Below are positions 1 to 64,000 of a DNA stretch of 64,000 nucleotides, one piece after another (position 1 is the stretch's first letter; the number at the start of each line of letters is the position of its first letter). The stretch lies in NCBI GenBank assembly GCA_029261855.1, contig JAJDAN010000031.1, forward strand, positions 124,001 through 188,000, read 5' to 3'. Both the position numbers and the translations under genes were made by a program. Below the pieces are notes generated by a model. That model made no database searches, had not been told where the DNA came from, and was given only the letters and a program-made list of their open reading frames with translations. The stretch is from Deltaproteobacteria bacterium (lineage in GTDB: Bacteria; Myxococcota_A; UBA9160; UBA4427).

Positions 1-191
1 CGAAGATCGACGAGATCCGCTTTACGATCCGCGGAACCGACAACAACTTCATCGACGAGCTGCGCATCGGCGACAGCTACGTCTCGGTCGTCCCCGAGCC
101 AACCACCGCCACGTCTCTCGCTCTCGGGCTCGCGGCGGGCCTGTTCACCTCGCGACGGCGCGTCGATCAGCCGGGAAGCTGCTCTCGCTAG
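1..191 (+). CDS. C-terminal end of a PEP-CTERM sorted secreted protein (partial)
   Basis: Only the last 62 codons are inside the window; the frame begins at base 3 and stops at TAG 189-191. The tail shows VPEP, then a hydrophobic helix (TSLALGLAAGLF) and a TSRRR basic cluster, which is the tripartite PEP-CTERM exosortase sorting signal. About ten residues (VDQPGSCSR) follow the basic cluster, slightly more than usual. Proteins with this tail are exported, cut by an exosortase and placed at the cell surface or in the extracellular matrix. The residues before the tail (RIGDSYVSV) resemble the end of a beta-sandwich domain; the rest of the protein is not visible. A second protein with the same type of tail lies at 10045-10725. 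Confidence 0.75.
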   Translation, partial: KIDEIRFTIRGTDNNFIDELRIGDSYVSVVPEPTTATSLALGLAAGLFTSRRRVDQPGSCSR

Positions 192-197
192 ACAGGC

Positions 198-572
198 TCA
201 ATCGCCCGACCGCAGCCAACGAAGCGCGTCCTCGTAGTCCCGCAGGATGCGCAGCTCGGTCCGTCGTTCCTCCCGGTAGGCCTCGAACATCCGACCCATC
301 CCGAAGTCGACTTCGCGCCCGGTCACGAACGCGACCTTCGCGGGCGGAGGGTCCCGCTGCTCGGCGAGCACGAAACGGGCGATCTCGCTGATGTCCGGGG
401 AGCCGAGTTCGAACTCCGCCGTCCGGAAGTCCCAGACCACCGCGCGTCCCGGCCAGTCGGGATCGGCCCAGAGAGCCTTGACCGCCGCAATGGCGTCGTC
501 GATCCGCAGTTTCCCGGAGCACCTACCGATGGCGATTCCGGTACCCGCCTCGATCTCGATCGAAAAGGACAT
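198..572 (-). CDS. STAS/SpoIIAA-like small cytosolic protein
   Basis: 124 residues starting MSFSIEI. The start at 572 was chosen because the reading frame upstream is proline/glycine-rich and would run into the neighbouring gene. The layout (alternating beta strands and helices, FRTAEFELGSPDISEIARF in the middle, then VAFVTGREVDFGMGRMF) resembles the SpoIIAA-like/STAS-like fold found in many uncharacterised environmental proteins. No catalytic motif is visible and no partner can be named. It is divergent from the kinase-like gene that begins at 602. The function is unknown. Confidence 0.6.
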   Translation of the reverse strand: MSFSIEIEAGTGIAIGRCSGKLRIDDAIAAVKALWADPDWPGRAVVWDFRTAEFELGSPDISEIARFVLAEQRDPPPAKVAFVTGREVDFGMGRMFEAYREERRTELRILRDYEDALRWLRSGD

Positions 573-601
573 GGGCCCCCCCCCGGCGCCGCCGTCAAAG
601 G

Positions 602-1915
602 ATGGACCACCTCGAAGCCACCGCGCCACAGACCATCCGACGAAGGCGAGTGCTTCCGCTGGAAGCACCGGCCTCATGGGGGCTAGGCTCGTGCGGGGAG
701 TCTTCTCCTCGGCATCGCGGGAGCGCCCCCCTGCTCGAGTCCATCCCCACACGTCTCGACGAGCTGACGCCGGACCGACTGACCGCAGCCCTGCGCGAGG
801 CGAGCCTCCTCGGCGGCGGACGGGTACGCGCGATCGATCAGGAGATCCTGGGCGAAGGCGAGGGCTTTCTCGGTGCCATCGCCCGCCTGAGGCTCGACTA
901 CGAAGGCCTCGCCTACGATGCCCCGGGCTCGCTCGTCGCGAAGCTCCCGACCCCCGTGCACGAGAATCGCACCATCGGCGAGATGCTCGGCGCGTACTGG
1001 CGGGAGATCCACTTCTACCGGGAGCTGTCGGCGTCTCTCCCGATCCGGGTTCCCCGCTTCTACTACGGGGCGCTCAGCGACGATCCGATGCGCGAGCGCC
1101 AGGACAAGATCGTCGCCCGGCTCGATCGCCTACCCTCCTGGCTGGTCACGGCGCTGATGTGGGGCGCCGGCTGGCTGGTGAAGCGCAATGACCATCGCTA
1201 TGTGCTCCTGATCGAAGACCTGGCGCCCGCGGCCGTGGGCGACCAGCTGGCGGGCGCCGACCCGTCCGTGTGCGCTCGGGTCCTCGAGCTGGCGGCGAAG
1301 CTGCACGGGCGCTTCTGGCAGGACCCGGGCCTCGAACACACGTTCTGGCTCGCGAAGCAGAATGTCGGCCTCCGCATCCGCACCGGCATGTATCGCCACG
1401 CGCGAAAGGACTTCCGGAGGCGATGCCGCGAGCTGCCCGAATCGGATTGGCAGCCGATCATCGACTGGCTCGACGCGAACTGCGGGGCGCTGAACGCCGT
1501 GGTCCACGGCGAGGCGCCCCAGACCCTGATCCACTGCGACCTGCGGCTCGACAACGTCTTCTTCCATCCCGAAGGTGACATCGTGCTCGCGGACTGGCAG
1601 CTCGTCGGCGTGGGCGCCGCCGCCTACGACGTCGCCTACCTCGTGAGCGGTGCCCTGCGAACGGACGAAGCGCCAGAAGTCGAGCACGAGCTGCTGCGCG
1701 GCTATCACGCAGCACTCGAAAGCAACGGGGTCGAGGGCTACCCGTTCGAGCGCTTCCAGCGGGACTACTGGCGCGGCCTGTTCGCCGTGCTCCAGATTCT
1801 CGCGACGACCAACTCCGTCGATCTCGGCGAAGGCCGAGGCACGGACCTCATCCGTTGCTGGCTCGACCGCACCCTCACCCTGCTTCGGCGCGCGCCGCTG
1901 GACGAGGTTCTCTGA
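602..1915 (+). CDS. Phosphotransferase family protein (APH/ecdysteroid-kinase-like fold)
   Basis: 437 residues. The protein has the aminoglycoside-phosphotransferase/choline-kinase fold: SLVAKLP gives the ATP-binding lysine, LIHCDLRLDNVFF is the catalytic HxDxxxxN loop and VLADWQ is the DFG-equivalent metal-binding loop. The size and the conserved N-terminal phrase IPTRLDELTPDRLTAAL match the DUF1679/EcKL-like branch common in environmental bacteria, whose substrates are mostly unknown small hydroxylated molecules. The first ~45 residues before that phrase look untypical, so translation may start downstream at a non-ATG codon near base 735. The gene ends four bases before the convergent stop of the next gene. 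Confidence 0.8.
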   Translation: MDHLEATAPQTIRRRRVLPLEAPASWGLGSCGESSPRHRGSAPLLESIPTRLDELTPDRLTAALREASLLGGGRVRAIDQEILGEGEGFLGAIARLRLDYEGLAYDAPGSLVAKLPTPVHENRTIGEMLGAYWREIHFYRELSASLPIRVPRFYYGALSDDPMRERQDKIVARLDRLPSWLVTALMWGAGWLVKRNDHRYVLLIEDLAPAAVGDQLAGADPSVCARVLELAAKLHGRFWQDPGLEHTFWLAKQNVGLRIRTGMYRHARKDFRRRCRELPESDWQPIIDWLDANCGALNAVVHGEAPQTLIHCDLRLDNVFFHPEGDIVLADWQLVGVGAAAYDVAYLVSGALRTDEAPEVEHELLRGYHAALESNGVEGYPFERFQRDYWRGLFAVLQILATTNSVDLGEGRGTDLIRCWLDRTLTLLRRAPLDEVL

Positions 1916-1919
1916 CGCG

Positions 1920-2396
1920 TCAGGGAAGCGGGAGGCCGATCTCCAGCACCGGGGGATCGCACGAGAAGGATCGGCGGGAGCCCACGTCGATGTAGAGATT
2001 CCGGATCTCGACGCCGGGGGTCAGCTCGAAGCGGTGCGCATTCGGGTCGGAGGAGCGTGTTCGTTCCTTCTTCGAGCAAAGGGCGACCGGCTGGACTCGA
2101 CCGAGCAGGCTACCGGCGAGTTCTTCGATCTCGCTCTCGATGACCTCGATCGAGTAGAAGCCGTTGCCGTCCGTGATGGAATCCTTGCCAACCTGGCGCG
2201 GTCTCGGCTGCGAGCAGGGCGTGCCGATCCCCTGGCAGATCACGACATCCAGCGCGTAGAGCGCCACGACGGCGTTTTCGAGGGGCACGCCGGTCTTCTT
2301 GCTGAACACGCTCCCTTCGACGAAGGCATTTTCAGCGAGCGAAACGCCCGGCACGGCCACCAATAGCAAGACCGCGGCAACGGCTGCACGTATCAT
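1920..2396 (-). CDS. Secreted protein with a carboxypeptidase-regulatory-like domain
   Basis: 158 residues. The start at 2396 gives a classical signal peptide (MIRAAVAAVLLLVAVPGVSLA, cleavage near residue 21). The mature part opens with FVEGSVFSKKTGVPLENAVVALY, a typical start of a carboxypeptidase-regulatory/SdrD-B-like beta-sandwich, followed by TDGNGFYSIEV, the conserved GxY turn of that fold. Four cysteines (CQGIGTPC, ALC, FSC) are compatible with disulphides in the periplasm or outside the cell. There is no enzymatic domain; a structural or binding role is inferred. Confidence 0.65.
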   Translation of the reverse strand: MIRAAVAAVLLLVAVPGVSLAENAFVEGSVFSKKTGVPLENAVVALYALDVVICQGIGTPCSQPRPRQVGKDSITDGNGFYSIEVIESEIEELAGSLLGRVQPVALCSKKERTRSSDPNAHRFELTPGVEIRNLYIDVGSRRSFSCDPPVLEIGLPLP

Positions 2397-2533
2397 GATG
2401 TCGGTTCTCCACTTCAGAAATAGCGAGGGCGTGGCGAGGGCGGCAGTATGCGCGCGCGTCTCGTCGCAAGTCAAGCAACTCGATTGCGTGTCGCTCGAAC
2501 TTCACGAGCGTGCATCCCGGTCCACCGACGTCG

Positions 2534-3475
2534 TCAGGAAGCTGCCAAGAACTCGCGGATCTCGCGGACGAGTGTCAGCGGCGCGTCTCCCTGGATCGTG
2601 TGCCCTGCCCCTTCGACCCGGGTCCAACGTCCGTCGGGAAGCGCTGCCGCGAAGCGCTCGGCGTGCTCGTCCAGGAACACCTCGCTCTCAGCGCCGCGCA
2701 GGACGAGAGTCGGGCAGCGGACGTCGGCCACCTGCTGCTGCAGGTGCTCGAGCCGCGCGCGCATGGCGGCGAGGTCCAGCGGGAGCCGGCGATCGGTCTT
2801 CCAGGTGAGCCGGCCGTCGGGTAGCGCACGCAGGTTGTGGCGCAGGCTCACCGCCAACAGGCGCGGGTCGCGGCGCGGGTTGAAGCGCAGCGCCTTCTCG
2901 ATGTAGGCGTCCAGGCTGTCGCCACCGTCGGCTTCCCGGACGAAGTCGATGATGGCGTGACTGCCCTCGATGCGAACCCACGGGCCCGCATCGACTGCGA
3001 CGAAGGCCGAGACGCGATCGGGATGGGCGGCGGCGAAGTGCAGGCCGTTCAGACATCCCATCGACATGCCGACGACGACGGCGCGCTCGATGCCCTGGGC
3101 ATCGAGGAAGCCGAGGAAGTCCCGGGCGTGACTCTCGGGCGCGTAGTCGAAGCCGTAGGACCACTCGGAATCGCCGTGACCGCGCTGGTCGAGGGCCAGG
3201 CAGTGGAAGTCGTCGCGCAGCGCCAGGCACGCGAGGTCCCAGGTGCGCGCGGTCTGGCCGCCGCCGTGCAGGAACAGGATCGGGGGCCGGCCCGGGGTTC
3301 CCCAGTCGAGCCCGTGCAGGCGCAGCCCGTCCACCACGCACTGCACGTGGTGGGGTGCCACGAAATCGGCGATCTCGAGCCCGGCCCGCTCGGCGGCCAG
3401 AAGGTGGTGATCCCGCTCTTCTTGACGGGATACGGGCGAGAGGGGCGAAACGCGCGCAGTCGAGGCGATGCTCAT
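2534..3475 (-). CDS. Alpha/beta-fold hydrolase
   Basis: 313 residues with the alpha/beta-hydrolase layout: the oxyanion strand FLHGGGQTARTWD near residue 70, the nucleophile elbow GMSMG near 135, an acid in the strand PTLVLRGAESE, and the catalytic histidine in GAGHTIQGD near residue 290. It is of the epoxide-hydrolase/esterase-like type and the substrate cannot be told from sequence. The start codon (ATG at 3475) lies 93 bp from the divergent TetR gene. A perfect palindrome in that gap suggests the TetR protein represses this gene. Confidence 0.85.
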   Translation of the reverse strand: MSIASTARVSPLSPVSRQEERDHHLLAAERAGLEIADFVAPHHVQCVVDGLRLHGLDWGTPGRPPILFLHGGGQTARTWDLACLALRDDFHCLALDQRGHGDSEWSYGFDYAPESHARDFLGFLDAQGIERAVVVGMSMGCLNGLHFAAAHPDRVSAFVAVDAGPWVRIEGSHAIIDFVREADGGDSLDAYIEKALRFNPRRDPRLLAVSLRHNLRALPDGRLTWKTDRRLPLDLAAMRARLEHLQQQVADVRCPTLVLRGAESEVFLDEHAERFAAALPDGRWTRVEGAGHTIQGDAPLTLVREIREFLAAS

Positions 3476-3525
3476 CTGTGACTCTCCGATGGCTGGGGGG
3501 TTGGGCTCGGTAGAGCTCCAACTCG

Positions 3526-3547
3526 TTACCTTGGTTGCTCAAGGTAA
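3526..3547. promoter_or_regulatory. Palindromic operator between hydrolase and TetR genes
   Basis: A perfect inverted repeat with arms TTACCTTG and CAAGGTAA and a 6-nt spacer sits midway between the divergent hydrolase (start 3475) and TetR regulator (start 3569). The last arm overlaps a second small palindrome, AGGTA-A-TACCT, at 3542-3552. Size, symmetry and position fit a TetR-family dimer site controlling both directions. The binding assignment is inferred from position. Confidence 0.65.
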
Positions 3548-3568
3548 TACCTAGGCTACCCTAAGTAG

Positions 3569-4189
3569 ATGCCGAGACGCAAGCCGCGAGTTCGCCTGGG
3601 AAGAGACGAAGCACGACGCGCCATTCTCGAGGCTGCCGAGAAGCGACTCCGCGAGGGCGGGCCCGAGGCCGTGCGCGTCCAACATGTCGCCGCCGACCTC
3701 GGCATCACCGACGCCGCCATCCACCACCACTTCGGCAGTCGCCAGGGTCTGCTCGAAGCCCTGTTGCGCTTCGGCGGACGACGCATCCGCGACGAGTTGG
3801 ACGCCATCCTGCAGGCCTGGGACGGCGAGCCCGCGGGTCTCGAACGCGTCGCCGAGCGCATCGCGGACGCCTACTCGGTGCAGGGTCATGCCCGGCTCGC
3901 CCTGTGGCTTTCGCTTTCGGGCTGGCAGCCCACGAGCGGCGGCCTCTTCGAACCGCTCGTCGACGCGGTCCATCGCGCGCGTCTGCAGGCCGCTCGAGGC
4001 AACGGCTCGCCCCGCCCCCGCCGGCAAGACACGCAGTACGAGGTCGCGCTGTTGAACGTCGCCCTCGCCGCCGAGCCCCTCTTCGGGCCGGGCTTCCTGC
4101 GAAGCGTCGGTCTCGACGGAGAACCTTCCACCCAGGAGGGCTTCCGGCGTTGGCTGGTGCGGCGACTCGCGGGGCTCTTGACCCCGTAG
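3569..4189 (+). CDS. TetR-family transcriptional regulator
   Basis: 206 residues. The N-terminal helix-turn-helix is clear: ILEAAEKRLREGGPEAV, then VQHVAADLGITDAAIHHHFG, then SRQGLLEALL (residues ~14-65), the standard TetR DNA-binding domain. The remaining ~140 residues form the variable helical ligand-binding domain. The gene is divergent from the alpha/beta hydrolase, with a palindromic operator at 3526-3547. Autoregulation and control of the hydrolase are the simplest reading; the ligand is unknown. Confidence 0.88.
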   Translation: MPRRKPRVRLGRDEARRAILEAAEKRLREGGPEAVRVQHVAADLGITDAAIHHHFGSRQGLLEALLRFGGRRIRDELDAILQAWDGEPAGLERVAERIADAYSVQGHARLALWLSLSGWQPTSGGLFEPLVDAVHRARLQAARGNGSPRPRRQDTQYEVALLNVALAAEPLFGPGFLRSVGLDGEPSTQEGFRRWLVRRLAGLLTP

Positions 4190-4224
4190 TCGACGCGCGC
4201 GCCCCGGGTCCTAGCGAGCCTCGA

Positions 4225-4527
4225 TCACAGGAGCTTGCGGAAGAGCAGCTCGACGAAGTTGCCGGCGGCGACCCCGACGATCGACCAGACACTCACGAGA
4301 TACAGGCCGCCGCTGGGCTCCCAGGGCCACCCCAGCAGGTCGAGCAAGAGGGGCAGCACGCCGAGGAAGACCGGGGCGATGCTGCAGATGACGATCAGCC
4401 GGATCTGGAACGACTCAGCCGGGGGGAAGCGGCCGTCCCGTGCGGCCAGTGCCAGGAAGATCCCGATGAAGCCCGCGAAGGCGACGGAGATCTCTGCAGT
4501 CGTCTCGAGCAGGGAAGACTCGTCCAC
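4225..4527 (-). CDS. Small integral membrane protein
   Basis: 100 residues with three hydrophobic segments: ISVAFAGFIGIFLAL (~12-27), LIVICSIAPVFLGVLPLLLDLLGW (~44-67) and LYLVSVWSIVGVAAGNFVELLF (~74-96). No family is recognised. It lies just downstream of the DUF998 gene on the same strand with a 33-bp gap, so the two may be co-transcribed. Function unknown. Confidence 0.6.
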   Translation of the reverse strand: MDESSLLETTAEISVAFAGFIGIFLALAARDGRFPPAESFQIRLIVICSIAPVFLGVLPLLLDLLGWPWEPSGGLYLVSVWSIVGVAAGNFVELLFRKLL

Positions 4528-4560
4528 CTCGCAAGTATGCCGCTGGAGAGCGTCCGCCCG

Positions 4561-5169
4561 CTACGTCTGTCGAAGCGCCTTCGACCCCACGACTGCGCAC
4601 CAGAGGAATAGCGTCAGCAGGAGCAGGCGTTGCCACAGCCCGGTCAGCTCTCGCGTTTCGAGGGACGTGGCGAGGGCGATCAGGAAGCCGAGGGCGATCG
4701 CGCCGGTTGCGAGGGAGTAGACGGCAAGCGGACGCCAGCGCGGAAGTCGCCGGAACTGGAAGCCAAGAATGCCCGTCGCGACGATGAGGCAGAGAAAGGC
4801 GATGGGGGCGATCCGGTCGTGGATCGTGTTCTCGAGCGAGCCCCCCGTCTGCGGGCAGCCCGGGTCGCAGGAGACGACGCCGGAAGCAGTCACCCCCAGA
4901 CCAAAGGCCGTGACCAGGACTGCCGCCACGATCGCCAAACGCTGCCGGGGCAATACGACTCCGAGCGCGACGCCAAAGGCAGCGAGCAGCAAGCCAGTTG
5001 GAACGAATCCGGCGTAGTTCATCAGCGCGGCGTCCGCGGTACCCGTCGCACCCAACTCGCTGATGAAGTTGGCGGTGTGGCTGTAGTCCGGCCGAAGCGA
5101 CGCTGCGATGAGCACGACGACCGTGAACAGGACCGGGCCCGCAACACCGCCCCAGACGAAAAGTCGCAT
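4561..5169 (-). CDS. DUF998-family membrane protein
   Basis: 202 residues with about six transmembrane helices. The opening (GGVAGPVLFTVVVLIAASLRPDYSH followed by ISELGA) is the hallmark of the DUF998 family, as is SCDPGCP in the loop after helix 3. The role of this family is not established. The start is ATG at 5169, and the gene follows the YCII-domain gene by 16 bp on the same strand, suggesting an operon of YCII protein, DUF998 protein and a small membrane protein. Confidence 0.82.
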   Translation of the reverse strand: MRLFVWGGVAGPVLFTVVVLIAASLRPDYSHTANFISELGATGTADAALMNYAGFVPTGLLLAAFGVALGVVLPRQRLAIVAAVLVTAFGLGVTASGVVSCDPGCPQTGGSLENTIHDRIAPIAFLCLIVATGILGFQFRRLPRWRPLAVYSLATGAIALGFLIALATSLETRELTGLWQRLLLLTLFLWCAVVGSKALRQT

Positions 5170-5185
5170 TCGGATCCTCCTGGAC

Positions 5186-5500
5186 CTACGGGTCGAAGGT
5201 CTCTGCCAGTTCTACGGAGCCGCCGCTCGACAGGATCGGACAGCCCCTGGCCTTGGCGATCGCGTCGTCGAGGTCTTTCGCCTCGACCACGCTGTAGCCG
5301 GTGGCCGGGTTGGCACCGCCGTCGCTCGCCACGCTTCCGTCGGACCCCACGGTCGTGGACTGGCCCACGGGGTTGCCTCCGTCGACGACGTCGGCACCCA
5401 TGGAACCGAACCACTTCCCCCACGCTTCCATGGCCTGCTTGCCCGCCTCCTCGGATTCGGGCGGGCTGCCACCGTGATACACGAACAAGTACTTCGACAT
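5186..5500 (-). CDS. YCII-domain (DGPF-type) protein
   Basis: 104 residues opening MSKYLFVYHGG, the usual first strand of YCII-related proteins, and ending with YSVVEAKDLDDAIAKARGCP, the second conserved strand-helix. The fold is a dimeric ferredoxin-like barrel. Members have no agreed biochemical role, though many are encoded next to ECF42 sigma factors. It is one of three intact YCII genes in the window (also 10856-11191 and 34162-34515). Probably the first gene of the operon running down to 4225. Confidence 0.8.
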   Translation of the reverse strand: MSKYLFVYHGGSPPESEEAGKQAMEAWGKWFGSMGADVVDGGNPVGQSTTVGSDGSVASDGGANPATGYSVVEAKDLDDAIAKARGCPILSSGGSVELAETFDP

Positions 5501-5595
5501 GGCTTGTCACCTCCGGATTCGAAGCTCGGTCAGACTCGGACGAACCCGGAGATTCTAACCCCGCCGCAACGATGACGATCAGATAGAATCCGCAA

Positions 5596-6348
5596 ATGCC
5601 TCCCTCGTCTCCTTCTCGGCCCGGCTCGGGCGAGGAGGTCCGCCGCTGGTACGGCGAGCACTTCGCCGAGGGGGCAACCCCCAGCTATCGAGCCGCGTAC
5701 CCCTGCGGCCGTGACGGGGCGCTCGGCCTCGACTACGCAGCCGCGGCGGTGGACGCTGCGCCCGCCCAGCAGGTCCAGGCCTTCTGCGGTGTGGGAAATC
5801 CCCTCGCGCTCGGGGACGTCCTGCCGGGCACGCAGGTCCTCGACGTCGGTTGCGGGGCAGGCTTCGACTGCTTCGTCGCGAGCCGACTCGTCGGGCCCAC
5901 GGGCCGCGTCGAAGGCATCGACACGACACCCGAGATGGTCGGGCGGGCGCTCCACCACTTCCAGGAAGCGGGCCTGTCCCAGGCGAAGGCACGCGAGGCA
6001 TCCGCCGAGAAGCTCCCCTTCCCGGATGCGTCTTTCGACCTCGCCGTTTCCAACGGCGCCATCAATCTGATGCCCGACAAGCTGCGGGCCTTTCGCGAGA
6101 TCCACCGCGTGCTGCGGCCGGGCGGACGCCTGCACTTCGCCGACGTCGTGCGGACGGGCGAGCCATCGAAGGAACAAGGCGACCCCGACGCCTGGAGCCG
6201 CTGAATCGCCGGCGCGGTCCCGGTCCGGGACCTCCTGGCCATGCTCGCGAAGGCGGGTTTCGAGGCCGCCGAGCACGTCGCCTTCACCGGCTACGACACG
6301 TCCGACGAGACTCGAGGCGCCAGCTTCCGCGCCCGGCGCCCCGGGTAG
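5596..6348 (+). CDS. ArsM-like SAM methyltransferase, probable selenoprotein (UGA = Sec203)
   Basis: Read through the in-frame TGA at 6202-6204, the protein has 250 residues. It carries the class I methyltransferase motif VLDVGCGAGFD (81-91), preceded by FCGVGNPLAL (63-72) and followed by SNGAINLMPDK and RVLRPGGRL. This order is that of arsenite methyltransferases (ArsM/AS3MT-like). After the TGA the same frame continues for 47 residues (IAGAVPVRDLLAMLAKAGFE...) to TAG at 6346-6348. That is the conserved ArsM C-terminal segment, in which the residue before IAGA is normally the catalytic Cys of the CIAGA/CIGGA motif. UGA replacing that Cys, with a hairpin at 6216-6232, points to selenocysteine. 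Other cysteines are at 37, 64, 86 and 92. The alternative is a nonsense mutation giving a 202-residue product without the last cysteine. Confidence 0.8.
6216..6232 (+). promoter_or_regulatory. Putative bacterial SECIS hairpin
   Basis: Just after the in-frame TGA (6202-6204) the sequence GGTCCCG-GTC-CGGGACC forms a perfect 7-bp stem with a 3-nt loop. If the terminal C-G pair opens, the loop shows GGUC, like the loop of the E. coli fdhF SECIS. The loop GG is 18-19 nt after the UGA, against 19-20 in fdhF. Position inside the coding region right after the UGA is as expected for SelB recruitment in bacteria. Not experimentally shown. Confidence 0.65.
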
Positions 6349-6366
6349 AGCCATTCGCCTGCGCGG

Positions 6367-6963
6367 TCAGCGAAGCGGCTCGACGTCGCGATACCAGAAG
6401 AGCTGGACCTCATCGGGCAGGTCCGGGTACGCGTAGCGGTGGAACGCGCCGAGGGTGCAGCCCAGCTTTTCGTAGAAGCGGCACGCCGGGACGTTGACGT
6501 TCTGGGTTTCGATCTTCAGTTGGGAACAGCCGCGGGTGGCGGCCCAGGCGCGGGCCGCTTCGAACAGCGCGGCGCCCACACCCGACTGGCGAGCGGGCGG
6601 AGCGACCCGCAGATCCCAGAGAACGGCGAGGTCGTCGCGCCCCTCGAGGAGATCGACACCGCGAGACCCGAACGCGACGGTCGCCCCGCCCGCGAGCGCA
6701 CCCTCGCGATGGGCCGTCAGTACGGCCCAGTCCGTCAGGTCGAAGCGGCTGGCCCACGCCGTGGGCCCGTTCCCGGGGATCGCGTCGTAGTCCTTGACGT
6801 AGGGTCGTGGCAGCTTTTCCTCGACGAGGTCGACACCGCCGAGTCCGCGCTCGCGCAACACCAGCCGCAAGACGCGCTCGACCTCGAACGAGATCGGGAT
6901 CGTCGCGTACTCGGCTAGAAAGCTCAGCGGCTGCTCGCGAATCTCCACGGATGCTTTCGTCAT
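6367..6963 (-). CDS. GNAT-family N-acetyltransferase
   Basis: 198 residues beginning MTKASVEIREQPLSFL. The GNAT core is clear: DLRVAPPARQSGVGAALFEAARAWA (residues ~117-142) is motif A with the acetyl-CoA pyrophosphate loop R/Q-x-x-G-x-G/A. It is followed by CSQLKIETQNVNVPACRFYEKLGC, where NVPACRFYEKLGC is the usual motif B end. The substrate is unknown; the N-terminal 60 residues resemble streptothricin-acetyltransferase-like members. The ATG overlaps the stop of the upstream membrane hydrolase-like gene by 4 nt (ATGA), so the two are translationally coupled. Confidence 0.8.
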   Translation of the reverse strand: MTKASVEIREQPLSFLAEYATIPISFEVERVLRLVLRERGLGGVDLVEEKLPRPYVKDYDAIPGNGPTAWASRFDLTDWAVLTAHREGALAGGATVAFGSRGVDLLEGRDDLAVLWDLRVAPPARQSGVGAALFEAARAWAATRGCSQLKIETQNVNVPACRFYEKLGCTLGAFHRYAYPDLPDEVQLFWYRDVEPLR

Positions 6964-7508
6964 GAAGCCCCTTCGCGGCGCAAAAGAGCGCGGCGGACGC
7001 CCAGCCCCGCCAGCGCGACGGTCGCCGCGAGCGGCCCGACCCAGACCAGCTCGTTGCCCAGGATCGCGAAACCCCGAAGGGAGAAGAACGCACCCACCGA
7101 TAGAGGCGAAGTCAGGAGCGGTCGAAACGGGGCGAAGTAGCGGGTGTCGTCGATGGGGATGAGGAGCCCCACCCCCAGGCCGGCATCCGTGAGGGTGTCG
7201 AGCAGGCCGTGGGAGACGACGGCGAGGAAGGTGAGCGCGGCCGCGAGACCGGCTCGTTCGACCCGAGCCAGTCGCCAGAGCGGCAGCGAAGCCAGGCCGA
7301 CGCAGAGCGCGAAAACGACGGAATGCGTCAGACCGCGATGGCCCAGGGGATGGGCGTACGGGATCCCCAGTCGGAACGCGATGACGTCGAGATCGGGGGC
7401 CGCGGCAAGTGCCGCCAACACGACGGGCGCCCCCAGCGGACGCGAGCCGGCCGGGAGCGCGAAAGCGAGTGACGCGCCAACCGCGGCATGGGCGAACGCA
7501 CTGGGCAC
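6960..7508 (-). CDS. YdjM/DUF457-type membrane-bound putative metal-dependent hydrolase
   Basis: 182 residues, GTG start at 7508. It begins MPSAFAHAAVGA and carries APDLDVI and HRGLTHS at the usual places of the YdjM (LexA-regulated, DUF457) family: the first H, the D in PDLD and the H's in HRGLTHS are the conserved metal-ligand candidates. VSHGLLDTLTDAG follows with the last conserved H/D pair. Four to five hydrophobic helices place it in the inner membrane. Coupled by ATGA overlap to the acetyltransferase downstream. Confidence 0.83.
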   Translation of the reverse strand: MPSAFAHAAVGASLAFALPAGSRPLGAPVVLAALAAAPDLDVIAFRLGIPYAHPLGHRGLTHSVVFALCVGLASLPLWRLARVERAGLAAALTFLAVVSHGLLDTLTDAGLGVGLLIPIDDTRYFAPFRPLLTSPLSVGAFFSLRGFAILGNELVWVGPLAATVALAGLGVRRALLRREGAS

Positions 7509-7523
7509 TAGTCCGACACGGCC

Positions 7524-8447
7524 CTAGACCGTCCCGCCGTTCTCGAGCCACTTGCGACAATCGGCGGAGAGGGTCCGCTCGCAGGCGGCGTCGTAGAGCT
7601 TCATCTCGTCGTCGGAAAGGATGTCGCGCCAGCGACCGTTCGTGCCCTTGTGCAGGAAGGTTTCCGCGCCGCCCTTCCAGAACTGTCCGCCGCCGGGCGC
7701 ATAGAACTCGCCCTTGCTCTTCATTTCCTGGAAGGAGACCGCCTCGACGATGCTCGCCCAGCGGTTCTCCGGCACTTCGATCTCGAGGAAGGCGGCGATC
7801 CGGCGCATCTCGCGTTCCGTGTCCTCGAGCATGTCGCCGTAGTGGACGAGCTCGATGTTCGGGAGGTGCCGGAAGTTCCACCAAGACTGGACGTTGTAGA
7901 GGTGCGACCAGTAGGGCCAGCCGTCGCTCTCCCATTCGAACCAGCCACGGGTCATCCAGTCGCGCCAGAACGCATGGATGTCGTCGCCGGCGGCCGGCGG
8001 AAACTCGTCGCCCTGACGGCCTGCCAGCAGATTCATGAGCGTGACGGTTTCGTCGGTCATGTTCGTGTAGTGGTTCCACAGGGACATGAAGACGTCGCGC
8101 GCGTCCCGCGCCACGTACAGGTACTTGAGCTTCTTCTCGTAGCGCATCCCGTCGAGGGGAAGGTGGGTCTTGACGAAGCGGCGATGTCCCTGGGCACGGA
8201 GGCCGTTCAGGATCAGCTCGAGGGGCGCGAGTCGCATGTCGAGCCAGGGCGACATCTCCGCCGGGCCCGCTGGGAGATCTCCATCCGGAAACAAGAGGTG
8301 CGCGACGATGGCCTGGGTCCAGGTCGTGCCCGCCTTGTAGGACGTCGCGATGATGATGTCGTCGTCGCGCGGCTCGAAGTAGTCCCAGCGCGTGCTGTCG
8401 AAATGATGGGACTGATAGACGCGGCTGCGGTCAGGCAGATCGGACAT
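7524..8447 (-). CDS. Sulfotransferase (PAPS-dependent)
   Basis: 307 residues from ATG 8447, chosen because GGAGAG lies 6 nt upstream. TSYKAGTTW near residue 37 is the 5'-phosphosulfate-binding loop (consensus TYPKSGTTW). YLYVARDARDVFMSLWNHY near residue 112 is the 3'-phosphate-binding segment. KGGAETFLHKGTNGRWRDILSDDEMKLYD near the C-terminus is the second PAPS-binding motif (RKGxxGDWK). The enzyme transfers sulfate from PAPS to a hydroxyl of an unknown acceptor; the branch resembles aryl/steroid-type cytosolic sulfotransferases found in many marine and soil bacteria. A small overlapping reading frame lies upstream at 8431-8583. Confidence 0.9.
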   Translation of the reverse strand: MSDLPDRSRVYQSHHFDSTRWDYFEPRDDDIIIATSYKAGTTWTQAIVAHLLFPDGDLPAGPAEMSPWLDMRLAPLELILNGLRAQGHRRFVKTHLPLDGMRYEKKLKYLYVARDARDVFMSLWNHYTNMTDETVTLMNLLAGRQGDEFPPAAGDDIHAFWRDWMTRGWFEWESDGWPYWSHLYNVQSWWNFRHLPNIELVHYGDMLEDTEREMRRIAAFLEIEVPENRWASIVEAVSFQEMKSKGEFYAPGGGQFWKGGAETFLHKGTNGRWRDILSDDEMKLYDAACERTLSADCRKWLENGGTV

Positions 8448-8583
8448 GGGGTCGCTCTCCAGCGCTGCTGGCATCTCGCGCCAGCAGCTGTTCGACGAAG
8501 GATTGGAAGTCGGGCGGGAACATCAGCTCGTTGGCCTTCCACCAGGGCCCGAACCATCCCTGCCGGATCCACGCGCCAATCAT
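8431..8583 (-). CDS. Possible small ORF upstream of and overlapping the sulfotransferase
   Basis: A 50-codon frame starts ATG at 8583 (MIGAWIRQGWFGPWWKANEL) and ends TGA at 8431, overlapping the first 17 bases of the sulfotransferase. The first 35 residues are rich in W, F and P, with FPPDFQSFVEQLLAR looking like a real helix; the last 12 are read from inside the sulfotransferase start region. It could be a leader peptide, a small coupled protein, or the remnant of a longer gene. No family is recognised. Confidence 0.35.
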   Translation of the reverse strand: MIGAWIRQGWFGPWWKANELMFPPDFQSFVEQLLARDASSAGERPHVRSA

Positions 8584-8676
8584 TGCTTCGGCGCTCTCTC
8601 GCATCCACCGCAGCGATCGCGTCCCAGTTCACGGCCGCCAAGCTACCACGATGGGGCCCGTGCTGGACAGACCAGA

Positions 8677-9342
8677 TCAGTCCGCGCGCTGCCGCCGCGA
8701 GAGGATCGCCTCACCACAGCAGAAACCGACAGCTCCAAGAACGGCCGCCCCCAGGACCATGGCAAACACGAGACCAGTCCCATCGTTGACGCTCAGGCCG
8801 GACGACCCCAGATCGCGAATGACGATCCAGTAGCCGAGACAGCCGCCCGCAACGATACCGGCGGCGGCGGTGTAGAGCGGCACGAAGAACGGGTCCGTCA
8901 GATCCGCTGCCGAGAGGCGAACGACCGCCATGTCCCGGAGCGCGCCGTAGTACACCCGACACCCCCGCGAGCGGTAGAGGTAGAGACCAGCTCCGACGGG
9001 GAGCACGGCGAGCGGAAGAGCCAGATGCGTCGCGCCGACGAGCCAGGCCAACAGCGCCGGAATCGCGAGCACCAGGACGGCGAGAGGGCGAGTCCAGGTC
9101 TGCTGTTCGCTGAAGCCAAGCGCAAAAGTGACGGCGAGGGGCAGCAGCAAGACGGGCATGAGCAGGAAATCATGAACGCTTCTGCCCGCGGCGACGACGA
9201 GAACCCAACCGACTGCGGCGAAGAAGCAGCTCCCCCAATAGCCGATCTTCAGGGGCCGCGGCATCCGTGGGCGATCGCTTCCCCTCGCCCCAGACCCACC
9301 GGGTCTCAGCTTGTGAAACCGGATTCGATAGTAGTCATACAT
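8677..9342 (-). CDS. Hypothetical multi-pass membrane protein
   Basis: 221 residues with five or six hydrophobic helices (around residues 34-52, 58-74, 83-102, 103-120, 155-175 and 185-207). The N-terminus before the first helix is basic (RGSDRPRMPRPLK), consistent with a cytoplasmic start; an internal ATG at residue 27 is an alternative start. No conserved motif is recognised. It lies downstream of another membrane protein of similar character (9478-10035). Confidence 0.55.
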   Translation of the reverse strand: MYDYYRIRFHKLRPGGSGARGSDRPRMPRPLKIGYWGSCFFAAVGWVLVVAAGRSVHDFLLMPVLLLPLAVTFALGFSEQQTWTRPLAVLVLAIPALLAWLVGATHLALPLAVLPVGAGLYLYRSRGCRVYYGALRDMAVVRLSAADLTDPFFVPLYTAAAGIVAGGCLGYWIVIRDLGSSGLSVNDGTGLVFAMVLGAAVLGAVGFCCGEAILSRRQRAD

Positions 9343-9477
9343 GGATTCAGCGTTGGCCGTTGAGAGGGAAAGAATACAAGCGCTGATAGCCCGGCGCGAC
9401 GCCGCCCTCGTTGATCCACGGCTCGACGGGCTTGCCGGGTGTCGGGAGTCCAGCCGGACCCCTCTTGCCCTCGATGA

Positions 9478-10035
9478 TCAGAGTTGGATCGCCGTCGCCA
9501 GGAACCCGGCGAGCAGGACCCCCGCGAGTAGCGCCACCGCGTACTGAACGCGCAAGCTCCTCGACCATGCGGCAAACAGCGCGACTCCGACACCGGGCAC
9601 TCGGAATGCGTTCTCGAGGGTCGCGACCGGCTTCCCCGCGACGAAAGTGTCCACGAGCGCGAGCTGAGCGATCAGGGCTGCGCCCAGGATGAAGAACAAC
9701 CGGCTATTCGCGAAGAAGAGCCGGTCCAGGTCCAGAGGACCGGATTCGGCGCCGCGCGGTGCGAGAAGCAGTGCCGCAAGAACCAACGTGACCGCCTCGA
9801 CCAGCACGCTGAGCAGGGCCGGCAAGGACCATGGCTCGACGAGGCGAAAGTTCCAGAAGCCCCACCAGAACTGCACCATCAGCAACACGATGAAGAGCGT
9901 CCAAAACAGATGGAGCCAGGAGAACGTCAACTGATGACGCTGCTGCAGGGCACGACCCCACGAGACCGTCATCTCGCTGATGCCGAGGGCGATCACGATC
10001 GACACGAGGACGGAGAGGTACTCGAACCGAGACAC
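9478..10035 (-). CDS. Hypothetical multi-pass membrane protein
   Basis: 185 residues with about five hydrophobic helices. The first region (YLSVLVSIVIALGISEMTVSWGRAL) and the WLHLFWTLFIVLLMVQFWWGFWNFR segment are characteristic of a family of small environmental membrane proteins without assigned function. The stop lies 135 bp before the next membrane gene, and that gap holds no convincing gene. Function unknown. Confidence 0.6.
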   Translation of the reverse strand: MSRFEYLSVLVSIVIALGISEMTVSWGRALQQRHQLTFSWLHLFWTLFIVLLMVQFWWGFWNFRLVEPWSLPALLSVLVEAVTLVLAALLLAPRGAESGPLDLDRLFFANSRLFFILGAALIAQLALVDTFVAGKPVATLENAFRVPGVGVALFAAWSRSLRVQYAVALLAGVLLAGFLATAIQL

Positions 10036-10044
10036 CTCGAGACC

Positions 10045-10725
10045 CTACCGCCCCCTTCGCCTGGATCCGGACGTTCCGGCCAGCGCCGCGGCGAGCACGA
10101 CCGCGAACGACTGCAGGAGGCCCGTGGCGGGCTCTGGAACTGCGATCGTGAAATCGAAGTTCCAGTCGTGCCCCTCGCCGCCCACGCCGTCGAAGGTCCC
10201 GCCCTGGTGTGCGCTCGCAACGACGAGTCGATACTCGACGCCGGGGGACAGCGCCCCTGTGCCTTCGAACGGATGCGGTCCGACGCCGGGTGGCAGGGCG
10301 GGTTCGAAGAGCACGCCGCCCGGACCGGACAACGTCACGGTTGGGAGATCAGGCCCCTCGAGGCCGTACCCATACACGCTCCCGTTCAGCACGTACGCCA
10401 CGACCTCGTCGACCTGGAATCGGATGTCGAAGACCGAGAAGCCGCTCGTGTCACCGGCGCCGTCGGTAAAGTCGCCTCCGGACCCGGTCATCTGGGTCAG
10501 CCCGATCGTGGACTGCTGGTTCGCGTCTCCGGCCCCCACGAAGCCGACGAATTCGGTGAAGTCGGGAAAGCCGGGGCCGGGAACCTCCTGAAGGGTGGTC
10601 GAGCCCTGGAGCGTCACCGAGATGATGCGGTCGTCCGCGATCGGAAGGATCTGCAGGGCGCTCGCGGGCACCGCGTAGGCGAGCACGGCGACGCTGACGA
10701 CACCGAGTAGGAGCCGGCGAGACAT
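10045..10725 (-). CDS. PEP-CTERM secreted protein
   Basis: 226 residues. The start at 10725 gives MSRRLLLGVVSVAVLAYAVPASA, a clear signal peptide. The middle is a glycine/acid-rich beta-sandwich with no catalytic motif. The C-terminus shows VPEPATGLL, a hydrophobic helix (FAVVLAAALAG) and SRRRGR, a textbook PEP-CTERM exosortase signal. The product is thus exported and processed at the envelope, probably an extracellular matrix component. Its 9-bp distance to the membrane gene at 9478-10035 suggests one transcript. Confidence 0.8.
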   Translation of the reverse strand: MSRRLLLGVVSVAVLAYAVPASALQILPIADDRIISVTLQGSTTLQEVPGPGFPDFTEFVGFVGAGDANQQSTIGLTQMTGSGGDFTDGAGDTSGFSVFDIRFQVDEVVAYVLNGSVYGYGLEGPDLPTVTLSGPGGVLFEPALPPGVGPHPFEGTGALSPGVEYRLVVASAHQGGTFDGVGGEGHDWNFDFTIAVPEPATGLLQSFAVVLAAALAGTSGSRRRGR

Positions 10726-10855
10726 CGTGCGATCCTGCGCCCGCAGACCTCGGGCTGTCAAGCCTGAAAATCCCCGCCGGAGTGTCCAAGACGGGCCTGC
10801 TCGCGCGTCTTAGGCTGTCGGCAGACCCGCCGGCCCCGAATCAGGAGAGAATCCG

Positions 10856-11191
10856 ATGCCCAACTATCTTTGCATGCAACGCAGTCTTCCGCGTGGAGAC
10901 GCCGAGAAGCCCTCCCCCGCCCAGATGCAGGAGATGTACGCCAAGTTCGGCGCCTGGCAGGCGAAGTTCAAGGACAACCTCGTCGACATGGGCGGCAAGC
11001 TGGGTGCCGGAAAGCTGGTCACGGCGGACGATGTCCCGGACGGGCCGTTCGTCGAGGTGAAGGAGCTGGTCGGCGGATACATGATCGTTGCGGCCGGGAC
11101 CCTGGACGAGGCGGCCGAGGTGGCGCGCGAGTGCCCCGGGCTGGTGTCGCCCGGCTCGGGCGTGGAAGTCATCGAGATCCACACACCTTGA
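10856..11191 (+). CDS. YCII-domain (DGPF) protein paired with an ECF sigma factor
   Basis: 111 residues, MPNYLCMQRS at the start, DGPFVEVKELVGGYMIVAAGTLDEAAEVARECPG in the middle to end. DGPF and the GGY/DEAAE strand-helix are the signature of the YCII/DGPF family. It precedes an ECF sigma gene by only a few bases, the arrangement known for the ECF42 group, where one or more DGPF proteins are encoded beside the sigma factor. A role in ECF42 signalling is therefore likely, but the biochemical function is not known. Confidence 0.88.
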   Translation: MPNYLCMQRSLPRGDAEKPSPAQMQEMYAKFGAWQAKFKDNLVDMGGKLGAGKLVTADDVPDGPFVEVKELVGGYMIVAAGTLDEAAEVARECPGLVSPGSGVEVIEIHTP

Positions 11192-11195
11192 AACG

Positions 11196-12482
11196 GTGAC
11201 CGCCCCGAAGCTGGTCGAGCACTTCTTCCGGCACGAGTACGGCAAGCTGGTGGCCACGCTTTCGCGCCGGGTCGGCGTGCACGAGATCGAGGCCATCGAG
11301 GACGCCGCCCAGTCCGCCCTGATGGCGGCTCTCGAGAGCTGGCGGGTTGCGGGTCTGCCCGACAACCCGTCAGCGTGGCTCTTCCGGGTGGCACACAACG
11401 GCTTGATGGGCGGCCTGCGCAAGCGCACGGGCCGTCAGCGGATCCTCGAGCGCAGTGCCGTCGACATCGGCACCGAAACCCCGCAAGGCGAGGCCGATGT
11501 CGCCCTGGCCGGCGAGATGCGCGACGACCTGCTGCGAATGCTGTTCGTTTGCTGCGACGACGCGATCCCCGTGGAGTCGCAGCGGGTTCTGGCACTGAAG
11601 ACCCTGTGTGGCTTCAGCGTGCCCGAAATCGCGCATCGCTTCTTCACCAGCGAGGCGAACGTCTACAAACGCCTCACCCGGGCGCGCCGGCGCTTGCGAG
11701 AGCTGTCGCCGAACCCGGGAGAGCTGGACGGCGAACTCACCGGCGAGCAGTACGCCTGCCGCGTTCCCGCAGTGCACAAGATCCTCTACCTCCTCTTCAC
11801 CGAGGGCTACCTGTCTTCCCACGCCGAGCTGGCGATTCGCAGAGAGCTCTGCGACGAAGCCCTGCGGCTCGCCGCCCTCCTGGCCGATCATCCCGTCGGC
11901 CGCGTTCCCGAGACATCGGCGCTTCTGGCGCTGATGCACCTGCACGCCGCGCGCATGGCCGCTCGCCAGGACGGCGCGGGCGGGCTTCTCCTGCTGGAAG
12001 AGCAGGACCGCGACCGGTGGGATGCGCACCAGATCCAGGCGGGACTCGAATGGCTGGCCCGGTCTGCCGAGGGCGATGTCCTTTCGCGGTACCACGCCGA
12101 GGCGGGGATCGCCGCCGAGCACTGCCTCGCCCCTTCGTTCGAGGAGACCCGCTGGGAGAAGGTGGCGGACTACTACGCGATGCTCGAGCGTGTCGCGCCG
12201 TCGCCGCTGCATCGACTGAACCGTGCGGTCGCCGTGGCGGAGTGGCGCGGACCCGACGCGGGTCTCGAGGTGCTCGAAGGCTTCGAGCCACCGACCTGGC
12301 TGGCTGGCTCGCACTTGTGGGCGGCAGTGCTTGCCGATCTGCACCGACGCTGCGGCAATACCCGGGCGGCGGAACGCTACCGGGGGATCGCCCTCGAATC
12401 CGCGCCAACCGCTGCGGTCGAAGCGCTTCTCGAGAGACGGCTCTGCGCCACGCCCGGGGCTGAAGCATCGGCGAGGCGCTGA
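11196..12482 (+). CDS. ECF42-type RNA polymerase sigma factor with long C-terminal extension
   Basis: 428 residues from GTG 11196, just after the YCII stop. Region 2 (EHFFRHEYGKLVATLSRRVG... AWLFRVAHNGLMGGLRK) and region 4 (LALKTLCGFSVPEIAHRFFTSEANVYKRLTRARRRL) form the sigma core in the first ~175 residues. Then comes YLLFTEGYLSS, diagnostic of the DUF6596 domain of ECF42 factors, and a TPR-like tail ending near residue 420. ECF42 members have no classical anti-sigma; the C-terminal extension is thought to control activity. Partner: the upstream YCII protein. Confidence 0.88.
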   Translation: MTAPKLVEHFFRHEYGKLVATLSRRVGVHEIEAIEDAAQSALMAALESWRVAGLPDNPSAWLFRVAHNGLMGGLRKRTGRQRILERSAVDIGTETPQGEADVALAGEMRDDLLRMLFVCCDDAIPVESQRVLALKTLCGFSVPEIAHRFFTSEANVYKRLTRARRRLRELSPNPGELDGELTGEQYACRVPAVHKILYLLFTEGYLSSHAELAIRRELCDEALRLAALLADHPVGRVPETSALLALMHLHAARMAARQDGAGGLLLLEEQDRDRWDAHQIQAGLEWLARSAEGDVLSRYHAEAGIAAEHCLAPSFEETRWEKVADYYAMLERVAPSPLHRLNRAVAVAEWRGPDAGLEVLEGFEPPTWLAGSHLWAAVLADLHRRCGNTRAAERYRGIALESAPTAAVEALLERRLCATPGAEASARR

Positions 12483-12496
12483 CTCGGCTCGCCCGG

Positions 12497-13252
12497 TCAG
12501 TCGCCTCGACTTTCCGGGCGGAACTCTGCGGTGCTGCAGGGGCCGTAGGACTGGCGCGCCAGCCAGTCCGGGTCGTCCCCGTAGACGAACAGGGCGGCGC
12601 CGTCGGCCAGGGCATCGAGCACTTCCGGCGCCACGTCCGGTGCGAGAGCCGGGCAACCGAGACTGCGTCCCAGTCGGCCGAAGCGCGCGGCATGCTTCTC
12701 GGTCGCGTACCCGGCCGCGTGCATGACGATGGCGCGATCGTACGCGGCGTCGTTCGAGCCGGGCTCGAGACCGTGCAGCCGCAGGGAAGGCCCGTAGCGA
12801 CCGGTGTACTTCTCGCCGGTGACGAAGAGCCCGAGGCTCGAACGATGCGAGCCAGGGACGTTCGAGAAACGCGTCGCGCGCACGTCGCCGCTGCCCTGTC
12901 CGTGGGTCACCAGCTCGCTTCGCTGCACCCGGCCACTGTGTGCGTCGATCAACCAGAAGCGCTCGCGAGTGGAAGGCAGTGAGTAGTCGATCAACGCCAG
13001 CACTGGACGCCGGACCTCGCCTCGCGCCCGACCGCACGCGTACGCGCGCAGAGCCAGATCGAGCAGCTCGTCACGCGGCGGCGACACGACGGAAGCCAGC
13101 GATGCCGGAGACACCGAACTCGCTGGAGCGTGTCGCTCGCGTTGCGGCTCCGGTGCCGCGCAAGCGATTGCAAACGCAACGAAGAGCGCCGTCACCACGA
13201 GGGTGCGAGCCGAAGGCAGGAGACAGCGCTGGGGAGTGCGCGACGGTCTCAA
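12497..13252 (-). CDS. Murein L,D-transpeptidase-fold lipoprotein (YkuD_2 family)
   Basis: 251 residues. The N-terminal region carries a hydrophobic stretch ending in FAIAC, a lipobox, so it is probably an outer- or inner-membrane lipoprotein. The catalytic domain shows the YkuD_2 (PF13645) features: DYSLPSTRERFWLID, SELVTHGQGSG, SLGLF, and the active-site segment IVMHAAGYATEKHAARFGRLGRSLGCPAL, with the catalytic Cys in SLGCPAL and His in VMHAA. Family members are L,D-transpeptidase-like enzymes acting on peptidoglycan cross-links. The start codon is TTG at 13252; a GTG inside the hydrophobic segment is less likely because it would remove the basic N-region. Confidence 0.82.
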   Translation of the reverse strand: MRPSRTPQRCLLPSARTLVVTALFVAFAIACAAPEPQRERHAPASSVSPASLASVVSPPRDELLDLALRAYACGRARGEVRRPVLALIDYSLPSTRERFWLIDAHSGRVQRSELVTHGQGSGDVRATRFSNVPGSHRSSLGLFVTGEKYTGRYGPSLRLHGLEPGSNDAAYDRAIVMHAAGYATEKHAARFGRLGRSLGCPALAPDVAPEVLDALADGAALFVYGDDPDWLARQSYGPCSTAEFRPESRGD

Positions 13253-13507
13253 GGCGGGGGATCCTTCGTAGACCCCGTCCGGTGTAGCACACGCGCAAGC
13301 CCGACCGTGTCAGGTCAGTGGGTGTGCAAGGACTCACCCGTCACAGAATTGTGTCTAATCAACACGAACGGCATTTTACGAGTCGCTGTTCGCGTTGATC
13401 AGGCCACAGCGCGGGAGAGACCCCACGCCGCAGCCGAACCGGGAGCGATCCCCGAGGCGCTTCCGACGTTCGACCGGCGAGATCCTGGACCGGGTGCCAC
13501 GCGCAGC
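13253..13507. other. Intergenic region, nothing recognised
   Basis: 255 bp between the L,D-transpeptidase-fold gene start and the pyroglutamyl-peptidase stop. It is slightly AT-richer around 13340-13385. No RNA gene, hairpin of note or conserved reading frame was seen; it presumably holds the promoter of the minus-strand lipoprotein gene. Confidence 0.4.
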
Positions 13508-14176
13508 CTATATCTGCAGACGCGACACACTCGGCGCGACGATGTCCGTTGGGTGCTCGAGGGCCGCGCGGATTGCGGCTTCGACACCACGCGTCGCGGT
13601 CTCTTCGGACATGCTGGGCGCGCCCAGGTTCTCCGGCAACGCGGCGACGCTGGGCAGGTGCGGCAGGTGGACCCAGCCCGCGCGCGTGGCGAGATCGCGC
13701 ACAGCCAAGTAGTGGAGCACGCCGTACATCAGGTGATTGCAGCAGAAGGTGCCGGGTGCATCCGAGATGTCGGCGGGTATGCCCGCGTCGCGCATCGCCT
13801 TCACCATGGCCCGCAGGGGCAGGGTGGAGTAGTAGGCGTTCGGGCCCTCCGGGACGGTGGGCTCGCCCTGCATAGAGCGGCCGCGGTTGTCCTCGAGCTG
13901 GTAGCGCGTCGAATCGTTGAGATTCTGCGCGATGCGCTCCACGGTGATCACGGCACGCCCGCCGAACTCGCCCATCATTACGACGATCTCGGGTCGGATC
14001 TCCTCGATCTTCGAGCAGACGAGATCAATGCAGTCGAAGAAGACGTTCGGCACGACGAGTCCGACGACCTTCGCATCGTCGATGCGTGCTTCTGCGAGGG
14101 CATCGGCGACGGCTTCAGCCGGATTGGTGGGCGTGTGGCCGAAGGCCTCGAAGCCAGTCAGCAGGACAGTTTTCAC
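13508..14176 (-). CDS. pcp: Pyrrolidone-carboxylate peptidase-like cysteine peptidase (C15)
   Basis: 222 residues from GTG 14176. The order of motifs is that of family C15: LLTGFEAFG (GFEPFG motif) at the N-terminus, GEFGGRAVITVERIAQNLND with the catalytic Glu, SDAPGTFCCNHLMYG with the catalytic Cys in the position of YLCN, and GWVHLPHLP with the catalytic His. The enzyme removes N-terminal pyroglutamate in the cytosol. The GTG overlaps the stop of the MmcQ/YjbR gene by 4 nt, so it is translationally coupled to it. Confidence 0.85.
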   Translation of the reverse strand: MKTVLLTGFEAFGHTPTNPAEAVADALAEARIDDAKVVGLVVPNVFFDCIDLVCSKIEEIRPEIVVMMGEFGGRAVITVERIAQNLNDSTRYQLEDNRGRSMQGEPTVPEGPNAYYSTLPLRAMVKAMRDAGIPADISDAPGTFCCNHLMYGVLHYLAVRDLATRAGWVHLPHLPSVAALPENLGAPSMSEETATRGVEAAIRAALEHPTDIVAPSVSRLQI

Positions 14177-14544
14177 GGGTTCGCGTCGAACTCCTGTACG
14201 AGTCGCCTGCTCGCTCGCTGACGCCAGGCCTGCTCGAGTACTTCTCCGAGCTGATCTCGAGAAACGGTGCCCAGGCGCGCGAGCACCCAGGGATGGGCGC
14301 GGTAGTGGTCGGTCACTAGGAAGGCGCGCGGGTCCGCCTGCAGCAGCAGGTCGCGTATGTCGAGATCTGCGCGCACGACCAGACACTCGCCATCCTCGTG
14401 GAGCCTGGCGAACAGCTTGCCCCGGACCCGGAACGCGGGCGTTCCGTACGACGTACCTTCTTCGACCCCCGGCAGCGCCAGGGCGAGCTTGCGAGCCGTG
14501 TCGAAGTCGGTCTTCGATCGCTTGCCGCGTCGCGAGGCCGTCAC
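14173..14544 (-). CDS. MmcQ/YjbR-family protein
   Basis: 123 residues. FDTARKLALALPGVEEGTSYGTPAFRVRGKLFARL is the signature opening of MmcQ/YjbR proteins, followed by HPWVLARLGTVSRDQLGEVLEQAWR at the C-terminus. The fold is CyaY-like and often annotated as DNA-binding, but no biochemical role is proven. It overlaps the upstream SDR gene and the downstream C15 peptidase gene by 4 nt each, giving a three-gene coupled unit. Confidence 0.85.
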   Translation of the reverse strand: MTASRRGKRSKTDFDTARKLALALPGVEEGTSYGTPAFRVRGKLFARLHEDGECLVVRADLDIRDLLLQADPRAFLVTDHYRAHPWVLARLGTVSRDQLGEVLEQAWRQRASRRLVQEFDANP

Positions 14545-15269
14545 TTCGGCTCCTCGTCATAGATCACCGGCATTTGGCCTTTCCAGCGATCCCAGGTGGC
14601 TTCTTCCGTGATCAGTGTCGCCATGAGGTGGGCGACGTTGATGCGACTCGTCTTGCCCGCGTCGAATATCGCGCTTCGCGTCGGCGAGGGATGCACCTCG
14701 TACCCGCTGACCTCGGGCTCATCGACCAGATTGTCCGGACGTATCACCACCCATTCGATCGCAGGATCGCCCGGCCCGGTCTCGAGCCGCAGCCAATCGG
14801 CGGCCTCTTCATTGTCCGCATGCGGCGGCACGAGGCGACGAAGCAGCGCGATGACGCACCGCTGCCCGAACGAGACCGTTTCGCCGAGATCCCGGTTGCT
14901 GTTGCCAGCCGTGTTCATGAGCACGAAGCGCGTCGGTTTCCCCGGCGCGTTCGACCGGATGGCGTCGCACAAGCGCCGTGTTGCATCCGTGACGAGCCTG
15001 CGCGGCTGCCCGTAGATCCCCTTCAGGCTCAGGGTGTGACCCAGGCACGATGCCACCGCGTCGCAGCCCTTCACGTGCTGGGTCAGTGCGGCGTCGCTGA
15101 GGCTCAGTAGGCTCCCGTGTATCACGGACAAGTCGCCGTGGTTCGCGAGGGGTTCGGGCAGCGCATCGGGCGAGCGTACGATCGCCCGGACCCGTTCCCC
15201 GCGGTCGAGCAGCTGCTGAACGAGCAACCGCCCGGTCGCACCGCTCGCTCCCACGACCAGGGTCGTCAT
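14541..15269 (-). CDS. NAD(P)H-binding atypical SDR oxidoreductase
   Basis: 242 residues. TTLVVGASGATGRLLVQQLLDRGERVRAIVRSP is the GxxGxxG Rossmann start typical of NmrA-like/atypical SDR proteins, preferring NADP(H) because of the Arg after the second strand. FVLMNTAGN and VIRPDNLVDEP mark later conserved strands. There is no obvious YxxxK catalytic pair, as is common in this group. First gene of the coupled SDR/YjbR/C15 unit. Confidence 0.82.
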   Translation of the reverse strand: MTTLVVGASGATGRLLVQQLLDRGERVRAIVRSPDALPEPLANHGDLSVIHGSLLSLSDAALTQHVKGCDAVASCLGHTLSLKGIYGQPRRLVTDATRRLCDAIRSNAPGKPTRFVLMNTAGNSNRDLGETVSFGQRCVIALLRRLVPPHADNEEAADWLRLETGPGDPAIEWVVIRPDNLVDEPEVSGYEVHPSPTRSAIFDAGKTSRINVAHLMATLITEEATWDRWKGQMPVIYDEEPK

Positions 15270-15315
15270 CGCAGGGATTCTCCTAAACCGTCATCGGGCC
15301 GTCATCAGCCCACGG

Positions 15316-16854
15316 TCAGCTCGCGGAGAGCCGTTCGAGCAGGTTCCGCGTGATCTGTTCGACGGGCGGGTCCATGCCGGCGAGACCGTGGGCCCAGTCG
15401 GTGCTCCCGGACGTGACGACGACACCACCGGCGGGTGACGTATAGGTCCCGAACACGGCGTGACCGTGGGAGAACCGTTCGACGTCGGCGGGGGTGCGAC
15501 CGCCGCCGATCGCGCGCGATGCGATGTACTCGGCCTCTGAAGGCTGATCCGGCGGCGGGGGCCGCGTCGCGGTGTCCCGGGTGAAGTGGGCGGCTGGCAC
15601 GGTGCCCAGGATCGTGAAGTTCTCGGGTGTGCCGTCGATGCCCGTCGGGTGGGGCAAGCCGTCGCGGTAGTCGAAATCACAACCGTCGCACTCGTAGCCG
15701 ACGGTCGTCCCGGCGGCGCCGAGGAGATCACCGTAGTCGATGCCCGTTCCTTCGAAGAGCCAGTGCTTCGGGCGGTGGATCGTGTAGCCCCCGGCCCCGC
15801 GCGTCGCCCGCTTGCCGATCCGGTGGTAGCCGCCGCGCACGAAGCTGACTCCCGTCATGTGGTTCTCGGGCCGCTCGAGCAGGCGATCCGACCACATGCA
15901 AGTCAGCTCGCCTTGTCGGTCCGTGCCGTAGACCGGGTCCGACTTGAAGAGTCCCTTGTAACCGATCATCGTCGCGGCGGGGCCCTCCGACGTCGGCTCT
16001 TCGAGGCGCACCTGCCAGAAGGCCGTGTTGCCGGAAAGGAAGGCCGCATTGCCACCGCGCGCGATGAAACCTTCGACGGTGTCGCGCATCGGCCGCGACC
16101 AGTACTCGTCGTGGCCGACGGACAGGTAGAGCGAATAGCTGCCTTCGCCGGGCCCCGACAGCAGGTCCGGATGGTCTTCGAGGTCTGCGTTCGTCACGAC
16201 GTCGATCGCGTGCCCCTCGCGTTCGGCCCACTGCAGGAAGGGCAGCTCCCAGTCGGGCCAGCCCGCCGACCCGGCGTAGGGCGAGAGATGGTGGCGCGCG
16301 ATGAAGCCGACGTGCGCGGTCATCAGCGGATCGGGCACCTGCAGGGTCGTCACGCGTCGTCCGGCGCCGGGCGGCTTGTAGAGATAGCCCGCGGACATCG
16401 GCCGCTGCAGCGAGACCGACGTCCCGCCCGTGTAGAGGTTCTTGCCACCGAAGTCGTTGTAGGCGTGCCAGGTGTTCGTCGACAGCGCCAGCAGGATCGA
16501 CGCGGTGGGCGCGCCCGTCTGCGGGCGCACCACGAAGAACGCGTGGCTGCGCCGGCTCTTCCCGTCGACGTCGACGTCGAGCACGACCTCGTAGTAGCCG
16601 CTGCGCCAGCTGGGATCGACGTCGAGCACGCGCGCCGCGGGCCAGCCGCAACCGCCACTGTCGGCGCCCTGCGGCACCTCGTGAAAGCCTGCGGCCACCG
16701 CTTCGTCCCGGAACACGACGTCCCGGCGCCAGCCGACGCGCGCGACCTCGACCGAAACCGGCCGCCCTCCCGGCGAAGAGAGATGCAGCGCGACCTGCCC
16801 TCCGCCGACGACGGATTGCGGCCAGCAGTATCCCGTGATCGTCTCGAATGCCAT
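15316..16854 (-). CDS. N,N-dimethylformamidase large-subunit-like protein
   Basis: 512 residues without a signal peptide. LLALSTNTWHAYNDFGGKNLY, then a long central part with YSLYLSVGHDEYWSRPMRDTVEGFIARGGN and AFLSGNTAFWQVR, is the conserved C-terminal domain of the N,N-dimethylformamidase beta subunit, with a glutamine-amidotransferase-like fold. Candidate metal ligands include the H/E in VGHDEYW. The first ~120 residues form an added beta-sandwich. Related proteins are widespread in soil and marine bacteria and mostly lack the small subunit; the substrate here is unknown. Confidence 0.78.
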   Translation of the reverse strand: MAFETITGYCWPQSVVGGGQVALHLSSPGGRPVSVEVARVGWRRDVVFRDEAVAAGFHEVPQGADSGGCGWPAARVLDVDPSWRSGYYEVVLDVDVDGKSRRSHAFFVVRPQTGAPTASILLALSTNTWHAYNDFGGKNLYTGGTSVSLQRPMSAGYLYKPPGAGRRVTTLQVPDPLMTAHVGFIARHHLSPYAGSAGWPDWELPFLQWAEREGHAIDVVTNADLEDHPDLLSGPGEGSYSLYLSVGHDEYWSRPMRDTVEGFIARGGNAAFLSGNTAFWQVRLEEPTSEGPAATMIGYKGLFKSDPVYGTDRQGELTCMWSDRLLERPENHMTGVSFVRGGYHRIGKRATRGAGGYTIHRPKHWLFEGTGIDYGDLLGAAGTTVGYECDGCDFDYRDGLPHPTGIDGTPENFTILGTVPAAHFTRDTATRPPPPDQPSEAEYIASRAIGGGRTPADVERFSHGHAVFGTYTSPAGGVVVTSGSTDWAHGLAGMDPPVEQITRNLLERLSAS

Positions 16855-16892
16855 CGCCGGAAGCTACCCGAGTCGGATCGGCGCTGCCGCGC

Positions 16893-17483
16893 TCACCGCG
16901 GGTGACGCACCATCGGCGTCACGACGGGTGACGCACCGACCTGGATCTCGCCGACCCGCTCGAAACCGTGCCGCTCGTAAAGCGAAATGTTCCTCGGGTT
17001 CGAGGACTCGAGGTAGGCCAGCTCTCCTGCCTCGTCGCAGCGCGCGACCGCGTGACGCATGAGCGCTCCGCCGAGTCCCCTGCCCTGGGCGTTCGGGTCC
17101 ACTCCGATCACCGTCAGGTGCCAGAAAGGCTCTTCGGGATGGGCCTGGTCCATCTGCTCGAACACGGACAACAGGTCATCCAGGCTTTCCGGTGCCGTAC
17201 CCGCGCGCATCGCTGCCTCGAGAGACTCTTCGTCCGGATGCACTCCCGGAGGCAGCCACAGCGCGGCGGCGCAGAGGTCGGCGGACACGTACGCGGTGCC
17301 GTGTTCGAAGCTCCGCCCGCCAAACTCGCGAAAGACGGGAGCCACGTCGGAAAGGAACTCGTGCGGATGTGGGCACGAGAAGCGTGCGAGGGGGTCGGCG
17401 ATGAATGCGGCGACGAGGCTCGAGACGACCCGAGGCATTTCGTCCGGAACCGCGCTGCGAATGTCGACCGAAGTGTCAGGCAT
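16893..17483 (-). CDS. GNAT-family N-acetyltransferase
   Basis: 196 residues. IRSAVPDEMPRVVSSLVAAF opens the fold; LTVIGVDPNAQGRGLGGALMRHAV (residues ~122-145) is motif A with the QGRGLG acetyl-CoA loop, and YLESSNPRNISLYERHGFERVGEI is motif B. The substrate is unknown. It stands alone between the formamidase-like gene and the truncated haemoglobin gene on the same strand. Confidence 0.85.
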   Translation of the reverse strand: MPDTSVDIRSAVPDEMPRVVSSLVAAFIADPLARFSCPHPHEFLSDVAPVFREFGGRSFEHGTAYVSADLCAAALWLPPGVHPDEESLEAAMRAGTAPESLDDLLSVFEQMDQAHPEEPFWHLTVIGVDPNAQGRGLGGALMRHAVARCDEAGELAYLESSNPRNISLYERHGFERVGEIQVGASPVVTPMVRHPR

Positions 17484-17528
17484 GATTCTGGAATCCTACC
17501 CGAAGCTCGTACTCGCGACCCGCCGCTC

Positions 17529-17897
17529 TCAGACGTGCACGATCTCATCCTTCAGCGCGTAGTTGAGCGCCAGGACTTCGGCCTTCTCCAGCTCGCCGAT
17601 GCCGTTCTTCGTCAGCGCCTCCAGCAGATCGTCGAGGACGGCCACGAACTCGGCTTCGGAACAGTTCATTCCCTTGTGGGCCGTGGTCATGTCCATGCCC
17701 GTGTACTGCTGGGGCCCGCCGGTGGCGGAGCCCAGCAGCTCGACCACCAGGCCGATGATCTCCGCATCCTTCTTCTTGGCGTTGTCGTAGCGGACCGAAA
17801 TCGCCGGGTTTTGCTTGTGCAACGCCAAGAGGTCCGTCACGATCGAGCGGATCTTGTCTTCGCCACCCAACCGGTCATAGAGGCTCGAATTCGACAT
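17529..17897 (-). CDS. Group I truncated haemoglobin
   Basis: 122 residues. The start at 17897 is supported by AGGAG 7 nt upstream. SLYDRLGGEDKIRSIVTDLL opens helix A/B; QYTGMDMTTAHKGMNCSEAEF carries the proximal haem-ligand histidine (His74) in the usual F-helix setting. The length matches trHbN. Such proteins bind haem in the cytosol and react with O2 or NO. The residue at the classical distal Tyr position (YDNA region) appears conserved. Probable cytosolic NO/O2 handling; no partner nearby. Confidence 0.85.
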   Translation of the reverse strand: MSNSSLYDRLGGEDKIRSIVTDLLALHKQNPAISVRYDNAKKKDAEIIGLVVELLGSATGGPQQYTGMDMTTAHKGMNCSEAEFVAVLDDLLEALTKNGIGELEKAEVLALNYALKDEIVHV

Positions 17898-17959
17898 CAC
17901 GATCTCCTGTTGGTAGTAGGGCTGACGGGTTCGTACACGATCTCGCAACGCGCGGTCAG

Positions 17960-18637
17960 CTATCGCAGCTGTTCCCATCCCTCGGACCGCACGCACTCGA
18001 GCCTGTCTTCGAAAGCGAGCGCCTTTCGGTTGCAACGACTCATCGTGTCGCTCGCACGCACGGTCGGCGGGTCCAGGGTCTCCGGCTTTCCGAAGACCAG
18101 AGCTTGGGTCGATCCCGGCAGTGGCAGGATGAGCCAGTCCGATTCGAAGGCCATACAACGTCGAAGCTGCCAGGCCACGACCTTGCTCGAACCGCCGCCG
18201 GTTCTCGTCGCCGTGCCGACCTGCTGGCCGCAGCGCAGCTCTGCTTCCTTGATCGTCGCCAGTTTCGCGCCCCGGCGATTCAGGTCGATCCGTTTGTTTG
18301 CAAGGCAGCTCGGCCCGGAAATGCCGCGCGCGTTCTCCAATTGCTCGGCTGCGCCGCGGCGCGCCGACCAGTCGTAGCGCGAGCCCCGTTCGACACAGAC
18401 AGATCTCACAGTCGCGTCCTGACCGAAGGCGACCCGAAGCAACAGGGGACTCTGGGCAGAAACCAGAAGGTCCGAGAGCTGCTTCTCGGCATCCAGCTGC
18501 TCCGCTTCCGAGCACTCGTCCGGAACGGCGAGCGGCGGCTGTTCGGCCAGCGGCCCGCAGAAGGGAATCTCGGGCGAGGTGCTCGCACATGCGATCACCA
18601 CTGCCACGACAACCGGAATGGCAATCAAGCCGCGCAT
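17960..18637 (-). CDS. Hypothetical lipoprotein, cysteine-rich
   Basis: 225 residues from ATG 18637. MRGLIAIPVVVAVVIACAST gives a lipoprotein signal peptide with lipobox VIAC. The mature part has about eight further cysteines (for example IPFCG, DECSE, SVCVE, PSCLA, ELRCG, RRCMAF, SRCNR, LECVR), suggesting disulphides in the periplasm. No domain is recognised. Confidence 0.6.
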   Translation of the reverse strand: MRGLIAIPVVVAVVIACASTSPEIPFCGPLAEQPPLAVPDECSEAEQLDAEKQLSDLLVSAQSPLLLRVAFGQDATVRSVCVERGSRYDWSARRGAAEQLENARGISGPSCLANKRIDLNRRGAKLATIKEAELRCGQQVGTATRTGGGSSKVVAWQLRRCMAFESDWLILPLPGSTQALVFGKPETLDPPTVRASDTMSRCNRKALAFEDRLECVRSEGWEQLR

Positions 18638-18715
18638 TCGAAGCCCCCTCTCCCTCTCTGCTACCGCGCTCTCGTCCGGCAAATGGTAGCGCCAGCGGAA
18701 GCGCGATTGGACCGC

Positions 18716-19393
18716 CTACCGGGCGCCGGTCACACGCGATCCGATGGGCCGGGCGTACAGGGCCGTGAGCGTCGCTCGGTCCCTGGCACTGAGCCCTTCG
18801 AAGGCCGTCGCCGAGATGGACTCGTACATGATGTCGCCCTCGACAGGGCTGTGTCCGCCGAGGCCAAGCGCGTGGCCCATCTCGTGCAGGACGGTCGCGT
18901 AGACATCGTGGAGGTCCGCCTTGTGACCACCCCAGCTGCCGGTCACGAGGATCCTCGCGACCCCGAACCGGCGGCTCGCCAAATTGATGTCGTACGCGCA
19001 GTGCGCGATGTACCAGTTGCCGTCCGGCTTCGCGGCCCACACGATCGGGATGTCCGCGTCCCCTGCATCGTCGACGAACTCGAAGCTGGGGAGACCGGGC
19101 GCCACGACGTCGCTCCAGTCCATGACCGCGTCCCGGACCGAATCGTGGATGCCACCGGGGTCGTCGAACAGGCCCTCGGGCGGGGCCGGAAGATGCACGC
19201 GAAGCGGCATCTTCCGCTTCGGCCAGCGCAGCGTGACGTTCTCGTTGATCGGAACCTCGAACGACACCCAGCGAAGGTAGGTGTCCGCTTCCGGGGCGCG
19301 GCCCCGCGAGCTACACGAGACCGTCGCGACCAACGCAAGGAACGCGATCATCCCGAACACGAGCGCGACGGCTTGTCGAACGGCAGATCGCAT
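18716..19393 (-). CDS. Matrixin-like zinc metalloprotease lipoprotein
   Basis: 225 residues. The N-terminus is a lipoprotein signal with VATVSC (Cys27). VLHEMGHALGLGGHS (His170, Glu171, His174, His181) is a complete HExxHxxGxxH metzincin site, and GDIMY (Met189) is the Met-turn. Together they place it in the matrixin group, as an envelope-anchored protease. The ATG overlaps the stop of the GST gene by 1 base (ATGA context), so it is coupled to it. Compare the related protein at 35653-36909, which has lost the catalytic Glu. Confidence 0.82.
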   Translation of the reverse strand: MRSAVRQAVALVFGMIAFLALVATVSCSSRGRAPEADTYLRWVSFEVPINENVTLRWPKRKMPLRVHLPAPPEGLFDDPGGIHDSVRDAVMDWSDVVAPGLPSFEFVDDAGDADIPIVWAAKPDGNWYIAHCAYDINLASRRFGVARILVTGSWGGHKADLHDVYATVLHEMGHALGLGGHSPVEGDIMYESISATAFEGLSARDRATLTALYARPIGSRVTGAR

Positions 19394-20520
19394 CAGCGCG
19401 GAACCCCGTCCCCGAAGACGTTGATTGCGCGGTTGAAGGGCGCCCGACGTTCGGGGTCGTAGCCGGATTCTGCGATGGGATCCGGGTCCCACAGCACTGC
19501 CGCATCGGGCTCGGGAAGGTACGTCCGGACCTGCGTCTGCGTCGCCGCGTCGAGCGCCTGCCAGTGGCGGCGGAGCTCTTCCAGGCACCAGACCCGGTAG
19601 CGGGAAACGGGCAAACGCCGGTAGCGGCAGCCCTGCACTTCCTGCTCGAAGTGGCTTGCGCCGCTCGCGTCGGCTCGCGCGTTCTCGCGAAGCTGCACCA
19701 GGTGGGTCTCGCAGGCCTCTCGCAGCAGCGCCGCCACGGGCGCGTCGACCTTCGTCAGGATCGCCGCCGCGTCGGGCGGTGGAGAGGCTTCCCACATGCG
19801 AGCCACCCAGGTGTAGGCGCGGGGTGCGCGTTGCCGCATCAGTTCGGCCGGCGTCGGGTCCTGTGCGAAGTGGCGGAACATCGGCCCGACGAACCCGTAG
19901 TCGACGATGGTCGGTCGTTCGCCGAACAGGAAGGGCCGTTCCGCCAGGATCGCCTCGAGGCCGTCGAAGGCGGCCATGGCCCCGCGCTCGACGTGTTCAC
20001 GGGTGGCCGCGTCGACGCCGTCCCGGCGCACGAAGCCCTCGCGCTGCCGCCGGGCGACCATCCAGCGCTTCGCGAACCGCGGCGCGCGGATCGCCGTCAT
20101 CTGCTCGTCGCACAGCACGCCACTCGCATGCTGCCGGTCCTGGCGATAGGTCCAGCGGTAGTGCATCGCCGCGCGCCAGAGCCATTCGTCCGCGTAGTCT
20201 TCGAGCAGCAGCGCGACGAAGCGCATGCCCGGGTCCTCGGGATAGATCGAAGGCCGATGTGGCTGCAGCTCGCGCTGCGCGTCGAACCAGGCCAGCATCG
20301 GCGTCGAATCCGACATCCAGCGGCCGTCCTCGAGCTGGACGACCGGGCTCTGCATCGCCCCAGCCCCGGCGCGCATCTCCCGGGCGTGGTCCGCCATGGG
20401 GAGCAGCTCGTATTCGATGCCCCGATAGCGAAGATAGGCTTCGAGCTTGCCCGCGTAATAGGAGATGCGAGAGCCGAACACGCGAATCACGCGGGTCTCC
20501 TCTTCGTCGCAGAACAGCAT
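19393..20520 (-). CDS. Glutathione S-transferase family protein
   Basis: 375 residues. VIRVFGSRISYYAGKLEAYLRYRGIEYELLPM begins a thioredoxin-fold GST N-domain; AMQSPVVQLEDGRWMSDSTPMLAWFD holds the cis-Pro (SPVVQ) and the glutathione gamma-Glu binding SDST. The C-terminal helical domain includes GERPTIVDYGFVGPMFRHF. About 100 extra C-terminal residues make it longer than a normal GST (~220). The substrate is unknown. The downstream matrixin gene starts within its stop codon. Confidence 0.78.
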   Translation of the reverse strand: MLFCDEEETRVIRVFGSRISYYAGKLEAYLRYRGIEYELLPMADHAREMRAGAGAMQSPVVQLEDGRWMSDSTPMLAWFDAQRELQPHRPSIYPEDPGMRFVALLLEDYADEWLWRAAMHYRWTYRQDRQHASGVLCDEQMTAIRAPRFAKRWMVARRQREGFVRRDGVDAATREHVERGAMAAFDGLEAILAERPFLFGERPTIVDYGFVGPMFRHFAQDPTPAELMRQRAPRAYTWVARMWEASPPPDAAAILTKVDAPVAALLREACETHLVQLRENARADASGASHFEQEVQGCRYRRLPVSRYRVWCLEELRRHWQALDAATQTQVRTYLPEPDAAVLWDPDPIAESGYDPERRAPFNRAINVFGDGVPR

Positions 20521-20575
20521 CCCGGAAAGGATGAGGTCCAGCCCAGGCCAAATCGGACCGGGCGAATCGAGGGGA

Positions 20576-22270
20576 TCAGTCTCCCTTTATGACCTCGATC
20601 TCACTCGGCCGCCACTTCTTGGTAAAGAAGGGCTCGAGCGGGCTGTAGAGACGAAGCAGCACGTTCCAGCCCTTGCCGGGAGTCGTCTGGATCCAGTTGC
20701 CGGCCGACACGTCGGCCGGCTTCTCCGGGCCGAAGTACACCGTCGTCGAGCCGTTGCGGTTCGCGACGGCGGCCGCACCCGGATAGTTCTGGCTCCCGGC
20801 GCGTGGGTAGCGCTGCGGGGTCTGCAGCATCGAGCGCGTCTGGTTGTCGTAGACCGTGAGCGACCAGAACTTCTCCTCGGGGATGCCCTTGGGCAACGTC
20901 ACCTTGTAGGTCTTGCCGCCGTCGAAGTAGTCCCCCTTCGAATCGAAGAAGGCACCGAGATATTGCGAACCGATTCCTGTCAGCCGCATGATCATCGCGG
21001 GCGTGATGCCGGTCGCGTAGTAGAACATCGCGGTTCGCGCGTTCAGCTTGCGCGCGCCCGTCGACGGATTGACCGTGATGGTCCCATCGGCGCTGACCTC
21101 CGGGGGCGGCGCGTCGAAGTTGTAGCCGCCGACGAAGAGCATGTTCATCCACGCCGAGCCGGGGTAGTAGTAGAAGCCCTCGGAATCGCGCGGACGCCAG
21201 TTCATCGTCCGGCTGATGGCCGTGCCGATGGCCGCTCCGTCGGTCAGGATCGCCTTCATTCGCGCGTCGGGCTTGAAGGGCTTCCCCTTCACGATGCCGA
21301 CGGCGGCGAGCGAGCCCATGATCTCCGGATCCAGGGCATCGGTCGGTTCCAGCTGGACGAGCTCGTTGACCAGCTCGTAGTAGCTGAAGTCGGTGGGCGG
21401 GATCGTGTTGATGACCTTGCCGGTGCCCTCGACGAACTTCACCGGGGGCTGCGGCCGGAGGAAGGCCCAGTCGAGCTTGTGGTCCTTCGACCGCGCCAGC
21501 GTCGCCTTGCCCTCCAGCGCCGATGAGATGCTCGTCCCGAGGCCGCCGGGCAGGTACGGGTAGACCTTGAGCGTCTTCTTGATCAGTTCGACGGTGGGCT
21601 TCGGATCGCCCTTCGCGAGGAAGGAACGTCCGAGAACCATCGCCCGAGTCGTCCGGACCTTGCGCACGATGTAGCCGGACGTGGGCAGCTCGCCGGCGTA
21701 GCCCGGCGGTACGAGCAGGTACTTCCCGCCCTCCCCGCGGTCGGGTCCCGGGAAGCCGAAGTCGGTCACCCAGCGGAACCAGACGTCATCGATGACGCCG
21801 AGAGATTCCGGAGGCGTCTCGACCACGAGTGGCCCCTTGGCGAACTCCAGGTTCACCCAGAAGTAGACGACGTCCGCATTGGCCGTCAGGAACAGCGACT
21901 TCGAGTCCATCAGGTCCGAGAAGATGAGGGCGGTGTTGTTCGGGATGCCCGCCTCGTTCATGCCCTTGAAGATGGCCATCGTCGAAGCGCCGCGGTACGC
22001 GTTCACGAACGACTCGACGGCGTGCATCCGGTCGAGATAGTCGTAGGCCTTGGTGACGGTTTCCGGGCTGGGAGCACCGTCCTTGAACTCGAGTGTGCCC
22101 AGGGACGAGGGCAGCGCGTCCGGTACGGGAACGGACCCGAGCCGCTCCGAGGTCGTCTGCGCCCAGGCCGGGGCGATCGCCGTGCCGAGCACGAACAGGC
22201 CCAGGGTCATGCAACCCACCCAACCGAAGACCGGAACTCCCGGCGAATTCTTCGAGACATCTCGCTTCAT
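20576..22270 (-). CDS. DUF1254/DUF1214 secreted protein (copy 1)
   Basis: 564 residues from ATG 22270, which has GGAG 6 nt upstream. The signal peptide ends at AWAQ. The N-terminal DUF1254 domain (AYDYLDRMHAVESFVNAYRG through YLLVPPGYAGELP) and the C-terminal DUF1214 domain (YKVTLPKGIPEEKFWSLTVYDNQTRSML, then NWIQTTPGKGWNVLLRLYSPLEPFF) are both complete. The family is abundant in periplasmic proteins of environmental bacteria, with no proven activity. It is a paralogue of the next upstream gene, in the same order and orientation, 72 bp apart. Confidence 0.88.
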   Translation of the reverse strand: MKRDVSKNSPGVPVFGWVGCMTLGLFVLGTAIAPAWAQTTSERLGSVPVPDALPSSLGTLEFKDGAPSPETVTKAYDYLDRMHAVESFVNAYRGASTMAIFKGMNEAGIPNNTALIFSDLMDSKSLFLTANADVVYFWVNLEFAKGPLVVETPPESLGVIDDVWFRWVTDFGFPGPDRGEGGKYLLVPPGYAGELPTSGYIVRKVRTTRAMVLGRSFLAKGDPKPTVELIKKTLKVYPYLPGGLGTSISSALEGKATLARSKDHKLDWAFLRPQPPVKFVEGTGKVINTIPPTDFSYYELVNELVQLEPTDALDPEIMGSLAAVGIVKGKPFKPDARMKAILTDGAAIGTAISRTMNWRPRDSEGFYYYPGSAWMNMLFVGGYNFDAPPPEVSADGTITVNPSTGARKLNARTAMFYYATGITPAMIMRLTGIGSQYLGAFFDSKGDYFDGGKTYKVTLPKGIPEEKFWSLTVYDNQTRSMLQTPQRYPRAGSQNYPGAAAVANRNGSTTVYFGPEKPADVSAGNWIQTTPGKGWNVLLRLYSPLEPFFTKKWRPSEIEVIKGD

Positions 22271-22342
22271 CAATCACTCCAATGGATCCAGAATGCGGTC
22301 CGAAGACGGACCGAGCCAGGTCGAGGTGCTCGTCAGGGCGGT

Positions 22343-23962
22343 TCAGTCGACCAGCTCGACCTCGCTCGGTTGCCACTTCCTGGCGAAGAAGGGCTCGAGC
22401 GGGCTGTACAAGCGCAGCGCCGGGATGAACCCCTTGCCGGGGAGGGTCTGGATCCAGTTGCCGCGCTTCACGCCCTTGGGTTGCTTCGGCCCGAAGTACA
22501 GCGTCGTCGAGCCGTCACGATTCGCCTCGGCGGCCGGCGACGGGTAGCTCTGGTTGCCGGCGCGCGGGTAGCGCTGCGGCGTGTCGAGCATCGACCTCGT
22601 CATCGTGTCGTACAGCGTGAACGACCAGAACTTCTCGGCCGGGATGCCCTTCGGCAGCGTGACCTTGTAGGTCTTCGCGCCGTCGAAGTAGTTGCCCTCG
22701 GAATCCAGCATGGTCCACAGATAAGTCGACCCGATGCCCGGCAGCCGCATGGCCATCGCCGGCGTGATGCCGGTGACGCCGTAGAAGAAGGCGCGACGCG
22801 CATCCAGCTTTCGGTAGCCGGTGGTCGGGAAGGGCTTGACGCCCTCCTTCGTGATCATCGGAATCGGCGTCTCAAATTCGTAGCCGGTGTCGAACAGCAT
22901 GTTCTGCCAATTGGCATCGGGGTAGTAGTACCAGGAACGGTCGCGCGGGTTCATGAACAGGCTGCGCGACGCCGCGTTGGCGACGGCAAGTGCTTCCGTC
23001 AGGATCTTCTTCATGCGCGCATCGGGTGCGAACGGCTTGCCCTTGACGATCCCGATGGCGGCGATGGGGCCCATCAGCTCGGGATCGAGGGCGGTGGCCG
23101 GTTCCTGCTGCACGACCTCGTTCAGCATCTCGTAGAAGGTCCAGTCGTTCGGCGGAACCGTGTTCATCACCTTGCCGCTGCCCTCGTGGAAGACGGTCGG
23201 CGGCGGGGGATCGATGCGACCGAGGGTCGACTTGCCCTCCAGGAAGTCGGCGATGGGCGTGCCGAGAGCGCCCGGACGGTAGGGATAGACCTTGGTGAAC
23301 TTCTTGATCCGCGCGACCACCGGCTTGGGGTCCTTGCCATTCTCGAGGAACGCGCGCGCGAACCAGACGCCGTGGTTTGTGCGGGAGTGTGCGACGTTGA
23401 ACTCGCCTTCGGGCAGATCGCCCTCGTAGCCCGGCGGCACGATCAGGTACTTGCCCCCTTCGCCGCGGTCGGGCCCGGGAAGCCCCACGTCGATGACCCA
23501 GCGGAACCAGGCGTCCTGCACGGTGCCGAGGACCTGCGGCGGCACCTCCACCACCATCGGGCCCTTCGAGAGATCGAGACTGCCGATGATGTAGATCGTG
23601 TCGGCGTTGGCCGTCAGGAACAGCGACTTGGCGTCCATCAGCTTCGAGAAGACGATGACCTCGTTGTCCTTCACGCCAACGTCCTGCATGCCCTTGCGAA
23701 CGGCATGGATGCTGACGCCCTGCAGGGTGTCGCCGAACGCACGGAGCGCGTGCTGGAAGTCCAGGTGGTCGTAGACCTTCTCGAGGGTCGCCTTGCTGGG
23801 CTGGCCATCCTGGAAGTCGAGGGTGCCGATGCGCGTCTCGACCTGACCCGGCGTCACGACGGACGACGGGACGGAATCGCCGGGCTCGGCACCGGCCAGG
23901 CGAGGGCCCGCCAGCAGGGTACAAACGGCAAGAAAGGCCAGCGGCCGAATGAGCTTCTGCAC
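22343..23962 (-). CDS. DUF1254/DUF1214 secreted protein (copy 2)
   Basis: 539 residues, GTG start at 23962, signal peptide ending near GAEP. The same two domains appear in the same order as in the neighbouring copy, with shared phrases such as SKLMDAKSLFLTANAD, YLIVPPGYEGDLP, YKVTLPKGIPAEKFWSFTLY and NWIQTLPGKGF. The proteins are clearly paralogous but diverged throughout, so the duplication is old and both copies look intact. Likely one operon with copy 1. Confidence 0.88.
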   Translation of the reverse strand: MQKLIRPLAFLAVCTLLAGPRLAGAEPGDSVPSSVVTPGQVETRIGTLDFQDGQPSKATLEKVYDHLDFQHALRAFGDTLQGVSIHAVRKGMQDVGVKDNEVIVFSKLMDAKSLFLTANADTIYIIGSLDLSKGPMVVEVPPQVLGTVQDAWFRWVIDVGLPGPDRGEGGKYLIVPPGYEGDLPEGEFNVAHSRTNHGVWFARAFLENGKDPKPVVARIKKFTKVYPYRPGALGTPIADFLEGKSTLGRIDPPPPTVFHEGSGKVMNTVPPNDWTFYEMLNEVVQQEPATALDPELMGPIAAIGIVKGKPFAPDARMKKILTEALAVANAASRSLFMNPRDRSWYYYPDANWQNMLFDTGYEFETPIPMITKEGVKPFPTTGYRKLDARRAFFYGVTGITPAMAMRLPGIGSTYLWTMLDSEGNYFDGAKTYKVTLPKGIPAEKFWSFTLYDTMTRSMLDTPQRYPRAGNQSYPSPAAEANRDGSTTLYFGPKQPKGVKRGNWIQTLPGKGFIPALRLYSPLEPFFARKWQPSEVELVD

Positions 23963-24173
23963 GAAAAAGTCACCTCTACATTCGATCGCGTCGCGATCAA
24001 GTTGGTCCGGGACCGACCCGGGCGAGCGAGTATGCCGCCAGATGGTCCAACGTCAATCGGGGATCGCGCCGGGAGACGTGTGGCCTACGTCACTTCCCTG
24101 CTTGGTGAACGGATCGGATGCTTGCGCGCAAGAGCTTGCGAGTCTCCGCGTCGTCTGCGACGGCCTTCCGCTG

Positions 24174-24998
24174 TCACGACGTCTTGATCGCCATCTCCGT
24201 GTACTTGTCGGCGAGGGCCTGGATGCCTGGCGCGATCTCGACGTCGTGGGGCGTGTAGCTCGGGAGATAGATACGCAGGAGACTGGGCAGCAGGCTGCGG
24301 ACCTTGGGAGCGCTGGGCATTCCCGCTTCCTGCCGGGCGTCAGCCAGTTGCCTGGCGCTGCGCTTCGGGCCGGGACGCACCTTCAGCATGTAGCTGGTCA
24401 CGCGTCGCATCCAACTCGTGAAGTGCCACTGCGCCCAGGTGCCCACGGCCAGGCGATAGAAGTAGCCGCCGCAGACGTGGTCGTAGACGTCGAAGGCCAC
24501 GGTCCGATGTTCGAGCTCCTCCACGAAGTGCCACTCGACCATCTCCAGGTACGGGGGCAGATCGGGGCCGAAACCGTCGGGCTCCATCAACTGCTTGATC
24601 GCATTCATGGTGAGCGCTTCGAAGCCTTCCGCGTAGGCGAGGTTGAAGCGAAGCGACTTCGTGCGGCTGAAGCGGTGGTAGTCGTCGGAGAGCTCTTTTT
24701 CGAGCGCTTCCAGCTCCGGAAAACCCGAACGTCGGATCGACGCGTTGAATTTCATGTGCATGCGGTAGTGCTGCCCTTCCTGGGCGGCAAACCGCTTGAG
24801 GCCATCGAGCACCTTCGGGTCAGTGACGTGCTTCTCCGCAGCCTTCATCGAACGAATCAGGTACGGCTCCAGATGGGGAAGCAGCAGAGAACCGGCGATG
24901 AACCCGAATGACTGCTGATGGTCGCCATCGATGAAGACCGGATCGATCTCATCCGGGAACTCGAATGGCATCTGTCGGACGGTGATCGTGTCCAGCAT
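24174..24998 (-). CDS. PF10118-type metal-dependent hydrolase (ferritin-like diiron protein)
   Basis: 274 residues, ATG 24998 with GGAGG 10 nt upstream. RRFAAQEG-like RFAAQEGQHYRMH and WHFVEELEHRTVAFD are the two E/H pairs (ExxH) that ligate the metals in the PF10118 'predicted metal-dependent hydrolase' family, which has a ferritin-like helical fold. Biochemical activity is unproven; these genes occur often beside lipid or steroid metabolism genes. It is followed downstream by the DUF1254 pair on the same strand, 211 bp away. Confidence 0.83.
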   Translation of the reverse strand: MLDTITVRQMPFEFPDEIDPVFIDGDHQQSFGFIAGSLLLPHLEPYLIRSMKAAEKHVTDPKVLDGLKRFAAQEGQHYRMHMKFNASIRRSGFPELEALEKELSDDYHRFSRTKSLRFNLAYAEGFEALTMNAIKQLMEPDGFGPDLPPYLEMVEWHFVEELEHRTVAFDVYDHVCGGYFYRLAVGTWAQWHFTSWMRRVTSYMLKVRPGPKRSARQLADARQEAGMPSAPKVRSLLPSLLRIYLPSYTPHDVEIAPGIQALADKYTEMAIKTS

Positions 24999-25022
24999 GC
25001 GCAGAGCCTCCGGACGAACACT

Positions 25023-26015
25023 CTACCCGTTCGGTTCTACGGGGTACGGGCCGTCTGCGAAACGCTGTGGATGGTATCCCTTGCTCCCGATCGTTCTCGC
25101 GAGCGGGCTGAACACATCCTCGCCCTTCTGCAGCCGATCGAGCACGTGCCTGAAATCGAACTGTGGCCTCCAGCCGAGTGCCTCCCGAGCGCGCCGGTTC
25201 ACGTAGACGCGATCGATGCCAGGCGACATCGACCAGCCTCGCTGGCGGTACAGGTCCCCGTACCCGGGGAACAGACTCTGGACGACGCCAGGCGCATCGC
25301 TTCGGAGTTGCATGAGATGACGCGCTTCGAAGGGGCTCGTTGCACTGACGACGTAGCGATCGAAGCCGATTTGCGGAGCCCGTTCCGCCGCAAGGATGTG
25401 TGCCTCGACCGCATCGGCGATGTCGAGCCGCCGGTACAAGTACTCGTTCACCTTGAGGTTCAGATCGTCGTACTCGTTGCGGGCGTCGGGATCGTCGTCG
25501 GCTTCCAGAAAGAACCGTGCATTTCGCAGGACGATGCACGGCAGGCCCTTCGACCGGAAGAACAGCTCGCAAAGATCTTCGGCGTTCTTCTTCGTCACCC
25601 CGTAGATGTTTCTCGGCACCGGGGTGACGTCCTCGTCGATCCAGGCGGCGGGTTGGTCGCTAGCAGGCCTCGACGCGCCACCGAAGACACTCGTCGTGCT
25701 GCTGTAGACGATGCCCGCGACGCCGCAAGCCAAGGCGGCCTCGAGAACAGACAGCGTTCCCGCCACGTTGGTCTCGACGAAGGCGGCTCGCGAATGCGTC
25801 GCGACGTGTGGCTTGTGGAGCGTGGCGGCGTGGATGACGCGATCGACGCCAGGGAGGCACGCCCTGACGAACTCGCCGTCCAGGACCGAGCCCACATGCG
25901 TGGTGAACGGGGAAGCCAGGAGATCGAGCCCCACGACATCGTGCTGCCGCTCGAGCAGGGTGCGCGCGATTCCCTCGCCGAGATGCCCCGCACTTCCGGT
26001 GACCAGCACACGCAT
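25023..26015 (-). CDS. NAD-dependent epimerase/dehydratase (extended SDR)
   Basis: 330 residues from ATG 26015. MRVLVTGSAGHLGEGIA is the Rossmann start, YSSTTSVFG carries the catalytic Ser/Thr strand, and NIYGVTKKNAEDL has the YxxxK pair. DIADAVEAHILAA matches the extended-SDR C-domain. A GTG nine codons upstream at 26042 overlaps the acetyltransferase stop and is the alternative start. The substrate is probably a nucleotide sugar or sterol-type ligand, but it cannot be told from sequence. Confidence 0.85.
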   Translation of the reverse strand: MRVLVTGSAGHLGEGIARTLLERQHDVVGLDLLASPFTTHVGSVLDGEFVRACLPGVDRVIHAATLHKPHVATHSRAAFVETNVAGTLSVLEAALACGVAGIVYSSTTSVFGGASRPASDQPAAWIDEDVTPVPRNIYGVTKKNAEDLCELFFRSKGLPCIVLRNARFFLEADDDPDARNEYDDLNLKVNEYLYRRLDIADAVEAHILAAERAPQIGFDRYVVSATSPFEARHLMQLRSDAPGVVQSLFPGYGDLYRQRGWSMSPGIDRVYVNRRAREALGWRPQFDFRHVLDRLQKGEDVFSPLARTIGSKGYHPQRFADGPYPVEPNG

Positions 26016-26038
26016 CTTGCTACGCGACACGGAACACC

Positions 26039-26530
26039 TCACAGGCCGCCGCTCTTCCCAGCTGGTCCCACTCTACCCTGCCCCGACGAATGCTGGCGAA
26101 GCTCGACCCATTCGCCGAAGTCGCCGACACCGCGCGACGCCGTGCAGCGGAACCCATTGCGCTCGTAGAATCGGATCGCGGCAGCGTTGTCGACCTGGCA
26201 TTTCAGGCTCAATTCGCGATCGCTCGCCTGGGCCGAAACATGCTCGACGAGGCGTCTGCCGATGCCCGAACCCTGGAACGCGGGTTCGACGAAGAGATGA
26301 TGGATGAACCAGTCCGGCTCCCAGACGGAGATGAAGCCCGCCACCGTATGCCCCCTGACCGCCACCAGGAGCAGCTCGCCACGGGTCTGCTCGCGGAACT
26401 CGTCGATTCCAACGAGGCGTGGCCGGGTCGGCAAGGACGAGTTCCACGCCCGACCGAGGATGTCCGCACACGCCGCATGATCGGCGGGGGTCGCCTCGCG
26501 AACCGCGAGTTTTCCGGCGGGCTCTGACAT
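26039..26530 (-). CDS. GNAT-family N-acetyltransferase
   Basis: 163 residues. REATPADHAACADILGRAW starts the domain; IHHLFVEPAFQGSGIGRRLVEHVSA is motif A with QGSGIG, and LKCQVDNAAAIRFYERNGFRCTA is motif B. The substrate is unknown. Directly upstream of the epimerase gene on the same strand, with a 23-bp gap or a 4-nt overlap depending on the epimerase start. Confidence 0.85.
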   Translation of the reverse strand: MSEPAGKLAVREATPADHAACADILGRAWNSSLPTRPRLVGIDEFREQTRGELLLVAVRGHTVAGFISVWEPDWFIHHLFVEPAFQGSGIGRRLVEHVSAQASDRELSLKCQVDNAAAIRFYERNGFRCTASRGVGDFGEWVELRQHSSGQGRVGPAGKSGGL

Positions 26531-26581
26531 CGTGCGGACCGAGGACCTCGGCCCGAGACTAACCCGTCGAGCGAGGGGCGG

Positions 26582-27277
26582 TCAGCTGTCCGCTGCGACG
26601 GCTTGCCGGCGCAAGGCCGGCGCCGCGGGCCTGCGAGATCGTTGCAGCTGACGCACGAACGCGTAGACCAACGCAGCTGCCGCGAGCAGGGCCAGCGGAA
26701 GCGTGAGCTCGGGCACCTGCAGCCCCTGCACGAGCAGACGCTCGTTGCGCTCGAGGGCGGCCCACTTGTGGTCGCTCGCGTCGGCAAAAGCGTCGCTGGC
26801 AAAAACCTCGGCGATGTCGCGTCGGCTGCGATAGCGGACGATGACCAGGCGGTCCCAGCGACTGATGCCGCCGTCCGACCAGCGCGTGCCGAACACCGGG
26901 TGGGACGCCTGCCGCGCGAGCAACCGGATCATCACGGCGCTGAAGCGGTCGAAAGCGTCGCGGCCGCTGACGGGCGGGCCCTCGGCCCCGTCCTCGTAGC
27001 GCGCCCCGTCCTCGTAGTGCGCCACGTCCCGGAAGTCGTAGAGGTTGACCGTATAGAAGGGAGCACCGTCGTCCGCCTCGAGAAAGCGGCGCAGCGCGAC
27101 CCGGTCGTGGCGGCCGCCGGGCTGCTGGGTCTGGGCCGCGATGGCGCCCATGTAGGCGTCGACCTCCCCCGGTCTGAGCGGCGTCTGGGGCGCGGCGTAG
27201 AGCCAGAGCAGCGCGAGCAGCACGACGGCCAGCGCCGTGGCAACCAGAGCGGAACGGGAAAACGAAGGCATCGGCAT
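26582..27277 (-). CDS. Membrane-anchored DUF1330-like protein, probable HxlR target
   Basis: 231 residues. One transmembrane helix lies at the N-terminus (ALVATALAVVLLALLWLYA) and another near 195-212 (LTLPLALLAAAALVYAFV). The soluble domain between them (PFYTVNLYDFRDVAHYEDG, WDRLVIVRYRSRRDIAEVFASDAF) has the look of a DUF1330-type ferredoxin-like fold, here tethered to the membrane. Divergent from the HxlR regulator; two identical-pattern palindromes in the shared upstream region suggest control by it. Confidence 0.65.
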   Translation of the reverse strand: MPMPSFSRSALVATALAVVLLALLWLYAAPQTPLRPGEVDAYMGAIAAQTQQPGGRHDRVALRRFLEADDGAPFYTVNLYDFRDVAHYEDGARYEDGAEGPPVSGRDAFDRFSAVMIRLLARQASHPVFGTRWSDGGISRWDRLVIVRYRSRRDIAEVFASDAFADASDHKWAALERNERLLVQGLQVPELTLPLALLAAAALVYAFVRQLQRSRRPAAPALRRQAVAADS

Positions 27278-27297
27278 CGGGGCTCCCGGGAAGATCA

Positions 27298-27314
27298 GGT
27301 TGCAATTCGCAACC
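27298..27314. promoter_or_regulatory. HxlR operator candidate, site 1
   Basis: Perfect palindrome GGTTGCAATTCGCAACC between the divergent DUF1330-like gene (start 27277) and the HxlR gene (start 27373). It shares the pattern GGTTGCAA-N3-GCAACC with site 2, whose centre lies 39 bp away. Binding by the HxlR protein is inferred from position and symmetry. Confidence 0.68.
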
Positions 27315-27336
27315 GGTCACCCAGCCTAGACGGACT

Positions 27337-27353
27337 GGTTGCAAACTGCAACC
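27337..27353. promoter_or_regulatory. HxlR operator candidate, site 2
   Basis: Perfect palindrome GGTTGCAAACTGCAACC, 20 bp upstream of the HxlR start codon and matching site 1 in every outer position. Two such sites spaced by nearly four helical turns are typical for paired dimers. Confidence 0.68.
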
Positions 27354-27372
27354 GCCGGGCTAGCCTCGCGCC

Positions 27373-27840
27373 ATGCCCCGATCACCGGACCGTCCGAAGC
27401 GCCGCCCGCCCCGCCACGATTCCGCCCAGCTGCGATCGAACTGCCCGATCAACTTCGTGGCCGAGACCTTCGGCGACAAATGGACCTTGCTGGTGATCCG
27501 CGACCTGATGTTCAAGGGCAAGCGCCACTTCGGCGAGTTCCGCGCGTCCGAAGAAGCCATCGCCAGCAACATCCTGGCCGACCGGCTGCAGCGGCTCGAG
27601 GCCTGCGGCGTGGTCGAAAAGCGGCCCGACCCGGCCCATCGCTCGAAGCTGATCTACGAGCTGACGCAGAAGGGGCGCGACCTCATGCCGGTGATGCTCG
27701 AGATCACGGCCTGGAGCGCCAAGCACGACGCCCGCACGAACACGCCGAAGCCCTTCCTCACCGCCATCAAGCGCGACCGGGAGGGACTCATGAAAGGGCT
27801 GCTGGCCGCCCTCGACGCGGGGCAAAAGGTAGGGCCCTGA
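27373..27840 (+). CDS. HxlR-family transcriptional regulator
   Basis: 155 residues. NCPINFVAETFGDKWTLLVIRDLMFKGKRHFGEF is the classical HxlR start with the conserved Cys (CPI) and the GDKWTLLVIRDL helix. SNILADRLQRLEACGVVEKR is the recognition helix and wing. It carries longer arms than usual on both sides (about 25 residues before CPI). Divergent from the DUF1330-like membrane protein, with two palindromes between them. The Cys may act as a redox or electrophile sensor, as in some HxlR/YodB-type proteins. Confidence 0.9.
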   Translation: MPRSPDRPKRRPPRHDSAQLRSNCPINFVAETFGDKWTLLVIRDLMFKGKRHFGEFRASEEAIASNILADRLQRLEACGVVEKRPDPAHRSKLIYELTQKGRDLMPVMLEITAWSAKHDARTNTPKPFLTAIKRDREGLMKGLLAALDAGQKVGP

Positions 27841-27875
27841 GGCGGGGGCCCCGAGCGACGGCAGCGGGCGTGCCC

Positions 27876-28289
27876 TCAGTCGTCGTCTGAGCGGGCGGCG
27901 TAGTTCCGCGTGATGATGTCCCGCAAGACGTCGAGGTCGACGTCGTCGAGCTTGTTGATGTAGAGACACGCGACCGACTTCTTGTGCTTGCCCAGCCTGG
28001 CGTACAGCGCCTTCGCACCCGGAAAGCTGTCGCCCACGTAGAACGTCATGTTCGCCTTGCGCGGCGAGAAGCTGGCGGCAGGCAGGCTGCCTTCGCGCCC
28101 GCTCTCGTACGCATACCGGCGCGAGCCAAACCCGATGATCGACGGCCCCCACATGACCGGCGGAAGACCCGTCACGTCCTCGTACATCGCCAGGGCCGTC
28201 ACGGCATCCGCCTTGCGACGCGGGACTTCGATCTTCTCGATGAAGTCGTCGACGGAAGCCGAAGTCGGTCGGGTCTTGTTCTCACTCAT
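27876..28289 (-). CDS. DUF1801-family protein
   Basis: 137 residues. VDDFIEKIEVPRRKADAVTAL, then MWGPSIIGFGSRRYAYESGREG and LYINKLDDVDLDVLRDIITRNY, are the conserved blocks of DUF1801 (YdhG-like) proteins. They have a phosphoribosyl-binding-like small alpha/beta fold and an unknown function. It stands alone, convergent to the HxlR gene. Confidence 0.83.
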   Translation of the reverse strand: MSENKTRPTSASVDDFIEKIEVPRRKADAVTALAMYEDVTGLPPVMWGPSIIGFGSRRYAYESGREGSLPAASFSPRKANMTFYVGDSFPGAKALYARLGKHKKSVACLYINKLDDVDLDVLRDIITRNYAARSDDD

Positions 28290-28415
28290 CCAGATCGCCC
28301 CATGCCAGGAAACACCGACAGGCTACACCGAGCGGGCCGTTGGACGGAAGTCCAGGGACCCGCGAACGAATTGGATCGGATTCACTGTCCCGTGTCGGTG
28401 ATATGATCCGCCCGC

Positions 28416-29789
28416 ATGTCGGACCAGCCCTCTCACCCCCAGAGCTTCTGGCTCGCCGATCTCGGACCGCTCGAGGCCCGGCCCGCACTGGAAAGCGACG
28501 AGACCGTCGACGTCGCGATCATCGGCGCGGGTTACACGGGCCTCTGGACCGCCTATTACCTGAGCGTTCACAGCCCGGAAACGAAGGTGGCGATCCTGGA
28601 AAGCCAGGTCGCGGGCTTCGGGGCGTCGGGACGGAACGGAGGCTGGTGCTCGCCGAATCACGAAGGCATGCAGGGCTGGCTCGGTGGCCCGAAGCACGAC
28701 CGCGCGATCGCGCTGCAGCATGCAATGTTCGACGCGATCGACGAGATCGGCCGGGTCGCGGGTGCCGAGGCGATCGACTGCGACTACGTGAAGAGCGGCT
28801 TGCTGCAGGTCGCAACGAGTGACGCAGAACGAGCGCGCGCCCAGCCGATCCTCGCCCAGCTGCACGCGCACGGCTTCAAGGAAGACGACTACCGCTGGCT
28901 CGACACCGCTGCGTGCGACGAGCACGTGCGAATCGCGAGCGCGCGCGGCGGGATGCATTCGCCACACGGCGCGACGGTGCAGCCGGCGAAGCTCGCGCGC
29001 GGCCTGGCGCGTGCGGTAGAAGGCCGCGGAGTCACCGTCTACGAAAATTCAGCCGCTCGTTCGGTCGCAGCCGGAGAGGTGACCACGGACCGCGGTCGCC
29101 TGCGGGCGCGCGTCGTCCTGCGCTGCACCGAGGGCTACACCCCGCTTCTTCCGGGTCTCAAGCGGAAGATCCTGCCGATGCACCCCGTGATGGTCGCCAC
29201 GGCGCCCCTCCCCGACGCGGCCTGGGCGGAGATCGGGGCGGCCGATCGCATCCTGTTCGGCGATCTGCACCGGAATCTCACCTGGGCGCAGCGAACCGCC
29301 GACGGCCGGATCGCGATCGGCAAGGGGGGTTCCTATTTCTACGGCTCGAAGGTGCGCGAAGACTTCGCCCCCGACAGCCCGATGTTCGCACCCGCAGAGC
29401 AGGTCCTGCGCGACCTGTTCCCGTCCCTCGGCGACATCGAGATCACCCATCGCTGGGGCGGGCCCATCGGCATCGCGCGAGACATGACGCCCTTCGTTCG
29501 CTTCGACGCCTCGTCCGGCATGGGGGCCGCCGGCGGATACGTGGGAAGCGGCGTGACGACTTCGAATCTCGCCGGACGCACGCTGGCCGACCTCATCCTC
29601 GGTCGAGACACCGAGCGCCTGACCTATCCGTGGGTCCAGCACCGATCGCCTGCCTGGGAGCCCGAGCCCCTGCGCTGGCTCGGCGCCAGGACCGTGTGGG
29701 GCATGGCCGTCGCGGCCGACCGCGCCGAAGAACGGGGCCGCGCCGGCGGGTTGAGCGGCGCGATCTTCCGGTCCGTGTCGGGGCACTAG
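28416..29789 (+). CDS. FAD-dependent amine/amino-acid oxidoreductase (DAO family)
   Basis: 457 residues. VAIIGAGYTGLWTAYYLS (residues ~32-49) is the FAD-binding GxGxxG; GFGASGRNGGW is the second flavin contact typical of gamma-glutamylputrescine-oxidase-like DAO enzymes. Near the C-terminus RWGGPIGIARDMTPFV and GAAGGYVGSGVTTSNLAGRTLADLI complete the fold. It oxidises a C-N bond of an amine or amino acid; the exact substrate is unknown. No polyamine genes lie next to it. Confidence 0.86.
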   Translation: MSDQPSHPQSFWLADLGPLEARPALESDETVDVAIIGAGYTGLWTAYYLSVHSPETKVAILESQVAGFGASGRNGGWCSPNHEGMQGWLGGPKHDRAIALQHAMFDAIDEIGRVAGAEAIDCDYVKSGLLQVATSDAERARAQPILAQLHAHGFKEDDYRWLDTAACDEHVRIASARGGMHSPHGATVQPAKLARGLARAVEGRGVTVYENSAARSVAAGEVTTDRGRLRARVVLRCTEGYTPLLPGLKRKILPMHPVMVATAPLPDAAWAEIGAADRILFGDLHRNLTWAQRTADGRIAIGKGGSYFYGSKVREDFAPDSPMFAPAEQVLRDLFPSLGDIEITHRWGGPIGIARDMTPFVRFDASSGMGAAGGYVGSGVTTSNLAGRTLADLILGRDTERLTYPWVQHRSPAWEPEPLRWLGARTVWGMAVAADRAEERGRAGGLSGAIFRSVSGH

Positions 29790-29807
29790 GCTCGGCCCGC
29801 ACCCGGA

Positions 29808-30257
29808 TCAATCGCGACCGGCGAACACCTCCGCACCGGTGAGATCCTTCGTTTCCTGGGCGAAGCCATAGAAGCCGGGCTTCTTGTCGATGAAGATCTG
29901 ATGGTCCAGGCGAAGCGCGTGCTCGACCGGGAACAGACCCGCGACGAGGATGTACCGGCCGTTCGGCTTGACCCGGATGAACAGGTGGGTGCCGCATACC
30001 GAACAGAAGGCTCGCTCGGCCCACGGCGTCGAATCGAAGAACGAGATCTTGTCCTCCCCCTCGATCCGAAGGTCGTCGCCACAGCTCAGCGCAAGGAGAG
30101 GCCCACCTGCCCACTTGCGACAGATGTCACAGTGACAGGCTCCCGCATCGAGCCCCAGCTCGGTCGTCTCCAGCACCACCGCGCCACAAAGGCAGCTCCC
30201 CCTGGCTTCGATGCTAGGCCCGGGCTTCGGGACGGCTTTCGAAGTGGCTTTCGACAT
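29808..30257 (-). CDS. GFA-family (glutathione-dependent formaldehyde-activating-like) zinc protein
   Basis: 149 residues. SCLCGAV, ACHCDICRKWAGG and FCSVCGTHLF are the CxC, CxxC and CxxC metal sites of the GFA/CENP-V fold. Most family members have no shown activity on S-hydroxymethylglutathione. It is convergent with the DAO gene. A related but more distant protein of this fold lies at 32508-33065. Confidence 0.86.
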   Translation of the reverse strand: MSKATSKAVPKPGPSIEARGSCLCGAVVLETTELGLDAGACHCDICRKWAGGPLLALSCGDDLRIEGEDKISFFDSTPWAERAFCSVCGTHLFIRVKPNGRYILVAGLFPVEHALRLDHQIFIDKKPGFYGFAQETKDLTGAEVFAGRD

Positions 30258-30284
30258 GGTCGTCTCCTCATCTTCTCGAACGAC

Positions 30285-30668
30285 TCACAGCGGAACGATG
30301 GCACCAAAGGGCTCCTCGAAACCCGCTCGTTGCGAATACAGCGCGGCAACGCCGACGACGTCGTTGCGGGCGCCCTGAAGGAAGACGAAGCGCCCCGGGA
30401 ACGCGCGGACCGTTCCGTCCTTGCAGCGAACCGGGATGTTCGTCGCGGCGCGATCGAGCTTGCAGACGCCGGTCGAGACGGCATTCCGGAACCCGGCCCA
30501 GTGACGTTCGCGGAATTCGTCCGGAACGATGAGATCGAGGGACTGGCCGAGGGCTTCTCCGGCCCGGTAGCCGAAGAGATGCTCGGCCCCGGCGTCCCAG
30601 TGCACGATGACTCCATCCGGGCTCGCCATCACGATCGCGTGCGGTTCTGCCATCCGATCGCTCTCCAT
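30285..30668 (-). CDS. Stand-alone PAS-domain protein
   Basis: 127 residues from ATG 30668, which overlaps the stop of the upstream cupin gene by one base (TGATG). The whole protein is one PAS domain: IVMASPDGVIVHWDAGAEHLFGYRAGEALGQSLDLIVPDEFR opens it and VRCKDGTVRAFPGRFVFLQGARNDVVGVAALYSQR ends it. No output domain is attached, so it is either a sensor acting by contact with a partner or a remnant of a kinase. Coupling to the cupin suggests joint expression. Confidence 0.75.
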   Translation of the reverse strand: MESDRMAEPHAIVMASPDGVIVHWDAGAEHLFGYRAGEALGQSLDLIVPDEFRERHWAGFRNAVSTGVCKLDRAATNIPVRCKDGTVRAFPGRFVFLQGARNDVVGVAALYSQRAGFEEPFGAIVPL

Positions 30669-31054
30669 CAGCAGTTCCGGCTCTGCATGCTCGTGCGGCT
30701 GTTGATGAATAGGACCCTCCCCGGGCGCCGCATGACGAGTCGGTGCCATGCGCCGCGCGGCACGATGGCGGCCTGACCCGCCTCGAGAGCGACGGTCTGC
30801 TCGGCGTCGGCGGTCTCCACGATGACGTCGATTGCACCCGAGACGAGGTAGAGCACCTCGTCGGCCTCGGGATGCATCTCCTGCATGGACGGGTGGAGAT
30901 CCTCGGACGAGGCGAAGTCGAAGACGCCGACCAGACGGTCATACCGCTTTCCCGCGCACTCTCCCCAGAACGACGGCGTGACCTCGACTGGGGCAACGTC
31001 GCCTCCGTCCCGGAGGTGGATGAATGTCGTCGCGAGGTCCAGTGTCGGCGCCAT
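30668..31054 (-). CDS. Cupin-domain protein
   Basis: 128 residues. MHPEADEVLYLVSGAIDVIVE is cupin motif 1 (here with H and E) and AAIVPRGAWHRLVMRRPGRVLFI is motif 2 with the His. One small barrel, possibly metal-binding; the ligand is unknown. It lies between the AraC-type regulator upstream and the PAS protein downstream, all on the minus strand, so the AraC protein may regulate the pair. Confidence 0.78.
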   Translation of the reverse strand: MAPTLDLATTFIHLRDGGDVAPVEVTPSFWGECAGKRYDRLVGVFDFASSEDLHPSMQEMHPEADEVLYLVSGAIDVIVETADAEQTVALEAGQAAIVPRGAWHRLVMRRPGRVLFINSRTSMQSRNC

Positions 31055-31121
31055 CTTCCGTCCCTCCGGCTGAGTCGTCACCAGGGTAGGAGTCGGCCGC
31101 GCGGCCCGTCTTGGACGAAAT

Positions 31122-31991
31122 TTACCCGAACAGGCCCGCGAGCTCGGAAAGGCTGACCCGGACCTCGGTGGGCGTGAGTCCCGTGAGACGCCGCACGTCG
31201 CGCGCGAGGTGCGCCTGGTCGCTATAGCCGTTCGCGATGGCGACCTCCGCCCAGCGGACGCGGTCGCCGCCGCGCGCCTGACCCACGACTCGCTGAAAGC
31301 GCACCAACCGCGCCAGCAGCTTCGGCGGCACGCCCACCTGGTCGCGAAAGAGCGCGATGAGATGCTTGCGGCTGTAGCCGAGATCCCGCGCCAACGAGCC
31401 CACCTCGAGCGCGCCGCCACACGACTCGATGCGCGCCACCGCCCAGTCCACACGCCCCGTGTCCACCGGCGACCCGACAATGCGCCGCGAAAGAAGCGCC
31501 TCGACGAGGTCCAGGCGCGACTCCCAGTCGAGCGACGCTTCCAGCTGCTCGACCAGTTCCGGGTGCTCGCCGGGCAGAAGGTCGCGGAGCGCCACGATCT
31601 CCCCCGCGAATTCGGAAAGCGGCATGTCGAAGAACCGCCGGGCACCCGTAGGCGTGAGATCGACCTGCACGCCACGCTGGTGGCCCTCGTGTTCGGTGAT
31701 GGCGAACTCATCCCCAAGCCCCGACACGAACCCTCCCGTGTGATGGGCCGCCGTGCGCCCGTCTCCACCGAGCCTCACGCGAAGCGAGGTCCCGAACTCG
31801 ATGATCAGCACCACCAACGGTTCCGGGAATTGCCGTCGGCTCCGCGGGCACGTCGACCGCTCGTCGTAGCCGACGTGACTGCGAACGTAGGGCCGAAGCA
31901 ACGCACACGGCTCGCGGCTGGCCATCTCCCAGCGGCTGCCGCCAAGCACGTTCCGCTCGATCCGGATCCGGCCACCCGTCGCCACGCCCAT
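31122..31991 (-). CDS. AraC-family transcriptional regulator
   Basis: 289 residues. The C-terminal two helix-turn-helix units are clear: VGSLARDLGYSRKHLIALFRDQVGVPPK and WAEVAIANGYSDQAHLARDVRRLTGLTPTEV (residues ~195-275). The N-terminal domain (CPRSRRQFPEPLVVLIIEFG, FDMPLSEFAGEIVALRDLL) matches the DUF6597-type sensor of environmental AraC proteins. It precedes the cupin and PAS genes on the same strand. Confidence 0.87.
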   Translation of the reverse strand: MGVATGGRIRIERNVLGGSRWEMASREPCALLRPYVRSHVGYDERSTCPRSRRQFPEPLVVLIIEFGTSLRVRLGGDGRTAAHHTGGFVSGLGDEFAITEHEGHQRGVQVDLTPTGARRFFDMPLSEFAGEIVALRDLLPGEHPELVEQLEASLDWESRLDLVEALLSRRIVGSPVDTGRVDWAVARIESCGGALEVGSLARDLGYSRKHLIALFRDQVGVPPKLLARLVRFQRVVGQARGGDRVRWAEVAIANGYSDQAHLARDVRRLTGLTPTEVRVSLSELAGLFG

Positions 31992-32115
31992 GGCGCATCA
32001 GCCTAGCACGCCCACTACACCGAACTGTTAGTCCGCAACGCGAGCACGACCTCGACACCCTCCTGTGGCGCATATCGAGCGGCAGACGGCGCCCTTCACC
32101 TGCGCCCAGGACGGG

Positions 32116-32487
32116 CTAGCCGATGCAGACGGCCTCGAGTCGATTCCCATCTGGGTCGAGGAGGAAGGCTGCGTAGTAGTTGTCGTGGTAGCGGGTCCCC
32201 GGTGCTCCGTGATCGGCGCCACCAGCGAGAATGCCCTCGGAATGGAAGCGATCCACTTCGGCGTGGTTGTGTGCACGGAAGCAAACGTGAGTTCCATTGC
32301 CAACGCTAGACGCCTGTCGGTCGACAGGGTGTTGGATGAAGAAGGTCCGATCTTCATCGTTCTCCGCGTAGGCCGCATGGTGCTTGCTCGAGGCAACCCG
32401 CTTGTACCCGAGCGACCCCAAGACAGCGTCATAGAACGAGATGGCTCGCTCCAGCTCAGATACCCCGAGCGATACATGGTCAAGCAA
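32116..32487 (-). CDS. VOC-family (glyoxalase/dioxygenase-fold) protein
   Basis: 123 residues. The best start is TTG at 32487, preceded by GGAGG 9 nt upstream, giving MLDHVSLGVSELERAISFYDAVLG, the standard VOC opening. The second half (GNGTHVCFRAHNHAEVDRFHSEGI then YYAAFLLDPDGNRLEAVC) has the metal-binding His/Glu pattern of glyoxalase-like proteins. The activity is unknown. It lies 20 bp after the DUF6151-type gene on the same strand. Confidence 0.82.
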   Translation of the reverse strand: MLDHVSLGVSELERAISFYDAVLGSLGYKRVASSKHHAAYAENDEDRTFFIQHPVDRQASSVGNGTHVCFRAHNHAEVDRFHSEGILAGGADHGAPGTRYHDNYYAAFLLDPDGNRLEAVCIG

Positions 32488-32507
32488 GATCCACCACCTC
32501 CCACCAG

Positions 32508-33065
32508 CTAGGCGTCTGGTAACACGATTGGCTGCGCGACGGGTGAACCGTCCGGCCGGAAGAAGGGCGTATCGCGGTAGCGACCTGTGACGCGAGCGAC
32601 CAGGAGAGTCGTCACGAACCGCGCGATCGTTCCCGCGATGCCCTTCGCCTCGGGCGGCGTACCCAATGCGTATTTCGTGTGAACGCGCATGCGGATGGGC
32701 CCGAACAGCTCGTCCGGGTCGGTGCCTGCGGGCACCGGAACACAGGCGTTGATCAGGCCCACGAACGAGCGTCGGAAATCCGGCGGCGTGTTGCCGATCG
32801 GCGTGTTGCAACAACTGGCATACCAGCGAAGAAGTCCACCGGGAGAGAGGCGAAGGCAGGCCAGATTCTCGATGCCGCGCGTAAAGCCGATCTTGGCGGG
32901 AGAGGTCTGCAGCACCTCGGTGCCACCGTGCTCATCGAGCGTCCAACCCAGGTGCCGGGCGAACGCCTGACAATCCGGGCAGTAGCAGACCCCGCGATTC
33001 ACCCGTCGCGGATCCGCGAGCGTGCCCTTCAGACCTCCGCACCTGCAGGAAATCTCAGCCGTCAT
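32508..33065 (-). CDS. DUF6151/GFA-like zinc-binding protein
   Basis: 185 residues. EISCRCGGLKG and GVCYCPDCQAF give the CxC and CxxC sites, followed by RWYASCCNTPIGNTPP in place of the third GFA metal site; this is the DUF6151 arrangement. The C-terminal part (RRSFVGLINACVP, KGIAGTIARFVTTLLVARVTGRYRDTPFF) is also typical. Function unknown. Followed on the same strand by the VOC gene. Confidence 0.78.
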   Translation of the reverse strand: MTAEISCRCGGLKGTLADPRRVNRGVCYCPDCQAFARHLGWTLDEHGGTEVLQTSPAKIGFTRGIENLACLRLSPGGLLRWYASCCNTPIGNTPPDFRRSFVGLINACVPVPAGTDPDELFGPIRMRVHTKYALGTPPEAKGIAGTIARFVTTLLVARVTGRYRDTPFFRPDGSPVAQPIVLPDA

Positions 33066-33212
33066 CGGTCGTTTCCAACATGCGTGCGAGGGATCGACGC
33101 TGCGAACAGCACCACGACCTCGAGCGTACCACGAGCCGCGGCCGGCATCCGCCTGGCGCGTGATGTTCGCGGAGCGCAGCCGGAACGACACCGCCGAAGG
33201 TAGACTTCCCGA

Positions 33213-34052
33213 ATGGACGAAGAGGATCGCACCCCATCCGGGACACGGCCGGCCAAGATCGCGGAGGGGAGAGAGGCCGAGATCTTCAGCTGGGGCGAGC
33301 ACGAGGTCCTTCGCCTCCTCCGCGATCCGGGTGCAAGCGACGCGGCAGACCGCGAACTGGCAGCCATGATTTCCGTCCGCCGCACCCTTCCCTGCGTGCC
33401 GGAGGCGTACGGTCGAATCGATTGGGACGGCCGCCCGGGTATCCGGATGCAGCGCATCGAAGGCCACGGCATTCTCGCCGAGCTGCAGCGCCGTCCCTGG
33501 CGTGTGTGGGACCTGGGCGTGCTCTGCGGACGCGTGCACGGGGATCTGAATCGTGTCCCCGCGCCGGACAACCTGCCGGAGCTCGGTTGCGAGCTGAGAC
33601 GACGGATCGAGACCGGCGACACGATCCCGAGCGAGCTGCGCTCGGCTGCCCTCGAAGAGCTGGACCGCCTGCCCGAAGGCAGCGCGCTCTGCCACGGCGA
33701 CTTCCAGCCCGAGAACGTGCTGCTCTCGCCAACCGGCCCGATCGTGATCGACTGGCCACTCGCAACCCGCGGCGACCCCTGCGGCGACTTCGCACGAACC
33801 GCGCTGATGATGAAGGTCGGCGCTCTGGCGCCGGGTACGCCGGCCCTGATCCGTGCCAGCCAGGGGATCGGCCGAGGGATCTTCCTTCGTGCCTACGTTG
33901 CCGGATACGAGCAGGTCGCGCGGTACGAACGGAAGCACATCGAAAGCTGGAAGTTCGTGCGCGCAGTCGAGCGGCTGGCGGACGACATCCCCGAGGAACG
34001 CCGTCCGCTGCTTCGCGCTGCGGGTCGTCTGCGGCGGTTCGATGGCTTCTGA
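33213..34052 (+). CDS. Phosphotransferase (aminoglycoside-phosphotransferase fold)
   Basis: 279 residues. KIAEGREAEIFSWGEHEVLRLLR is the N-lobe with the ATP-binding loop, ALCHGDFQPENVLLSPTGPIVIDW has the catalytic HGDxxxxN and the metal-binding D. SHort and cytosolic; the substrate is unknown. Distinct from the larger kinase at 602-1915. The next gene on the same strand (YCII) starts 110 bp later. Confidence 0.83.
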   Translation: MDEEDRTPSGTRPAKIAEGREAEIFSWGEHEVLRLLRDPGASDAADRELAAMISVRRTLPCVPEAYGRIDWDGRPGIRMQRIEGHGILAELQRRPWRVWDLGVLCGRVHGDLNRVPAPDNLPELGCELRRRIETGDTIPSELRSAALEELDRLPEGSALCHGDFQPENVLLSPTGPIVIDWPLATRGDPCGDFARTALMMKVGALAPGTPALIRASQGIGRGIFLRAYVAGYEQVARYERKHIESWKFVRAVERLADDIPEERRPLLRAAGRLRRFDGF

Positions 34053-34161
34053 AGCGAACGTTTCGGGCCCGCGGCCTCGAGATCGGTCGTTGGCTGTCCT
34101 CCAGCGCGACCCCCGTTCGTCGTATCATCGGAGGGACCGAATTCCCTCGGAAGGGGTACCC

Positions 34162-34515
34162 ATGGCACAGTTCATCCTCATGTACGTCTACGGGCCCGGC
34201 CAGGCTGCTTCACAGCCGCCGCCGGACGAGATGCCGAAGGTCGTCGCGGAATACGCAGCCTGGACCGAGAAGCTCGCAGCCGACGGCAAAATGGTCGGAG
34301 GCGCCCGCCTGGCCGACGTCCAGACCGACCCGGGACGCGTCTGCACCGGCAGCGGTGACAGCTTCGTCGTCACCGACGGCCCCTTCGCAGAGACGAAGGA
34401 GGTAGTCGGAGGCTACGCGGTGATCGAGGCAGCCGACTACGACGAGGCCGCGTCGCTGTGTAGGAACCATCCGGCGGCGCGGGACGGGAAGATCGTGATC
34501 CGCCAGATGTTCTAG
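34162..34515 (+). CDS. YCII-domain (DGPF) protein
   Basis: 117 residues. MAQFILMYVYGPG opens it, and VVTDGPFAETKEVVGGYAVIEAADYDEAASL is the full DGPF...GGY signature of the YCII family. No sigma factor gene is adjacent here. The last 25 codons are nearly repeated at 37029-37106 as a fragment, so this gene has been partly duplicated. Confidence 0.88.
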   Translation: MAQFILMYVYGPGQAASQPPPDEMPKVVAEYAAWTEKLAADGKMVGGARLADVQTDPGRVCTGSGDSFVVTDGPFAETKEVVGGYAVIEAADYDEAASLCRNHPAARDGKIVIRQMF

Positions 34516-34592
34516 GCGAAGCGACCAAGGTGGGCGTCGAACCGGAGCCAGCCTCCCCTCCTGAGAGAAGCTGACTTCCTTTGAAGGCGCCG

Positions 34593-35393
34593 CTACGGCT
34601 TCGCTCCCGACACGATGTGGGCCGGCGCCTCGAACTCGACCGTGCCAGCGGTCGTTACGTAGTGGCTCAGGGCGCGATCGGCTTCCTCGAGAATGTTCTG
34701 GATCTGTTCCTCGGGGAGAACGACACCCATCACCGGGAGCCAACCTCGGAGATCGGCCTCTACCATCGCCCGAACGCTCGGAAATCGTGCCGTTCCGCGA
34801 TGCGTTGTGACGTTCACGGCGCCGACACCAGCGCTCTCGAACAGACCCACCAACTCGGCAGGATCACCGAGCACGAATGGTGCGCGCAGGGCGTCGGCCG
34901 CTTGCGCGCCTGCCATCTGCTCGAGCAGCTCGACCTCGATCGGATAGGCTTGGGATCTCTCGAGGGACTCCCAAACGGCGACCGCGATCCGACCGCCCCG
35001 GTCCAGCACGCGGACCATCTCGCGAAGCGCTGCAACTCGGTCCGTGAAGAACATCAGACCAAACTGACTGACGACTGCGTCGAAGGAGTTGTCCTCGTAG
35101 GGCAGCGCTTCCGCAGCACCCTCCCGCCATTCGATTCCAGGCGCCACCCGCTTGGCTACGGCGAGCATGCCCGGATTCGGGTCCACGCCAGCTACGGACC
35201 CAAGTCGACCGACACGTGAGGCGGCCTCCCGCGCCAGGACTCCCGTCCCGCAAGCCACGTCCAGCACCCGGTCACCGGTGCGAACCCGGGCCGTGTCGAC
35301 GACCCGTGCCGCCCATTGCTGGAACAAGGCCGGCACGTGGAGGTCTTCATAGGCCGATGCTGCAGCAATCTCGTCTTCGGAAGCAGATCTCAC
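34593..35393 (-). CDS. Class I SAM-dependent methyltransferase
   Basis: 266 residues. GDRVLDVACGTGVLAREAASRVG (residues ~40-62) is motif I, VAGVDPNPGML motif II, and AEALPYEDNSFDAVVSQFGLMFF motif III/IV of the UbiE/MerR-type methyltransferase fold. The substrate is unknown. Its start lies 15 bp downstream (on its strand) of the degenerate attC at 35409-35515, so it may be the most distal cassette gene of the array. Confidence 0.85.
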   Translation of the reverse strand: MRSASEDEIAAASAYEDLHVPALFQQWAARVVDTARVRTGDRVLDVACGTGVLAREAASRVGRLGSVAGVDPNPGMLAVAKRVAPGIEWREGAAEALPYEDNSFDAVVSQFGLMFFTDRVAALREMVRVLDRGGRIAVAVWESLERSQAYPIEVELLEQMAGAQAADALRAPFVLGDPAELVGLFESAGVGAVNVTTHRGTARFPSVRAMVEADLRGWLPVMGVVLPEEQIQNILEEADRALSHYVTTAGTVEFEAPAHIVSGAKP

Positions 35394-35408
35394 TGCCGTC
35401 TCCCCATG

Positions 35409-35515
35409 TCGCCAACGGATCGGCGTTCAGTGGTTTGCGGCGACCTGGCACACTGCTGCTGAACACCTGGGATTCCCGCGATTCTACCACGCGCCAGTAG
35501 GCCCAGCGTTGGCGA
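35409..35515 (-). repeat. Degenerate attC-like remnant
   Basis: The ends TCGCCAACG (35409-35417) and CGTTGGCGA (35507-35515) are exact complements and contain core-site-like GTTGGC. GGATCGGCGTTCAG next to the first end, and GATTC/CTACCACGC in the centre, match the clear attC at 46683-46814. At 107 bp it is shorter than the 132-136 bp of the intact sites, so it is probably decayed. Confidence 0.5.
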
Positions 35516-35652
35516 GTCCGACTACAACGGCTTCAGACGGCTCCCTCGAGCGGCCCGGCGGTGGCGCGCGTGGCACTTCTTGAAACCCCCACCTTCGATC
35601 GGAACGAGCCGGCGGTCGTGAACGACAGCGCCTCGTTCGGCGGCGCCCGAAG

Positions 35653-36909
35653 CTACGGAACTCTCGGATACAGCTGCGCGATGTACTCGACGTCGGTTTT
35701 CGAAAGACCCGGGTCCGGGAGGATACCGTTCTCAAACGGTGCCTTTAGGAGGCCCGCGTCGAACGGGTACATCATGATGGAATTCGCATCGAACGGCTTC
35801 GCCACCGCGTAGTCATCGGCAGTGTACTTGCGAACGAAGTTCTCATAGATCTGCTCGCGGGACCAGCGATTCGGCGGGCCCGCCATCTGTTCGTAGATTG
35901 CGCGCTCGTCCCATTCGATGCCGTTCAGCGGATTCTGATGCTCATGAAGAAGCCCCAGGGCGTGCCCCAGGTTGTGCAGGAGCGTATCTCGATCATTCAC
36001 AATCGACCATCCGAAGTTCATGGTTGGCTCGCTCCCCGGGGCAACGGCCAAGGCATCGGTGCCCACATAGGACCAGCTTCCTTCTCCCTGCGCAAAGGCC
36101 ACTTTGATCTGTGCGGATTCAGAATCATCGAAGACAAACCTGATGTTCGCGTGCTGACTCCACTCCTGCGCAGCATCCTTGACCGCTTCATGTTCGTCGC
36201 GTGCACCACCCAGGAAGCGCACGTGCAGGGTGCTCCCCGTCTCCCAGAGCTTGTGGGAACGACGTCCCTTCCCCGTGACGCCGACGGTCGTGACCGTGCT
36301 GCGCACGGTCGCCGTGCCGTCCGGGGAAATCGATAGCGTCTCAGCGACTACGAGGACCTTGTCTTGCGTCTTGAGTATCAGGTCGAGAGCCTGCTTCGCC
36401 GAACCGGCAGCGGATTGCACCTCGGTGCGTAGCGCTCCCACTGCCGCGACGGTCGCGTTGATCTCAGCGTGCTTCGTCCGAAGATCCTGCTGCTGCGCGA
36501 GTATTGCTCGTTCGGCAGCGCCAACTCTCTCAACCTGCTCGGCGACAGTCGCCCCGTCAGCCTCGACTTCGCGGCGGAGTTCGTCCATGTCCCGCACGGT
36601 GCTCTTCAGGTCAATACCGAGGAAGTAGACCCCAGCAACCGCGAAGAGCCCTAGAAGCGAGAGGGATACCTTCGCGAATCGCACCAGGTCGCGATCCAGG
36701 ACGTAGACGACCTTCTGCCCATCTTGACTCGGAGCCTCCGACTGGCCCAGCTCCGCCCCGCAGTGCTTGCATCGCCGGGCGTGTAGGTTGATGGCCTCCA
36801 GGCAGAACGGGCATGTTGCGGGACGAGGAGTGGCGCGCCCCTCGGCACGGGTTGCTTCATCGCGAGCGACACCGTCTGCCCCTTCGGGACCAGTCTGTCC
36901 ATCAGTCAT
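35653..36909 (-). CDS. Membrane-anchored zinc-ribbon, coiled-coil and astacin-like metalloprotease-fold protein, catalytic Glu lost
   Basis: 418 residues. CPFC (33-36) and CKHC (47-50) form a zinc ribbon, a transmembrane helix spans ~80-98, a coiled coil ~105-180, and the C-terminal half has a metzincin fold. In the zinc site the motif reads HNLGHALGLLHE: His312, Asn313, His316, His322. The glutamate that activates water in HExxH is Asn. The Met-turn SIMMYP (~377-382) and HEHQNP are kept. So zinc binding may persist while classical catalysis should not. It may be a decoy, a binding protein or a scaffold. Confidence 0.78.
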   Translation of the reverse strand: MTDGQTGPEGADGVARDEATRAEGRATPRPATCPFCLEAINLHARRCKHCGAELGQSEAPSQDGQKVVYVLDRDLVRFAKVSLSLLGLFAVAGVYFLGIDLKSTVRDMDELRREVEADGATVAEQVERVGAAERAILAQQQDLRTKHAEINATVAAVGALRTEVQSAAGSAKQALDLILKTQDKVLVVAETLSISPDGTATVRSTVTTVGVTGKGRRSHKLWETGSTLHVRFLGGARDEHEAVKDAAQEWSQHANIRFVFDDSESAQIKVAFAQGEGSWSYVGTDALAVAPGSEPTMNFGWSIVNDRDTLLHNLGHALGLLHEHQNPLNGIEWDERAIYEQMAGPPNRWSREQIYENFVRKYTADDYAVAKPFDANSIMMYPFDAGLLKAPFENGILPDPGLSKTDVEYIAQLYPRVP

Positions 36910-37028
36910 AGGTTGCCTCCAAGAACTGCGTGGCCAGTGCGAACTGCCCTGCCTTCGGCCACTCTTCGTCTAGTTCATCAACCCCCCGCCTTTGCGGGCA
37001 GGATCGACGAGCAGTCGAACCCTTGCAC

Positions 37029-37106
37029 TGCGACGAGGCGGCGGCGCTGTGCAGGAACCATCCTGCGGCGCGGGACGGGAAGATCGTGATCCGTCAGATG
37101 TTCTGA
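37029..37106 (+). pseudogene. 3' fragment of a YCII gene
   Basis: The 25 codons CDEAAALCRNHPAARDGK... ending in TGA at 37104-37106 are almost identical, codon by codon, to the last 25 codons of the intact YCII gene at 34162-34515. No 5' part of the gene precedes it; the homology starts abruptly. It is a truncated duplicate that cannot encode a protein. Confidence 0.7.
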
Positions 37107-37142
37107 CGTTCCCCGCGGTCCTACTCGGACGGACGGCCGTGC

Positions 37143-37802
37143 TCACGGCTCTCCGAGCGGGCGCTGTGCGGCCGCAGCGCCCGCATTCGTGGGCGGGTGT
37201 TCCGCGCGGAATCCGACGCGGTCGGCGTACTCCGGGGACACAGGAGGCAGTACGTCGTCCGCAGTGAAGGGCTTCGCATCGGGCCCGTGCGCGCGGAGGA
37301 CATAGCGATCAGAATCGATGCGGCTGTAGTAGAAGTGGTGGATATGTGGATTCGACTTCGCCGTGTAGTCCCAATCCACGCCCAAGCGACCAAGCTCGTC
37401 GTCGAGTCGTGTGATCTCTATCGGGTACTGCCCTCGTGTGAGCTTGAAGTACTCCAGGGCCCAGACGGTTTCGAGTAGCTGATTCTCTGTTACAGACCTG
37501 GACGCACGACTGCGTGGCTTGTTCAGGACCTGGAACGCCACCACCCAGGAATAGAGTGCTTGGGCATTCAGAGCCAGCCCGATAACTCCAAGGATGACAA
37601 GCGGCCTCCCGCGGCGTCGCCACCCACGCCAGACGCCCCGAAGGACCACGGCGAAAGCTGCCAGCAGGCAGACGCCGTACGCGGTCGGGAACTCCCAAGG
37701 CAGCTGTGCCATTGGGGAGGCCAGGGCGACGCCGGCGCCCACGTAGTAGGCCCAGTCCCATCTCGGGTCGCCGGGTGCGTGATCTTCCGCGGCTGCAAAC
37801 AC
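37143..37802 (-). CDS. Membrane protein with pseudopilin-like C-terminal segment
   Basis: 219 residues. Four hydrophobic stretches fall in the first ~110 residues (VGAGVALASPMAQLPW, AYGVCLLAAFAVVLRGVW, LVILGVIGLALNAQALYSWVVAFQVL). The C-terminal half, GQYPIEITRLDDELGRLG to DRYVLRAHGPDAKPFTADDVLP, resembles the globular end of type II secretion major pseudopilins (GPDGKxxTADD). Its start codon follows closely after an attC-R'-like stretch (GCTAGGT on its own strand, 37808-37814 region), so it may be a cassette gene. Confidence 0.6.
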   Translation of the reverse strand: MFAAAEDHAPGDPRWDWAYYVGAGVALASPMAQLPWEFPTAYGVCLLAAFAVVLRGVWRGWRRRGRPLVILGVIGLALNAQALYSWVVAFQVLNKPRSRASRSVTENQLLETVWALEYFKLTRGQYPIEITRLDDELGRLGVDWDYTAKSNPHIHHFYYSRIDSDRYVLRAHGPDAKPFTADDVLPPVSPEYADRVGFRAEHPPTNAGAAAAQRPLGEP

Positions 37803-37994
37803 TCCCGCTACCTAGCGGACCCGGCGCTCAGCTGCGAGCACCGGCCGAGAAGTTGAAGACACCATCGCAAGCACGAAGGGATTGCCGCTGCGAGGATCCA
37901 GGAAGTCGAAGATCATCCCGACCTGGCCCCGACGAACACGGTCCAAACGTGCCGAAGTACAGGCTCCAATGCGCCACTGCTCATCGAATCGCCA

Positions 37995-39473
37995 TCAAGC
38001 GGCCTCGTCCGGGGGGCCGGCCGCAATGGGAAGCGCCGCGACGCCGTGGTCGCGAACCCAGCCGGTCCACCACGCGACCCCTTCGTCGCCTTCCGCGAGG
38101 CGCGCCGCGACGGCGAAGGGCTGGAGCACGGCATCGCCGCGTCGCACCGTCACCACGTCTCCCACGTCCGCGCGCACCGTCCAGCCATCACCGGCGAGGG
38201 CGCAGAGGATCCCCGCGCCCAACGGGCCGGTGAGGATCTGGGGCACGTATTCGCCCGGGATCTGGACGTCTTCGCCATGGAAGCGTCGAGCAAGCTCTTG
38301 TCCGCGGTCGCGAACCAGCACGGGAAGATCGCCGAGCGTGGCGTCGGCCACGCTGTCGCGGAGCGCCGCAGCCTGGCGCTGCCATCCTGGCATGAAGACC
38401 CGCTCGGTGACATCGCTCCAGGAAATGCGCTCGAAAGTCGCGTCCGCGCTGGCGAGGAAAGCGATCAGTGCGGTCTCGCAGGCATCCACGTCTCCCAGGA
38501 GCGCGATGGCTCGGCGCGAGTCGTCGGGCACCGTGGGGGCTTCTTCTGCGATGCGCTCGACGGCGGAGATGCGCTCACCGAGGGGCGGATGGCTGTCATA
38601 GCGGTCGGCCTCGGCGGTGAGCGCGTGCTTCAGGGCCTCGTCCACTTCCTGCTCGATCCTCGTCGACCGCAAGAAGCGGTCGAAGCCACCGGCGAGCGGC
38701 GCGCGGAAGCCTGAGTTCAGCACCGGAGACGCTTCCTGCTGCCAGTACGCGTCGTAGGCAGGCGCCAGCGCGTGGATCTTCTTGAGACCCTCGATGAGGC
38801 TCTGCGCGCCGATCACCATCGCGGCGAGCTGGTCGGCCGTGAATTCCTGAGCGCGGGAGATCGCCTGGGTGACGCCCAGGAAGAAGTTCCCGTACGCGCG
38901 GAACGGGAGATGAAGCCAGCCTTCCTCGCCCAGGCTCTCGAGGGTGCGGCCGATTGCGGAGCGCGTCTTGTATATCCAGGGCCCAAGCCGGGTATCGCCG
39001 CCGTGGTAGTGGCCGAACTCGTGAGCCAGAACGGCTTCGAATTCCCTCACGCCAAGCACCTGCATCAACGGAAGACCCAGTCCCATCACGCGCTGGCTGC
39101 CGATCCCCATGACACCGCCCCGGCTCGCAACCCAGGCATTCATGTCCGGAATCAGGAAGACATCGCGCGGCATCTCTTGACCAGTCGCATTCGCCAGGGC
39201 CGCGAGCTTCTCGAAGAGCTCTGGCTGCGCGTCGGACGTCAACCGCGGGCCAGGTTCCTCGAAGCGGTCGCGGCGCGGCAGGATCGCCCAAGCGATCATC
39301 GCGGCACCGATCACGCAGCCGAGCGTGATGCGCAGATGAACGCGGCCCGCGTAGACCCATTCCGCGTACGGTATGGCAAGGAGCCCCACCACCATCCCTA
39401 TCGCGAGCAGGTAGAACCCCACCATGAGCGCAAGCGCGGCGAACGAGCGCGCCGCGAGTGACTTCTGAGCCAT
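37995..39473 (-). CDS. M48-family membrane metalloprotease (HtpX/Ste24-like)
   Basis: 492 residues from ATG 39473, with AAGGAG 6 nt upstream. Two transmembrane helices lie near the N-terminus (~10-35 and ~43-62). EFEAVLAHEFGHYHGGDTRLG is the complete HExxH zinc site and AQEFTADQLAAMVIG holds the third, glutamate, ligand. SHPPLGERISAVERI is the conserved C-terminal M48 block. An extra ~150-residue C-terminal domain is of unknown role. Active membrane protein quality-control protease by inference. Confidence 0.87.
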   Translation of the reverse strand: MAQKSLAARSFAALALMVGFYLLAIGMVVGLLAIPYAEWVYAGRVHLRITLGCVIGAAMIAWAILPRRDRFEEPGPRLTSDAQPELFEKLAALANATGQEMPRDVFLIPDMNAWVASRGGVMGIGSQRVMGLGLPLMQVLGVREFEAVLAHEFGHYHGGDTRLGPWIYKTRSAIGRTLESLGEEGWLHLPFRAYGNFFLGVTQAISRAQEFTADQLAAMVIGAQSLIEGLKKIHALAPAYDAYWQQEASPVLNSGFRAPLAGGFDRFLRSTRIEQEVDEALKHALTAEADRYDSHPPLGERISAVERIAEEAPTVPDDSRRAIALLGDVDACETALIAFLASADATFERISWSDVTERVFMPGWQRQAAALRDSVADATLGDLPVLVRDRGQELARRFHGEDVQIPGEYVPQILTGPLGAGILCALAGDGWTVRADVGDVVTVRRGDAVLQPFAVAARLAEGDEGVAWWTGWVRDHGVAALPIAAGPPDEAA

Positions 39474-39732
39474 CGAGTTCTCCTTCGCGTGGAGAAGCCC
39501 TGCGGTGGGTCGCCGGGCGCGAAATCCTGCGTTTGGTCGCCTACTGTCCGGTCGCAGGTCGGCGGTCATTGTCGCGCCTTCGCGCGGTGCAGATCAAGCA
39601 GCGATTCTCTTCCAGGTGGAGTTTGCGAGCCGCGGCCCCGGCGTGATGACCCGAAAGACGACGATGCCCCATATGAGGGTGGCGACGCCCGTCGGCGGCG
39701 GCGCCGCTGTTAGGCCAGGACCATGCCTCGGC
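39474..39732. other. Intergenic region, no gene recognised
   Basis: About 260 bp between the M48 gene start and the IS110 remnant. GTTAGGC at 39709-39715 resembles an attC core heptamer, but no partner heptamer is visible at the expected ~130 bp distance. No conserved reading frame is seen. Confidence 0.35.
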
Positions 39733-39938
39733 ACAGCAGCGGTGCCACGCACCGCGCTCTACCTCGCGGCCATGATCGGGACCCGCTTCAACCCCACCCT
39801 CAAAGCCGTGTACCAGCGCATGCTCGCCGCAGGGAAGCCACCCAAGGTGGCGGTCATCGCGTGTTGGCCAGGAAGCTCCTCACCATCCTCAATGCCATGG
39901 TTCGCGACGGCGCAGACTGGGGCCAGGCGACCGGCTAG
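39733..39938 (+). pseudogene. IS110/IS1111-family transposase C-terminal remnant
   Basis: The frame reads RTALYLAAMIGTRFNPTLKAVYQRML, AAGKPPKVAVIA, the typical C-terminal transposase-20 domain of IS110-family enzymes. The last piece, RKLLTILNAMVRDG, continues in a shifted frame to TAG at 39938, so there is at least one frameshift. Only the last ~65 residues of a ~340-residue transposase remain. It ends directly next to a truncated attC (39940-39970). Confidence 0.8.
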
Positions 39939-39939
39939 G

Positions 39940-39970
39940 GGTCAAAATCGATCACGGTTGCTTGTTAGCC
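39940..39970 (-). repeat. Truncated attC site beside the IS110 remnant
   Basis: Read on the minus strand the segment starts GGCTAAC (R''-like) followed by AAGCAACCG and stops after ~30 bp at the IS110-remnant end. The R'' heptamer is followed by the start of an attC L'' region; the rest of the site is missing. It sits just downstream of the HNH gene, where its attC should be. Confidence 0.6.
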
Positions 39971-39974
39971 AGCG

Positions 39975-40889
39975 CTACGCACCAAGGTAGACCTGCTCGT
40001 TGTGCCAGACAATGTTGTCCTCGGAGAGAGCCTGTTCTGGGCTGCCGGGCTCGCGAAGGTCGCGGCCGTGAAGTGCGTAGTACTCGCGACCATTGTGGAA
40101 TTCTTCGCGGATTCTGGTGCTCACTTCGACGTGATGATCGGTCGTGATTGTCAAGTATCCGCGATCGAAGAGCGTGTGCATATCGCTCCGGAGCAACAGC
40201 CCGTTCTCGATTGAGTGGACACCGCCTGAGGCGTACGGCCGAACATGTGCTGCCTCGAGCACCGGCAACACTCTCTCGCCGGTCAGCGCACACCGCCTTT
40301 CGTAGGCGTCCGTAACTACGACGCGGAACGAACCCTGACCAAGTCGGGGTCGGATCGCGATGAGGCTCCCGTATCGTTCCGCGTCCGAATCTCGGAGCTG
40401 AAGCTCATGGAGCGCCCCTTGAAGCTGCCGATAGAGAGTCGCCCCGGGCTCCTGGACGAGGTCGTAGGTCTTCCCCTGCACGATGTTCGGGCTCCAGTCG
40501 GCAGGAACTGGCACCCAGCGGTGCTCGGGCAGAAAGAAGGGCTGCGTGAGAAGGATGCAACCAACCGTGAAGTCTTCACGGTCTTCTGTCGAGGTACGCC
40601 GATACTTCAGCGTTCGTGTTCTCATCTCCTGAAGCGACCGCACGCCGTTGGCGATGTCGAAGGATGACCAGGCAAGACTGATTGGCAACAGACTCGAGTG
40701 AGCGAAGATGCCGCCGCCCACTATGAAGTTGCGAGGGCTGTGGAGCTTGAACAGAAAGAGGTCGCCGGGGGTGAGCGCTTTGAACTGTCGCGAACCGCCC
40801 GGTTGCCAGAAATTCACCTCTTCGAGGTCGGGCTGGTGCCTAAGCAGGTCGAACCACTCGAAGTCTGTGACGCCTATGTATGACTTCAT
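39975..40889 (-). CDS. HNH endonuclease (cassette gene)
   Basis: 304 residues from ATG 40889. The N-terminal domain (MKSYIGVTDFEWFDLLRHQPDLEEVNFW to LFKLHSPRNFIVGGGIF) resembles PUA/SRA-like modified-base readers. The C-terminal end carries EAAHVRPYASGG, SIENGLLLRSDMHTLFD, the HNH_2 metal/catalytic site seen in 'putative restriction endonucleases' (COG3440). This fits a modification-dependent nuclease. It is the only gene of its cassette, followed by a truncated attC. Confidence 0.82.
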   Translation of the reverse strand: MKSYIGVTDFEWFDLLRHQPDLEEVNFWQPGGSRQFKALTPGDLFLFKLHSPRNFIVGGGIFAHSSLLPISLAWSSFDIANGVRSLQEMRTRTLKYRRTSTEDREDFTVGCILLTQPFFLPEHRWVPVPADWSPNIVQGKTYDLVQEPGATLYRQLQGALHELQLRDSDAERYGSLIAIRPRLGQGSFRVVVTDAYERRCALTGERVLPVLEAAHVRPYASGGVHSIENGLLLRSDMHTLFDRGYLTITTDHHVEVSTRIREEFHNGREYYALHGRDLREPGSPEQALSEDNIVWHNEQVYLGA

Positions 40890-40913
40890 GAGCGGCGCAT
40901 TGCACGCCCTCGT

Positions 40914-41049
40914 GCTGGACGGATCTGCTCTCCAGCGGCGTGGCAACAGCGCCGGCAGACCGCTGGGACAGCCTGGTTCGAAGCCAGGACGCTACCAGAA
41001 GAGATGGCGGCAGGCTGTTGCCAAGTCCGTTCGCAACAGCTTGTTGCGC
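40914..41049 (-). repeat. attC site (degenerate cores)
   Basis: 136 bp; ends GTCCAGC/GCGCAAC on the minus strand. Inner arms GGCAACAGC and GCTGTTGCC are exact complements, and GTTCGAAGCC/GCTACCAG in the middle match the other sites. Core heptamers deviate from GTTRRRY but the length and inner blocks place it in the same family. Confidence 0.7.
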
Positions 41050-41096
41050 GGCACCTAGCTGGCGGTAGCGCTCTGCGTGCGCTTGAGCCCGGAGGG

Positions 41097-41801
41097 TCAA
41101 GTCGCTCTGCCGTGCCTCCGCTCGAGGCTCTGAACGTGTTCTATATCCGTCCGGCCACTGATGGCGAGGCGCGCAGTCTCAAGCCGGCCAACGCAAAACT
41201 GCACTCGATTGAGGGACATGACCTCGACGGTCTGTTCGCGCACGTATTCAACGAACCGGGAGAGGCTAAACACTCCCTGAGGAGTCTCTGTCTTGAACTC
41301 CGCATCGCCGCTGAAGACGACGACCGACTTGACGGCGCCGGGCGGTAGGAAGTCAAGGAGGCCTTGCACAGCCCGAACGTGCCGCATGTTCTGGAGTATT
41401 GGGTTCTGGAACTTGAACCTGCGCTTGAACAGGACTTGAGTCCAATTCGCCTGCTTCGCGCCGGCGAAGATCCAACCCTTGTAGTGCTTGGTCTCGATTA
41501 CGAATACGCCAAACCGAGACACGAGGATGTGATCAACCTGGGTTGTGCCGTCATTCAACTCAAGAGTGACGTGATTCATCAGGTGATAGTCAGGAGGACC
41601 GAAGTTCGTCCGCGCGACGTGGGACAGGAGTGCCTCGCCGCGGTTCTGGAATTCGGAGGCACGGGAGGCGCGAGAGGCACAGTACCGGCCAATGACGAAG
41701 CCAGTCGCTAGTGCAAGAAGGATGTAGAGCACGGCCCAGTCGTCCTGCTTCCAGTCGCGAAGAAGCGCCGACAGGCGCTCAACCACAGTGTCGTACGACA
41801 C
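41097..41801 (-). CDS. NERD-domain nuclease-related membrane protein (cassette gene)
   Basis: About 234 residues, start uncertain (GTG 41801 chosen; an upstream TTG would reach into the attC). WAVLYILLALATGFVIGRYCA is an N-terminal transmembrane helix. The NERD domain follows: LNDGTTQVDHILVSRFGVFVIETKHYKGWIF, with the D and ExK of a PD-(D/E)xK nuclease fold. NERD proteins are thought to act on nucleic acids; several occur in phage defence. Sole gene of its cassette. Confidence 0.8.
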   Translation of the reverse strand: MSYDTVVERLSALLRDWKQDDWAVLYILLALATGFVIGRYCASRASRASEFQNRGEALLSHVARTNFGPPDYHLMNHVTLELNDGTTQVDHILVSRFGVFVIETKHYKGWIFAGAKQANWTQVLFKRRFKFQNPILQNMRHVRAVQGLLDFLPPGAVKSVVVFSGDAEFKTETPQGVFSLSRFVEYVREQTVEVMSLNRVQFCVGRLETARLAISGRTDIEHVQSLERRHGRAT

Positions 41802-41843
41802 TACCGAGATTCCCTGCGCTAGCTCACCGAGACCCAGCGCGCT

Positions 41844-41978
41844 GCCCAACGGATCGGCGTTCAGCGGCCAGCAACAGCGCTGACCGGATCCGATCCTGCC
41901 TCCTCAGTGTGCCGCCAGACGGCCACGATGGTCAATTGAACCGAGCTGTTGCTGGTCCGGTTCAACGATTTGTTAGGC
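41844..41978 (-). repeat. attC site
   Basis: 135 bp. On the minus strand it starts GCCTAAC (41978-41972, whose TAA is the stop codon of the nuclease gene upstream) and ends GTTGGGC (41850-41844). Inner arms CCAGCAACAGC and GCTGTTGCTGG are exact complements. Typical R'', L'', L', R' order. Confidence 0.85.
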
Positions 41979-42776
41979 AGAAACCTTGGGAGCGCCTGGC
42001 TTAGACGATTGCTCAGGCCCCTTCTTTGTGCTCCGCTTTCGCAACTTTCGCAACGACGCCCTTGCAACGCGCTTCTTGGCCTCACTGGCGACATCACCTT
42101 CCAAAAGGTCACGCTTCAAAACGTCCGGAAGGATCCGTGCAAGCTCTTCTGTTGTCACGCCGCAATCGGGCGCGAGGCGTTTCAACTCCCTGCGGATGAC
42201 ACTCAGGACCGGATCAGAGGCGACGAGCGCGCCCACGATAAATCGATTGACGACTTGCACATGCTCGTGAAACGCCTCCATCGCGGATTGGCCAATGCCC
42301 TCCTTGGAGAGGAGGTAGAGAGTTTCGTGGGTTTCCGATTTCCGAGGAGAAAGATCGAGAAACTCAAAGACGCACACTTCTTCGTGGTGGACGGGCTGCT
42401 CGAACCTGATGCGGTAAATCTCCCACCGCAGTCCGTTCGTGAGAACTACCCACGGAATGCCCTGATTTGCGCCGTAATTCACGGCCTGACGGAGGTGATT
42501 CTCCCGAAGAGTCAGGCCAATCGCCTTCACCTCAATCAGGAACTTCAACTTCCCGTCTTGCTTTACCGCAAGGTCACAGAAAGTTCCTCGAATCGCCTGC
42601 TCGCTCGTGATGTCGGTGTACTTGTCGTAGCCAAAGACGGCTGCAAGAACATCCGTAATGATGGTGACCGTATCAGATTCGTTGACGTCCCGATCCTTCG
42701 CGTCGGCAAGAACGCGCTGGAATGTGCCAACCGTCTTTGAAAAACGATCTGCGACTCTCTTGGGCACCTTTGCCAT
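41973..42776 (-). CDS. HsdR_N-type restriction-related nuclease-domain protein (cassette gene)
   Basis: 267 residues from ATG 42776. TFCDLAVKQDGKLKFLIEVKA (D68, E82, K84) is the PD-(D/E)xK signature of the type I restriction enzyme R-subunit N-terminal domain (PF13588), but the helicase part is absent. LRQAVNYGANQGIPWVVLTNGLRWEIYRIRF is the next conserved block. Its stop TAA is part of the attC R'' box. Sole gene of its cassette; a stand-alone defence nuclease is plausible. Confidence 0.84.
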   Translation of the reverse strand: MAKVPKRVADRFSKTVGTFQRVLADAKDRDVNESDTVTIITDVLAAVFGYDKYTDITSEQAIRGTFCDLAVKQDGKLKFLIEVKAIGLTLRENHLRQAVNYGANQGIPWVVLTNGLRWEIYRIRFEQPVHHEEVCVFEFLDLSPRKSETHETLYLLSKEGIGQSAMEAFHEHVQVVNRFIVGALVASDPVLSVIRRELKRLAPDCGVTTEELARILPDVLKRDLLEGDVASEAKKRVARASLRKLRKRSTKKGPEQSSKPGAPKVSA

Positions 42777-42793
42777 CGAGTGGTCTCCTTTCC

Positions 42794-42907
42794 GCCTAAC
42801 GGATATGCGGTTCAGCTGCGCCCGGCAGCGCTGACCACCAACGCTGGAGCACTGCACCCGCCGCCAGAACGGTATCACGCCTCGATTGGAGCACGCTGCT
42901 AGGTGTC
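42794..42907 (-). repeat. attC site, R' side part, interrupted by the IS3 element
   Basis: The first 114 bp (plus-strand order) of an attC: GTTAGGC on the minus strand at 42800-42794. Inner sequence GGTTCAGCTGCG resembles the other sites. It is cut at GTC (42905-42907), which is repeated after the IS. Together with 44119-44139 it reconstructs to 135 bp. Confidence 0.85.
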
Positions 42908-42967
42908 TGATCTTGCCCCGATAAGTGGACACCTAGAATAGGTCCAAACGGACCATCGAGGTGCTCC

Positions 42968-43267
42968 ATGCCCAAGAGGAAAGAACCCACCCGGCTGCAT
43001 CGCTCCTTCACGCCCGAGTTCAAGCGAGACGCTGTGAGGCTCGTGCAGGATGGGAAGACGTTGACCGAGGTCGCCCAGAACCTCGGCATCGCGCGGAGTC
43101 TCCCGCAGTACTGGAAGAAGCAGCTCGAGAAGAGCTCGCGGCTGAAGAAGGAGCTCCGCGATGCGCGTGAAGAGCGGGACATCCTGAAAGAAGCACTGGC
43201 CTACTTCGCGGACGACCAGAAGCGAAGTTCCGGTTCGTCCAGGAGCATCGGGGGACCTTCCGAGTAG
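42968..43267 (+). CDS. IS3-family transposase OrfA
   Basis: 99 residues. RSFTPEFKRDAVRLVQDGKTLTEVAQNLGIARSLPQYWKKQL is the HTH of transposase family 8; LKKELRDAREERDILKEALAYFA is the leucine-zipper-like helix. It normally yields an OrfAB fusion by -1 frameshifting into orfB, which lies in the -1 frame. Confidence 0.9.
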   Translation: MPKRKEPTRLHRSFTPEFKRDAVRLVQDGKTLTEVAQNLGIARSLPQYWKKQLEKSSRLKKELRDAREERDILKEALAYFADDQKRSSGSSRSIGGPSE

Positions 43268-44085
43268 GCATGATGTGTCGAGTCCTGAAGGTCTCCCGCA
43301 GCGGCTGCTACGCTTGGCGGGGACGTCAACCGAGTCGTCGCGAAGTCGAGGACCAAGGCTTGGTGGATCGGATCCGCGTCATCCATGCCGAGAGTCGGGA
43401 GCCGTACGGCTCTCCGCGCATTCATCGCGCGCTTCGCCACGACGAGATCTGGGTCGGTCGCAAGCGAATCGCTCGCTTGATGCGCTGAGAGGGCCTCTCG
43501 GGCTGTTCCGCGCGGCGGTTCAAGCGCACGGCAACGGTTCGCGCGGAACTCCCGGCTCCCGGGAACCTGCTCGATGGCGACTTCTCCAGCGAAGCTCCGA
43601 ACCGGGTCTGGGTCGGCGACGTGACCCAGATCCGAACGCGGGAGGGGTGGCTCTTCCTCGCCGTGCTGCTCGATCTCTTCTCACGCAAGGTCGTTGGCTA
43701 CGCGACCTCGCCACATCCGCGACAAGGTCTCGTACTCGAGGCCCTGGACGCTGCCGTCGCGTCGCGCCATCCCGAGGCCGGTCTGATCCATCACACGGAT
43801 CGAGGCGGGGTCTACTTCAGCACGGAGTATCAGGGACGACTCGACGATCACGACATGCAGTGCAGTGCCAGCAAACCCGGGCGCTGCGTCGACAACGCGG
43901 TGGCCGAGAGCTTCTTCCACACGCTGAAGACCGAGTGGATCTATCACTTCGACTTCTACACCCGAGACGAAGCGCGCCTTGCGATCTTCGACTACGTCGA
44001 GACGTTCTACAACCCGTCCCGGCTTCACTCGACACTCGACTACCGATCACCCAACGAGTATGAAAGAATGAAGGCTGCCGCTTAA
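43225..44085 (+). pseudogene. IS3-family transposase OrfB, interrupted by an in-frame stop
   Basis: In frame -1 to orfA the product begins KFRFVQEHRGTFRVGMMCRVLKVSRSGCYAW, continues to KRIARLMR and meets TGA at 43486-43488 (codon 88). The same frame goes on EGLSGCSARRF to the DDE domain: WVGDVTQI (D1), HTDRGGVYFS (D2), NAVAESFFHTLKTE (E), ending at 44085. The single stop most simply arose as CGA to TGA, making this copy inactive unless recoded. Confidence 0.82.
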
Positions 44086-44115
44086 CCCCGTGTCCACTTT
44101 ACCGGGGCAGGATCC

Positions 44116-44139
44116 GTCGGCTGCAAGCGCTGGTTAGCC
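44116..44139 (-). repeat. attC site, R'' side part after the IS3 element
   Basis: GTC (target duplication) then GGCTGCAAGCGCTGGTTAGCC. On the minus strand it opens GGCTAAC, the R'' box of the attC whose other part is 42794-42907. The GTTAGCC heptamer matches the R' of the previous attC (45264-45396), as expected for one cassette. Confidence 0.8.
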
Positions 44140-44333
44140 AGCTTATTGCGTGAGAAGCATGTTCGTGATGCGAGCAAGCGGACGGCGTGCGGGCCGGGTG
44201 TCCAGCCCAAGATTCCGGTCCAGCCGATTGGCAGCAGCAGCGTGACGTCGAGCCGTTCGGCCGACCGCGCGAGCGGTGGATGCGTGGGCGCACCTTGTTC
44301 GCAGGGCGACACGGTGTGCGGTCGGAGGTCGAG
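44140..44333. other. Non-coding part of a cassette
   Basis: 194 bp between the attC and the stop of the methyltransferase gene. No conserved frame or hairpin is evident. Confidence 0.35.
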
Positions 44334-44969
44334 TTACTCGCTCGCCGCCTTGCGGCCCAGCATGCAATGAGCACCGAACCGCACCGCGTCGTTACGCTCG
44401 GTCCGGGTCTCGACGAACCCCGCATCGCGGAACGCGGCTTCGAGATCGGCAAGCTCGTGGAGATGAAACCCGTCCGTTTGGGCCGGCTTGAAGCGCATGA
44501 AGTTCTCCCGGACCGGGAACGTCACTGCCGCCAGGCCGCCGAGCTTGAGCACGCGGTGCATTTCCTTGAACACCGTGCCAGGATTACCAATCACGTACAT
44601 CGTGGCGACGGTGCACGCCTTGTCGAACGCCCCATCGTCGAACGGCAATGAACCGCCCGCGGCCGCATGTAGTGTCACTCGCCCTTCGGAGATGGCCCGT
44701 GCGTTCCTCCTCGACGCCATCTCGATCGCCGTCTTGGAGATCTCGGCTCCCCTGACGTGTCCCTTGGACGTCCGTTCAGCGAGTAGCTCGATGTTCGCCC
44801 CGTTTCCGAAGCCCACCTCCAGGAGGTCATCATCGGGCTGCACCTCCATCAGGTCCGCAGTCCAACGAGCGTGCTCGATCGTTTTGGGCGTCATCCAGGC
44901 AAACAGTGCCTTGCCGAGCAACCCTCTGGGGTGCTGCAGCTGCTTACCAATCACACCGATCAATCCCAT
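44334..44969 (-). CDS. SAM-dependent methyltransferase (cassette gene)
   Basis: 211 residues. DDLLEVGFGNGANIELLAERTSKGHVRGAEIS is motif I/II, GGSLPFDDGAFDKACTVATMYVIGNP motif III, and MHRVLKLGGLAAVTFPVRENF the following strand. It matches the UbiE-like small methyltransferases common in integron cassettes. The substrate is unknown. It overlaps the start of the small gene upstream by 10 bp. Confidence 0.83.
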   Translation of the reverse strand: MGLIGVIGKQLQHPRGLLGKALFAWMTPKTIEHARWTADLMEVQPDDDLLEVGFGNGANIELLAERTSKGHVRGAEISKTAIEMASRRNARAISEGRVTLHAAAGGSLPFDDGAFDKACTVATMYVIGNPGTVFKEMHRVLKLGGLAAVTFPVRENFMRFKPAQTDGFHLHELADLEAAFRDAGFVETRTERNDAVRFGAHCMLGRKAASE

Positions 44970-45247
44970 TCGGTCGCCTCGCTTTGCTCGATTGTCGGCG
45001 CCGCGGCATCTGCTACGCGTACACCGTGAACGCGAGAAAGGCCCCGAGCAGGGTCCAGAACGTGCCGATCACTCGCGTCATGGTCGGCCTCAACAAGTCT
45101 TGCCCGATCCCTGAACTCCTCATAGATCTGGTCGGCGGTCGCGCCGATGGCGACAGAACCCGCGCGACCTCGTTCCACGACCAGTGCTTTGTCCAGGGGC
45201 GTCGCCGCTTGCAGAGTAATGATCAACGCCAGGGCATTGTGTCGCAT
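44960..45247 (-). CDS. Small possibly secreted protein (cassette gene)
   Basis: 95 residues. MRHNALALIITLQAA looks like a signal peptide; ALVVERGRAGSVAIGATADQIYEEFRDRARLVEAD resembles a periplasmic domain seen in small unknown proteins. The last 35 residues look less ordered and a frameshift is possible. Same cassette as the methyltransferase, upstream of it. Confidence 0.5.
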   Translation of the reverse strand: MRHNALALIITLQAATPLDKALVVERGRAGSVAIGATADQIYEEFRDRARLVEADHDASDRHVLDPARGLSRVHGVRVADAAAPTIEQSEATEWD

Positions 45248-45263
45248 TCGTCACTCATTGTCT

Positions 45264-45396
45264 GGCTAACGGATCGGGCTTCAGCTGCACCAGCCAGCGC
45301 TGACCGGCCTCGCCGAAGCCAGGGAAGTTCGATGCCAAGGCTACCAGACGCCGGAACGCCTAGCTGGCTGGTGTCAGCTGCAAGCCCTTGTTGGGC
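45264..45396 (-). repeat. attC site
   Basis: 133 bp. Minus-strand ends GCCCAAC (R'') and GTTAGCC (R'). Inner arms GGGCTT-CAGCTG-CACCAGCCAGC and the complementary arm carry two unpaired bases, the extrahelical positions typical of attC. Central GTTCGATGCC/GGCTACCAGAC as in the other sites. Confidence 0.86.
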
Positions 45397-45426
45397 GGCC
45401 CGTCGCACTGCACCGAGCCGCGTCGG

Positions 45427-45942
45427 CTACCAGGTCGCTGTGCCGACGACGGTTCGATTGCCACTGGTGTTCGCAAAGTACTGGTGCGCGACTCCGTCGA
45501 GAGGTTCAGGGTGGAAAACTCGGGCTCTGAACGTCGCTGACTCTCCAGTCGGAACCATCCGAGTGGATGTGCGGCCATCGAACTGGACAAGCCAGTGCTC
45601 GTTGTCGTCGGACTTCTCAATGGAGTGAGCCCAGTCCGCGACGTTTCGTGAGGTTGATTCGATCACGGGCTTGGCCGGGAACGCCGAGATAGGAAGCTCG
45701 ATAGCGAAATGACCCATGTGATCACCGCCGTTGTTGGCTGGCGTCGCCTTGACGGAGACGACATAGGTGAGAACCGACTCGGCCACAGGAGACCCGCCTT
45801 GCGTTTGAGACGACGTCTCAACGCCGACCGCGAAGTACGGGGGAGGGCCCGGATCGGGTGCATCTCGATTCCACTCGGAGACCCACCCGGCCGCCAGATA
45901 CCCGAGCGCGAACGCAAGAAGCGTGTTCGCGATACTGCCCAT
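45427..45942 (-). CDS. Membrane-anchored protein of unknown function (cassette gene)
   Basis: 171 residues from ATG 45942. One N-terminal transmembrane helix (IANTLLAFALGYLAAGW), then a beta-rich domain (FAVGVETSSQTQGG, FAIELPISAFPAKPVIES, ESATFRARVFHPEP). Such single-helix, beta-domain proteins are frequent in cassette arrays. No homology recognised. Confidence 0.65.
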   Translation of the reverse strand: MGSIANTLLAFALGYLAAGWVSEWNRDAPDPGPPPYFAVGVETSSQTQGGSPVAESVLTYVVSVKATPANNGGDHMGHFAIELPISAFPAKPVIESTSRNVADWAHSIEKSDDNEHWLVQFDGRTSTRMVPTGESATFRARVFHPEPLDGVAHQYFANTSGNRTVVGTATW

Positions 45943-45973
45943 GCGCTTTGACCGCTTCGACTCAGCCAAGGCC

Positions 45974-46108
45974 GCCCAACGGATCAGGCGCTCAGCTGCG
46001 GCCAACAGCGCCTCCGAGGCGGAGCGAGCACCAGCTGTTGATGCCAGAAGGCTACCAAACCCCAATTGAAACGCGCTGTTGGACGTCAGCTGCAGCGCCT
46101 TGTTGGGC
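45974..46108 (-). repeat. attC site
   Basis: 135 bp with GCCCAAC/GTTGGGC ends on the minus strand. CTCAGCTGC and GTCAGCTGCAGCGCC pair; the centre contains GCCAGAAGGCTACCAAAC, as in the sites at 47306 and 47753. Full R''-L''-L'-R' order. Confidence 0.87.
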
Positions 46109-46122
46109 GGCGCGCGCATCAG

Positions 46123-46665
46123 CTAGGCGGTGTCCTCGGTACCTTCCCCGGGAGTCACGGAGTTGGCGGTCACAGGTTTCCAGTAGTCACCGTCATCGCG
46201 TGGTCCTTGCGAAAGGACCTGGTCGATCAGGGTCTGAAAATCAGGAATCACATAGGATCGGCCGATCCGCTGCCACCACGCCCTCGACCATTGTGGGATA
46301 AAGATCGCGTTGATGATCACAAGGCGCGCTTCCCAGAGCGCGGAGGGCTGTAGACCTCGATGCACATCGAGAAAGTCCTGTTGGAGCACCAACAAGTACG
46401 AGAGAAACCAGTGTTCGATCTGCGCCATTTCCGTCGGCGTTAGATCTGGATCGGGGCTCGCGTAGATCTTGCTTATCGAGCCTGCAGTCGAAGGATTCAT
46501 CATCGCGAGTGAGATCTGTTGTAGTGAGGAGGTCGATTCGCGCGCGCTCTGCTGGCGAAGTGCGAAAGTGCTCTGCCGGAGCTGGAAGATCAGAAACCCA
46601 AGGGTGACTACTACGGCAGCTGCGCCGACGACCTCGCCGATTGCTCCAATCGCTTCCCAGTTCAT
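46123..46665 (-). CDS. Membrane-anchored helical protein (cassette gene)
   Basis: 180 residues from ATG 46665. MNWEAIGAIGEVVGAAAVVVTLGFLIFQLRQST is a common opening in environmental proteins of unknown role: one N-terminal transmembrane helix followed by a helical domain (IEHWFLSYLLVLQQDFLDVHRG, ARLVIINAIFIPQWSRAWWQRIG). Sole gene of its cassette. Confidence 0.72.
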   Translation of the reverse strand: MNWEAIGAIGEVVGAAAVVVTLGFLIFQLRQSTFALRQQSARESTSSLQQISLAMMNPSTAGSISKIYASPDPDLTPTEMAQIEHWFLSYLLVLQQDFLDVHRGLQPSALWEARLVIINAIFIPQWSRAWWQRIGRSYVIPDFQTLIDQVLSQGPRDDGDYWKPVTANSVTPGEGTEDTA

Positions 46666-46682
46666 CGAGTTCTCACCGCGCC

Positions 46683-46814
46683 GCCCAACGGATCGGCGTT
46701 CAGCGGCGTGCGGCGACTTGCCGGATGACTCCGTGAACACCTTGGATGACCGCGATCCTACCACGCCGCATACCGGCGCGGCGTGAGCACGTCCGCTGCA
46801 ACGGCATGTTGGGC
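46683..46814 (-). repeat. attC site
   Basis: 132 bp with GCCCAAC/GTTGGGC ends on the minus strand. CGGCGTTCAGCGG and CCGCTGCAACGGC are complementary. The centre CGATCCTACCACGCC differs from most of the other sites but matches the remnant at 35409-35515. Confidence 0.86.
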
Positions 46815-46825
46815 GGCGAGCGGGC

Positions 46826-47023
46826 CTATGGACCGGGACGAGATTTCTCCGTGTCACACTCTTCGCGTTCGTAGTCGTAGCTCCCACCGGAGTCGAGGCA
46901 CGCATCAACCCTGGCAGCGCGAATAGCGGGACGTGCGCAGAGCAACCCCGACAGCAGAGCAACGGCCAGCATGATTCCGGGGACGAGCCACTGGAGGTAG
47001 GATTCGCGCTCAAAGTGCCTCAC
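46826..47023 (-). CDS. Small single-helix membrane protein (cassette gene)
   Basis: 65 residues. LQWLVPGIMLAVALLSGLL is a transmembrane helix; ARVDACLDSGGSYDYEREECD is a short extracytoplasmic tail with two cysteines that may form a disulphide. Second of two genes in this cassette, just before the attC. Unknown role. Confidence 0.55.
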   Translation of the reverse strand: MRHFERESYLQWLVPGIMLAVALLSGLLCARPAIRAARVDACLDSGGSYDYEREECDTEKSRPGP

Positions 47024-47052
47024 GAGGAGCCTCCGGCGTTTGACTCGCGGGT

Positions 47053-47286
47053 CTACTCGAGGGGCATCACGACTACGTCGGGCATGTCATCGGCCCAACC
47101 AGGCCAACTATCCCGCAAATGGAGATGGTCTACCGGCCCCGCCTCTATCGCCGCCGCGGAGGCGAGCAGGTGGGTGGCAACTCGGCGCAAGAACTCGGCA
47201 CTGGCTTGGAAGGTGACCTCAGCAAGCTCCGCAGGACCGTCGTCGACCCGGTCGCCACGAGGGTAGCCATAGGCCAGATTCGACAT
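47053..47286 (-). CDS. Small soluble hypothetical protein (cassette gene)
   Basis: 77 residues, MSNLAYGYPRGDRVDDGPAELAEVTFQAS at the start, then an amphipathic helix (EFLRRVATHLLASAAAIE) and a short strand (DVVVMPLE). It could be the antitoxin-like or first gene of a two-gene cassette, but no family is recognised. Confidence 0.5.
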   Translation of the reverse strand: MSNLAYGYPRGDRVDDGPAELAEVTFQASAEFLRRVATHLLASAAAIEAGPVDHLHLRDSWPGWADDMPDVVVMPLE

Positions 47287-47305
47287 GTCGCCTCCGATTC
47301 TCGCC

Positions 47306-47439
47306 GCACAACGGATAGGCGCTCAGCTGCGTGGCCCAGCGCCACCGAAGACAGCTCGAGCACCATGGTTCGAAGCCAGAAGGCTACCAAACGCGAGGAA
47401 CTCCAGATGGGCCACGTCTGCTGCTGCGCCTTGTTATAC
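47306..47439 (-). repeat. attC site (near-identical to the next)
   Basis: 134 bp with GTATAAC/GTTGTGC ends on the minus strand. GGATAGGCGCTCAGCTGCG and the whole central part (GGTTCGAAGCCAGAAGGC) agree with the site at 47753-47887 almost base for base. Confidence 0.86.
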
Positions 47440-47640
47440 CGCGGGCGTTCTACCGGCCCATGACTGGCGCCACCGGGTGCGCTCGCAAAGCGAGAAGAAG
47501 GACCTGGCAACAGGGCATCGAGAAGCTTGGTGTCGTGCCGGGACGGAGCCACGCGAGGGAGCAGCCCGCAAGGGTTTGCAGCTGGATTGGACGCTGCAGC
47601 GGAGCCGGTCTTGCCTGGCGAGGTGCTTCCGCGTATTCAC
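47434..47640 (-). CDS. Possible small ORF in a cassette, stop supplied by attC
   Basis: 68 residues, Arg- and Ser-rich, no recognised domain; its TAA (47434-47436) lies in the R'' box of the attC, as is common for true cassette genes. Composition is not convincing and other frames are open here, so a non-coding cassette is also possible. Confidence 0.3.
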   Translation of the reverse strand: MNTRKHLARQDRLRCSVQSSCKPLRAAPSRGSVPARHQASRCPVARSFFSLCERTRWRQSWAGRTPAV

Positions 47641-47752
47641 CGGGAAGCCGCGTCCGGCATGGTGTGCGGGTTGCCTTCACCAAACCCACCGGCCAGCGCT
47701 AGAGCGCTTGCGAAGCGAGGGCCAGCGGTTCCCCTTGTATCACGTCCCCGCG

Positions 47753-47887
47753 GTATAACGGATAGGCGCTCAGCTGCGTGGCCCAGCGCCACCGAAGACA
47801 GCTCGAGCACCAAGGTTCGAAGCCAGAAGGCTACCAAACGCGAGCGACTCCCTGATGGGCCACGTCTGCTGCTGCGCCTTGTTAGAC
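47753..47887 (-). repeat. attC site (near-identical to the previous)
   Basis: 135 bp with GTCTAAC/GTTATAC ends on the minus strand. Its GTTATAC is the exact complement of the R'' (GTATAAC) of the attC at 47306-47439, the expected signature of a cassette inserted by core-site recombination. Confidence 0.87.
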
Positions 47888-48288
47888 AGTCGACGCGCGT
47901 ACCTGCCCCCAACGGCGACCCGCCTGAGAGAGGAAGCTCTAGGCCCGAACGGGGGGTGCCACGGCTGCCAGCTCGCGCCCTGGCAACGGACCAGGGGCAA
48001 GCGAGGACCTTCGCGACGAGTGGCACGCGTGAACACACAACCCGCCGCTCGCGCTGCGACAAGCTGCGCTGCGAGGCGCGACCCGGAACACAGCAACGGG
48101 CCATCGAAGCGGAGCTTGCAAGCGGGAAGCCCGCGAGTGGTGTGGCCCAGCGCGCGACTCGCGGCGCGTCGCGGGAAGCAACGACGAACGAAAGAGCAGA
48201 GCGGCGCGAAGCTCAGGCCGTGCCGACTGCACCGAGTGCGCGGCTCTTCAGAACTGAGAGCCAAGTCCGCGGACCGAGAGTCGTCGCT
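47888..48288. other. First cassette of the array, no convincing gene
   Basis: 401 bp between the attC at 47753-47887 and the terminal core-like site. The minus-strand frame expected to end at the attC stop is closed after ~15 codons; longer open frames are Arg/Ser/Ala-rich and read through the attC. Probably a non-coding or decayed cassette. Confidence 0.4.
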
Positions 48289-48295
48289 GTATAAC
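48289..48295 (-). other. Array-proximal core-site-like heptamer GTTATAC
   Basis: GTTATAC on the minus strand, preceded by GCAGCTCATTAACTA. It marks the upstream end of the array. It could be a decayed attC right end or the core of an attI; no integrase gene follows within the window (next gene: a thiolase). Confidence 0.4.
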
Positions 48296-48533
48296 TAGTT
48301 AATGAGCTGCAGAAACCGTAGCCCGCTCGCTGGATATCGCGCTGCCCCATTCGGGTTATCCGACGCATCGTATCCGCCTCGTTCCGCGCTGCAACTCCGC
48401 GAACTCGCGTGGTTCCGGTCCGTTCTCGCTGCGCAAATGCGGCGGTCTGATGGCGCAGAACATGTCGCCATATTCGTGATAGCGCGCACGCCTCTTCGGA
48501 TCGCGTACATCGGGCCCACGACCACCCTCCCCG
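48296..48533. other. Intergenic spacer between array and thiolase gene
   Basis: 238 bp after the thiolase stop. No gene, hairpin or attC-like element recognised. Several in-frame stops in all frames compatible with a gene start. Confidence 0.4.
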
Positions 48534-49763
48534 CTACAGCCGCTCAACAATCGTCGCCGTCCCCATCCCACCACCCGTACACATCGCGATCAACCCCGTC
48601 TGCTTGTCCTGCCTCTCCATCTCGTCCAGCACCGTCTGGATCAGCATCGGGCCGGTCCCCCCGATCGGGTGACCCAGCGCGATCGCGCCGCCGTTCACGT
48701 TCACCTTGTCCGGGTCGACCTTCGAGTCCTTGAGGAACTTCAGCACGACGGCCGCGAACGCTTCGTTGACTTCGAACAGGTCGATGTCGTTCCAGGTCAT
48801 TTTGGCTCGGTCGAGGCATTGCTTGGCGGCGGGCTCTGGGGCGGTCAGCATGATCAGGGGTTCGGTGCCGGCGGTTGCGGTCATCAGGATTCTGGCTCGG
48901 GGCTTCAGGCCGTGGGCCTTTGCGTAGTCGGGGCTTGCCAGCAGGATGGCGCTGGCTCCGTCGACGACTCCGGATGAGTTTCCGGCGTGGTGGACGTGGT
49001 TGACCTTGTCGACTTGCGGGTAGACGTCCTTGCAGTAGTCGTCGAAGCTTTTCTCGTAGCCCTTCATGACGGTGGTGCCCATCTGTTCGAAGGATGCGGA
49101 GAGGCCTCCCAGCATGTCGACGGTGGTGCCCGGACGCGGGTGTTCGTCCTTGTCGAGGGCGAGGCTGCCGTCTTCGTTGTGGATGGGGACGATGCTGTTT
49201 GCGAAGCGCTTGTCGGCGATGGCGGCTTCGGCGCGGTCCTGGCTTCGCACCGCGTAGGCGTCGCAGTCTTCGCGGCTGAAGCCTTCGATGCTGGCGATCA
49301 GGTCGGCGGAGATGCCTTGGGGCACCTGGGGGTGCTTCTGGAAGAGGTGCTCGTTGCCGGCGTGGAAGCCGTGGGCGTGGGTGGGGGCGTAGCGCGACAT
49401 GGATTCGACGCCGCCGCCGACCACCAGGTCCTGGTGGCCCGCCATGATGCCCATGGCGGCGAAGCTGACGGCTTGTTGGCCCGAGCCGCAGAAGCGGTTG
49501 AGGGTGACGCCCGATGCGGTGTTGGGCCAGCCGGCGTCCAGGGCCGACATGCGGGCGATGTCGTTGGCGTGGTCGCCGCTGCCGGCCGCGCAGCCCGCGA
49601 CCACGTCGTCCACGTCCTTCGGGTCGAAGCCGACCTTCTTTTCCAGGGCCTGCAGCACCTGCGCCAGGATGCGCTGGGGGTGGATGTGGGCCAGACCGCC
49701 CTTGCCCGGCTTGCCGCGGCCACGGGGGGAACGAACGCCGTCGATGATCCACGCTTCGGACAT
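48534..49763 (-). CDS. Acetyl-CoA C-acyltransferase (thiolase)
   Basis: 409 residues from ATG 49763, with AGGAG 7 nt upstream. TLNRFCGSGQQAVSFAA carries the nucleophilic Cys92; NVNGGAIALGHPIGGTG the catalytic His; LIAMCTGGGMGTATIVE the second, proton-shuttling Cys. The enzyme cleaves or forms the C-C bond of 3-ketoacyl-CoA in the cytosol. The subfamily is of the acetyl-CoA acetyltransferase/beta-oxidation type; no other beta-oxidation gene is next to it. Confidence 0.94.
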   Translation of the reverse strand: MSEAWIIDGVRSPRGRGKPGKGGLAHIHPQRILAQVLQALEKKVGFDPKDVDDVVAGCAAGSGDHANDIARMSALDAGWPNTASGVTLNRFCGSGQQAVSFAAMGIMAGHQDLVVGGGVESMSRYAPTHAHGFHAGNEHLFQKHPQVPQGISADLIASIEGFSREDCDAYAVRSQDRAEAAIADKRFANSIVPIHNEDGSLALDKDEHPRPGTTVDMLGGLSASFEQMGTTVMKGYEKSFDDYCKDVYPQVDKVNHVHHAGNSSGVVDGASAILLASPDYAKAHGLKPRARILMTATAGTEPLIMLTAPEPAAKQCLDRAKMTWNDIDLFEVNEAFAAVVLKFLKDSKVDPDKVNVNGGAIALGHPIGGTGPMLIQTVLDEMERQDKQTGLIAMCTGGGMGTATIVERL

Positions 49764-49875
49764 GGGGGACTCCTGGGTCTGAGGGACGAGTTGGGATGAG
49801 AGCCGCGATGCTAGCAATGGGGCCGAACGGCAGATAGCCTACGCGTCCCGCGCGCCCAGCTGGAGGACCGACCCG

Positions 49876-50463
49876 ATGGCTTCGGCCGATTCGACCTGGA
49901 CCACACCGGAAGGCGACAAGAGTCGTCACCTGCCCCTCGCGGATCTCGAGCACAAGCTCGCCGCGTTGCCGCCCGCGCCCAAGGATCGCGGCCGCGTCGT
50001 CGCGATCTTCGCACGGCCCGGGTCGAACCAGCGCACACCCCTCGAAGAGGCGACGCTCACCGCCGCCAAGGGCGTGCCCGGCGACCGATGGTCGCACCCG
50101 CGCCCCGAGAAAGGCGACCCGAAGCCTTCCCAGATGCTCGCCACGATGCAGGCCGGCGTGGCCGAGATGATCGCCAACGGGCAGCCCATGGGCTTGTTCG
50201 GCGACAACCTGTATCTCGATCTCGATCTTTCCGAAGGCAACCTGCCCCTGGGCACGCGCGTGAAGGTCGGCGGCGCGCTGCTCGAAGTGACCCCCGAAGA
50301 ACACAACGGCTGCCTGAAGTTCAAGGCGCGCTTCGGGTCCGACGCCTTGCGCCTGGTTTCGCGCAAGGAGACCCGCGACCAGAACCTGCGCGGCATCTAC
50401 TTCATGGTCGTCGAAGACGGGCCCGTGAAGGTGGGCGACGCTGTCGAGGTGGTGCGAGGCTAG
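49876..50463 (+). CDS. MOSC-domain protein
   Basis: 195 residues. TLEEATLTAAKG-like EEATLTAAKGVPGDRW, FGDNLYLDLDLSEGNLPLGTRVKVGGALLEVTPEEHNGCLKFKARFG is the MOSC beta-barrel with the conserved Cys (HNGCLKF). MOSC domains bind or transfer sulfur in molybdenum cofactor chemistry, or act as stand-alone sulfur carriers. It is divergent from the thiolase. Confidence 0.86.
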   Translation: MASADSTWTTPEGDKSRHLPLADLEHKLAALPPAPKDRGRVVAIFARPGSNQRTPLEEATLTAAKGVPGDRWSHPRPEKGDPKPSQMLATMQAGVAEMIANGQPMGLFGDNLYLDLDLSEGNLPLGTRVKVGGALLEVTPEEHNGCLKFKARFGSDALRLVSRKETRDQNLRGIYFMVVEDGPVKVGDAVEVVRG

Positions 50464-51585
50464 CTACCCGCTCTCGTCGGGATCCGAACCTTCCGGATCC
50501 TTCGGCTTCTTCACCGAGGAACGGGCGAGATCGTCGAGCAGGTCCGGAACGAAGCGCTCGTTGAAGCCCGCTACGACTGCGAACACGAAGAGCGGCAGTG
50601 GCGCTCCGCCGATGAGCCCGAGCGCGATGTCAGCGGAGCTCACTGCGGCGACGAGGCCGCCGAATATCGCTCCCACGAAGACACGCACGAACGCCTGCAA
50701 CGCGAGCGCGAGCCTTGGCGCAAGGGGGTCGATGTCGAGCCCGCCGACCCGCTGCAGCAACGAGACGCCTGCGCCGACAACGCCACCCCAGCAGCCAACG
50801 GCCAAGCTCTCTGCGAAGGCACCGGTGAGCGCTTCGCCCTGATAGAGCTTCCAGAGGGGCAGCGCGCTGGCGACGACCAGCAGGAAGACGGTCACTCCGA
50901 CATATCGATTGCGAACTGACTGCGCTCCCCGGGTCTCGATGAACTTCCGAGCATCGTTGAAGGGGTCTTCCAATCGCTCTGGTTCCGGCGAGACAAAGAG
51001 CGCATGGAGACCAGAACCTAGAAGCGACATCGCCACATCTCGCTGAGGACTCGACAATGAGGACCTGGCGATGGAACTCAAGCGACTGAACTCGGGCAGG
51101 TGCTGTCGTGCGCCACCGGCCGGATCGAAGTGATACCAGCCGACCCCACCCTTGGCGGTGCGCCACACACCGAAACCAGGACCGTGCCCGTAGGTCTCTT
51201 CGATCGGTCCCAACTTCGAGATCAGCTTGCGTGCGGGATCAAAGATCCGCATCGGATCTCTTTCATCCTTGTGGTCAAGCGCGAGCGCCAGACACCTCGC
51301 GGCTAGCGGAGCCAGGTGCTGTTCAGCGCTGTGCGCGAGGCTCTCCTCTGCCTCCAGAAGCACGCGATCGTACTCCGCGAAGATCGGCAGCAGGTGATCG
51401 GGAACGTTGAAACTCTCGCATCGGACGTATCCCATCTCATCGCGAAAGATGATGTGGTGGGGGCCCTCGTGCATGATGTGACGGATCTTCGCGCCGGATC
51501 GAACTCGGTCCCCGACCCGATACTTGCCGTCCGCGCCTTGACCTTCGCCCGGCGTCTCGACGCCCTGCCCTTGCGGATCGCTCAT
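50464..51585 (-). CDS. Hypothetical membrane protein with four C-terminal helices
   Basis: 373 residues from ATG 51585. The N-terminal 190 residues are soluble and contain YRVGDRVRSGAKIRHIMHEGPHHIIFRDEMGYVRCESF, a small beta-barrel-like segment, and WYHFDPAGGARQHLPEF. The C-terminal part has four helices (~228-245, ~253-275, ~292-325, ~330-348). No family recognised. Convergent stop one base from the MOSC gene. Confidence 0.55.
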   Translation of the reverse strand: MSDPQGQGVETPGEGQGADGKYRVGDRVRSGAKIRHIMHEGPHHIIFRDEMGYVRCESFNVPDHLLPIFAEYDRVLLEAEESLAHSAEQHLAPLAARCLALALDHKDERDPMRIFDPARKLISKLGPIEETYGHGPGFGVWRTAKGGVGWYHFDPAGGARQHLPEFSRLSSIARSSLSSPQRDVAMSLLGSGLHALFVSPEPERLEDPFNDARKFIETRGAQSVRNRYVGVTVFLLVVASALPLWKLYQGEALTGAFAESLAVGCWGGVVGAGVSLLQRVGGLDIDPLAPRLALALQAFVRVFVGAIFGGLVAAVSSADIALGLIGGAPLPLFVFAVVAGFNERFVPDLLDDLARSSVKKPKDPEGSDPDESG

Positions 51586-51609
51586 TGCAGTCACCTCTTC
51601 TTGGGCTGC

Positions 51610-53097
51610 CTACTGCGTCACTTCGCCCAGGGCATCTTCGCCTGCGGCGATGTCTTCGGCGGGTGAGTGGCCGAGCGCACCCGCGAGGGCGCGGCTTCGC
51701 AGGGCGGCCTGGGTCGCTTGCTGCACTTCGCGGTTGATCGTGTAGTAGCGGAACACCCAGATCGCGAAGAGCGTGATCGAGACGGCGCCGAGGTTCAGCA
51801 GGCCGAGGTCGCGGATGGCGGTGGCGGGCACCTCGCTCGGGCCCGCCTGGAGCGGGAAGGCGATCCAGTCGAGGCCGACACCGGCGATGAAGTGGCCGAA
51901 GCCGGATGCGAGCTTGCCGCTGAACGACGTCGCGCTGAAGAAGATGCCCTGTTGCGACTTGCCGGTGTTCAGCACGTGCTGCTCGGCGACGTCCGCCATC
52001 ATCGAGCCGGCGGAAACGAAGCTGGTGGCGGCGATGGTGAGGTTGACGACCAGCAGGAACAGGATGATCGGCAGCAGCAGCGGCGAGCCGTTCTCGGGGA
52101 ACCAGCCCAGCAGGCGCAGGATGACTGCGGCGTTTCCGACGAATGCCGAGGAGACGCAGCCGAACAGCAGGGTCGGCATCTTGTCGAAGCGCGCGTGCAG
52201 CTTGCCGACGATGGCGGCGCCCAGCATGAAGCCCAGCACCGAAGGCAGGATCAGGATCTGCAGGTGTTTGGTGTCGAAGCCCCAGAAGTAGAGGTTGAGG
52301 TGCGTGGCCAGGGTGGAGAGGACGCCGAAGAAGATGCCGTAGAGCGTGAAGCCGATGAACAGCGAACGGAACGACACGTTCTGCCAGGCCGACGCGAACT
52401 CGCGCACGATGCGGCCCACCGAGAAGGGCTCGGGGTGCTCGGGCGCCTTCGGCATGTTGGGGATCTCGTGGCGCGTGCCGTACGCCGAGTACCAGATGGT
52501 CACGAACATGATGACGCCGGCGAAGACCGCGTAGCCCGGGTAGCCCGCCGGGTTGAGCATGCCGCGCTCGAACTCGGGGGTTTCGGGGAAGAAGATCCCG
52601 TAGGCGGCGATGGTGGTGAGCGCGCCGCCGACGACGGCGAGCATGGTGCGCCACGCGACGATGGAGGTGCGTTCCTGGTAGTCGTCCGAAAGCTCGGCGC
52701 CCATGGCCAGGTGCGGCACGTGGTAGAGGGTCATGGCCCCGCGCACCAGGATCGCGAAGACCGTGAGCCACACGAACATGCCCGTCTGCCCCATGCCTGC
52801 GGGCGGCAGGAAGAGACCCACGTAGGTGATGCCGAGAGGCACTGCCGACGCGTACATGAACGGATGGCGCCGGCCGCGCGGCGACTTCCAGTTGTCTGAA
52901 AGCGAGCCCGCCAGCGGGTCGGTGACCGCGTCGAAGATGAGCGCGATCAGGATGGCGGTGCCGGCCAGGCTGCCGGAAAGGCCGAGCACCTGGGTGAAGT
53001 AGAAGAACAGGAAGGTGGTGAAGCCCTGGTTCTTGACCTGCTCGCCCACCTGGCCGAGGCCGTAGGCGAACTTGGTGTGGACCGAGAGCTTCTTCAC
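51610..53097 (-). CDS. GPH-type (glycoside-pentoside-hexuronide) MFS symporter
   Basis: 495 residues with 12 hydrophobic helices. KFAYGLGQVGEQVKNQGFTTFLFFYFTQVLG and FDAVTDPLAGSLSDNWKSPRGRRHPFM are the two diagnostic GPH blocks (helix 1 and the D..P.G.SD...RGRRRP loop). MTLYHVPHLAMGAELSDDYQERTSIVAWR completes the N-half. It carries a sugar- or glycoside-like substrate with a cation across the inner membrane. ATGA-coupled to the upstream Gfo/Idh gene. Confidence 0.88.
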   Translation of the reverse strand: MKKLSVHTKFAYGLGQVGEQVKNQGFTTFLFFYFTQVLGLSGSLAGTAILIALIFDAVTDPLAGSLSDNWKSPRGRRHPFMYASAVPLGITYVGLFLPPAGMGQTGMFVWLTVFAILVRGAMTLYHVPHLAMGAELSDDYQERTSIVAWRTMLAVVGGALTTIAAYGIFFPETPEFERGMLNPAGYPGYAVFAGVIMFVTIWYSAYGTRHEIPNMPKAPEHPEPFSVGRIVREFASAWQNVSFRSLFIGFTLYGIFFGVLSTLATHLNLYFWGFDTKHLQILILPSVLGFMLGAAIVGKLHARFDKMPTLLFGCVSSAFVGNAAVILRLLGWFPENGSPLLLPIILFLLVVNLTIAATSFVSAGSMMADVAEQHVLNTGKSQQGIFFSATSFSGKLASGFGHFIAGVGLDWIAFPLQAGPSEVPATAIRDLGLLNLGAVSITLFAIWVFRYYTINREVQQATQAALRSRALAGALGHSPAEDIAAGEDALGEVTQ

Positions 53098-54179
53098 GCG
53101 GGCGCCGCCAGCTCTGACAGCTCCGCCAGTTCCGCGAGGTCGACGGGGCGTCGCTCATCGATGGAGAGATGCGCAGCGACGCCGATGGCCACGGAAGCGA
53201 GTCCGTCCAGGACGGTCACCTCGGGCGGCGTGCCGTTGCGGATGGCGTCGAGAAAGAGCAGGTGCTCGACGTAGCTCGCGCCGTGGTGGAAGCCCGTGTG
53301 CTGCACGCGCGGGTCGGGCTCGGCGGCGAGTGTTTCCCACTTGCGGAATTCGCGGCCGCCTCGGACAAGGGTTCCGTCCGGCACGACGACGTCGAGTTTG
53401 CCCCTGGTTCCGGTTGCCACGATCTCCTGCTCGTTCCGGCTCGATTCCGCGAACATGCAGAGGTCGAGACACGCCCTCGCTCCGCCCTCGTAGTCGACGA
53501 TCACGTAGGCGTTGTCGAGGATGTCCGGCGTCTCGCCAGCGTAGCGTTCGTCGAGATGGTTCACGTCCTGGGCGCCGGACGCGTACACGCGCAGCGGCTT
53601 CCCCGGCAGAACGAGATTCATCAAGTCGAAGAAGTGGCAGCACTTCTCCACCAATGTACCGCCGGTATTGCGGTTGAAACGATTCCAGTCGCCGACCTTG
53701 GGCAGGAAAGGAAAGCGATGCTCGCGGATGAAGAGCATCTTGACGTCGCCCACCGCGGGCAGCTCGCGCAGGAACTGGGCGACGGGCGGCATGTAGCGGT
53801 ACTCGAGGCCCACCTGCACGACGCCCGGGTGCGACGGCGTGCGCGCGACGACCTTGCGGCAGTCTTCGAGGGTGGTGCACATGGGCTTCTCGAGCAGCAC
53901 GTGCACGCCGCTGTCGAAGACGGCGTCCATCACGTCGCCGTGGGTGTTGTTCGGCGACGCGACGACCACCGCGTCGATGTCGGCCTGGGCCAGCATGTCG
54001 CGGTAGTCGGCGAAGACGGCGATCTCGCTGCCGCGGTCGCCGCACGAGAGCCGCGCCATGTCGAGAGACCCGGGGTGCGGGTCGGCGGCGGCGGTCACGC
54101 AGGCGCCGTCGATGGCCTCGATGTTGCGGATGTGCTCGCAGCCCATCATGCCCGAGCCGATGATTCCGTAGCGGATCAC
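53094..54179 (-). CDS. Gfo/Idh/MocA-family oxidoreductase
   Basis: 361 residues from GTG 54179. IRYGIIGSGMMGCEHIRNI is the NAD(P)-binding Rossmann fold; VASPNNTHGDVMDAVFDSGVHVLLEKPMCTTLEDC contains the EKP motif diagnostic of the family. VGLEYRYMPPVAQFL and the C-domain with LVEKCCHFFDLMNLVL match sugar/inositol dehydrogenases. With the kinase-like protein and the GPH transporter it forms a coupled three-gene unit, suggesting uptake and oxidation of a polyol or sugar. Confidence 0.88.
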   Translation of the reverse strand: MIRYGIIGSGMMGCEHIRNIEAIDGACVTAAADPHPGSLDMARLSCGDRGSEIAVFADYRDMLAQADIDAVVVASPNNTHGDVMDAVFDSGVHVLLEKPMCTTLEDCRKVVARTPSHPGVVQVGLEYRYMPPVAQFLRELPAVGDVKMLFIREHRFPFLPKVGDWNRFNRNTGGTLVEKCCHFFDLMNLVLPGKPLRVYASGAQDVNHLDERYAGETPDILDNAYVIVDYEGGARACLDLCMFAESSRNEQEIVATGTRGKLDVVVPDGTLVRGGREFRKWETLAAEPDPRVQHTGFHHGASYVEHLLFLDAIRNGTPPEVTVLDGLASVAIGVAAHLSIDERRPVDLAELAELSELAAPA

Positions 54180-54934
54180 GCGCCGTGCTCCTGTTTCTCT
54201 TTCCTGGCTCTCATCGCTTCGCTCGCTTCGAGAACGTCCACCTGGCCGCGCAGCTGCAGGAGGACCGGCCCCGGATCGTCCAGCTCGTCTTCGAACACCG
54301 CGATCTCGAGCAGGCCCCGCAGCTGCTTCGAAGGGTAGTGCCTCCCCACGGCCGCGACGTCGGAAAGAACCGCCGGGATCAGGCGGGGCCCCGCGACGTA
54401 GTAGGGGTCGATCAGCACGAGACGGCCGTCCGCGCGCTGCAGGACGTTGTCCGGGCGCACGTCGAGGCCGCCCCACCAGCCGAGACGCCGGGCGCCTTCG
54501 GCGGCGGTGGCCCGCAGCAGATCGAACACCCGGCGAAGGGCCGGGTCGCGCTGGCGCGCATCCGCCCAGGCGAGCAGCTCGGCATCCGTGGCCGCGCGGT
54601 CCAGCCACTTCGTCTCACCGAGGGCGCCGCACAGGTCTCCGGCGCGCGCTTCGTCCGCCGGAGCCAGACGTTCCATCACCACCAGTTGACCGGCGGGCGC
54701 GAGATCGCAGCGCCAGTCGATGCGCTGGAAGAAGTCCTCGTCCGGATGCGCGAGGCAGGTTTCCACGTGCAGCGCGTAGGCGGGATCGAACGGGACGACG
54801 CGTGCGACCTGCGTGCCGTCGGGCGACAGGTACACCTGCGCCCAGTCGCCGCGTGCGTGCCAGCGCCAGCCGGCGGCTTCGAGGGCCGTGCGGGCTGCGC
54901 GGTGGTGCTGTCCGGGTTCGACGCCGTCGATCAT
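54176..54934 (-). CDS. Kinase-fold protein of unknown substrate
   Basis: 252 residues. DWAQVYLSPDGTQVARVVPFD is the N-lobe; LGWWGGLDVRPDNVLQRADGRLVLIDPYYVAG holds a catalytic-loop-like DxRxxN and the metal-binding D (LIDPY). The fold is that of aminoglycoside/fructosamine-type kinases but the HGD is replaced by GLD, which is unusual. Overlaps the oxidoreductase start by 4 nt (GTGA). Lies 18 bp after parC. Confidence 0.68.
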   Translation of the reverse strand: MIDGVEPGQHHRAARTALEAAGWRWHARGDWAQVYLSPDGTQVARVVPFDPAYALHVETCLAHPDEDFFQRIDWRCDLAPAGQLVVMERLAPADEARAGDLCGALGETKWLDRAATDAELLAWADARQRDPALRRVFDLLRATAAEGARRLGWWGGLDVRPDNVLQRADGRLVLIDPYYVAGPRLIPAVLSDVAAVGRHYPSKQLRGLLEIAVFEDELDDPGPVLLQLRGQVDVLEASEAMRARKEKQEHGA

Positions 54935-54952
54935 GCAGCGCCGGATGAAAGC

Positions 54953-57025
54953 TCAGAAGAGCTCGGCCTGCCCTTTTTCGCCCCCGTCCGAGCCCCCGCC
55001 CTTCTTGCCGCCTTTCTTCTTGGAAGTGTTCTTGCCGGATGTCTTCTTGCTCGTCGTCTTCTTGCTCGCGCTGGGCTTCGGGGCGTGCTTCGGCTCGCTC
55101 TTCACCCTCGCCTTGGCGGGCGCCGGCGTGAAGCTCAGCCGGGCGACGGGCTTCGGCGCCAGCCGCACACCGCGCGCGGTCGCCGACGTGACTTCCAGGT
55201 CCGACAGGTCGTATTCCGAACCCTTCACCCGCTGCCGCTTCATCGCCACATAGGTGAGCTTCGCGGTGCCGGTTTCGCCTTCCTGCAGCAGCAGGTCGAC
55301 GCGGCCCTTCGGGTCTTTGACGAGGCGGTATTCCTTGTTGCGGATGAACTTCTCGATGCGGATGCGCTTCGCGAAGGCCAGGCGCTTGGCGTCGCGATAC
55401 ACGACGGTGAACTCGACGCCCTTTTCCGGGTCGAAGACGTGGCAGTAGATGAGCTTCGCCCCGAAGAACTGCTTGTCCGGCGGCGGCATGATGCGGTACG
55501 TGCCGTCGGCGGCGATGGCGAGCACCATGTCGTATTCGCTCACGTTCATGCGGAACAGATCGCCCCGCACCCCCGAGCCGAAGTAGCCGCTGTCCGGGTC
55601 GTAGCTGAGCTTGACGTTCTGGAGCGCGACCTCCTTCTTGTCGACCACCTCGATCTTCTTGATCTCGGTGAGGCGGGGGAACTGGTCGCCGTAGCGCTCG
55701 AGCAGCGATTCCACGTAGCGGATCGTGGTGCGCTTCATGTTGCTGAGCTTCTCGTCCACCTCGCCGATCTGGGCGATCACGTCGTCGATGTCGCTGCGGT
55801 TCTTCTCGATGTCGAAGGCCGAAATGCGCCGGATGCGGATCTCGAGCAGCCGCTTCACGTCGTCGTCCACCATCGGGCGCACGAACTGCTTGGCGAACTT
55901 CTGCATGCCCTTCCAAACGACGTCGTTGACCTTCTCGGCGGTGTCGGCGGTCTCGAGCTTCTTGTAGACGCCCTTCTCGATGAAGATCTGCTCGAGGGTC
56001 AACCAGTGCTGGCGGTCGAGCAGGCGTTCGCGCTGCCATTCGAGCTCGGCCTTCAAGAGCTCGACGAGCTTCTCGGTCAGCGCGCGCAGGATGTCGGTGA
56101 CGGCCATCTGCACGGGGGTGCGGCCGTCGATGACCGTGATGTTCGACGACACGGAAACCGAGCAGTCCGTATAGGCGTAGAGCTGGGGGATGACTTCCTT
56201 CGGCTGCACGCCCCGGGCCAGGGTCAGCTCGATCTCGGCCTTGTCGGTGGTGAAGTCATCGATGGACGAGACCTTCACCCGGCCCTTCTGGACGGCGGCC
56301 TCGATGGACGCGATCAGGCTCTCGGTGGTGGTCCCGTAGGCGACCTCGGTGATCTTGACGTGCTTCGGGTCGACGATCTTGATCTTGGCGCGCGCCTCGA
56401 CCTTGCCGCGGCCGTCGTCGTAGGCGGCCACGTCCATCTCGCCGCCCTGGGGAAAGTCCGGGAAGAGCTCGATCTTCTTCTTCTTGAGGATGGCGATCTG
56501 CGCTTCCCACAGCTCTCTCAGGTTGTGGGGCAGGATCTTCGTCGCCATGCCGACGGCGATGCCCTCGGTGCCGAGCATCAGCACGACGGGCAGCTTGGCG
56601 GGCAGCCGCACGGGCTCGTCGTTGCGCCCGTCGTAGCTGGGCACCATCTCGGTCAGGTTGTCGTTGAAGAGCGTCTCGAGGGCGAGAGGCGACAGCCGGC
56701 ACTCGATGTAACGGGCGGCCGCCGCGGGGTGGCCCGTCAGCAGGTTGCCGAAGTTGCCCTGCCGGTCGATGAAGAAGCCCTTGTTGGCGAGCACGACGAG
56801 GGCGTCGGCGATGGACGCGTCGCCGTGCGGGTGCAGCTTCATCGTCTCGCCGATGACGTTGGCCACCTTGTGGAAGCGGCCGTCGTTCATGCTGAAGAGC
56901 GTGTGCAGGATGCGCCGCTGGACCGGCTTGAGGCCGTCGACCAGGTCCGGGATGGCGCGATCGAGGATGAAGTAGCTCGCGTAGTCGAGGAAGTGCTCGC
57001 GCATCATCGATTCGAGCTGTGCCAT
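54953..57025 (-). CDS. parC: DNA topoisomerase IV subunit A
   Basis: 690 residues from ATG 57025. LDYASYFILDRAIPDLVDGLKPVQRRILHTL is the winged-helix start; ARYIECRLSPLALETL carries the active-site tyrosine of type IIA enzymes. The C-terminal beta-propeller is short, and a Lys/Ser-rich tail (KKTSGKNTSKKKGGKKGG) follows, longer than in most ParC. Cuts and passes DNA with ParE; essential for chromosome decatenation. Encoded 50 bp after parE on the same strand. Confidence 0.92.
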   Translation of the reverse strand: MAQLESMMREHFLDYASYFILDRAIPDLVDGLKPVQRRILHTLFSMNDGRFHKVANVIGETMKLHPHGDASIADALVVLANKGFFIDRQGNFGNLLTGHPAAAARYIECRLSPLALETLFNDNLTEMVPSYDGRNDEPVRLPAKLPVVLMLGTEGIAVGMATKILPHNLRELWEAQIAILKKKKIELFPDFPQGGEMDVAAYDDGRGKVEARAKIKIVDPKHVKITEVAYGTTTESLIASIEAAVQKGRVKVSSIDDFTTDKAEIELTLARGVQPKEVIPQLYAYTDCSVSVSSNITVIDGRTPVQMAVTDILRALTEKLVELLKAELEWQRERLLDRQHWLTLEQIFIEKGVYKKLETADTAEKVNDVVWKGMQKFAKQFVRPMVDDDVKRLLEIRIRRISAFDIEKNRSDIDDVIAQIGEVDEKLSNMKRTTIRYVESLLERYGDQFPRLTEIKKIEVVDKKEVALQNVKLSYDPDSGYFGSGVRGDLFRMNVSEYDMVLAIAADGTYRIMPPPDKQFFGAKLIYCHVFDPEKGVEFTVVYRDAKRLAFAKRIRIEKFIRNKEYRLVKDPKGRVDLLLQEGETGTAKLTYVAMKRQRVKGSEYDLSDLEVTSATARGVRLAPKPVARLSFTPAPAKARVKSEPKHAPKPSASKKTTSKKTSGKNTSKKKGGKKGGGSDGGEKGQAELF

Positions 57026-57075
57026 ATCGCTTCCTGTGTCTTCCGTTCTTGCCGCGGTGGGCTTCGAAAGAGTCT

Positions 57076-58938
57076 CTAGACGACGTCGGTGACGAGGTTC
57101 TCGACGATGAAGTCGCGTCGCGCGGGCGTGTTCTTGCCCATGATGAATTCGAGCACCTTGCCGACTTCGCCGAGGTTCTTGACCGCCACCGGCGAAAGCT
57201 TGATGTCCTCGCCGATGAACTGACCGAATTCCTTGGGCGAGATCTCGCCGAGGCCCTTGAAGCGCGTCACCTCGGGGCCGCGGATGTCGGCGATGGCCGT
57301 GTCCCGCTGCTTCTCGCTGTAGCAGTAGCGGGTCTCCTTCTTGTTGCGGACCCGGAACAGCGGCGTCTGCAGCACGTAGAGATGCCCCTTCACCACCAGC
57401 TCTTCGAAGTAGCGCAGGAAGTAGGTCAGCAGCAGGTTGCGGATGTGCATGCCGTCGACGTCCGCATCGGTCGCGAGGACGACGCGGTTGTATCGCAGCC
57501 CTTCGATGCCGTCCTCGATGCCGAGAGCGCGCATGATGTTGTAGAGCTCTTCGTTCTTGTAGATGGCGTCGCGCTTGAGCCCGTGGCAGTTGAGGGGCTT
57601 GCCCTTCAAAGAGAAGATCGCCTGGGTCTGCACGTCCCGGCACGGCACCATTACACCCGCCGCGGAATCGCCCTCGGCCAGGAAGATCGTCGACTCGTCT
57701 CGCCGCTTGCCCTTGGCGTCGCTGAAGTGGACCTTGCAGTCGGTCAGCTTCGGGATGCGGATCGCCACCTTCTTGGCGCGCTCGCGCGCTTCCTTCTTGA
57801 TGGCAGACAGTTCCTTCCGGATGCGCTCGTTCGACTTGATCTTCTCGAGCAGCTGTTCGGCGTCCTGGGGGTGCTGATGCAACCACTTCACGACTTCCTG
57901 ACGCACGGCGGGGACGATCCACGAACGCACGTCCGTCGAGCCCAGCTTGTTCTTCGTCTGGCTCTCGAAGACGGGGTCCTGCAACTTGATGGCGACGGCG
58001 CCCACCATGCCGTCGCGGATGTCTTCGCCCGCGTAGCTCTTCTTGGCGAACTCGTTGATGCCCTTGAGCAGGCCCTCGCGGTAGGCGGACTGATGCGTGC
58101 CGCCGTCGTTGGTGTACTGGCCGTTCACGAACGCGAAGTAGCTCTCGCCGTAGCTGTTGGTGTGGGTGAAGGCGAACTCGATGCGGTCGCTGCTGCAGTG
58201 GATCGTCTCGTACAGCGGCGTGTCGTCACCGATCTCGTAGTCGAGCAGGTCCGCCAGGCCGCGACTGCTCTGGAACTTCGACCCGTTGTAGACGAGGCTG
58301 ATGCCGCGGTTCAGGAAGCCGTAGTAGCGGAGCCGATGCTCGATGAACTCTTCGTTCCACTGATAGGTGCCGAAGATCTCCGGGTCCGGCGTGAAGCGCA
58401 CCTCGGTGCCGTCGGGTGCGTCGGCCTGCTTGCCCTTCTGGTCCTTCTGGAGCTTGCCGCGCGAGAAGTTCGCCCGGCGGAACTTGCCGTCCCGGAAGCT
58501 CGTCGCCTCGAAGTCCGAAGACAGGGCGTTCACCGCCTTGGTGCCGACGCCGTTGAGGCCGACGGAAAACTGGAAGACGTCGTCGTTGTACTTGCCGCCG
58601 GTATTGATCTGGCTCACGCAGTCGACGAGCTTGCCGAGGGGGATACCGCGGCCGAAGTCGCGCACGCTGACGGTCTCGCCTTCGCGCTTGATTTCCACGC
58701 GCTTGCCGGCGCCCATGATGAATTCGTCGACGGCGTTGTCGACGACTTCCTTCATCATCACGTAGATGCCGTCGAGGGGATGGCTGCCGTTGCCGAGACG
58801 CCCGATGTACATGCCCGTGCGCAGGCGGATGTGCTCGAGGGCGTCGAGGGTCTGGATCGCCTTCTCGTCGTAGGCGACGTCCTTCTTGCGGGTGGTCTTC
58901 TTGCCGCCCTTTTGCGTACTGGTTTCCGCGTTTGCCAT
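57076..58938 (-). CDS. parE: DNA topoisomerase IV subunit B
   Basis: 620 residues from ATG 58938, with GGAG 5 nt upstream. LRTGMYIG, KEVVDNAVDEF (ATP-binding Asn), GRGIPLG and NGVGTKAVNALS are the GHKL ATPase motifs. STIFLAEGDSAAG and ATDADVDGMHIRNLLLTYFLRY are the TOPRIM metal-binding motifs. DNAVDE in place of DNSxDE marks the ParE-like subgroup of Bacteroidetes/deltaproteobacteria. Upstream partner of parC; a PfkB-type kinase gene lies 20 bp before it. Confidence 0.94.
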   Translation of the reverse strand: MANAETSTQKGGKKTTRKKDVAYDEKAIQTLDALEHIRLRTGMYIGRLGNGSHPLDGIYVMMKEVVDNAVDEFIMGAGKRVEIKREGETVSVRDFGRGIPLGKLVDCVSQINTGGKYNDDVFQFSVGLNGVGTKAVNALSSDFEATSFRDGKFRRANFSRGKLQKDQKGKQADAPDGTEVRFTPDPEIFGTYQWNEEFIEHRLRYYGFLNRGISLVYNGSKFQSSRGLADLLDYEIGDDTPLYETIHCSSDRIEFAFTHTNSYGESYFAFVNGQYTNDGGTHQSAYREGLLKGINEFAKKSYAGEDIRDGMVGAVAIKLQDPVFESQTKNKLGSTDVRSWIVPAVRQEVVKWLHQHPQDAEQLLEKIKSNERIRKELSAIKKEARERAKKVAIRIPKLTDCKVHFSDAKGKRRDESTIFLAEGDSAAGVMVPCRDVQTQAIFSLKGKPLNCHGLKRDAIYKNEELYNIMRALGIEDGIEGLRYNRVVLATDADVDGMHIRNLLLTYFLRYFEELVVKGHLYVLQTPLFRVRNKKETRYCYSEKQRDTAIADIRGPEVTRFKGLGEISPKEFGQFIGEDIKLSPVAVKNLGEVGKVLEFIMGKNTPARRDFIVENLVTDVV

Positions 58939-58958
58939 TCGTTCTCCCGCGCGCGCCC

Positions 58959-59870
58959 TCAGGCCGCGCGACGCATTTCCTGCAGATTCATCAAACGGGT
59001 CTGGCCACCGAGCGCCGTACAGCAGGCGGCCGCCGCCCGGGCCCCCCATTGCAGCGCCTCGAAGGGGGCCTTGCCGTGGGCGAGCCCCGCGGCGAAGGCT
59101 CCGTGGAAGACGTCGCCGGCGCCGGTGGTGTCGACCACGCTTACACGGTGTGCCGGCACGCGACGCGGCCTTTCCCCCACCAGGGCGAGGGCGCCGCGAC
59201 GGCCGTCGGTCACCACCGGGTCGCCGCCGTATTCGTCACGCAGGGCAAACAAGGTGTCCCGGGGCGAGAGCCCGCGCCAGGTCTCGCCGAAGGCGGCGGG
59301 CACGATGGCGTGGTCGACGTAGGGCAGCAGCTCGTGATAGGCGGGTCGCGAGTCCGAGAAGTCGCCGATCACCACGGCGCCGACTCGGCGCGCGTGACGC
59401 ACGGCGCGCAGGGCCTGGACGGGGTAGTGGCCATCGACCAGCAGCAGGCTTCCCTTCCGAATGGGCGTGAGATCGAAGCGCGGCGCCCGGCGCTCGACGT
59501 CGCGTCGGTCCGGGACCAGGAAGCGGCGGGCACCCGTGCGCGCGTCCACGAGCACGACGGCCACGGACGTCGGACAACGGCGGCTGCGCAACAGGCGGCG
59601 CGTACCGACCCCGGCGTCGCGCAGGGCTCGCGCCACCAGGCGACCTTCTTCGTCGTCTCCCACCACGGACAGGACCTGGGCCCGGCAGCCCAGCCGGGCG
59701 GCCTGCACCAGCGCCGTCGCGACCATGCCGCCCGCGCAGACCGCGCGCTCGAGGTAGCGGGTGCGTTCGGCGCGGACGCCGGCGTCCTCGACCCGCAGCA
59801 GCTCGTCGACGACGCACAGGCCGACGCCGAAGACGGGCCGGACTCGCGCCTTGCTTTCAAACGCCTTCAT
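58959..59870 (-). CDS. PfkB-family carbohydrate kinase
   Basis: 303 residues from ATG 59870. VFGVGLCVVDELL opens the fold, GGMVATALVQAARLG is the N-terminal PfkB signature, and SVVDTTGAGDVFHGAF is the C-terminal signature with the catalytic Asp and anion hole. Phosphorylates a sugar or nucleoside; the specific substrate is unknown. First gene of the minus-strand run through parE and parC to the transporter. Confidence 0.9.
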   Translation of the reverse strand: MKAFESKARVRPVFGVGLCVVDELLRVEDAGVRAERTRYLERAVCAGGMVATALVQAARLGCRAQVLSVVGDDEEGRLVARALRDAGVGTRRLLRSRRCPTSVAVVLVDARTGARRFLVPDRRDVERRAPRFDLTPIRKGSLLLVDGHYPVQALRAVRHARRVGAVVIGDFSDSRPAYHELLPYVDHAIVPAAFGETWRGLSPRDTLFALRDEYGGDPVVTDGRRGALALVGERPRRVPAHRVSVVDTTGAGDVFHGAFAAGLAHGKAPFEALQWGARAAAACCTALGGQTRLMNLQEMRRAA

Positions 59871-60194
59871 TCCAGGCGTCTTGGATTCGGTTTTGGAAGC
59901 TGTGTGTCGCACCCCACCCCCCAGCGGGTCGAACGTGTAGATACCCGAACCAGCAGAACTTTCCAGTCTCGCCGGGCCGGGGGCGACGCAGCTTCGCCCT
60001 GAAGGTGGACGCTGGGGGGCCTGGGTCACGTTCGCGCGGGGGGTGGCCCGGTACATTCCCGGCTCGCGCCCCGTGCTGCTGTCGGAACCTGGGGGGTTCA
60101 TCTCTCGTCGTAACCCGGGCGGGGCCGAAGCCGTAATCCCCCGCAACGATCCGCTTTTCCTTCTTCAACGATCGATCTCAAGGAGCGAGACCCC
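59871..60194. other. Divergent promoter region between PfkB and bufferin genes
   Basis: 324 bp without a convincing gene. It must hold the promoters of the pfkB-parE-parC run (minus) and the bufferin cluster (plus). A Shine-Dalgarno AAGGAG lies at 60179-60184, 10 nt before the bufA2 ATG at 60195. No clear metal-regulator palindrome was seen. Confidence 0.45.
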
Positions 60195-60449
60195 ATGAAC
60201 GCAAAGAGAGCCGTGCTCGCCGCTGCCGCGGCAGCCTTGTTCACCGCCGGCGTGAGCGGCCTGGCCACGGCCGACCATCACGAGAAGTCCGAGACCGTCG
60301 AATGCAAGGGCGTCAACGCCTGCAAGGGCCAGACGGACTGCGGCACCGCCAGCCACGATTGCTCGGGCAAGAACGCCTGCAAGGGCAAGGGCTGGAAGAA
60401 GATGACGGCCGAGGAATGCAAGAAGGCCAAGGCCGAGATGGGCGCGTGA
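60195..60449 (+). CDS. bufA2: BufA2-type bufferin precursor (periplasmic copper-binding RiPP)
   Basis: 84 residues. MNAKRAVLAAAAAALFTAGVSGLATA is a Sec signal peptide (~1-26). The core has six cysteines at 37, 43, 49, 56, 62 and 75 within repeated NACKG units (VECKGVNACKG, SGKNACKGKGW), the pattern of BufA2 precursors modified by a DUF692 enzyme. In known bufferins cysteines are converted into copper-binding heterocycles. The BufB gene starts inside its stop codon (GTGA), and BufC follows. Confidence 0.88.
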   Translation: MNAKRAVLAAAAAALFTAGVSGLATADHHEKSETVECKGVNACKGQTDCGTASHDCSGKNACKGKGWKKMTAEECKKAKAEMGA

Positions 60450-61312
60450 CAGCCCGCGCGCGCGCCGCAGGCCGACCCGAGGAGGCGCCGTTTCTCGGCG
60501 TCGGGGTCGGCCTGCGACCCGTGCACTACCGCGAGATCTTCGAACGGGCGGACGCCGGCGAAGCCCTGCCCGTCGACTTCTTCGAAATTCTCAGCGAAAA
60601 CTTCATGGTGCCGGGCGGCAAGCCGCTGCGGATGCTCGACCGGGCCTGTTCGCTCCGCCCCGTCGTCCTGCACGGCGTCGCCATGAACATCGGCTCGAGC
60701 GACCCCCTCGACGACGACTACCTGGGCGACCTCGACAGGCTGGCCCAGCGCACCCAGCCCCACTGGCTTTCGGACCACCTCTGCTGGACGGGCGTCGATG
60801 GCAAGTCCCTGCACGACCTGGTCCCCCTGCCCTATTCCGAGGGAGTGATCCGTCACGTGGCCGACCGCGTCCGCCGGGTGCAGGACCGCCTCGGCCGCCG
60901 CATCGCCCTCGAGAACGTCTCGTCGTACATGAGCTTCGCCGACGACGCGATGCCCGAATGGGACTTCCTCGGTGAAATCGCTGAGTACGCCGACTGCGGC
61001 ATCCTGCTCGACGTCAACAACGTCTTCGTGAGCGCCCACAACCACGGCTTCACGCCCGAAACCTACATCGACCGCATGCCCGCCGAGCGCGTCTTCCAGA
61101 TCCATCTCGCGGGTCACAGCGAATCGCCGCCTCTCTTGATCGACACCCACGACCACCCGGTTCGCGACGAAGTCTGGCAGCTCTACGCCTATACCCTCGA
61201 ACGCCTGGGCCCCGTGTCGACGTCCATCGAGTGGGACGACCACATCCCGCCGTTCGCGGTGCTGCTCGAAGAAGTGGAGAAGGCGCGCAAGATCGTGGAA
61301 CGGGTGCTGTGA
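60446..61312 (+). CDS. bufB: BufB, DUF692 multinuclear iron oxidative (MNIO) enzyme
   Basis: 288 residues from GTG 60446, overlapping the precursor stop. The DUF692 barrel is clear: ILSENFM, LHGVAMNIGS, SDHLCW, ALENVSSY, CGILLDVNNVFVSAHNHG, FQIHLAGHSE and IDTHDHPV hold the conserved His/Asp/Glu/Asn ligands of the iron site. Relatives (MbnB, TglH, BufB) modify cysteines of RiPP precursors with O2. It acts in the cytosol on BufA2 before export. Confidence 0.92.
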   Translation: MTARARAAGRPEEAPFLGVGVGLRPVHYREIFERADAGEALPVDFFEILSENFMVPGGKPLRMLDRACSLRPVVLHGVAMNIGSSDPLDDDYLGDLDRLAQRTQPHWLSDHLCWTGVDGKSLHDLVPLPYSEGVIRHVADRVRRVQDRLGRRIALENVSSYMSFADDAMPEWDFLGEIAEYADCGILLDVNNVFVSAHNHGFTPETYIDRMPAERVFQIHLAGHSESPPLLIDTHDHPVRDEVWQLYAYTLERLGPVSTSIEWDDHIPPFAVLLEEVEKARKIVERVL

Positions 61313-62190
61313 ACACGGACTCCCTGGCGCAGGTGCAGAGGCGCCTGTGGCGCCTCATCGCGTGGCCCGAAGGCGTGCGCGCGGCTCTGGATCAAGAGCG
61401 CGACGGAGAGGTCAGCGAAGAGCGCGACGGGGAGCGCAGCGAGGCCGCTGCGCCGCTCGCCAGCATCGTGAAGAGCGACGCGCGCCTGGCCGCCGAAGAC
61501 CGTCTCGACGTCTACGCGAACGCCTACTTCTACCGCATCCACGACGTGCTGGCGGAGGACTTCCCCAGCCTGGTGGCGCTGTTCGGCGAGGACGGCTTCC
61601 ACGATCTCGTCACCTCGTACCTGGCGGTGTTTCCGTCGCGGCACCCTTCGCTGCGCCACATCGGCGGGCGCTTGGCCGAGTTCGTCGACGAGCACCCGGC
61701 GGGCGAGAGCTTCCGGCAGCGCTTCGCGTTCGCCGGCGACCTCGCCCGCTACGAGGCCGCCACCGAGGACGTCTTCGATGCGGCGGACGCGACGCCAGCC
61801 ACCCGGGACGATCTGGCAGCGGTGGCCCCCGAGGACTGGGCGGGCTTGCCCCTGCGTCTGGTTCCGAGCGTCCGCATCCTGCGGCTGGGGTGGCCGGTGC
61901 ACGAAGTCCGCCACGCCGTCCGCGACGGGCAGCCCATCCCGACTCTCGGCGATGCGCCGGTGCCGCTTGCCCTGTGCCTGTGGCGCGAGGACGAACGCGT
62001 GGTGTCCCGTGAGGTCGCACCCGACGAGTGCTCGGCCCTCGAGGCCGCCTCGCGGGGTGTGTCGTTCGGGGCGTTGTGCGAGCAGATCGCCAACGATCGC
62101 GGCGAGAACGAGGCGCCGCTGCAGGCGGCTGGTTGGCTGGCGGGCTGGATCGACGCCGGGCTGGTTCTGGCGCTCGAACCCACGGCCTGA
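61309..62190 (+). CDS. bufC: BufC, DUF2063 partner protein
   Basis: 293 residues from GTG 61309, overlapping the BufB stop by 4 nt. RLDVYANAYFYRIHDVLAEDFPSLVALFGEDGFHDLVTSYL is the DUF2063 helical domain seen in all MNIO partner proteins, and HIGGRLAEFV continues it. The partner delivers the precursor to the enzyme (recognition-element role). Completes the A-B-C bufferin unit; ends 47 bp before the dihydrouridine synthase. Confidence 0.9.
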   Translation: MNTDSLAQVQRRLWRLIAWPEGVRAALDQERDGEVSEERDGERSEAAAPLASIVKSDARLAAEDRLDVYANAYFYRIHDVLAEDFPSLVALFGEDGFHDLVTSYLAVFPSRHPSLRHIGGRLAEFVDEHPAGESFRQRFAFAGDLARYEAATEDVFDAADATPATRDDLAAVAPEDWAGLPLRLVPSVRILRLGWPVHEVRHAVRDGQPIPTLGDAPVPLALCLWREDERVVSREVAPDECSALEAASRGVSFGALCEQIANDRGENEAPLQAAGWLAGWIDAGLVLALEPTA

Positions 62191-62237
62191 AGGGCTTCTC
62201 GGGCCTCCTGGGTCCGGGCTCCTATACTCCGGCCCCC

Positions 62238-63476
62238 ATGACCCCGCAGCCCATGCAAGCAGCCGTCGCGACGGAAGCGGTTCCTCTCGAACCCGACTCG
62301 CTCGCGTACGTCAGCGCCCAGAATCGGGACGTCCCGCCCGCGGGCGCCGGCGAGTTCGCGCCCCTGGCGATCGGGCCGCTGCCCGTGTGGCCGCCGGTGG
62401 TGCTGGCGCCCATGGCCGGCATCACCAACTACCCGTTCCGGGCGCTGTGCCGGGACTTCGGCGCGGGGCTCTACGTCAGCGAGATGATCACCGCCCGCGC
62501 CCTGGTCGAGCGCAACGCCAAGACCCTGAAGCTGTCGGGCTTCAACCCGGACGAAAAGCCCCGCAGCCTGCAGCTCTACGGCACCGATCCCCACTACGTC
62601 GGGGAGGCCGTCGCCTGGCTGGTGGGAGAGAACCGGGTCGACCACCTGGACATGAACTTTGGCTGCCCCGTCCGCAAGGTCACCCGCAAGGGCGGGGGCG
62701 CGGCGATCCCGGCCCGGCCGCGCTTGCTGGCGAGCATCGTGCGCGCTGCCGTGCAGAACGCCGGCGACGTGCCGGTCAGCATCAAGTTCCGGCTGGGCAT
62801 CGACGACGACATCCCCACCTTCCTCGACGCGGGCCGCGTCGGCCAGGAAGAGGGCTGCGCGGCGGTCGCCCTGCACGCGCGCTCTGCCGCCCAGCTCTAC
62901 GACGGCGAGGCCGACTGGGACGCCATCGGCGAGCTGAAGCAGGCCGTCACCCGCATCCCCGTGCTCGGCAACGGCGACATCTGGGAAGCCGGCGACGCCC
63001 TGCGCATGATGCGCCACACCGGTTGCGACGGGGTGGTGGTCGGTCGCGGCTGCCTCGGACGTCCGTGGCTGTTCCGCGACCTCGCCGACGTCTTCGATGG
63101 ACGCATGCCCCAGGTTCCGCCGCGCTTTGGCGAGATCGCCGACATCATGCTGCGCCACGCAGGCCTGTTGGCGGACTGGTTCGGCGAGCGCCACGGCGTC
63201 CGTTCCTTCCGCAAGCAGGCCACCTGGTACACCAAGGGCTTCCCCGGCGGTCCCGAGCTGCGTTCGCGCCTCACCCAGGTGAATTCGCTGGGTGACCTCG
63301 AAGCGGCGCTGGCGACGGCCGACCGCGACCTGCCCTTTCCGCCCGAAGCCATGCGCATGAAGCGCGGCAAGAAGGCCGGGCGCCAGCGCGTCGCACTGCC
63401 GGAAGGCTATCTCGAAGACCGCTGGTCCGACGCACCGCCCGGGCCCGAAGCCGAAGACCCTTCCTCGGGCGGCTGA
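62238..63476 (+). CDS. tRNA-dihydrouridine synthase
   Basis: 412 residues from ATG 62238. VVLAPMAGITNYPFRALCRDFGAGLYVSEMITARAL is the Dus start (FMN-binding TIM barrel), LDMNFGCPVRKVTRKGGGAA contains the catalytic Cys region, and VALHARSAAQLYDGEADWD and VVVGRGCLGRPWLF are the later FMN-contact blocks. A 55-residue N-terminal extension and a C-terminal tail (PPGPEAEDPSSGG) are added. Reduces uridine in tRNA D-loops with NADPH. Confidence 0.93.
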   Translation: MTPQPMQAAVATEAVPLEPDSLAYVSAQNRDVPPAGAGEFAPLAIGPLPVWPPVVLAPMAGITNYPFRALCRDFGAGLYVSEMITARALVERNAKTLKLSGFNPDEKPRSLQLYGTDPHYVGEAVAWLVGENRVDHLDMNFGCPVRKVTRKGGGAAIPARPRLLASIVRAAVQNAGDVPVSIKFRLGIDDDIPTFLDAGRVGQEEGCAAVALHARSAAQLYDGEADWDAIGELKQAVTRIPVLGNGDIWEAGDALRMMRHTGCDGVVVGRGCLGRPWLFRDLADVFDGRMPQVPPRFGEIADIMLRHAGLLADWFGERHGVRSFRKQATWYTKGFPGGPELRSRLTQVNSLGDLEAALATADRDLPFPPEAMRMKRGKKAGRQRVALPEGYLEDRWSDAPPGPEAEDPSSGG

Positions 63477-63498
63477 CACGCAACCTCATGGAGTCCCG

Positions 63499-64000
63499 AT
63501 GACCGCGCGCATCCTCGTCCTGTTCCTGGTCTTCAACCTCGCCGCCTCGACCGGCTGCACCAGCGCCGAGGTCATCCAGGTCCAGGACTACCACGGAGAG
63601 CCGGTGCAGCAGCCCCGGAACATCTACGTCTATGACTTCCGCATCGACGACGCCCAGGTGCTGCTGGCCGACGACAAGGGAGACCCGAACCAGCTGGCCC
63701 GCGACGTCGCGCGCGCCTTCTCACTGCAGATCGTGAAAGAGCTCGAAGACTTCCAGATCCCCATCGAGCGACGGACCGGCACGTTCGACGTGCCCGAGAA
63801 CACGCTCGCGATCTACGGCGATCTCGTCGCGGTGGACGAGGGCAGCGCCCCCAAGCGCGTCTTGATCGGCTTCGGGTCCGGCGCCACCCACCTCGATACG
63901 CTGGTGCGCCTGTACGTGCGCGGGCCCCAGGGCCCTGAGCAAGTCGCCGAGTACAACACCACGTCCCAGAGCGGCAAGAAGCCCGGCGTCCTCACGACCC
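63499..64000 (+). CDS. DUF4410-like lipoprotein, 3' end cut by window
   Basis: 167 codons visible, continuing past base 64000. ILVLFLVFNLAASTGC is a lipoprotein signal peptide with the lipobox cysteine at ~20 (STGC). The mature part (IYVYDFRIDDAQVLLADDKG, NTLAIYGDLVAVDEGSAPKRVLIGFGSGATHL) matches DUF4410, whose members are outer-membrane-associated proteins of unknown role. The gene is in line with dihydrouridine synthase and may share its transcript (22-bp gap). Confidence 0.78.
   Translation, partial: MTARILVLFLVFNLAASTGCTSAEVIQVQDYHGEPVQQPRNIYVYDFRIDDAQVLLADDKGDPNQLARDVARAFSLQIVKELEDFQIPIERRTGTFDVPENTLAIYGDLVAVDEGSAPKRVLIGFGSGATHLDTLVRLYVRGPQGPEQVAEYNTTSQSGKKPGVLTT

Follow-up and report, generated by a model that had tools for sequence, protein, structure and literature searches.

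The window, a stretch of 64,000 nt corresponding to positions 124001-188000 of contig C31, belongs to the draft genome (6.96 Mb in 91 contigs, 98.6% complete) of a member of the Myxococcota. Eight attC sites of a single family span window positions 40914-47887, seven of them uninterrupted (one with a degenerate end) and one split. In all eight the bottom strand corresponds to the plus strand, and the sites alternate with genes on the minus strand. An attC array had been placed here by a preliminary description made from the sequence alone, and its seven uninterrupted sites, with a length of 132-136 nt, were re-found both by pattern searches and with a covariance model (CM). This model was trained on the window attC sites together with four sites of contig C32, and it scores 90-144 bits in the window. 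From head to tail, the region is organized as follows:

48289-48361, minus strand: attI heading the array, with no adjacent intI; accessory block ATAACCCGAATGGGGC at the distal end and core TCATTAACTA joined to GTTATAC
47759-48294, minus strand: cassette 1, 536 nt, ORF-less; homologous over the whole cassette to five cassettes of the intI-led array (87-90%; blastn and alignment)
47753-47887, plus strand: attC of cassette 1; CM 144 bits
47312-47758, minus strand: cassette 2, 447 nt, ORF-less; homologue at C10:1377-1824 (92%)
47306-47439, plus strand: attC of cassette 2; CM 142 bits
46689-47311, minus strand: cassette 3, with two small ORFs (from translation)
46683-46814, plus strand: attC of cassette 3; CM 90 bits
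46123-46668, minus strand: cassette 4 gene, 181 aa, without Pfam match
45974-46108, plus strand: attC of cassette 4; CM 121 bits; fold z -6.8
45427-45954, minus strand: cassette 5 gene, 175 aa, without Pfam match
45264-45396, plus strand: attC of cassette 5; CM 121 bits
44960-45247: small ORF upstream of the cassette 6 methyltransferase gene
44334-44969, minus strand: cassette 6 gene, class I methyltransferase (PF08241, 7.5e-16)
42794-44139, plus strand: attC of cassette 6, interrupted by an IS3-type element; the joined flanks give a 135-nt attC with the end GTTAGCC
42908-44115, plus strand: IS3-type element in the cassette 6 attC, 1208 nt (PF00665/PF13333), with a GTC target duplication and an interrupted transposase frame
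41973-42776, minus strand: cassette 7 gene, HSDR_N-type restriction-like protein (PF13588, 2.2e-7)
41844-41978, plus strand: attC of cassette 7; CM 119 bits
41097-41849, minus strand: cassette 8 gene, NERD nuclease-related protein (PF08378, 4.9e-26), start codon uncertain
40914-41049, plus strand: attC of cassette 8, R' degenerate (GTC); CM 93 bits
39975-40892, minus strand: cassette 9 gene, HNH endonuclease (PF13391, 3.9e-12)
39964-39970, plus strand: half-site GTTAGCC, what is left of a truncated attC that followed the HNH gene (sequence reading)
35411-35538, plus strand: weak attC, perhaps a leftover from the tail of an older array; CM 31 bits, E 1.5e-5

The region has the hallmarks of an integron-type array, with several attC sites that have RYYYAAC/GTTRRRY at their ends and a bottom strand able to fold, and its units those of cassettes, with boundaries between G and TT and co-oriented ORFs that each end before their own attC. 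As initially reported, boundary heptamers are identical for five cassettes (47753/47306, 46683/45974, 45974/45264, 45264/42794 and 42794/41844) and one base apart for two others (47306/46683 and 41844/40914); those of cassette 1, which is bounded by attI, also differ by one base. The earlier claim of complementary end heptamers holds in general, site 40914 with its R' of GTC instead of GTT being the exception, and that of shared centres holds in part, since at least two centre types occur. The proposed split at 42794/44116 is real and due to the IS3-type insertion. Together with the truncated last site and the degenerate R', this insertion gives the array several signs of decay, and the weak attC site at 35411-35538 implies that its tail may extend to 35.4 kb.

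Structural analyses agreed with the predicted folding of these sites. The plus strand folded better than shuffled sequences in seven attC sites (z -3.2 to -6.8), and an alignment of 11 sequences revealed pairing in 92.9% of the structure cells and double-sided changes in 11 of 27 pairs (0/500 shuffles), a covariation signal that was destroyed when the partner was slid. As these 11 sequences had also supplied the structure, the pairing statistic alone is not decisive. The best fold of the attC at 45264 leaves two unpaired bases on the same plus-strand arm, seven bases apart, which resemble the extrahelical bases of known attC sites. At gathering thresholds, Rfam gave no match within the window, which also contains no tRNA. 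Dispersed repeats of another origin, named in the preliminary description as one of two findings that would overturn it, were rejected on the basis of structure, boundaries and the association with intI documented below.

When the whole genome was searched with the attC model, 61 matches were obtained at E 1e-3, some of them weak (about 60 sites), that fall into six clusters: the window array on C31, the start of C32 together with C10, C28 (154-188 kb), C42 (99-102 kb), and two further regions of C32 (64-67 kb and 199-203 kb). C28, C10 and C32 may represent one long array broken by repeats, as each ends or begins inside an array. Only one gene exceeded the curated cut-off for integron integrases (TIGR02249; 411 bits versus 265). 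This intI (C32:3855-4853, 332 aa) is intact, its 3' end points to the array, and it heads an array carrying the attC family of the window. Its product aligns end to end, tyrosine-recombinase motifs included, with the IntI4 of known structure (2a3v, 1.8e-82), and its closest named relatives are found in Myxococcota MAGs (72 and 61% identity). A profile search with the curated model found no intI on contig C31, and none adjoins the window attI. The array was thus correctly described as having no integrase in the window; the same genome nevertheless encodes one on C32. With a genome in 91 contigs, a second intI could be unassembled.

What the preliminary description had overlooked, while rightly recognizing a resident array of integron type, is the attI at its head (48289-48361). 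Downstream of intI, where the cassettes start, the C32 attI reads TAACCCGAATGGGGC...GGGTCAATAACTA joined to GTTGGGC, and the head of the window array reads TAACCCGAATGGGGC...GCTCATTAACTA joined to GTTATAC. A two-block pattern, composed after both sites had been seen, occurs at exactly these two places genome-wide, and the reversed control pattern at none. In other genera, attI cores adjoining intI have a form close to AATANTAGTTRGGC, and a 24-nt matrix trained on those genera only gave 17.7 bits for the window head (17.7-19 across scans), 26.7 for the intI head, 26.7 for C32:203k, 21.2 for C32:63k and 22.3 for C42. The best score in 176 control windows of 2.5 kb each was 18.1 bits, with one exceeding the window attI and none the other four heads. 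The core alone thus sets apart four of the five heads, and that of the window, the weakest of the five, only narrowly. The stretch preceding the core, which played no part in the matrix, is homologous over about 55 nt between the intI-adjacent attI and the window, 203k and C42 sites (0/500 shuffles each), and the likeness of the C32:63k head is borderline (12/500). A BLAST search that used only the window attI as query did not recover the other attI sites, for which pattern and matrix were needed.

All five assembled array heads are therefore attI-like, the sites being in array-head position, in the right orientation, and 302-797 nt ahead of the first attC; intI adjoins one of the five, leaving at least four attI-headed arrays without intI in this genome. 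The head of the C28 array lies near or beyond a contig end, as do those of several arrays in relatives (G018:C70, G012:C92, G003:C20, G008:C216 and G001:C251). A TACAAT-like box, a candidate Pc at the sequence level, is kept in most attI sites and is weak in the window version (TACGGT); each attI may carry a promoter for its first cassettes.

Cassette content also links the window to the intI-led array. The 536-nt cassette has end-to-end, exact-boundary matches to four complete cassettes of C32 and one of C10, and C10, judging by its cassettes and size, is probably part of the intI-led array. The copies measure 532-536 nt and differ by one, two or four bases, none a multiple of three, which breaks the reading frame and indicates that these cassettes are ORF-less. 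When the attC is set aside, the bodies of the shared cassettes are 85-92% identical over their full length, so the exchange was not recent. The 536-nt cassette precedes the 447-nt cassette in the window and follows it in C10, an opposite order that points to separate cassette movements, not block duplication. Whole cassettes shared in opposite order are the mark that would be expected of integrase-mediated exchange between arrays.

The best reading of these data is that the resident integron consists of one integrase and several attI platforms, one of which lies in the window. We consider it probable (roughly 0.7) that the window holds a satellite platform of this myxococcotal integron, with an attI and about nine cassettes but without its own intI, served in trans by the C32 IntI. 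One enzyme would thus probably serve several scattered cassette platforms. The C32 IntI would most likely recognise the attC family common to the arrays, cut the folded bottom strands, and insert cassettes both at the attI beside its gene and, acting in trans, at the more distant attI copies, including the window site; the copies would act as extra places of entry, every one with a head position of its own. This action on the window attI may persist today. Integrases acting in trans on CALINs are an accepted notion in the sources cited here (PMC9668308, PMC12444791).

The main rival is a decayed former integron: a complete integron would once have stood here and lost intI, leaving behind an attI and a decaying, inert array. 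This scenario, which we regard as unlikely, draws on the signs of decay in the window array, on the fact that the shared cassettes are not recent copies, and on two relatives whose attI-headed arrays retain only an intI fragment (G005:C97 and G041:C196). Against it, no remnant of intI was detected upstream of any of the four orphan attI sites of the genome by tblastn to E 1, only some 180 nt separate the window attI from the thiolase stop, and the head cassettes are common to the intI-led array. Alternatively, segmental duplication or homologous recombination between repeats could have produced the shared cassettes and the attI copies without any integrase. Homologous repeats are indeed present, and a draft assembly cannot date such events, but homology ends exactly where the cassettes do, and the two arrays carry their two shared cassettes in opposite order, making this origin improbable. 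Least probable of all is the insertion of cassettes by IntI at secondary, attG-type sites resembling attI by chance or through core selection: cassette insertion by IntI at attG sites outside integrons is documented (discussed in PMC12444791) and the C32:63k head is only borderline upstream of its core, yet attG selection needs none of the homology beyond the core that the window, 203k and C42 sites share with the intI-adjacent attI.

Related genomes are consistent with the satellite-platform reading and place it in a broader frame. In a set of 41 genomes, made up of the host and 40 relatives from its order, 19 carry intI above the curated cut-off, and the window attC type is present in 18 of 27 genomes of the family. 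The earlier suggestion of a resident array with one attC family holds. With intI and the attC type this frequent, the accompanying remark on Gammaproteobacteria as the best-known bearers of chromosomal integrons makes the array little more surprising. A Deltaproteobacteria attC class has already been published (PMC8352920). Arrays headed by attI without an adjoining intI were found in G018 (C225 and C1), G012 (C50), G003 (C108) and G014 (C153), this layout also occurring in relatives of other genera. No attI head was found for G010:C93, G010:C68, G017:C93 or G005:C70, and none that was convincing for G008:C134.

Synteny with a genome of the same genus (G001) holds at the intI locus but breaks down at the window locus. 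In G001 the thiolase is followed within about 900 nt by the sequence found in the host at C31:123151, which implies that the host has about 49 kb, beginning just ahead of the window start and reaching 48541, that G001 lacks there. Window positions 16-36 kb are mostly without close match in that genome. The window attI lies about 180 nt from the edge of this island, and no direct repeats of note were found at the island edges.

With five of five assembled heads led by attI, a single intI found, and the recurrence of this layout in other genera, it becomes directly testable if clusters of this kind are dead or are instead served in trans. More tentatively, distributed integrons could be the general plan throughout this order of Myxococcota: a single integrase would sustain attI platforms at several separate chromosomal loci and shuttle cassettes between them, which would allow their placement in different expression contexts; we see this extension as possible, with the odds somewhat against it.

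By current terminology the window array is a CALIN, yet an attI-headed one. Like CALINs, it comprises two or more attC sites and their cassettes, with intI not adjoining them, but this cluster starts with an attI homologous to the one that accompanies intI in this genome. CALINs are described as common and have been proposed to be decayed integrons, and attI detection by IntegronFinder is restricted to class 1 (PMC9024848). Given that the standard tool does not search for attI sites, our data suggest that these are under-reported. In the open-licence papers found, we saw no description of a chromosome on which a single intI coexists with several diverged attI-headed arrays, or of their recurrence in a lineage, which does not in itself prove novelty. 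Integrons are usually presented as one integrase paired with one attI. Several known systems are comparable in part. In the Treponema chromosomal integron (PMC3607928), intI is transcribed toward attI in the cassette direction, as on C32; that system belongs to a different phylum and has an adjacent intI and one attI per integron, a number that PMC3607928 states. In Xanthomonas, CALINs lie away from ilvD, with intI at one locus and attC clusters at other conserved loci, as here; the corresponding passages of PMC12444791 report no attI for them and set them against attG insertion. A precedent for the layout is a Shewanella sp. prophage with one intI and two attI-headed arrays. There, both arrays reside in one prophage and have identical attI sites, whereas the present genome has five diverged attI sites at five loci on three contigs, in an arrangement that recurs across genera.

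Three more attC arrays, each headed by an attI site and without intI, were identified elsewhere in the Deltaproteobacteria genome that carries the window (positions in the extracted loci in brackets):

contig C32, ~63005 (L141:5005), attI-headed attC array without intI
contig C32, ~202964 (L142:8964), attI-headed attC array without intI
contig C42, ~98526 (L041:6527), attI-headed attC array without intI

About 49 kb of this genome, from the window start to 48541, are missing at the corresponding position in G001, a genome of the same genus (L152, contig C528); the right-hand edge of this island lies ~180 nt from the attI of the window array. The gene that follows the thiolase in G001 (L152:7222 onward) starts with MNWDAVGAVAEGVGAAG, similar to the beginning of the protein encoded by the cassette gene at 46123-46668 of the window, MNWEAIGAIGEVVGAAA.

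Within the window array, three adjoining cassette genes (39975-42776) are nuclease- or restriction-like (HNH, NERD and HSDR_N), and the methyltransferase cassette (44334-44969) matches a methyltransferase part of a defence-library model; a bias of the cassettes toward defence is possible. An IS3-type element with a broken transposase frame (42908-44115) sits within an attC, at the conserved GTC. Six complete, diverged copies of one ORF-less cassette of 532-536 nt were also found (L008:238-3157, L037:1825-2360 and window 47759-48294), the conserved blocks of which may hint at a promoter or RNA role.

Several attI sites of the studied genome and of G001 share a GACGC block, ~10 bases ahead of a TACAAT-like box, that may represent an integrase-binding or promoter element. 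While intI is co-oriented with the cassettes in the studied genome, it is divergent from them, the classical layout, in one relative (G024, contig C27, L181).

What the first reader, a model, noticed from the sequence alone, without database searches (positions are those of the whole stretch)
39975..42776. Three consecutive cassettes encode nuclease-domain proteins (HNH, NERD, HsdR_N)
In array order on the minus strand: a stand-alone HsdR_N nuclease (41973-42776), a membrane-anchored NERD protein (41097-41801) and an HNH enzyme with a PUA/SRA-like N-domain (39975-40889). Each is alone in its cassette. All three domains occur in phage-defence or restriction systems. Recent work links sedentary integrons to stores of defence genes, so these may be single-gene anti-phage systems, with the HNH one possibly specific for modified DNA.
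Basis: partly seen in the sequence, partly recalled or inferred. Interest (0 to 1): 0.66.

Follow-up and report, generated by a model that had tools for sequence, protein, structure and literature searches.

The report
Three nuclease genes in integron cassettes
A bacterial gene-cassette array carries three neighbouring single-gene DNA-cutting enzymes; one belongs to a family that viruses dormant in bacteria keep right behind their immunity repressor, which suggests the array has banked a phage-versus-phage weapon, though none has been tested.

Summary
Three consecutive minus-strand cassettes encode an HsdR_N-type, a NERD and an HNH protein with intact catalytic residues. The array lies away from the genome's only full integrase. 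Corrections: the attC between NERD and HNH is decayed (56 bits; intact sites 80-149), and the outer attC sites are broken by insertion elements.

HNH: a widespread family (at least 542 loci). Its model shows a PUA-superfamily domain (closest ASCH) plus an HNH domain like TagI and VcaM4I, the plan of modification-dependent restriction enzymes.

HsdR_N: a stand-alone nuclease without helicase or methylase, in 2 of 377 genomes of its phylum but at 40 viral-contig loci. In 17 of 34 viral records a repressor-type gene lies upstream on the same strand within 1.5 kb (random 1.1 +/- 1.0). I read it as a prophage exclusion nuclease captured as a cassette.

NERD: also a cassette in a related genome; relatives are common on conjugative plasmids. 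Role open.

The defence reading is supported for two of three by architecture and context only. Nothing was assayed.

The parts
41973..42776 (-). Stand-alone HsdR_N-type PD-(D/E)XK nuclease, 267 aa (P0003): nuclease domain about 30-140, helical C-terminal part about 145-250
41097..41801 (-). NERD nuclease-like protein with one N-terminal hydrophobic segment (P0002); true start probably 41837-41849
39975..40889 (-). PUA-superfamily (ASCH/EVE-like) + HNH endonuclease, 304 aa (P0001)
41844..41978 (-). Intact attC of the HsdR_N cassette (115.8 bits)
40914..41049 (-). Decayed attC of the NERD cassette (55.6 bits; R'' GCGCAAC, R' GTCCAGC)
42794..42907 (-). Lower part of the attC upstream of the HsdR_N cassette, split by an IS; the upper part is 44116-44139
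42908..44115 (+). IS3-family-like insertion sequence inside an attC (HTH_Tnp_1, rve, rve_2; inverted ends; 3-bp target duplication GTC)
44116..44139 (-). Upper part of the IS-split attC (R'' side)
39964..39970 (-). R'' half-site of the broken attC of the HNH cassette
39723..39938 (+). Transposase-like remnant (IS110/IS1111-like by recall) next to the HNH half-site
   Evidence: no Pfam hit in the frame scanned
45264..45396 (-). attC of a neighbouring cassette of the same array (117.1 bits)
45974..46108 (-). attC of a neighbouring cassette (121.8 bits)
46683..46814 (-). attC of a neighbouring cassette (80.3 bits)
47306..47439 (-). attC (147.4 bits)
47753..47887 (-). attC of a ~547-bp repeated cassette without a clear gene (149.3 bits)
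35410..35538 (-). Weak far-end attC (28 bits)

Best explanation
The locus is part of an integron cassette array without an integrase beside it, in which three unrelated single-gene nucleases lie side by side. (1) The HsdR_N protein is a member of a family carried by temperate phages next to their repressor gene; it most likely works in the lysogen as an exclusion nuclease that cuts the DNA of other incoming phages, and an integron picked it up as a cassette. It is a PD-(D/E)XK enzyme without the helicase, methylase or specificity parts of a restriction system, so it cannot spare self DNA through a cognate methylase; choice of target must come from its helical C-terminal part, from DNA structure or foreign modification, or from activation at infection (inferred). 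(2) The HNH protein most likely flips a modified base of foreign DNA into a pocket of its PUA-type domain, which lets the HNH domain cut. (3) The NERD protein is a membrane-anchored nuclease-like protein that may act on DNA entering at the inner membrane (weakest). Shown: sequences, predicted folds, catalytic residues, cassette borders, genomic context. Inferred: DNA cutting, target choice, anti-phage effect.
For: Domains and intact catalytic residues. HNH model: pLDDT 91.8; N-domain closest to ZmASCH (Z 12.7, rmsd 3.0, 137 aligned), then other PUA-type folds (2eve Z 8.4, THYN1 with 5mC DNA Z 8.0, YTH Z 7-8); HNH part to TagI (Z 14.2, rmsd 2.5, 111 aligned) and VcaM4I (Foldseek 7.5e-10). HsdR_N model: pLDDT 92.4; BpuSI Z 12.1 (rmsd 3.6, 143 aligned), HsdR fragment 3h1t Z 11.8, DrdV Z 11.6, EcoR124I HsdR Z 9.3. 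40 viral-contig loci against 2 of 377 genomes of the phylum. Neighbours within 3 genes: HTH_3 in 20 of 142 against 3 of 133 in a control set (p = 2.6e-4); Peptidase_S24 8 and Phage_integrase 9 of 142. HTH_3 upstream on the same strand within 1.5 kb in 17 of 34 records, random placement 1.07 +/- 1.01, maximum 7 in 20,000 draws. Its nearest relative, L238, starts 13 bp after a Phage_CI_repr gene (2.9e-12). In Thermus phage Riverbug the relative starts 4 bp after a LexA-like regulator, two genes before the integrase.
Against: No assay. PADLOC has no good match for HsdR_N (best 0.0017) and only the nuclease parts of HNH and NERD match. HsdR_N relatives were looked for mainly in a viral collection; genomes were checked in one phylum only, so the viral link is partly where I looked (the positional test within records does not depend on that). 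In 13 of 34 records no HTH_3 lies within 1.5 kb. In the Leptospira and Arthrobacter plasmids and in G281 no repressor directly adjoins the relative. The window + L238 pairing has modest support (82/86, not starred). PUA folds also bind RNA or small ligands. Other cassettes of this genome are mostly metabolic or unknown. Expression of these inner cassettes is not known. The HNH gene is mostly not in cassettes elsewhere.
Confidence: 0.5

Rival explanations
1. The three adjacent nuclease cassettes are a chance cluster without a common role: HNH as a selfish or house-cleaning endonuclease, NERD as a plasmid-type gene, HsdR_N as a phage relic, in an array that has lost its integrase and is decaying.
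For: No full integrase beside the array, decayed and IS-broken attC sites; cassette contents of this genome mostly unrelated to defence. Three given cassettes of 12 are adjacent by chance with probability 0.045, and the trio was picked after the fact.
Against: All three ORFs are intact with conserved catalytic residues, which is unlike relics.
Confidence: 0.3
2. The HsdR_N family serves the phage itself (regulation of lysogeny, DNA processing, lysogenic conversion), and the cassette copy has another cellular use.
For: It sits beside repressors and recombinases; one relative lies two genes before an integrase.
Against: It also occurs in plasmids and in an integron cassette, away from phage control genes; a HsdR/BpuSI/DrdV-type nuclease domain fits DNA restriction better than regulation.
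Confidence: 0.2
3. NERD and HNH are one two-gene unit (the attC between them is dead) that works together.
For: Decayed attC between them. In a Clostridiales genome (L104) a NERD protein, 42% identical over the matched part, is encoded directly upstream of an HNH relative.
Against: Only 1 of 110 loci with a P0001-type hit has a NERD relative within the fetched flanks; in G088 and G162 the NERD relative has no HNH partner within the fetched 9 kb.
Confidence: 0.1
4. The HNH protein recognises phosphorothioate DNA rather than a modified base.
For: NCBIfam PT-DNA_restrict 5e-21 on residues 185-301; ScoMcrA is among the weaker fold matches.
Against: The NCBIfam match covers the HNH half only and is far below the cut-off (75 of 180 bits); the N-domain is a PUA-type fold, and a separate sulphur-binding domain was not seen in the model.
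Confidence: 0.08

Closest known systems
VcaM4I (EVE-HNH) and TagI (SRA-HNH) modification-dependent restriction endonucleases
   Same: N-terminal PUA-superfamily domain followed by a C-terminal HNH domain, similar length, same H/N positions (PMC7897488 passages)
   Different: N-domain closer to ASCH than to EVE in the model, without a Pfam family in any of 52 relatives at a curated level; metal-ligand position is H238 where VcaM4I has D250; substrate unknown
HsdR N-terminal nuclease of type I, and N-terminal nuclease of type IIG enzymes (BpuSI, DrdV)
   Same: Same nuclease fold, D...E-x-K and Q-x3-Y residues
   Different: Only 267 aa: no helicase, methylase or specificity part, and no such partner gene in the cassette
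Prophage exclusion genes expressed with the repressor (e.g. Fc02 olg1)
   Same: Position in the repressor region; Fc02 olg1 lies upstream of the repressor on the same strand, excludes phages, and has a DEDDh exonuclease-like match (PMC9936078, passages)
   Different: PD-(D/E)XK nuclease downstream of the repressor; exclusion not shown for this family; here it is in an integron
NERD-domain proteins of defence systems (BREX PglW, MADS MAD6)
   Same: NERD domain
   Different: 234-residue membrane-anchored protein without a kinase part
[quoted passage not shown] 2025, seen only as cited in PMC12409362)
   Same: Small single-gene restriction-like cassettes in an array
   Different: An array without an integrase beside it, in an unnamed species

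Membership tests
Integron cassette array without integrase (CALIN) | At least two attC sites in one orientation enclosing short genes | tested here: met
   9 attC hits at E <= 1e-3, all minus strand; genes on the same strand
Integron cassette array without integrase (CALIN) | No integron integrase next to the array | tested here: met
   The only full IntI is on contig C32; no significant IntI match in the window
PUA-HNH modification-dependent restriction endonuclease | N-terminal PUA-superfamily reader domain | tested here: met
   ZmASCH Z 12.7 (rmsd 3.0, 137 aligned); fold only
PUA-HNH modification-dependent restriction endonuclease | HNH domain with catalytic His/Asn/metal ligand | tested here: met
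PUA-HNH modification-dependent restriction endonuclease | Base pocket like VcaM4I P24/W82/Y130 | tested here: inconclusive
   W28, W74, W125 and other aromatics are invariant, but no residue-level superposition of the N-domain was possible
PUA-HNH modification-dependent restriction endonuclease | Cuts modified DNA only | not testable with these tools
   needs an assay
Type I restriction enzyme, HsdR subunit | PD-(D/E)XK nuclease domain with Q-x3-Y | tested here: met
Type I restriction enzyme, HsdR subunit | SF2 helicase motor and HsdM/HsdS partners | tested here: not met
   267 aa, no helicase match; no HsdM/HsdS family listed among the array proteins (one search lists 25 of 51 families)
Type IIG restriction enzyme | Methylase domain in the same protein | tested here: not met
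   no methylase-domain match; 267 aa
Prophage exclusion gene in the repressor operon | Gene downstream of, and in line with, the repressor | tested here: met
   For the family: 17 of 34 records have HTH_3 upstream, same strand, within 1.5 kb. The window copy itself is in a cassette
Prophage exclusion gene in the repressor operon | Blocks infection by other phages | not testable with these tools
   needs an assay
BREX PglW / MADS MAD6 | NERD plus protein kinase in one long protein | tested here: not met
   234 aa, NERD only

The most novel reading that the evidence does not exclude
The HsdR_N cassette founds a new, widespread family of single-gene prophage exclusion nucleases: a restriction-enzyme nuclease domain freed from its methylase and motor, expressed with the CI repressor in lysogens. 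Integrons harvest such genes from prophages and bank them next to other DNA-reading nucleases.
Probability: 0.33. Interest if true: 0.72.

Novelty: new variant of a known kind. Interest (0 to 1): 0.5.

Why it matters
If true, it shows a route by which integrons stock defence genes, from the immunity region of prophages. It also names a family of stand-alone PD-(D/E)XK nucleases that PADLOC-DB 2.0.0 and NCBIfam do not recognise well, with a clean test: one gene, one catalytic mutant, one phage panel. How a nuclease without a methylase partner spares its host would be the open question.

Tried and rejected
The HNH gene as an integron-specific invention was rejected: at least 542 loci in many phyla, and 20 other genomes of the 282 searched in the phylum with near-full-length matches (one with an internal stop). 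HsdR_N as a lost type I or IIG subunit was rejected for lack of the other parts. NERD as part of BREX or MADS was rejected for size. Plasmid context of NERD (4 records viewed) gave no constant partner beyond two related plasmids. NERD in phages: 4 of 50,697 records, none covering 80% of the query. Single-protein viral scans with P0001 and P0003 found nothing; profile scans did. The generic attC scan found, besides the known sites, one weak candidate (L052:4172-4345). Tandem repeats: none. Defence context of HNH: among 109 neighbour proteins of 34 loci, PADLOC at 1e-10 hit 5 HNH and at least 2 type I specificity proteins, against 1 of 64 control proteins. The 183 families counted there overlap on few proteins, so I call this weak. 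A crude motif count gave 4 of 109 against 0 of 64. Literature: (listings) gave no paper on this HsdR_N family as an exclusion gene; PMC8713573 lists an HsdR N-terminal protein among differences of a phage-resistant Campylobacter strain and leaves its role open (passages).

Rows dropped. From A2: L058 (internal stop), L068 and L069 (partial), L070 (HNH half only). Before A3: L119 (stop) and L162 (partial); A3 holds 52 rows, the window and 51 of the 83 usable relatives. From A5: L247, L251, L252, L261, L263, L273 (near-identical), 34 of 40 loci kept. From the HNH control set: 38 of 68 loci usable, 133 of 160 proteins given. From the neighbour set A6: proteins under 85 aa. From A8: 65 of the 69 array ORFs were given, plus 9 from the window. 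A9: 34 of the 80 genome-contig loci, 2 genes each side, proteins of 100 aa or more. Genes for A6-A10 come from a simple longest-ORF caller of mine, which can err.
Full report
Setting. I built an attC covariance model from 12 sites of the window and contig C32. It finds 9 sites in the window at E <= 1e-3, all on the minus strand from 35410 to 47887 (most of them were used to build the model), and 68 in the genome. These lie in a large array at the end of C28, the whole of C10, the start of C32 beside the only full integron integrase (C32:3858-4799), and smaller groups. That C28, C10 and C32 form one integron is inference. The window array has no integrase beside it.

Cassette borders. The HsdR_N/NERD attC (41844-41978) is sound at 115.8 bits. 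The NERD/HNH site (40914-41049) has lost both core boxes (55.6 bits). The attC on the other side of HsdR_N is split by an IS3-family-like element (42908-44115; inverted ends, 3-bp target duplication); joined, it is 135 nt. Past the HNH stop only an R'' half-site is left, beside a transposase-like remnant. So HsdR_N was a single-gene cassette with clear borders, and NERD and HNH now probably travel as one unit.

HNH protein. Pfam sees only HNH-type domains at a convincing level. The AlphaFold model (pLDDT 91.8, 52 rows) has an N-domain whose best matches are ASCH of Zymomonas mobilis (Z 12.7, rmsd 3.0, 137 aligned) and then other PUA-type folds (EVE 2eve Z 8.4, THYN1 Z 8.0, YTH 7-8), and an HNH domain like TagI (Z 14.2, rmsd 2.5, 111 aligned) and VcaM4I (Foldseek 7.5e-10). 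[quoted passage not shown] By analogy the window protein most likely reads a modified base. Which base is unknown, and the pocket was not superposed.

HsdR_N protein. The model (pLDDT 92.4, 35 rows) has the N-terminal nuclease fold of BpuSI (Z 12.1, rmsd 3.6, 143 aligned), an HsdR fragment (Z 11.8), DrdV (Z 11.6) and EcoR124I HsdR (Z 9.3), with D68, E82, K84, Q97 and Y101 invariant. In its own phylum it is rare: 2 of 377 genomes, itself included. A profile scan of IMG/VR gave 40 loci, 34 of them not redundant. Of 142 neighbour proteins within 3 genes, 20 match HTH_3, 8 Peptidase_S24, 9 Phage_integrase and 5 Resolvase. A control of 133 neighbours of HNH hits in the same collection has 3 HTH_3 and 2 Phage_integrase; p = 2.6e-4 for HTH_3. 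The control is other HNH loci, not random genes, so I also tested position inside the records: HTH_3 lies within 1.5 kb in 21 of 34 and upstream on the same strand in 17 of 34, whereas random placement in the same records gives 3.9 +/- 1.8 and 1.07 +/- 1.01. In 10 records a same-strand HTH is backed by an opposite-strand one a few hundred bases farther upstream, the CI/Cro pattern (read). The nearest relative, L238 (60% over the alignment), starts 13 bp after a Phage_CI_repr gene. In Thermus phage Riverbug the order is LexA-like regulator, HsdR_N relative, one gene, integrase. Plasmid relatives in Leptospira and Arthrobacter do not adjoin a repressor, and in G281 the nearest HTH_3 is about 1.5 kb away.

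Mechanism. A gene kept in line behind the repressor is expected to be on in the lysogen, where exclusion genes are found; PMC9936078 reports such activity for Fc02 genes of the regulation region (passages). A nuclease of restriction type without a methylase must find foreign DNA in another way. I favour cutting of incoming phage DNA; activation at infection with cell death is the main variant. None of this is shown.

NERD protein. One hydrophobic N-terminal segment and a NERD domain. A relative at 80% in G088 follows a GTTGGGC box directly and is followed by a decayed attC, so it travels as a cassette; another at 66% in G162 shows no attC near it. Matches up to 50% occur in 1,964 plasmid records, 1,835 of them typed conjugative. 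In L104 (a Clostridiales genome) a NERD gene lies directly upstream of an HNH relative, but that is 1 of 110 loci.

Verdict. The defence reading is plausible for HNH by architecture and for HsdR_N by context, and open for NERD. The HsdR_N family is the part worth a specialist's time.

Noticed in passing
window 48285-48300: The array ends at a sequence (AACTAGTTA) that resembles the integrase-side end of the C32 array (L005 near 3613-3625, read by eye), so the window array may have had its own attI; no significant integrase match is left nearby.
   Followed up: partly
window 47749-48295; L005:228-773, 1546-2088, 2078-2622, 2612-3158: A ~547-bp cassette without a clear gene is repeated in both arrays at 87-90% identity.
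   Followed up: partly
window 42908-44115: An IS3-family-like element inserted inside an attC with a 3-bp target duplication; its second reading frame is interrupted.
   Followed up: partly
L089, L097, L099, L110, L124, L126, L127, L131, L132, L141, L146, L156: In 12 of 110 loci with a P0001-type hit a second HNH coding stretch of about 32-38% identity lies just downstream on the same strand; a recurring HNH pair.
   Followed up: partly
L104:5108-5836: NERD protein with a topoisomerase-type zinc ribbon directly upstream of an HNH relative.
   Followed up: partly
G000 arrays on C28, C10, C32, C42: Among 74 array proteins PADLOC also sees one PDC-M41A protein (3.4e-107) and one TIR effector (7.2e-10); which cassettes hold them was not resolved.
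   Followed up: no
window 35653-36909, 37995-39569, 44334-44969: Other genes of the region: an astacin-like metallopeptidase, an M48 peptidase and a class I methyltransferase.
   Followed up: no
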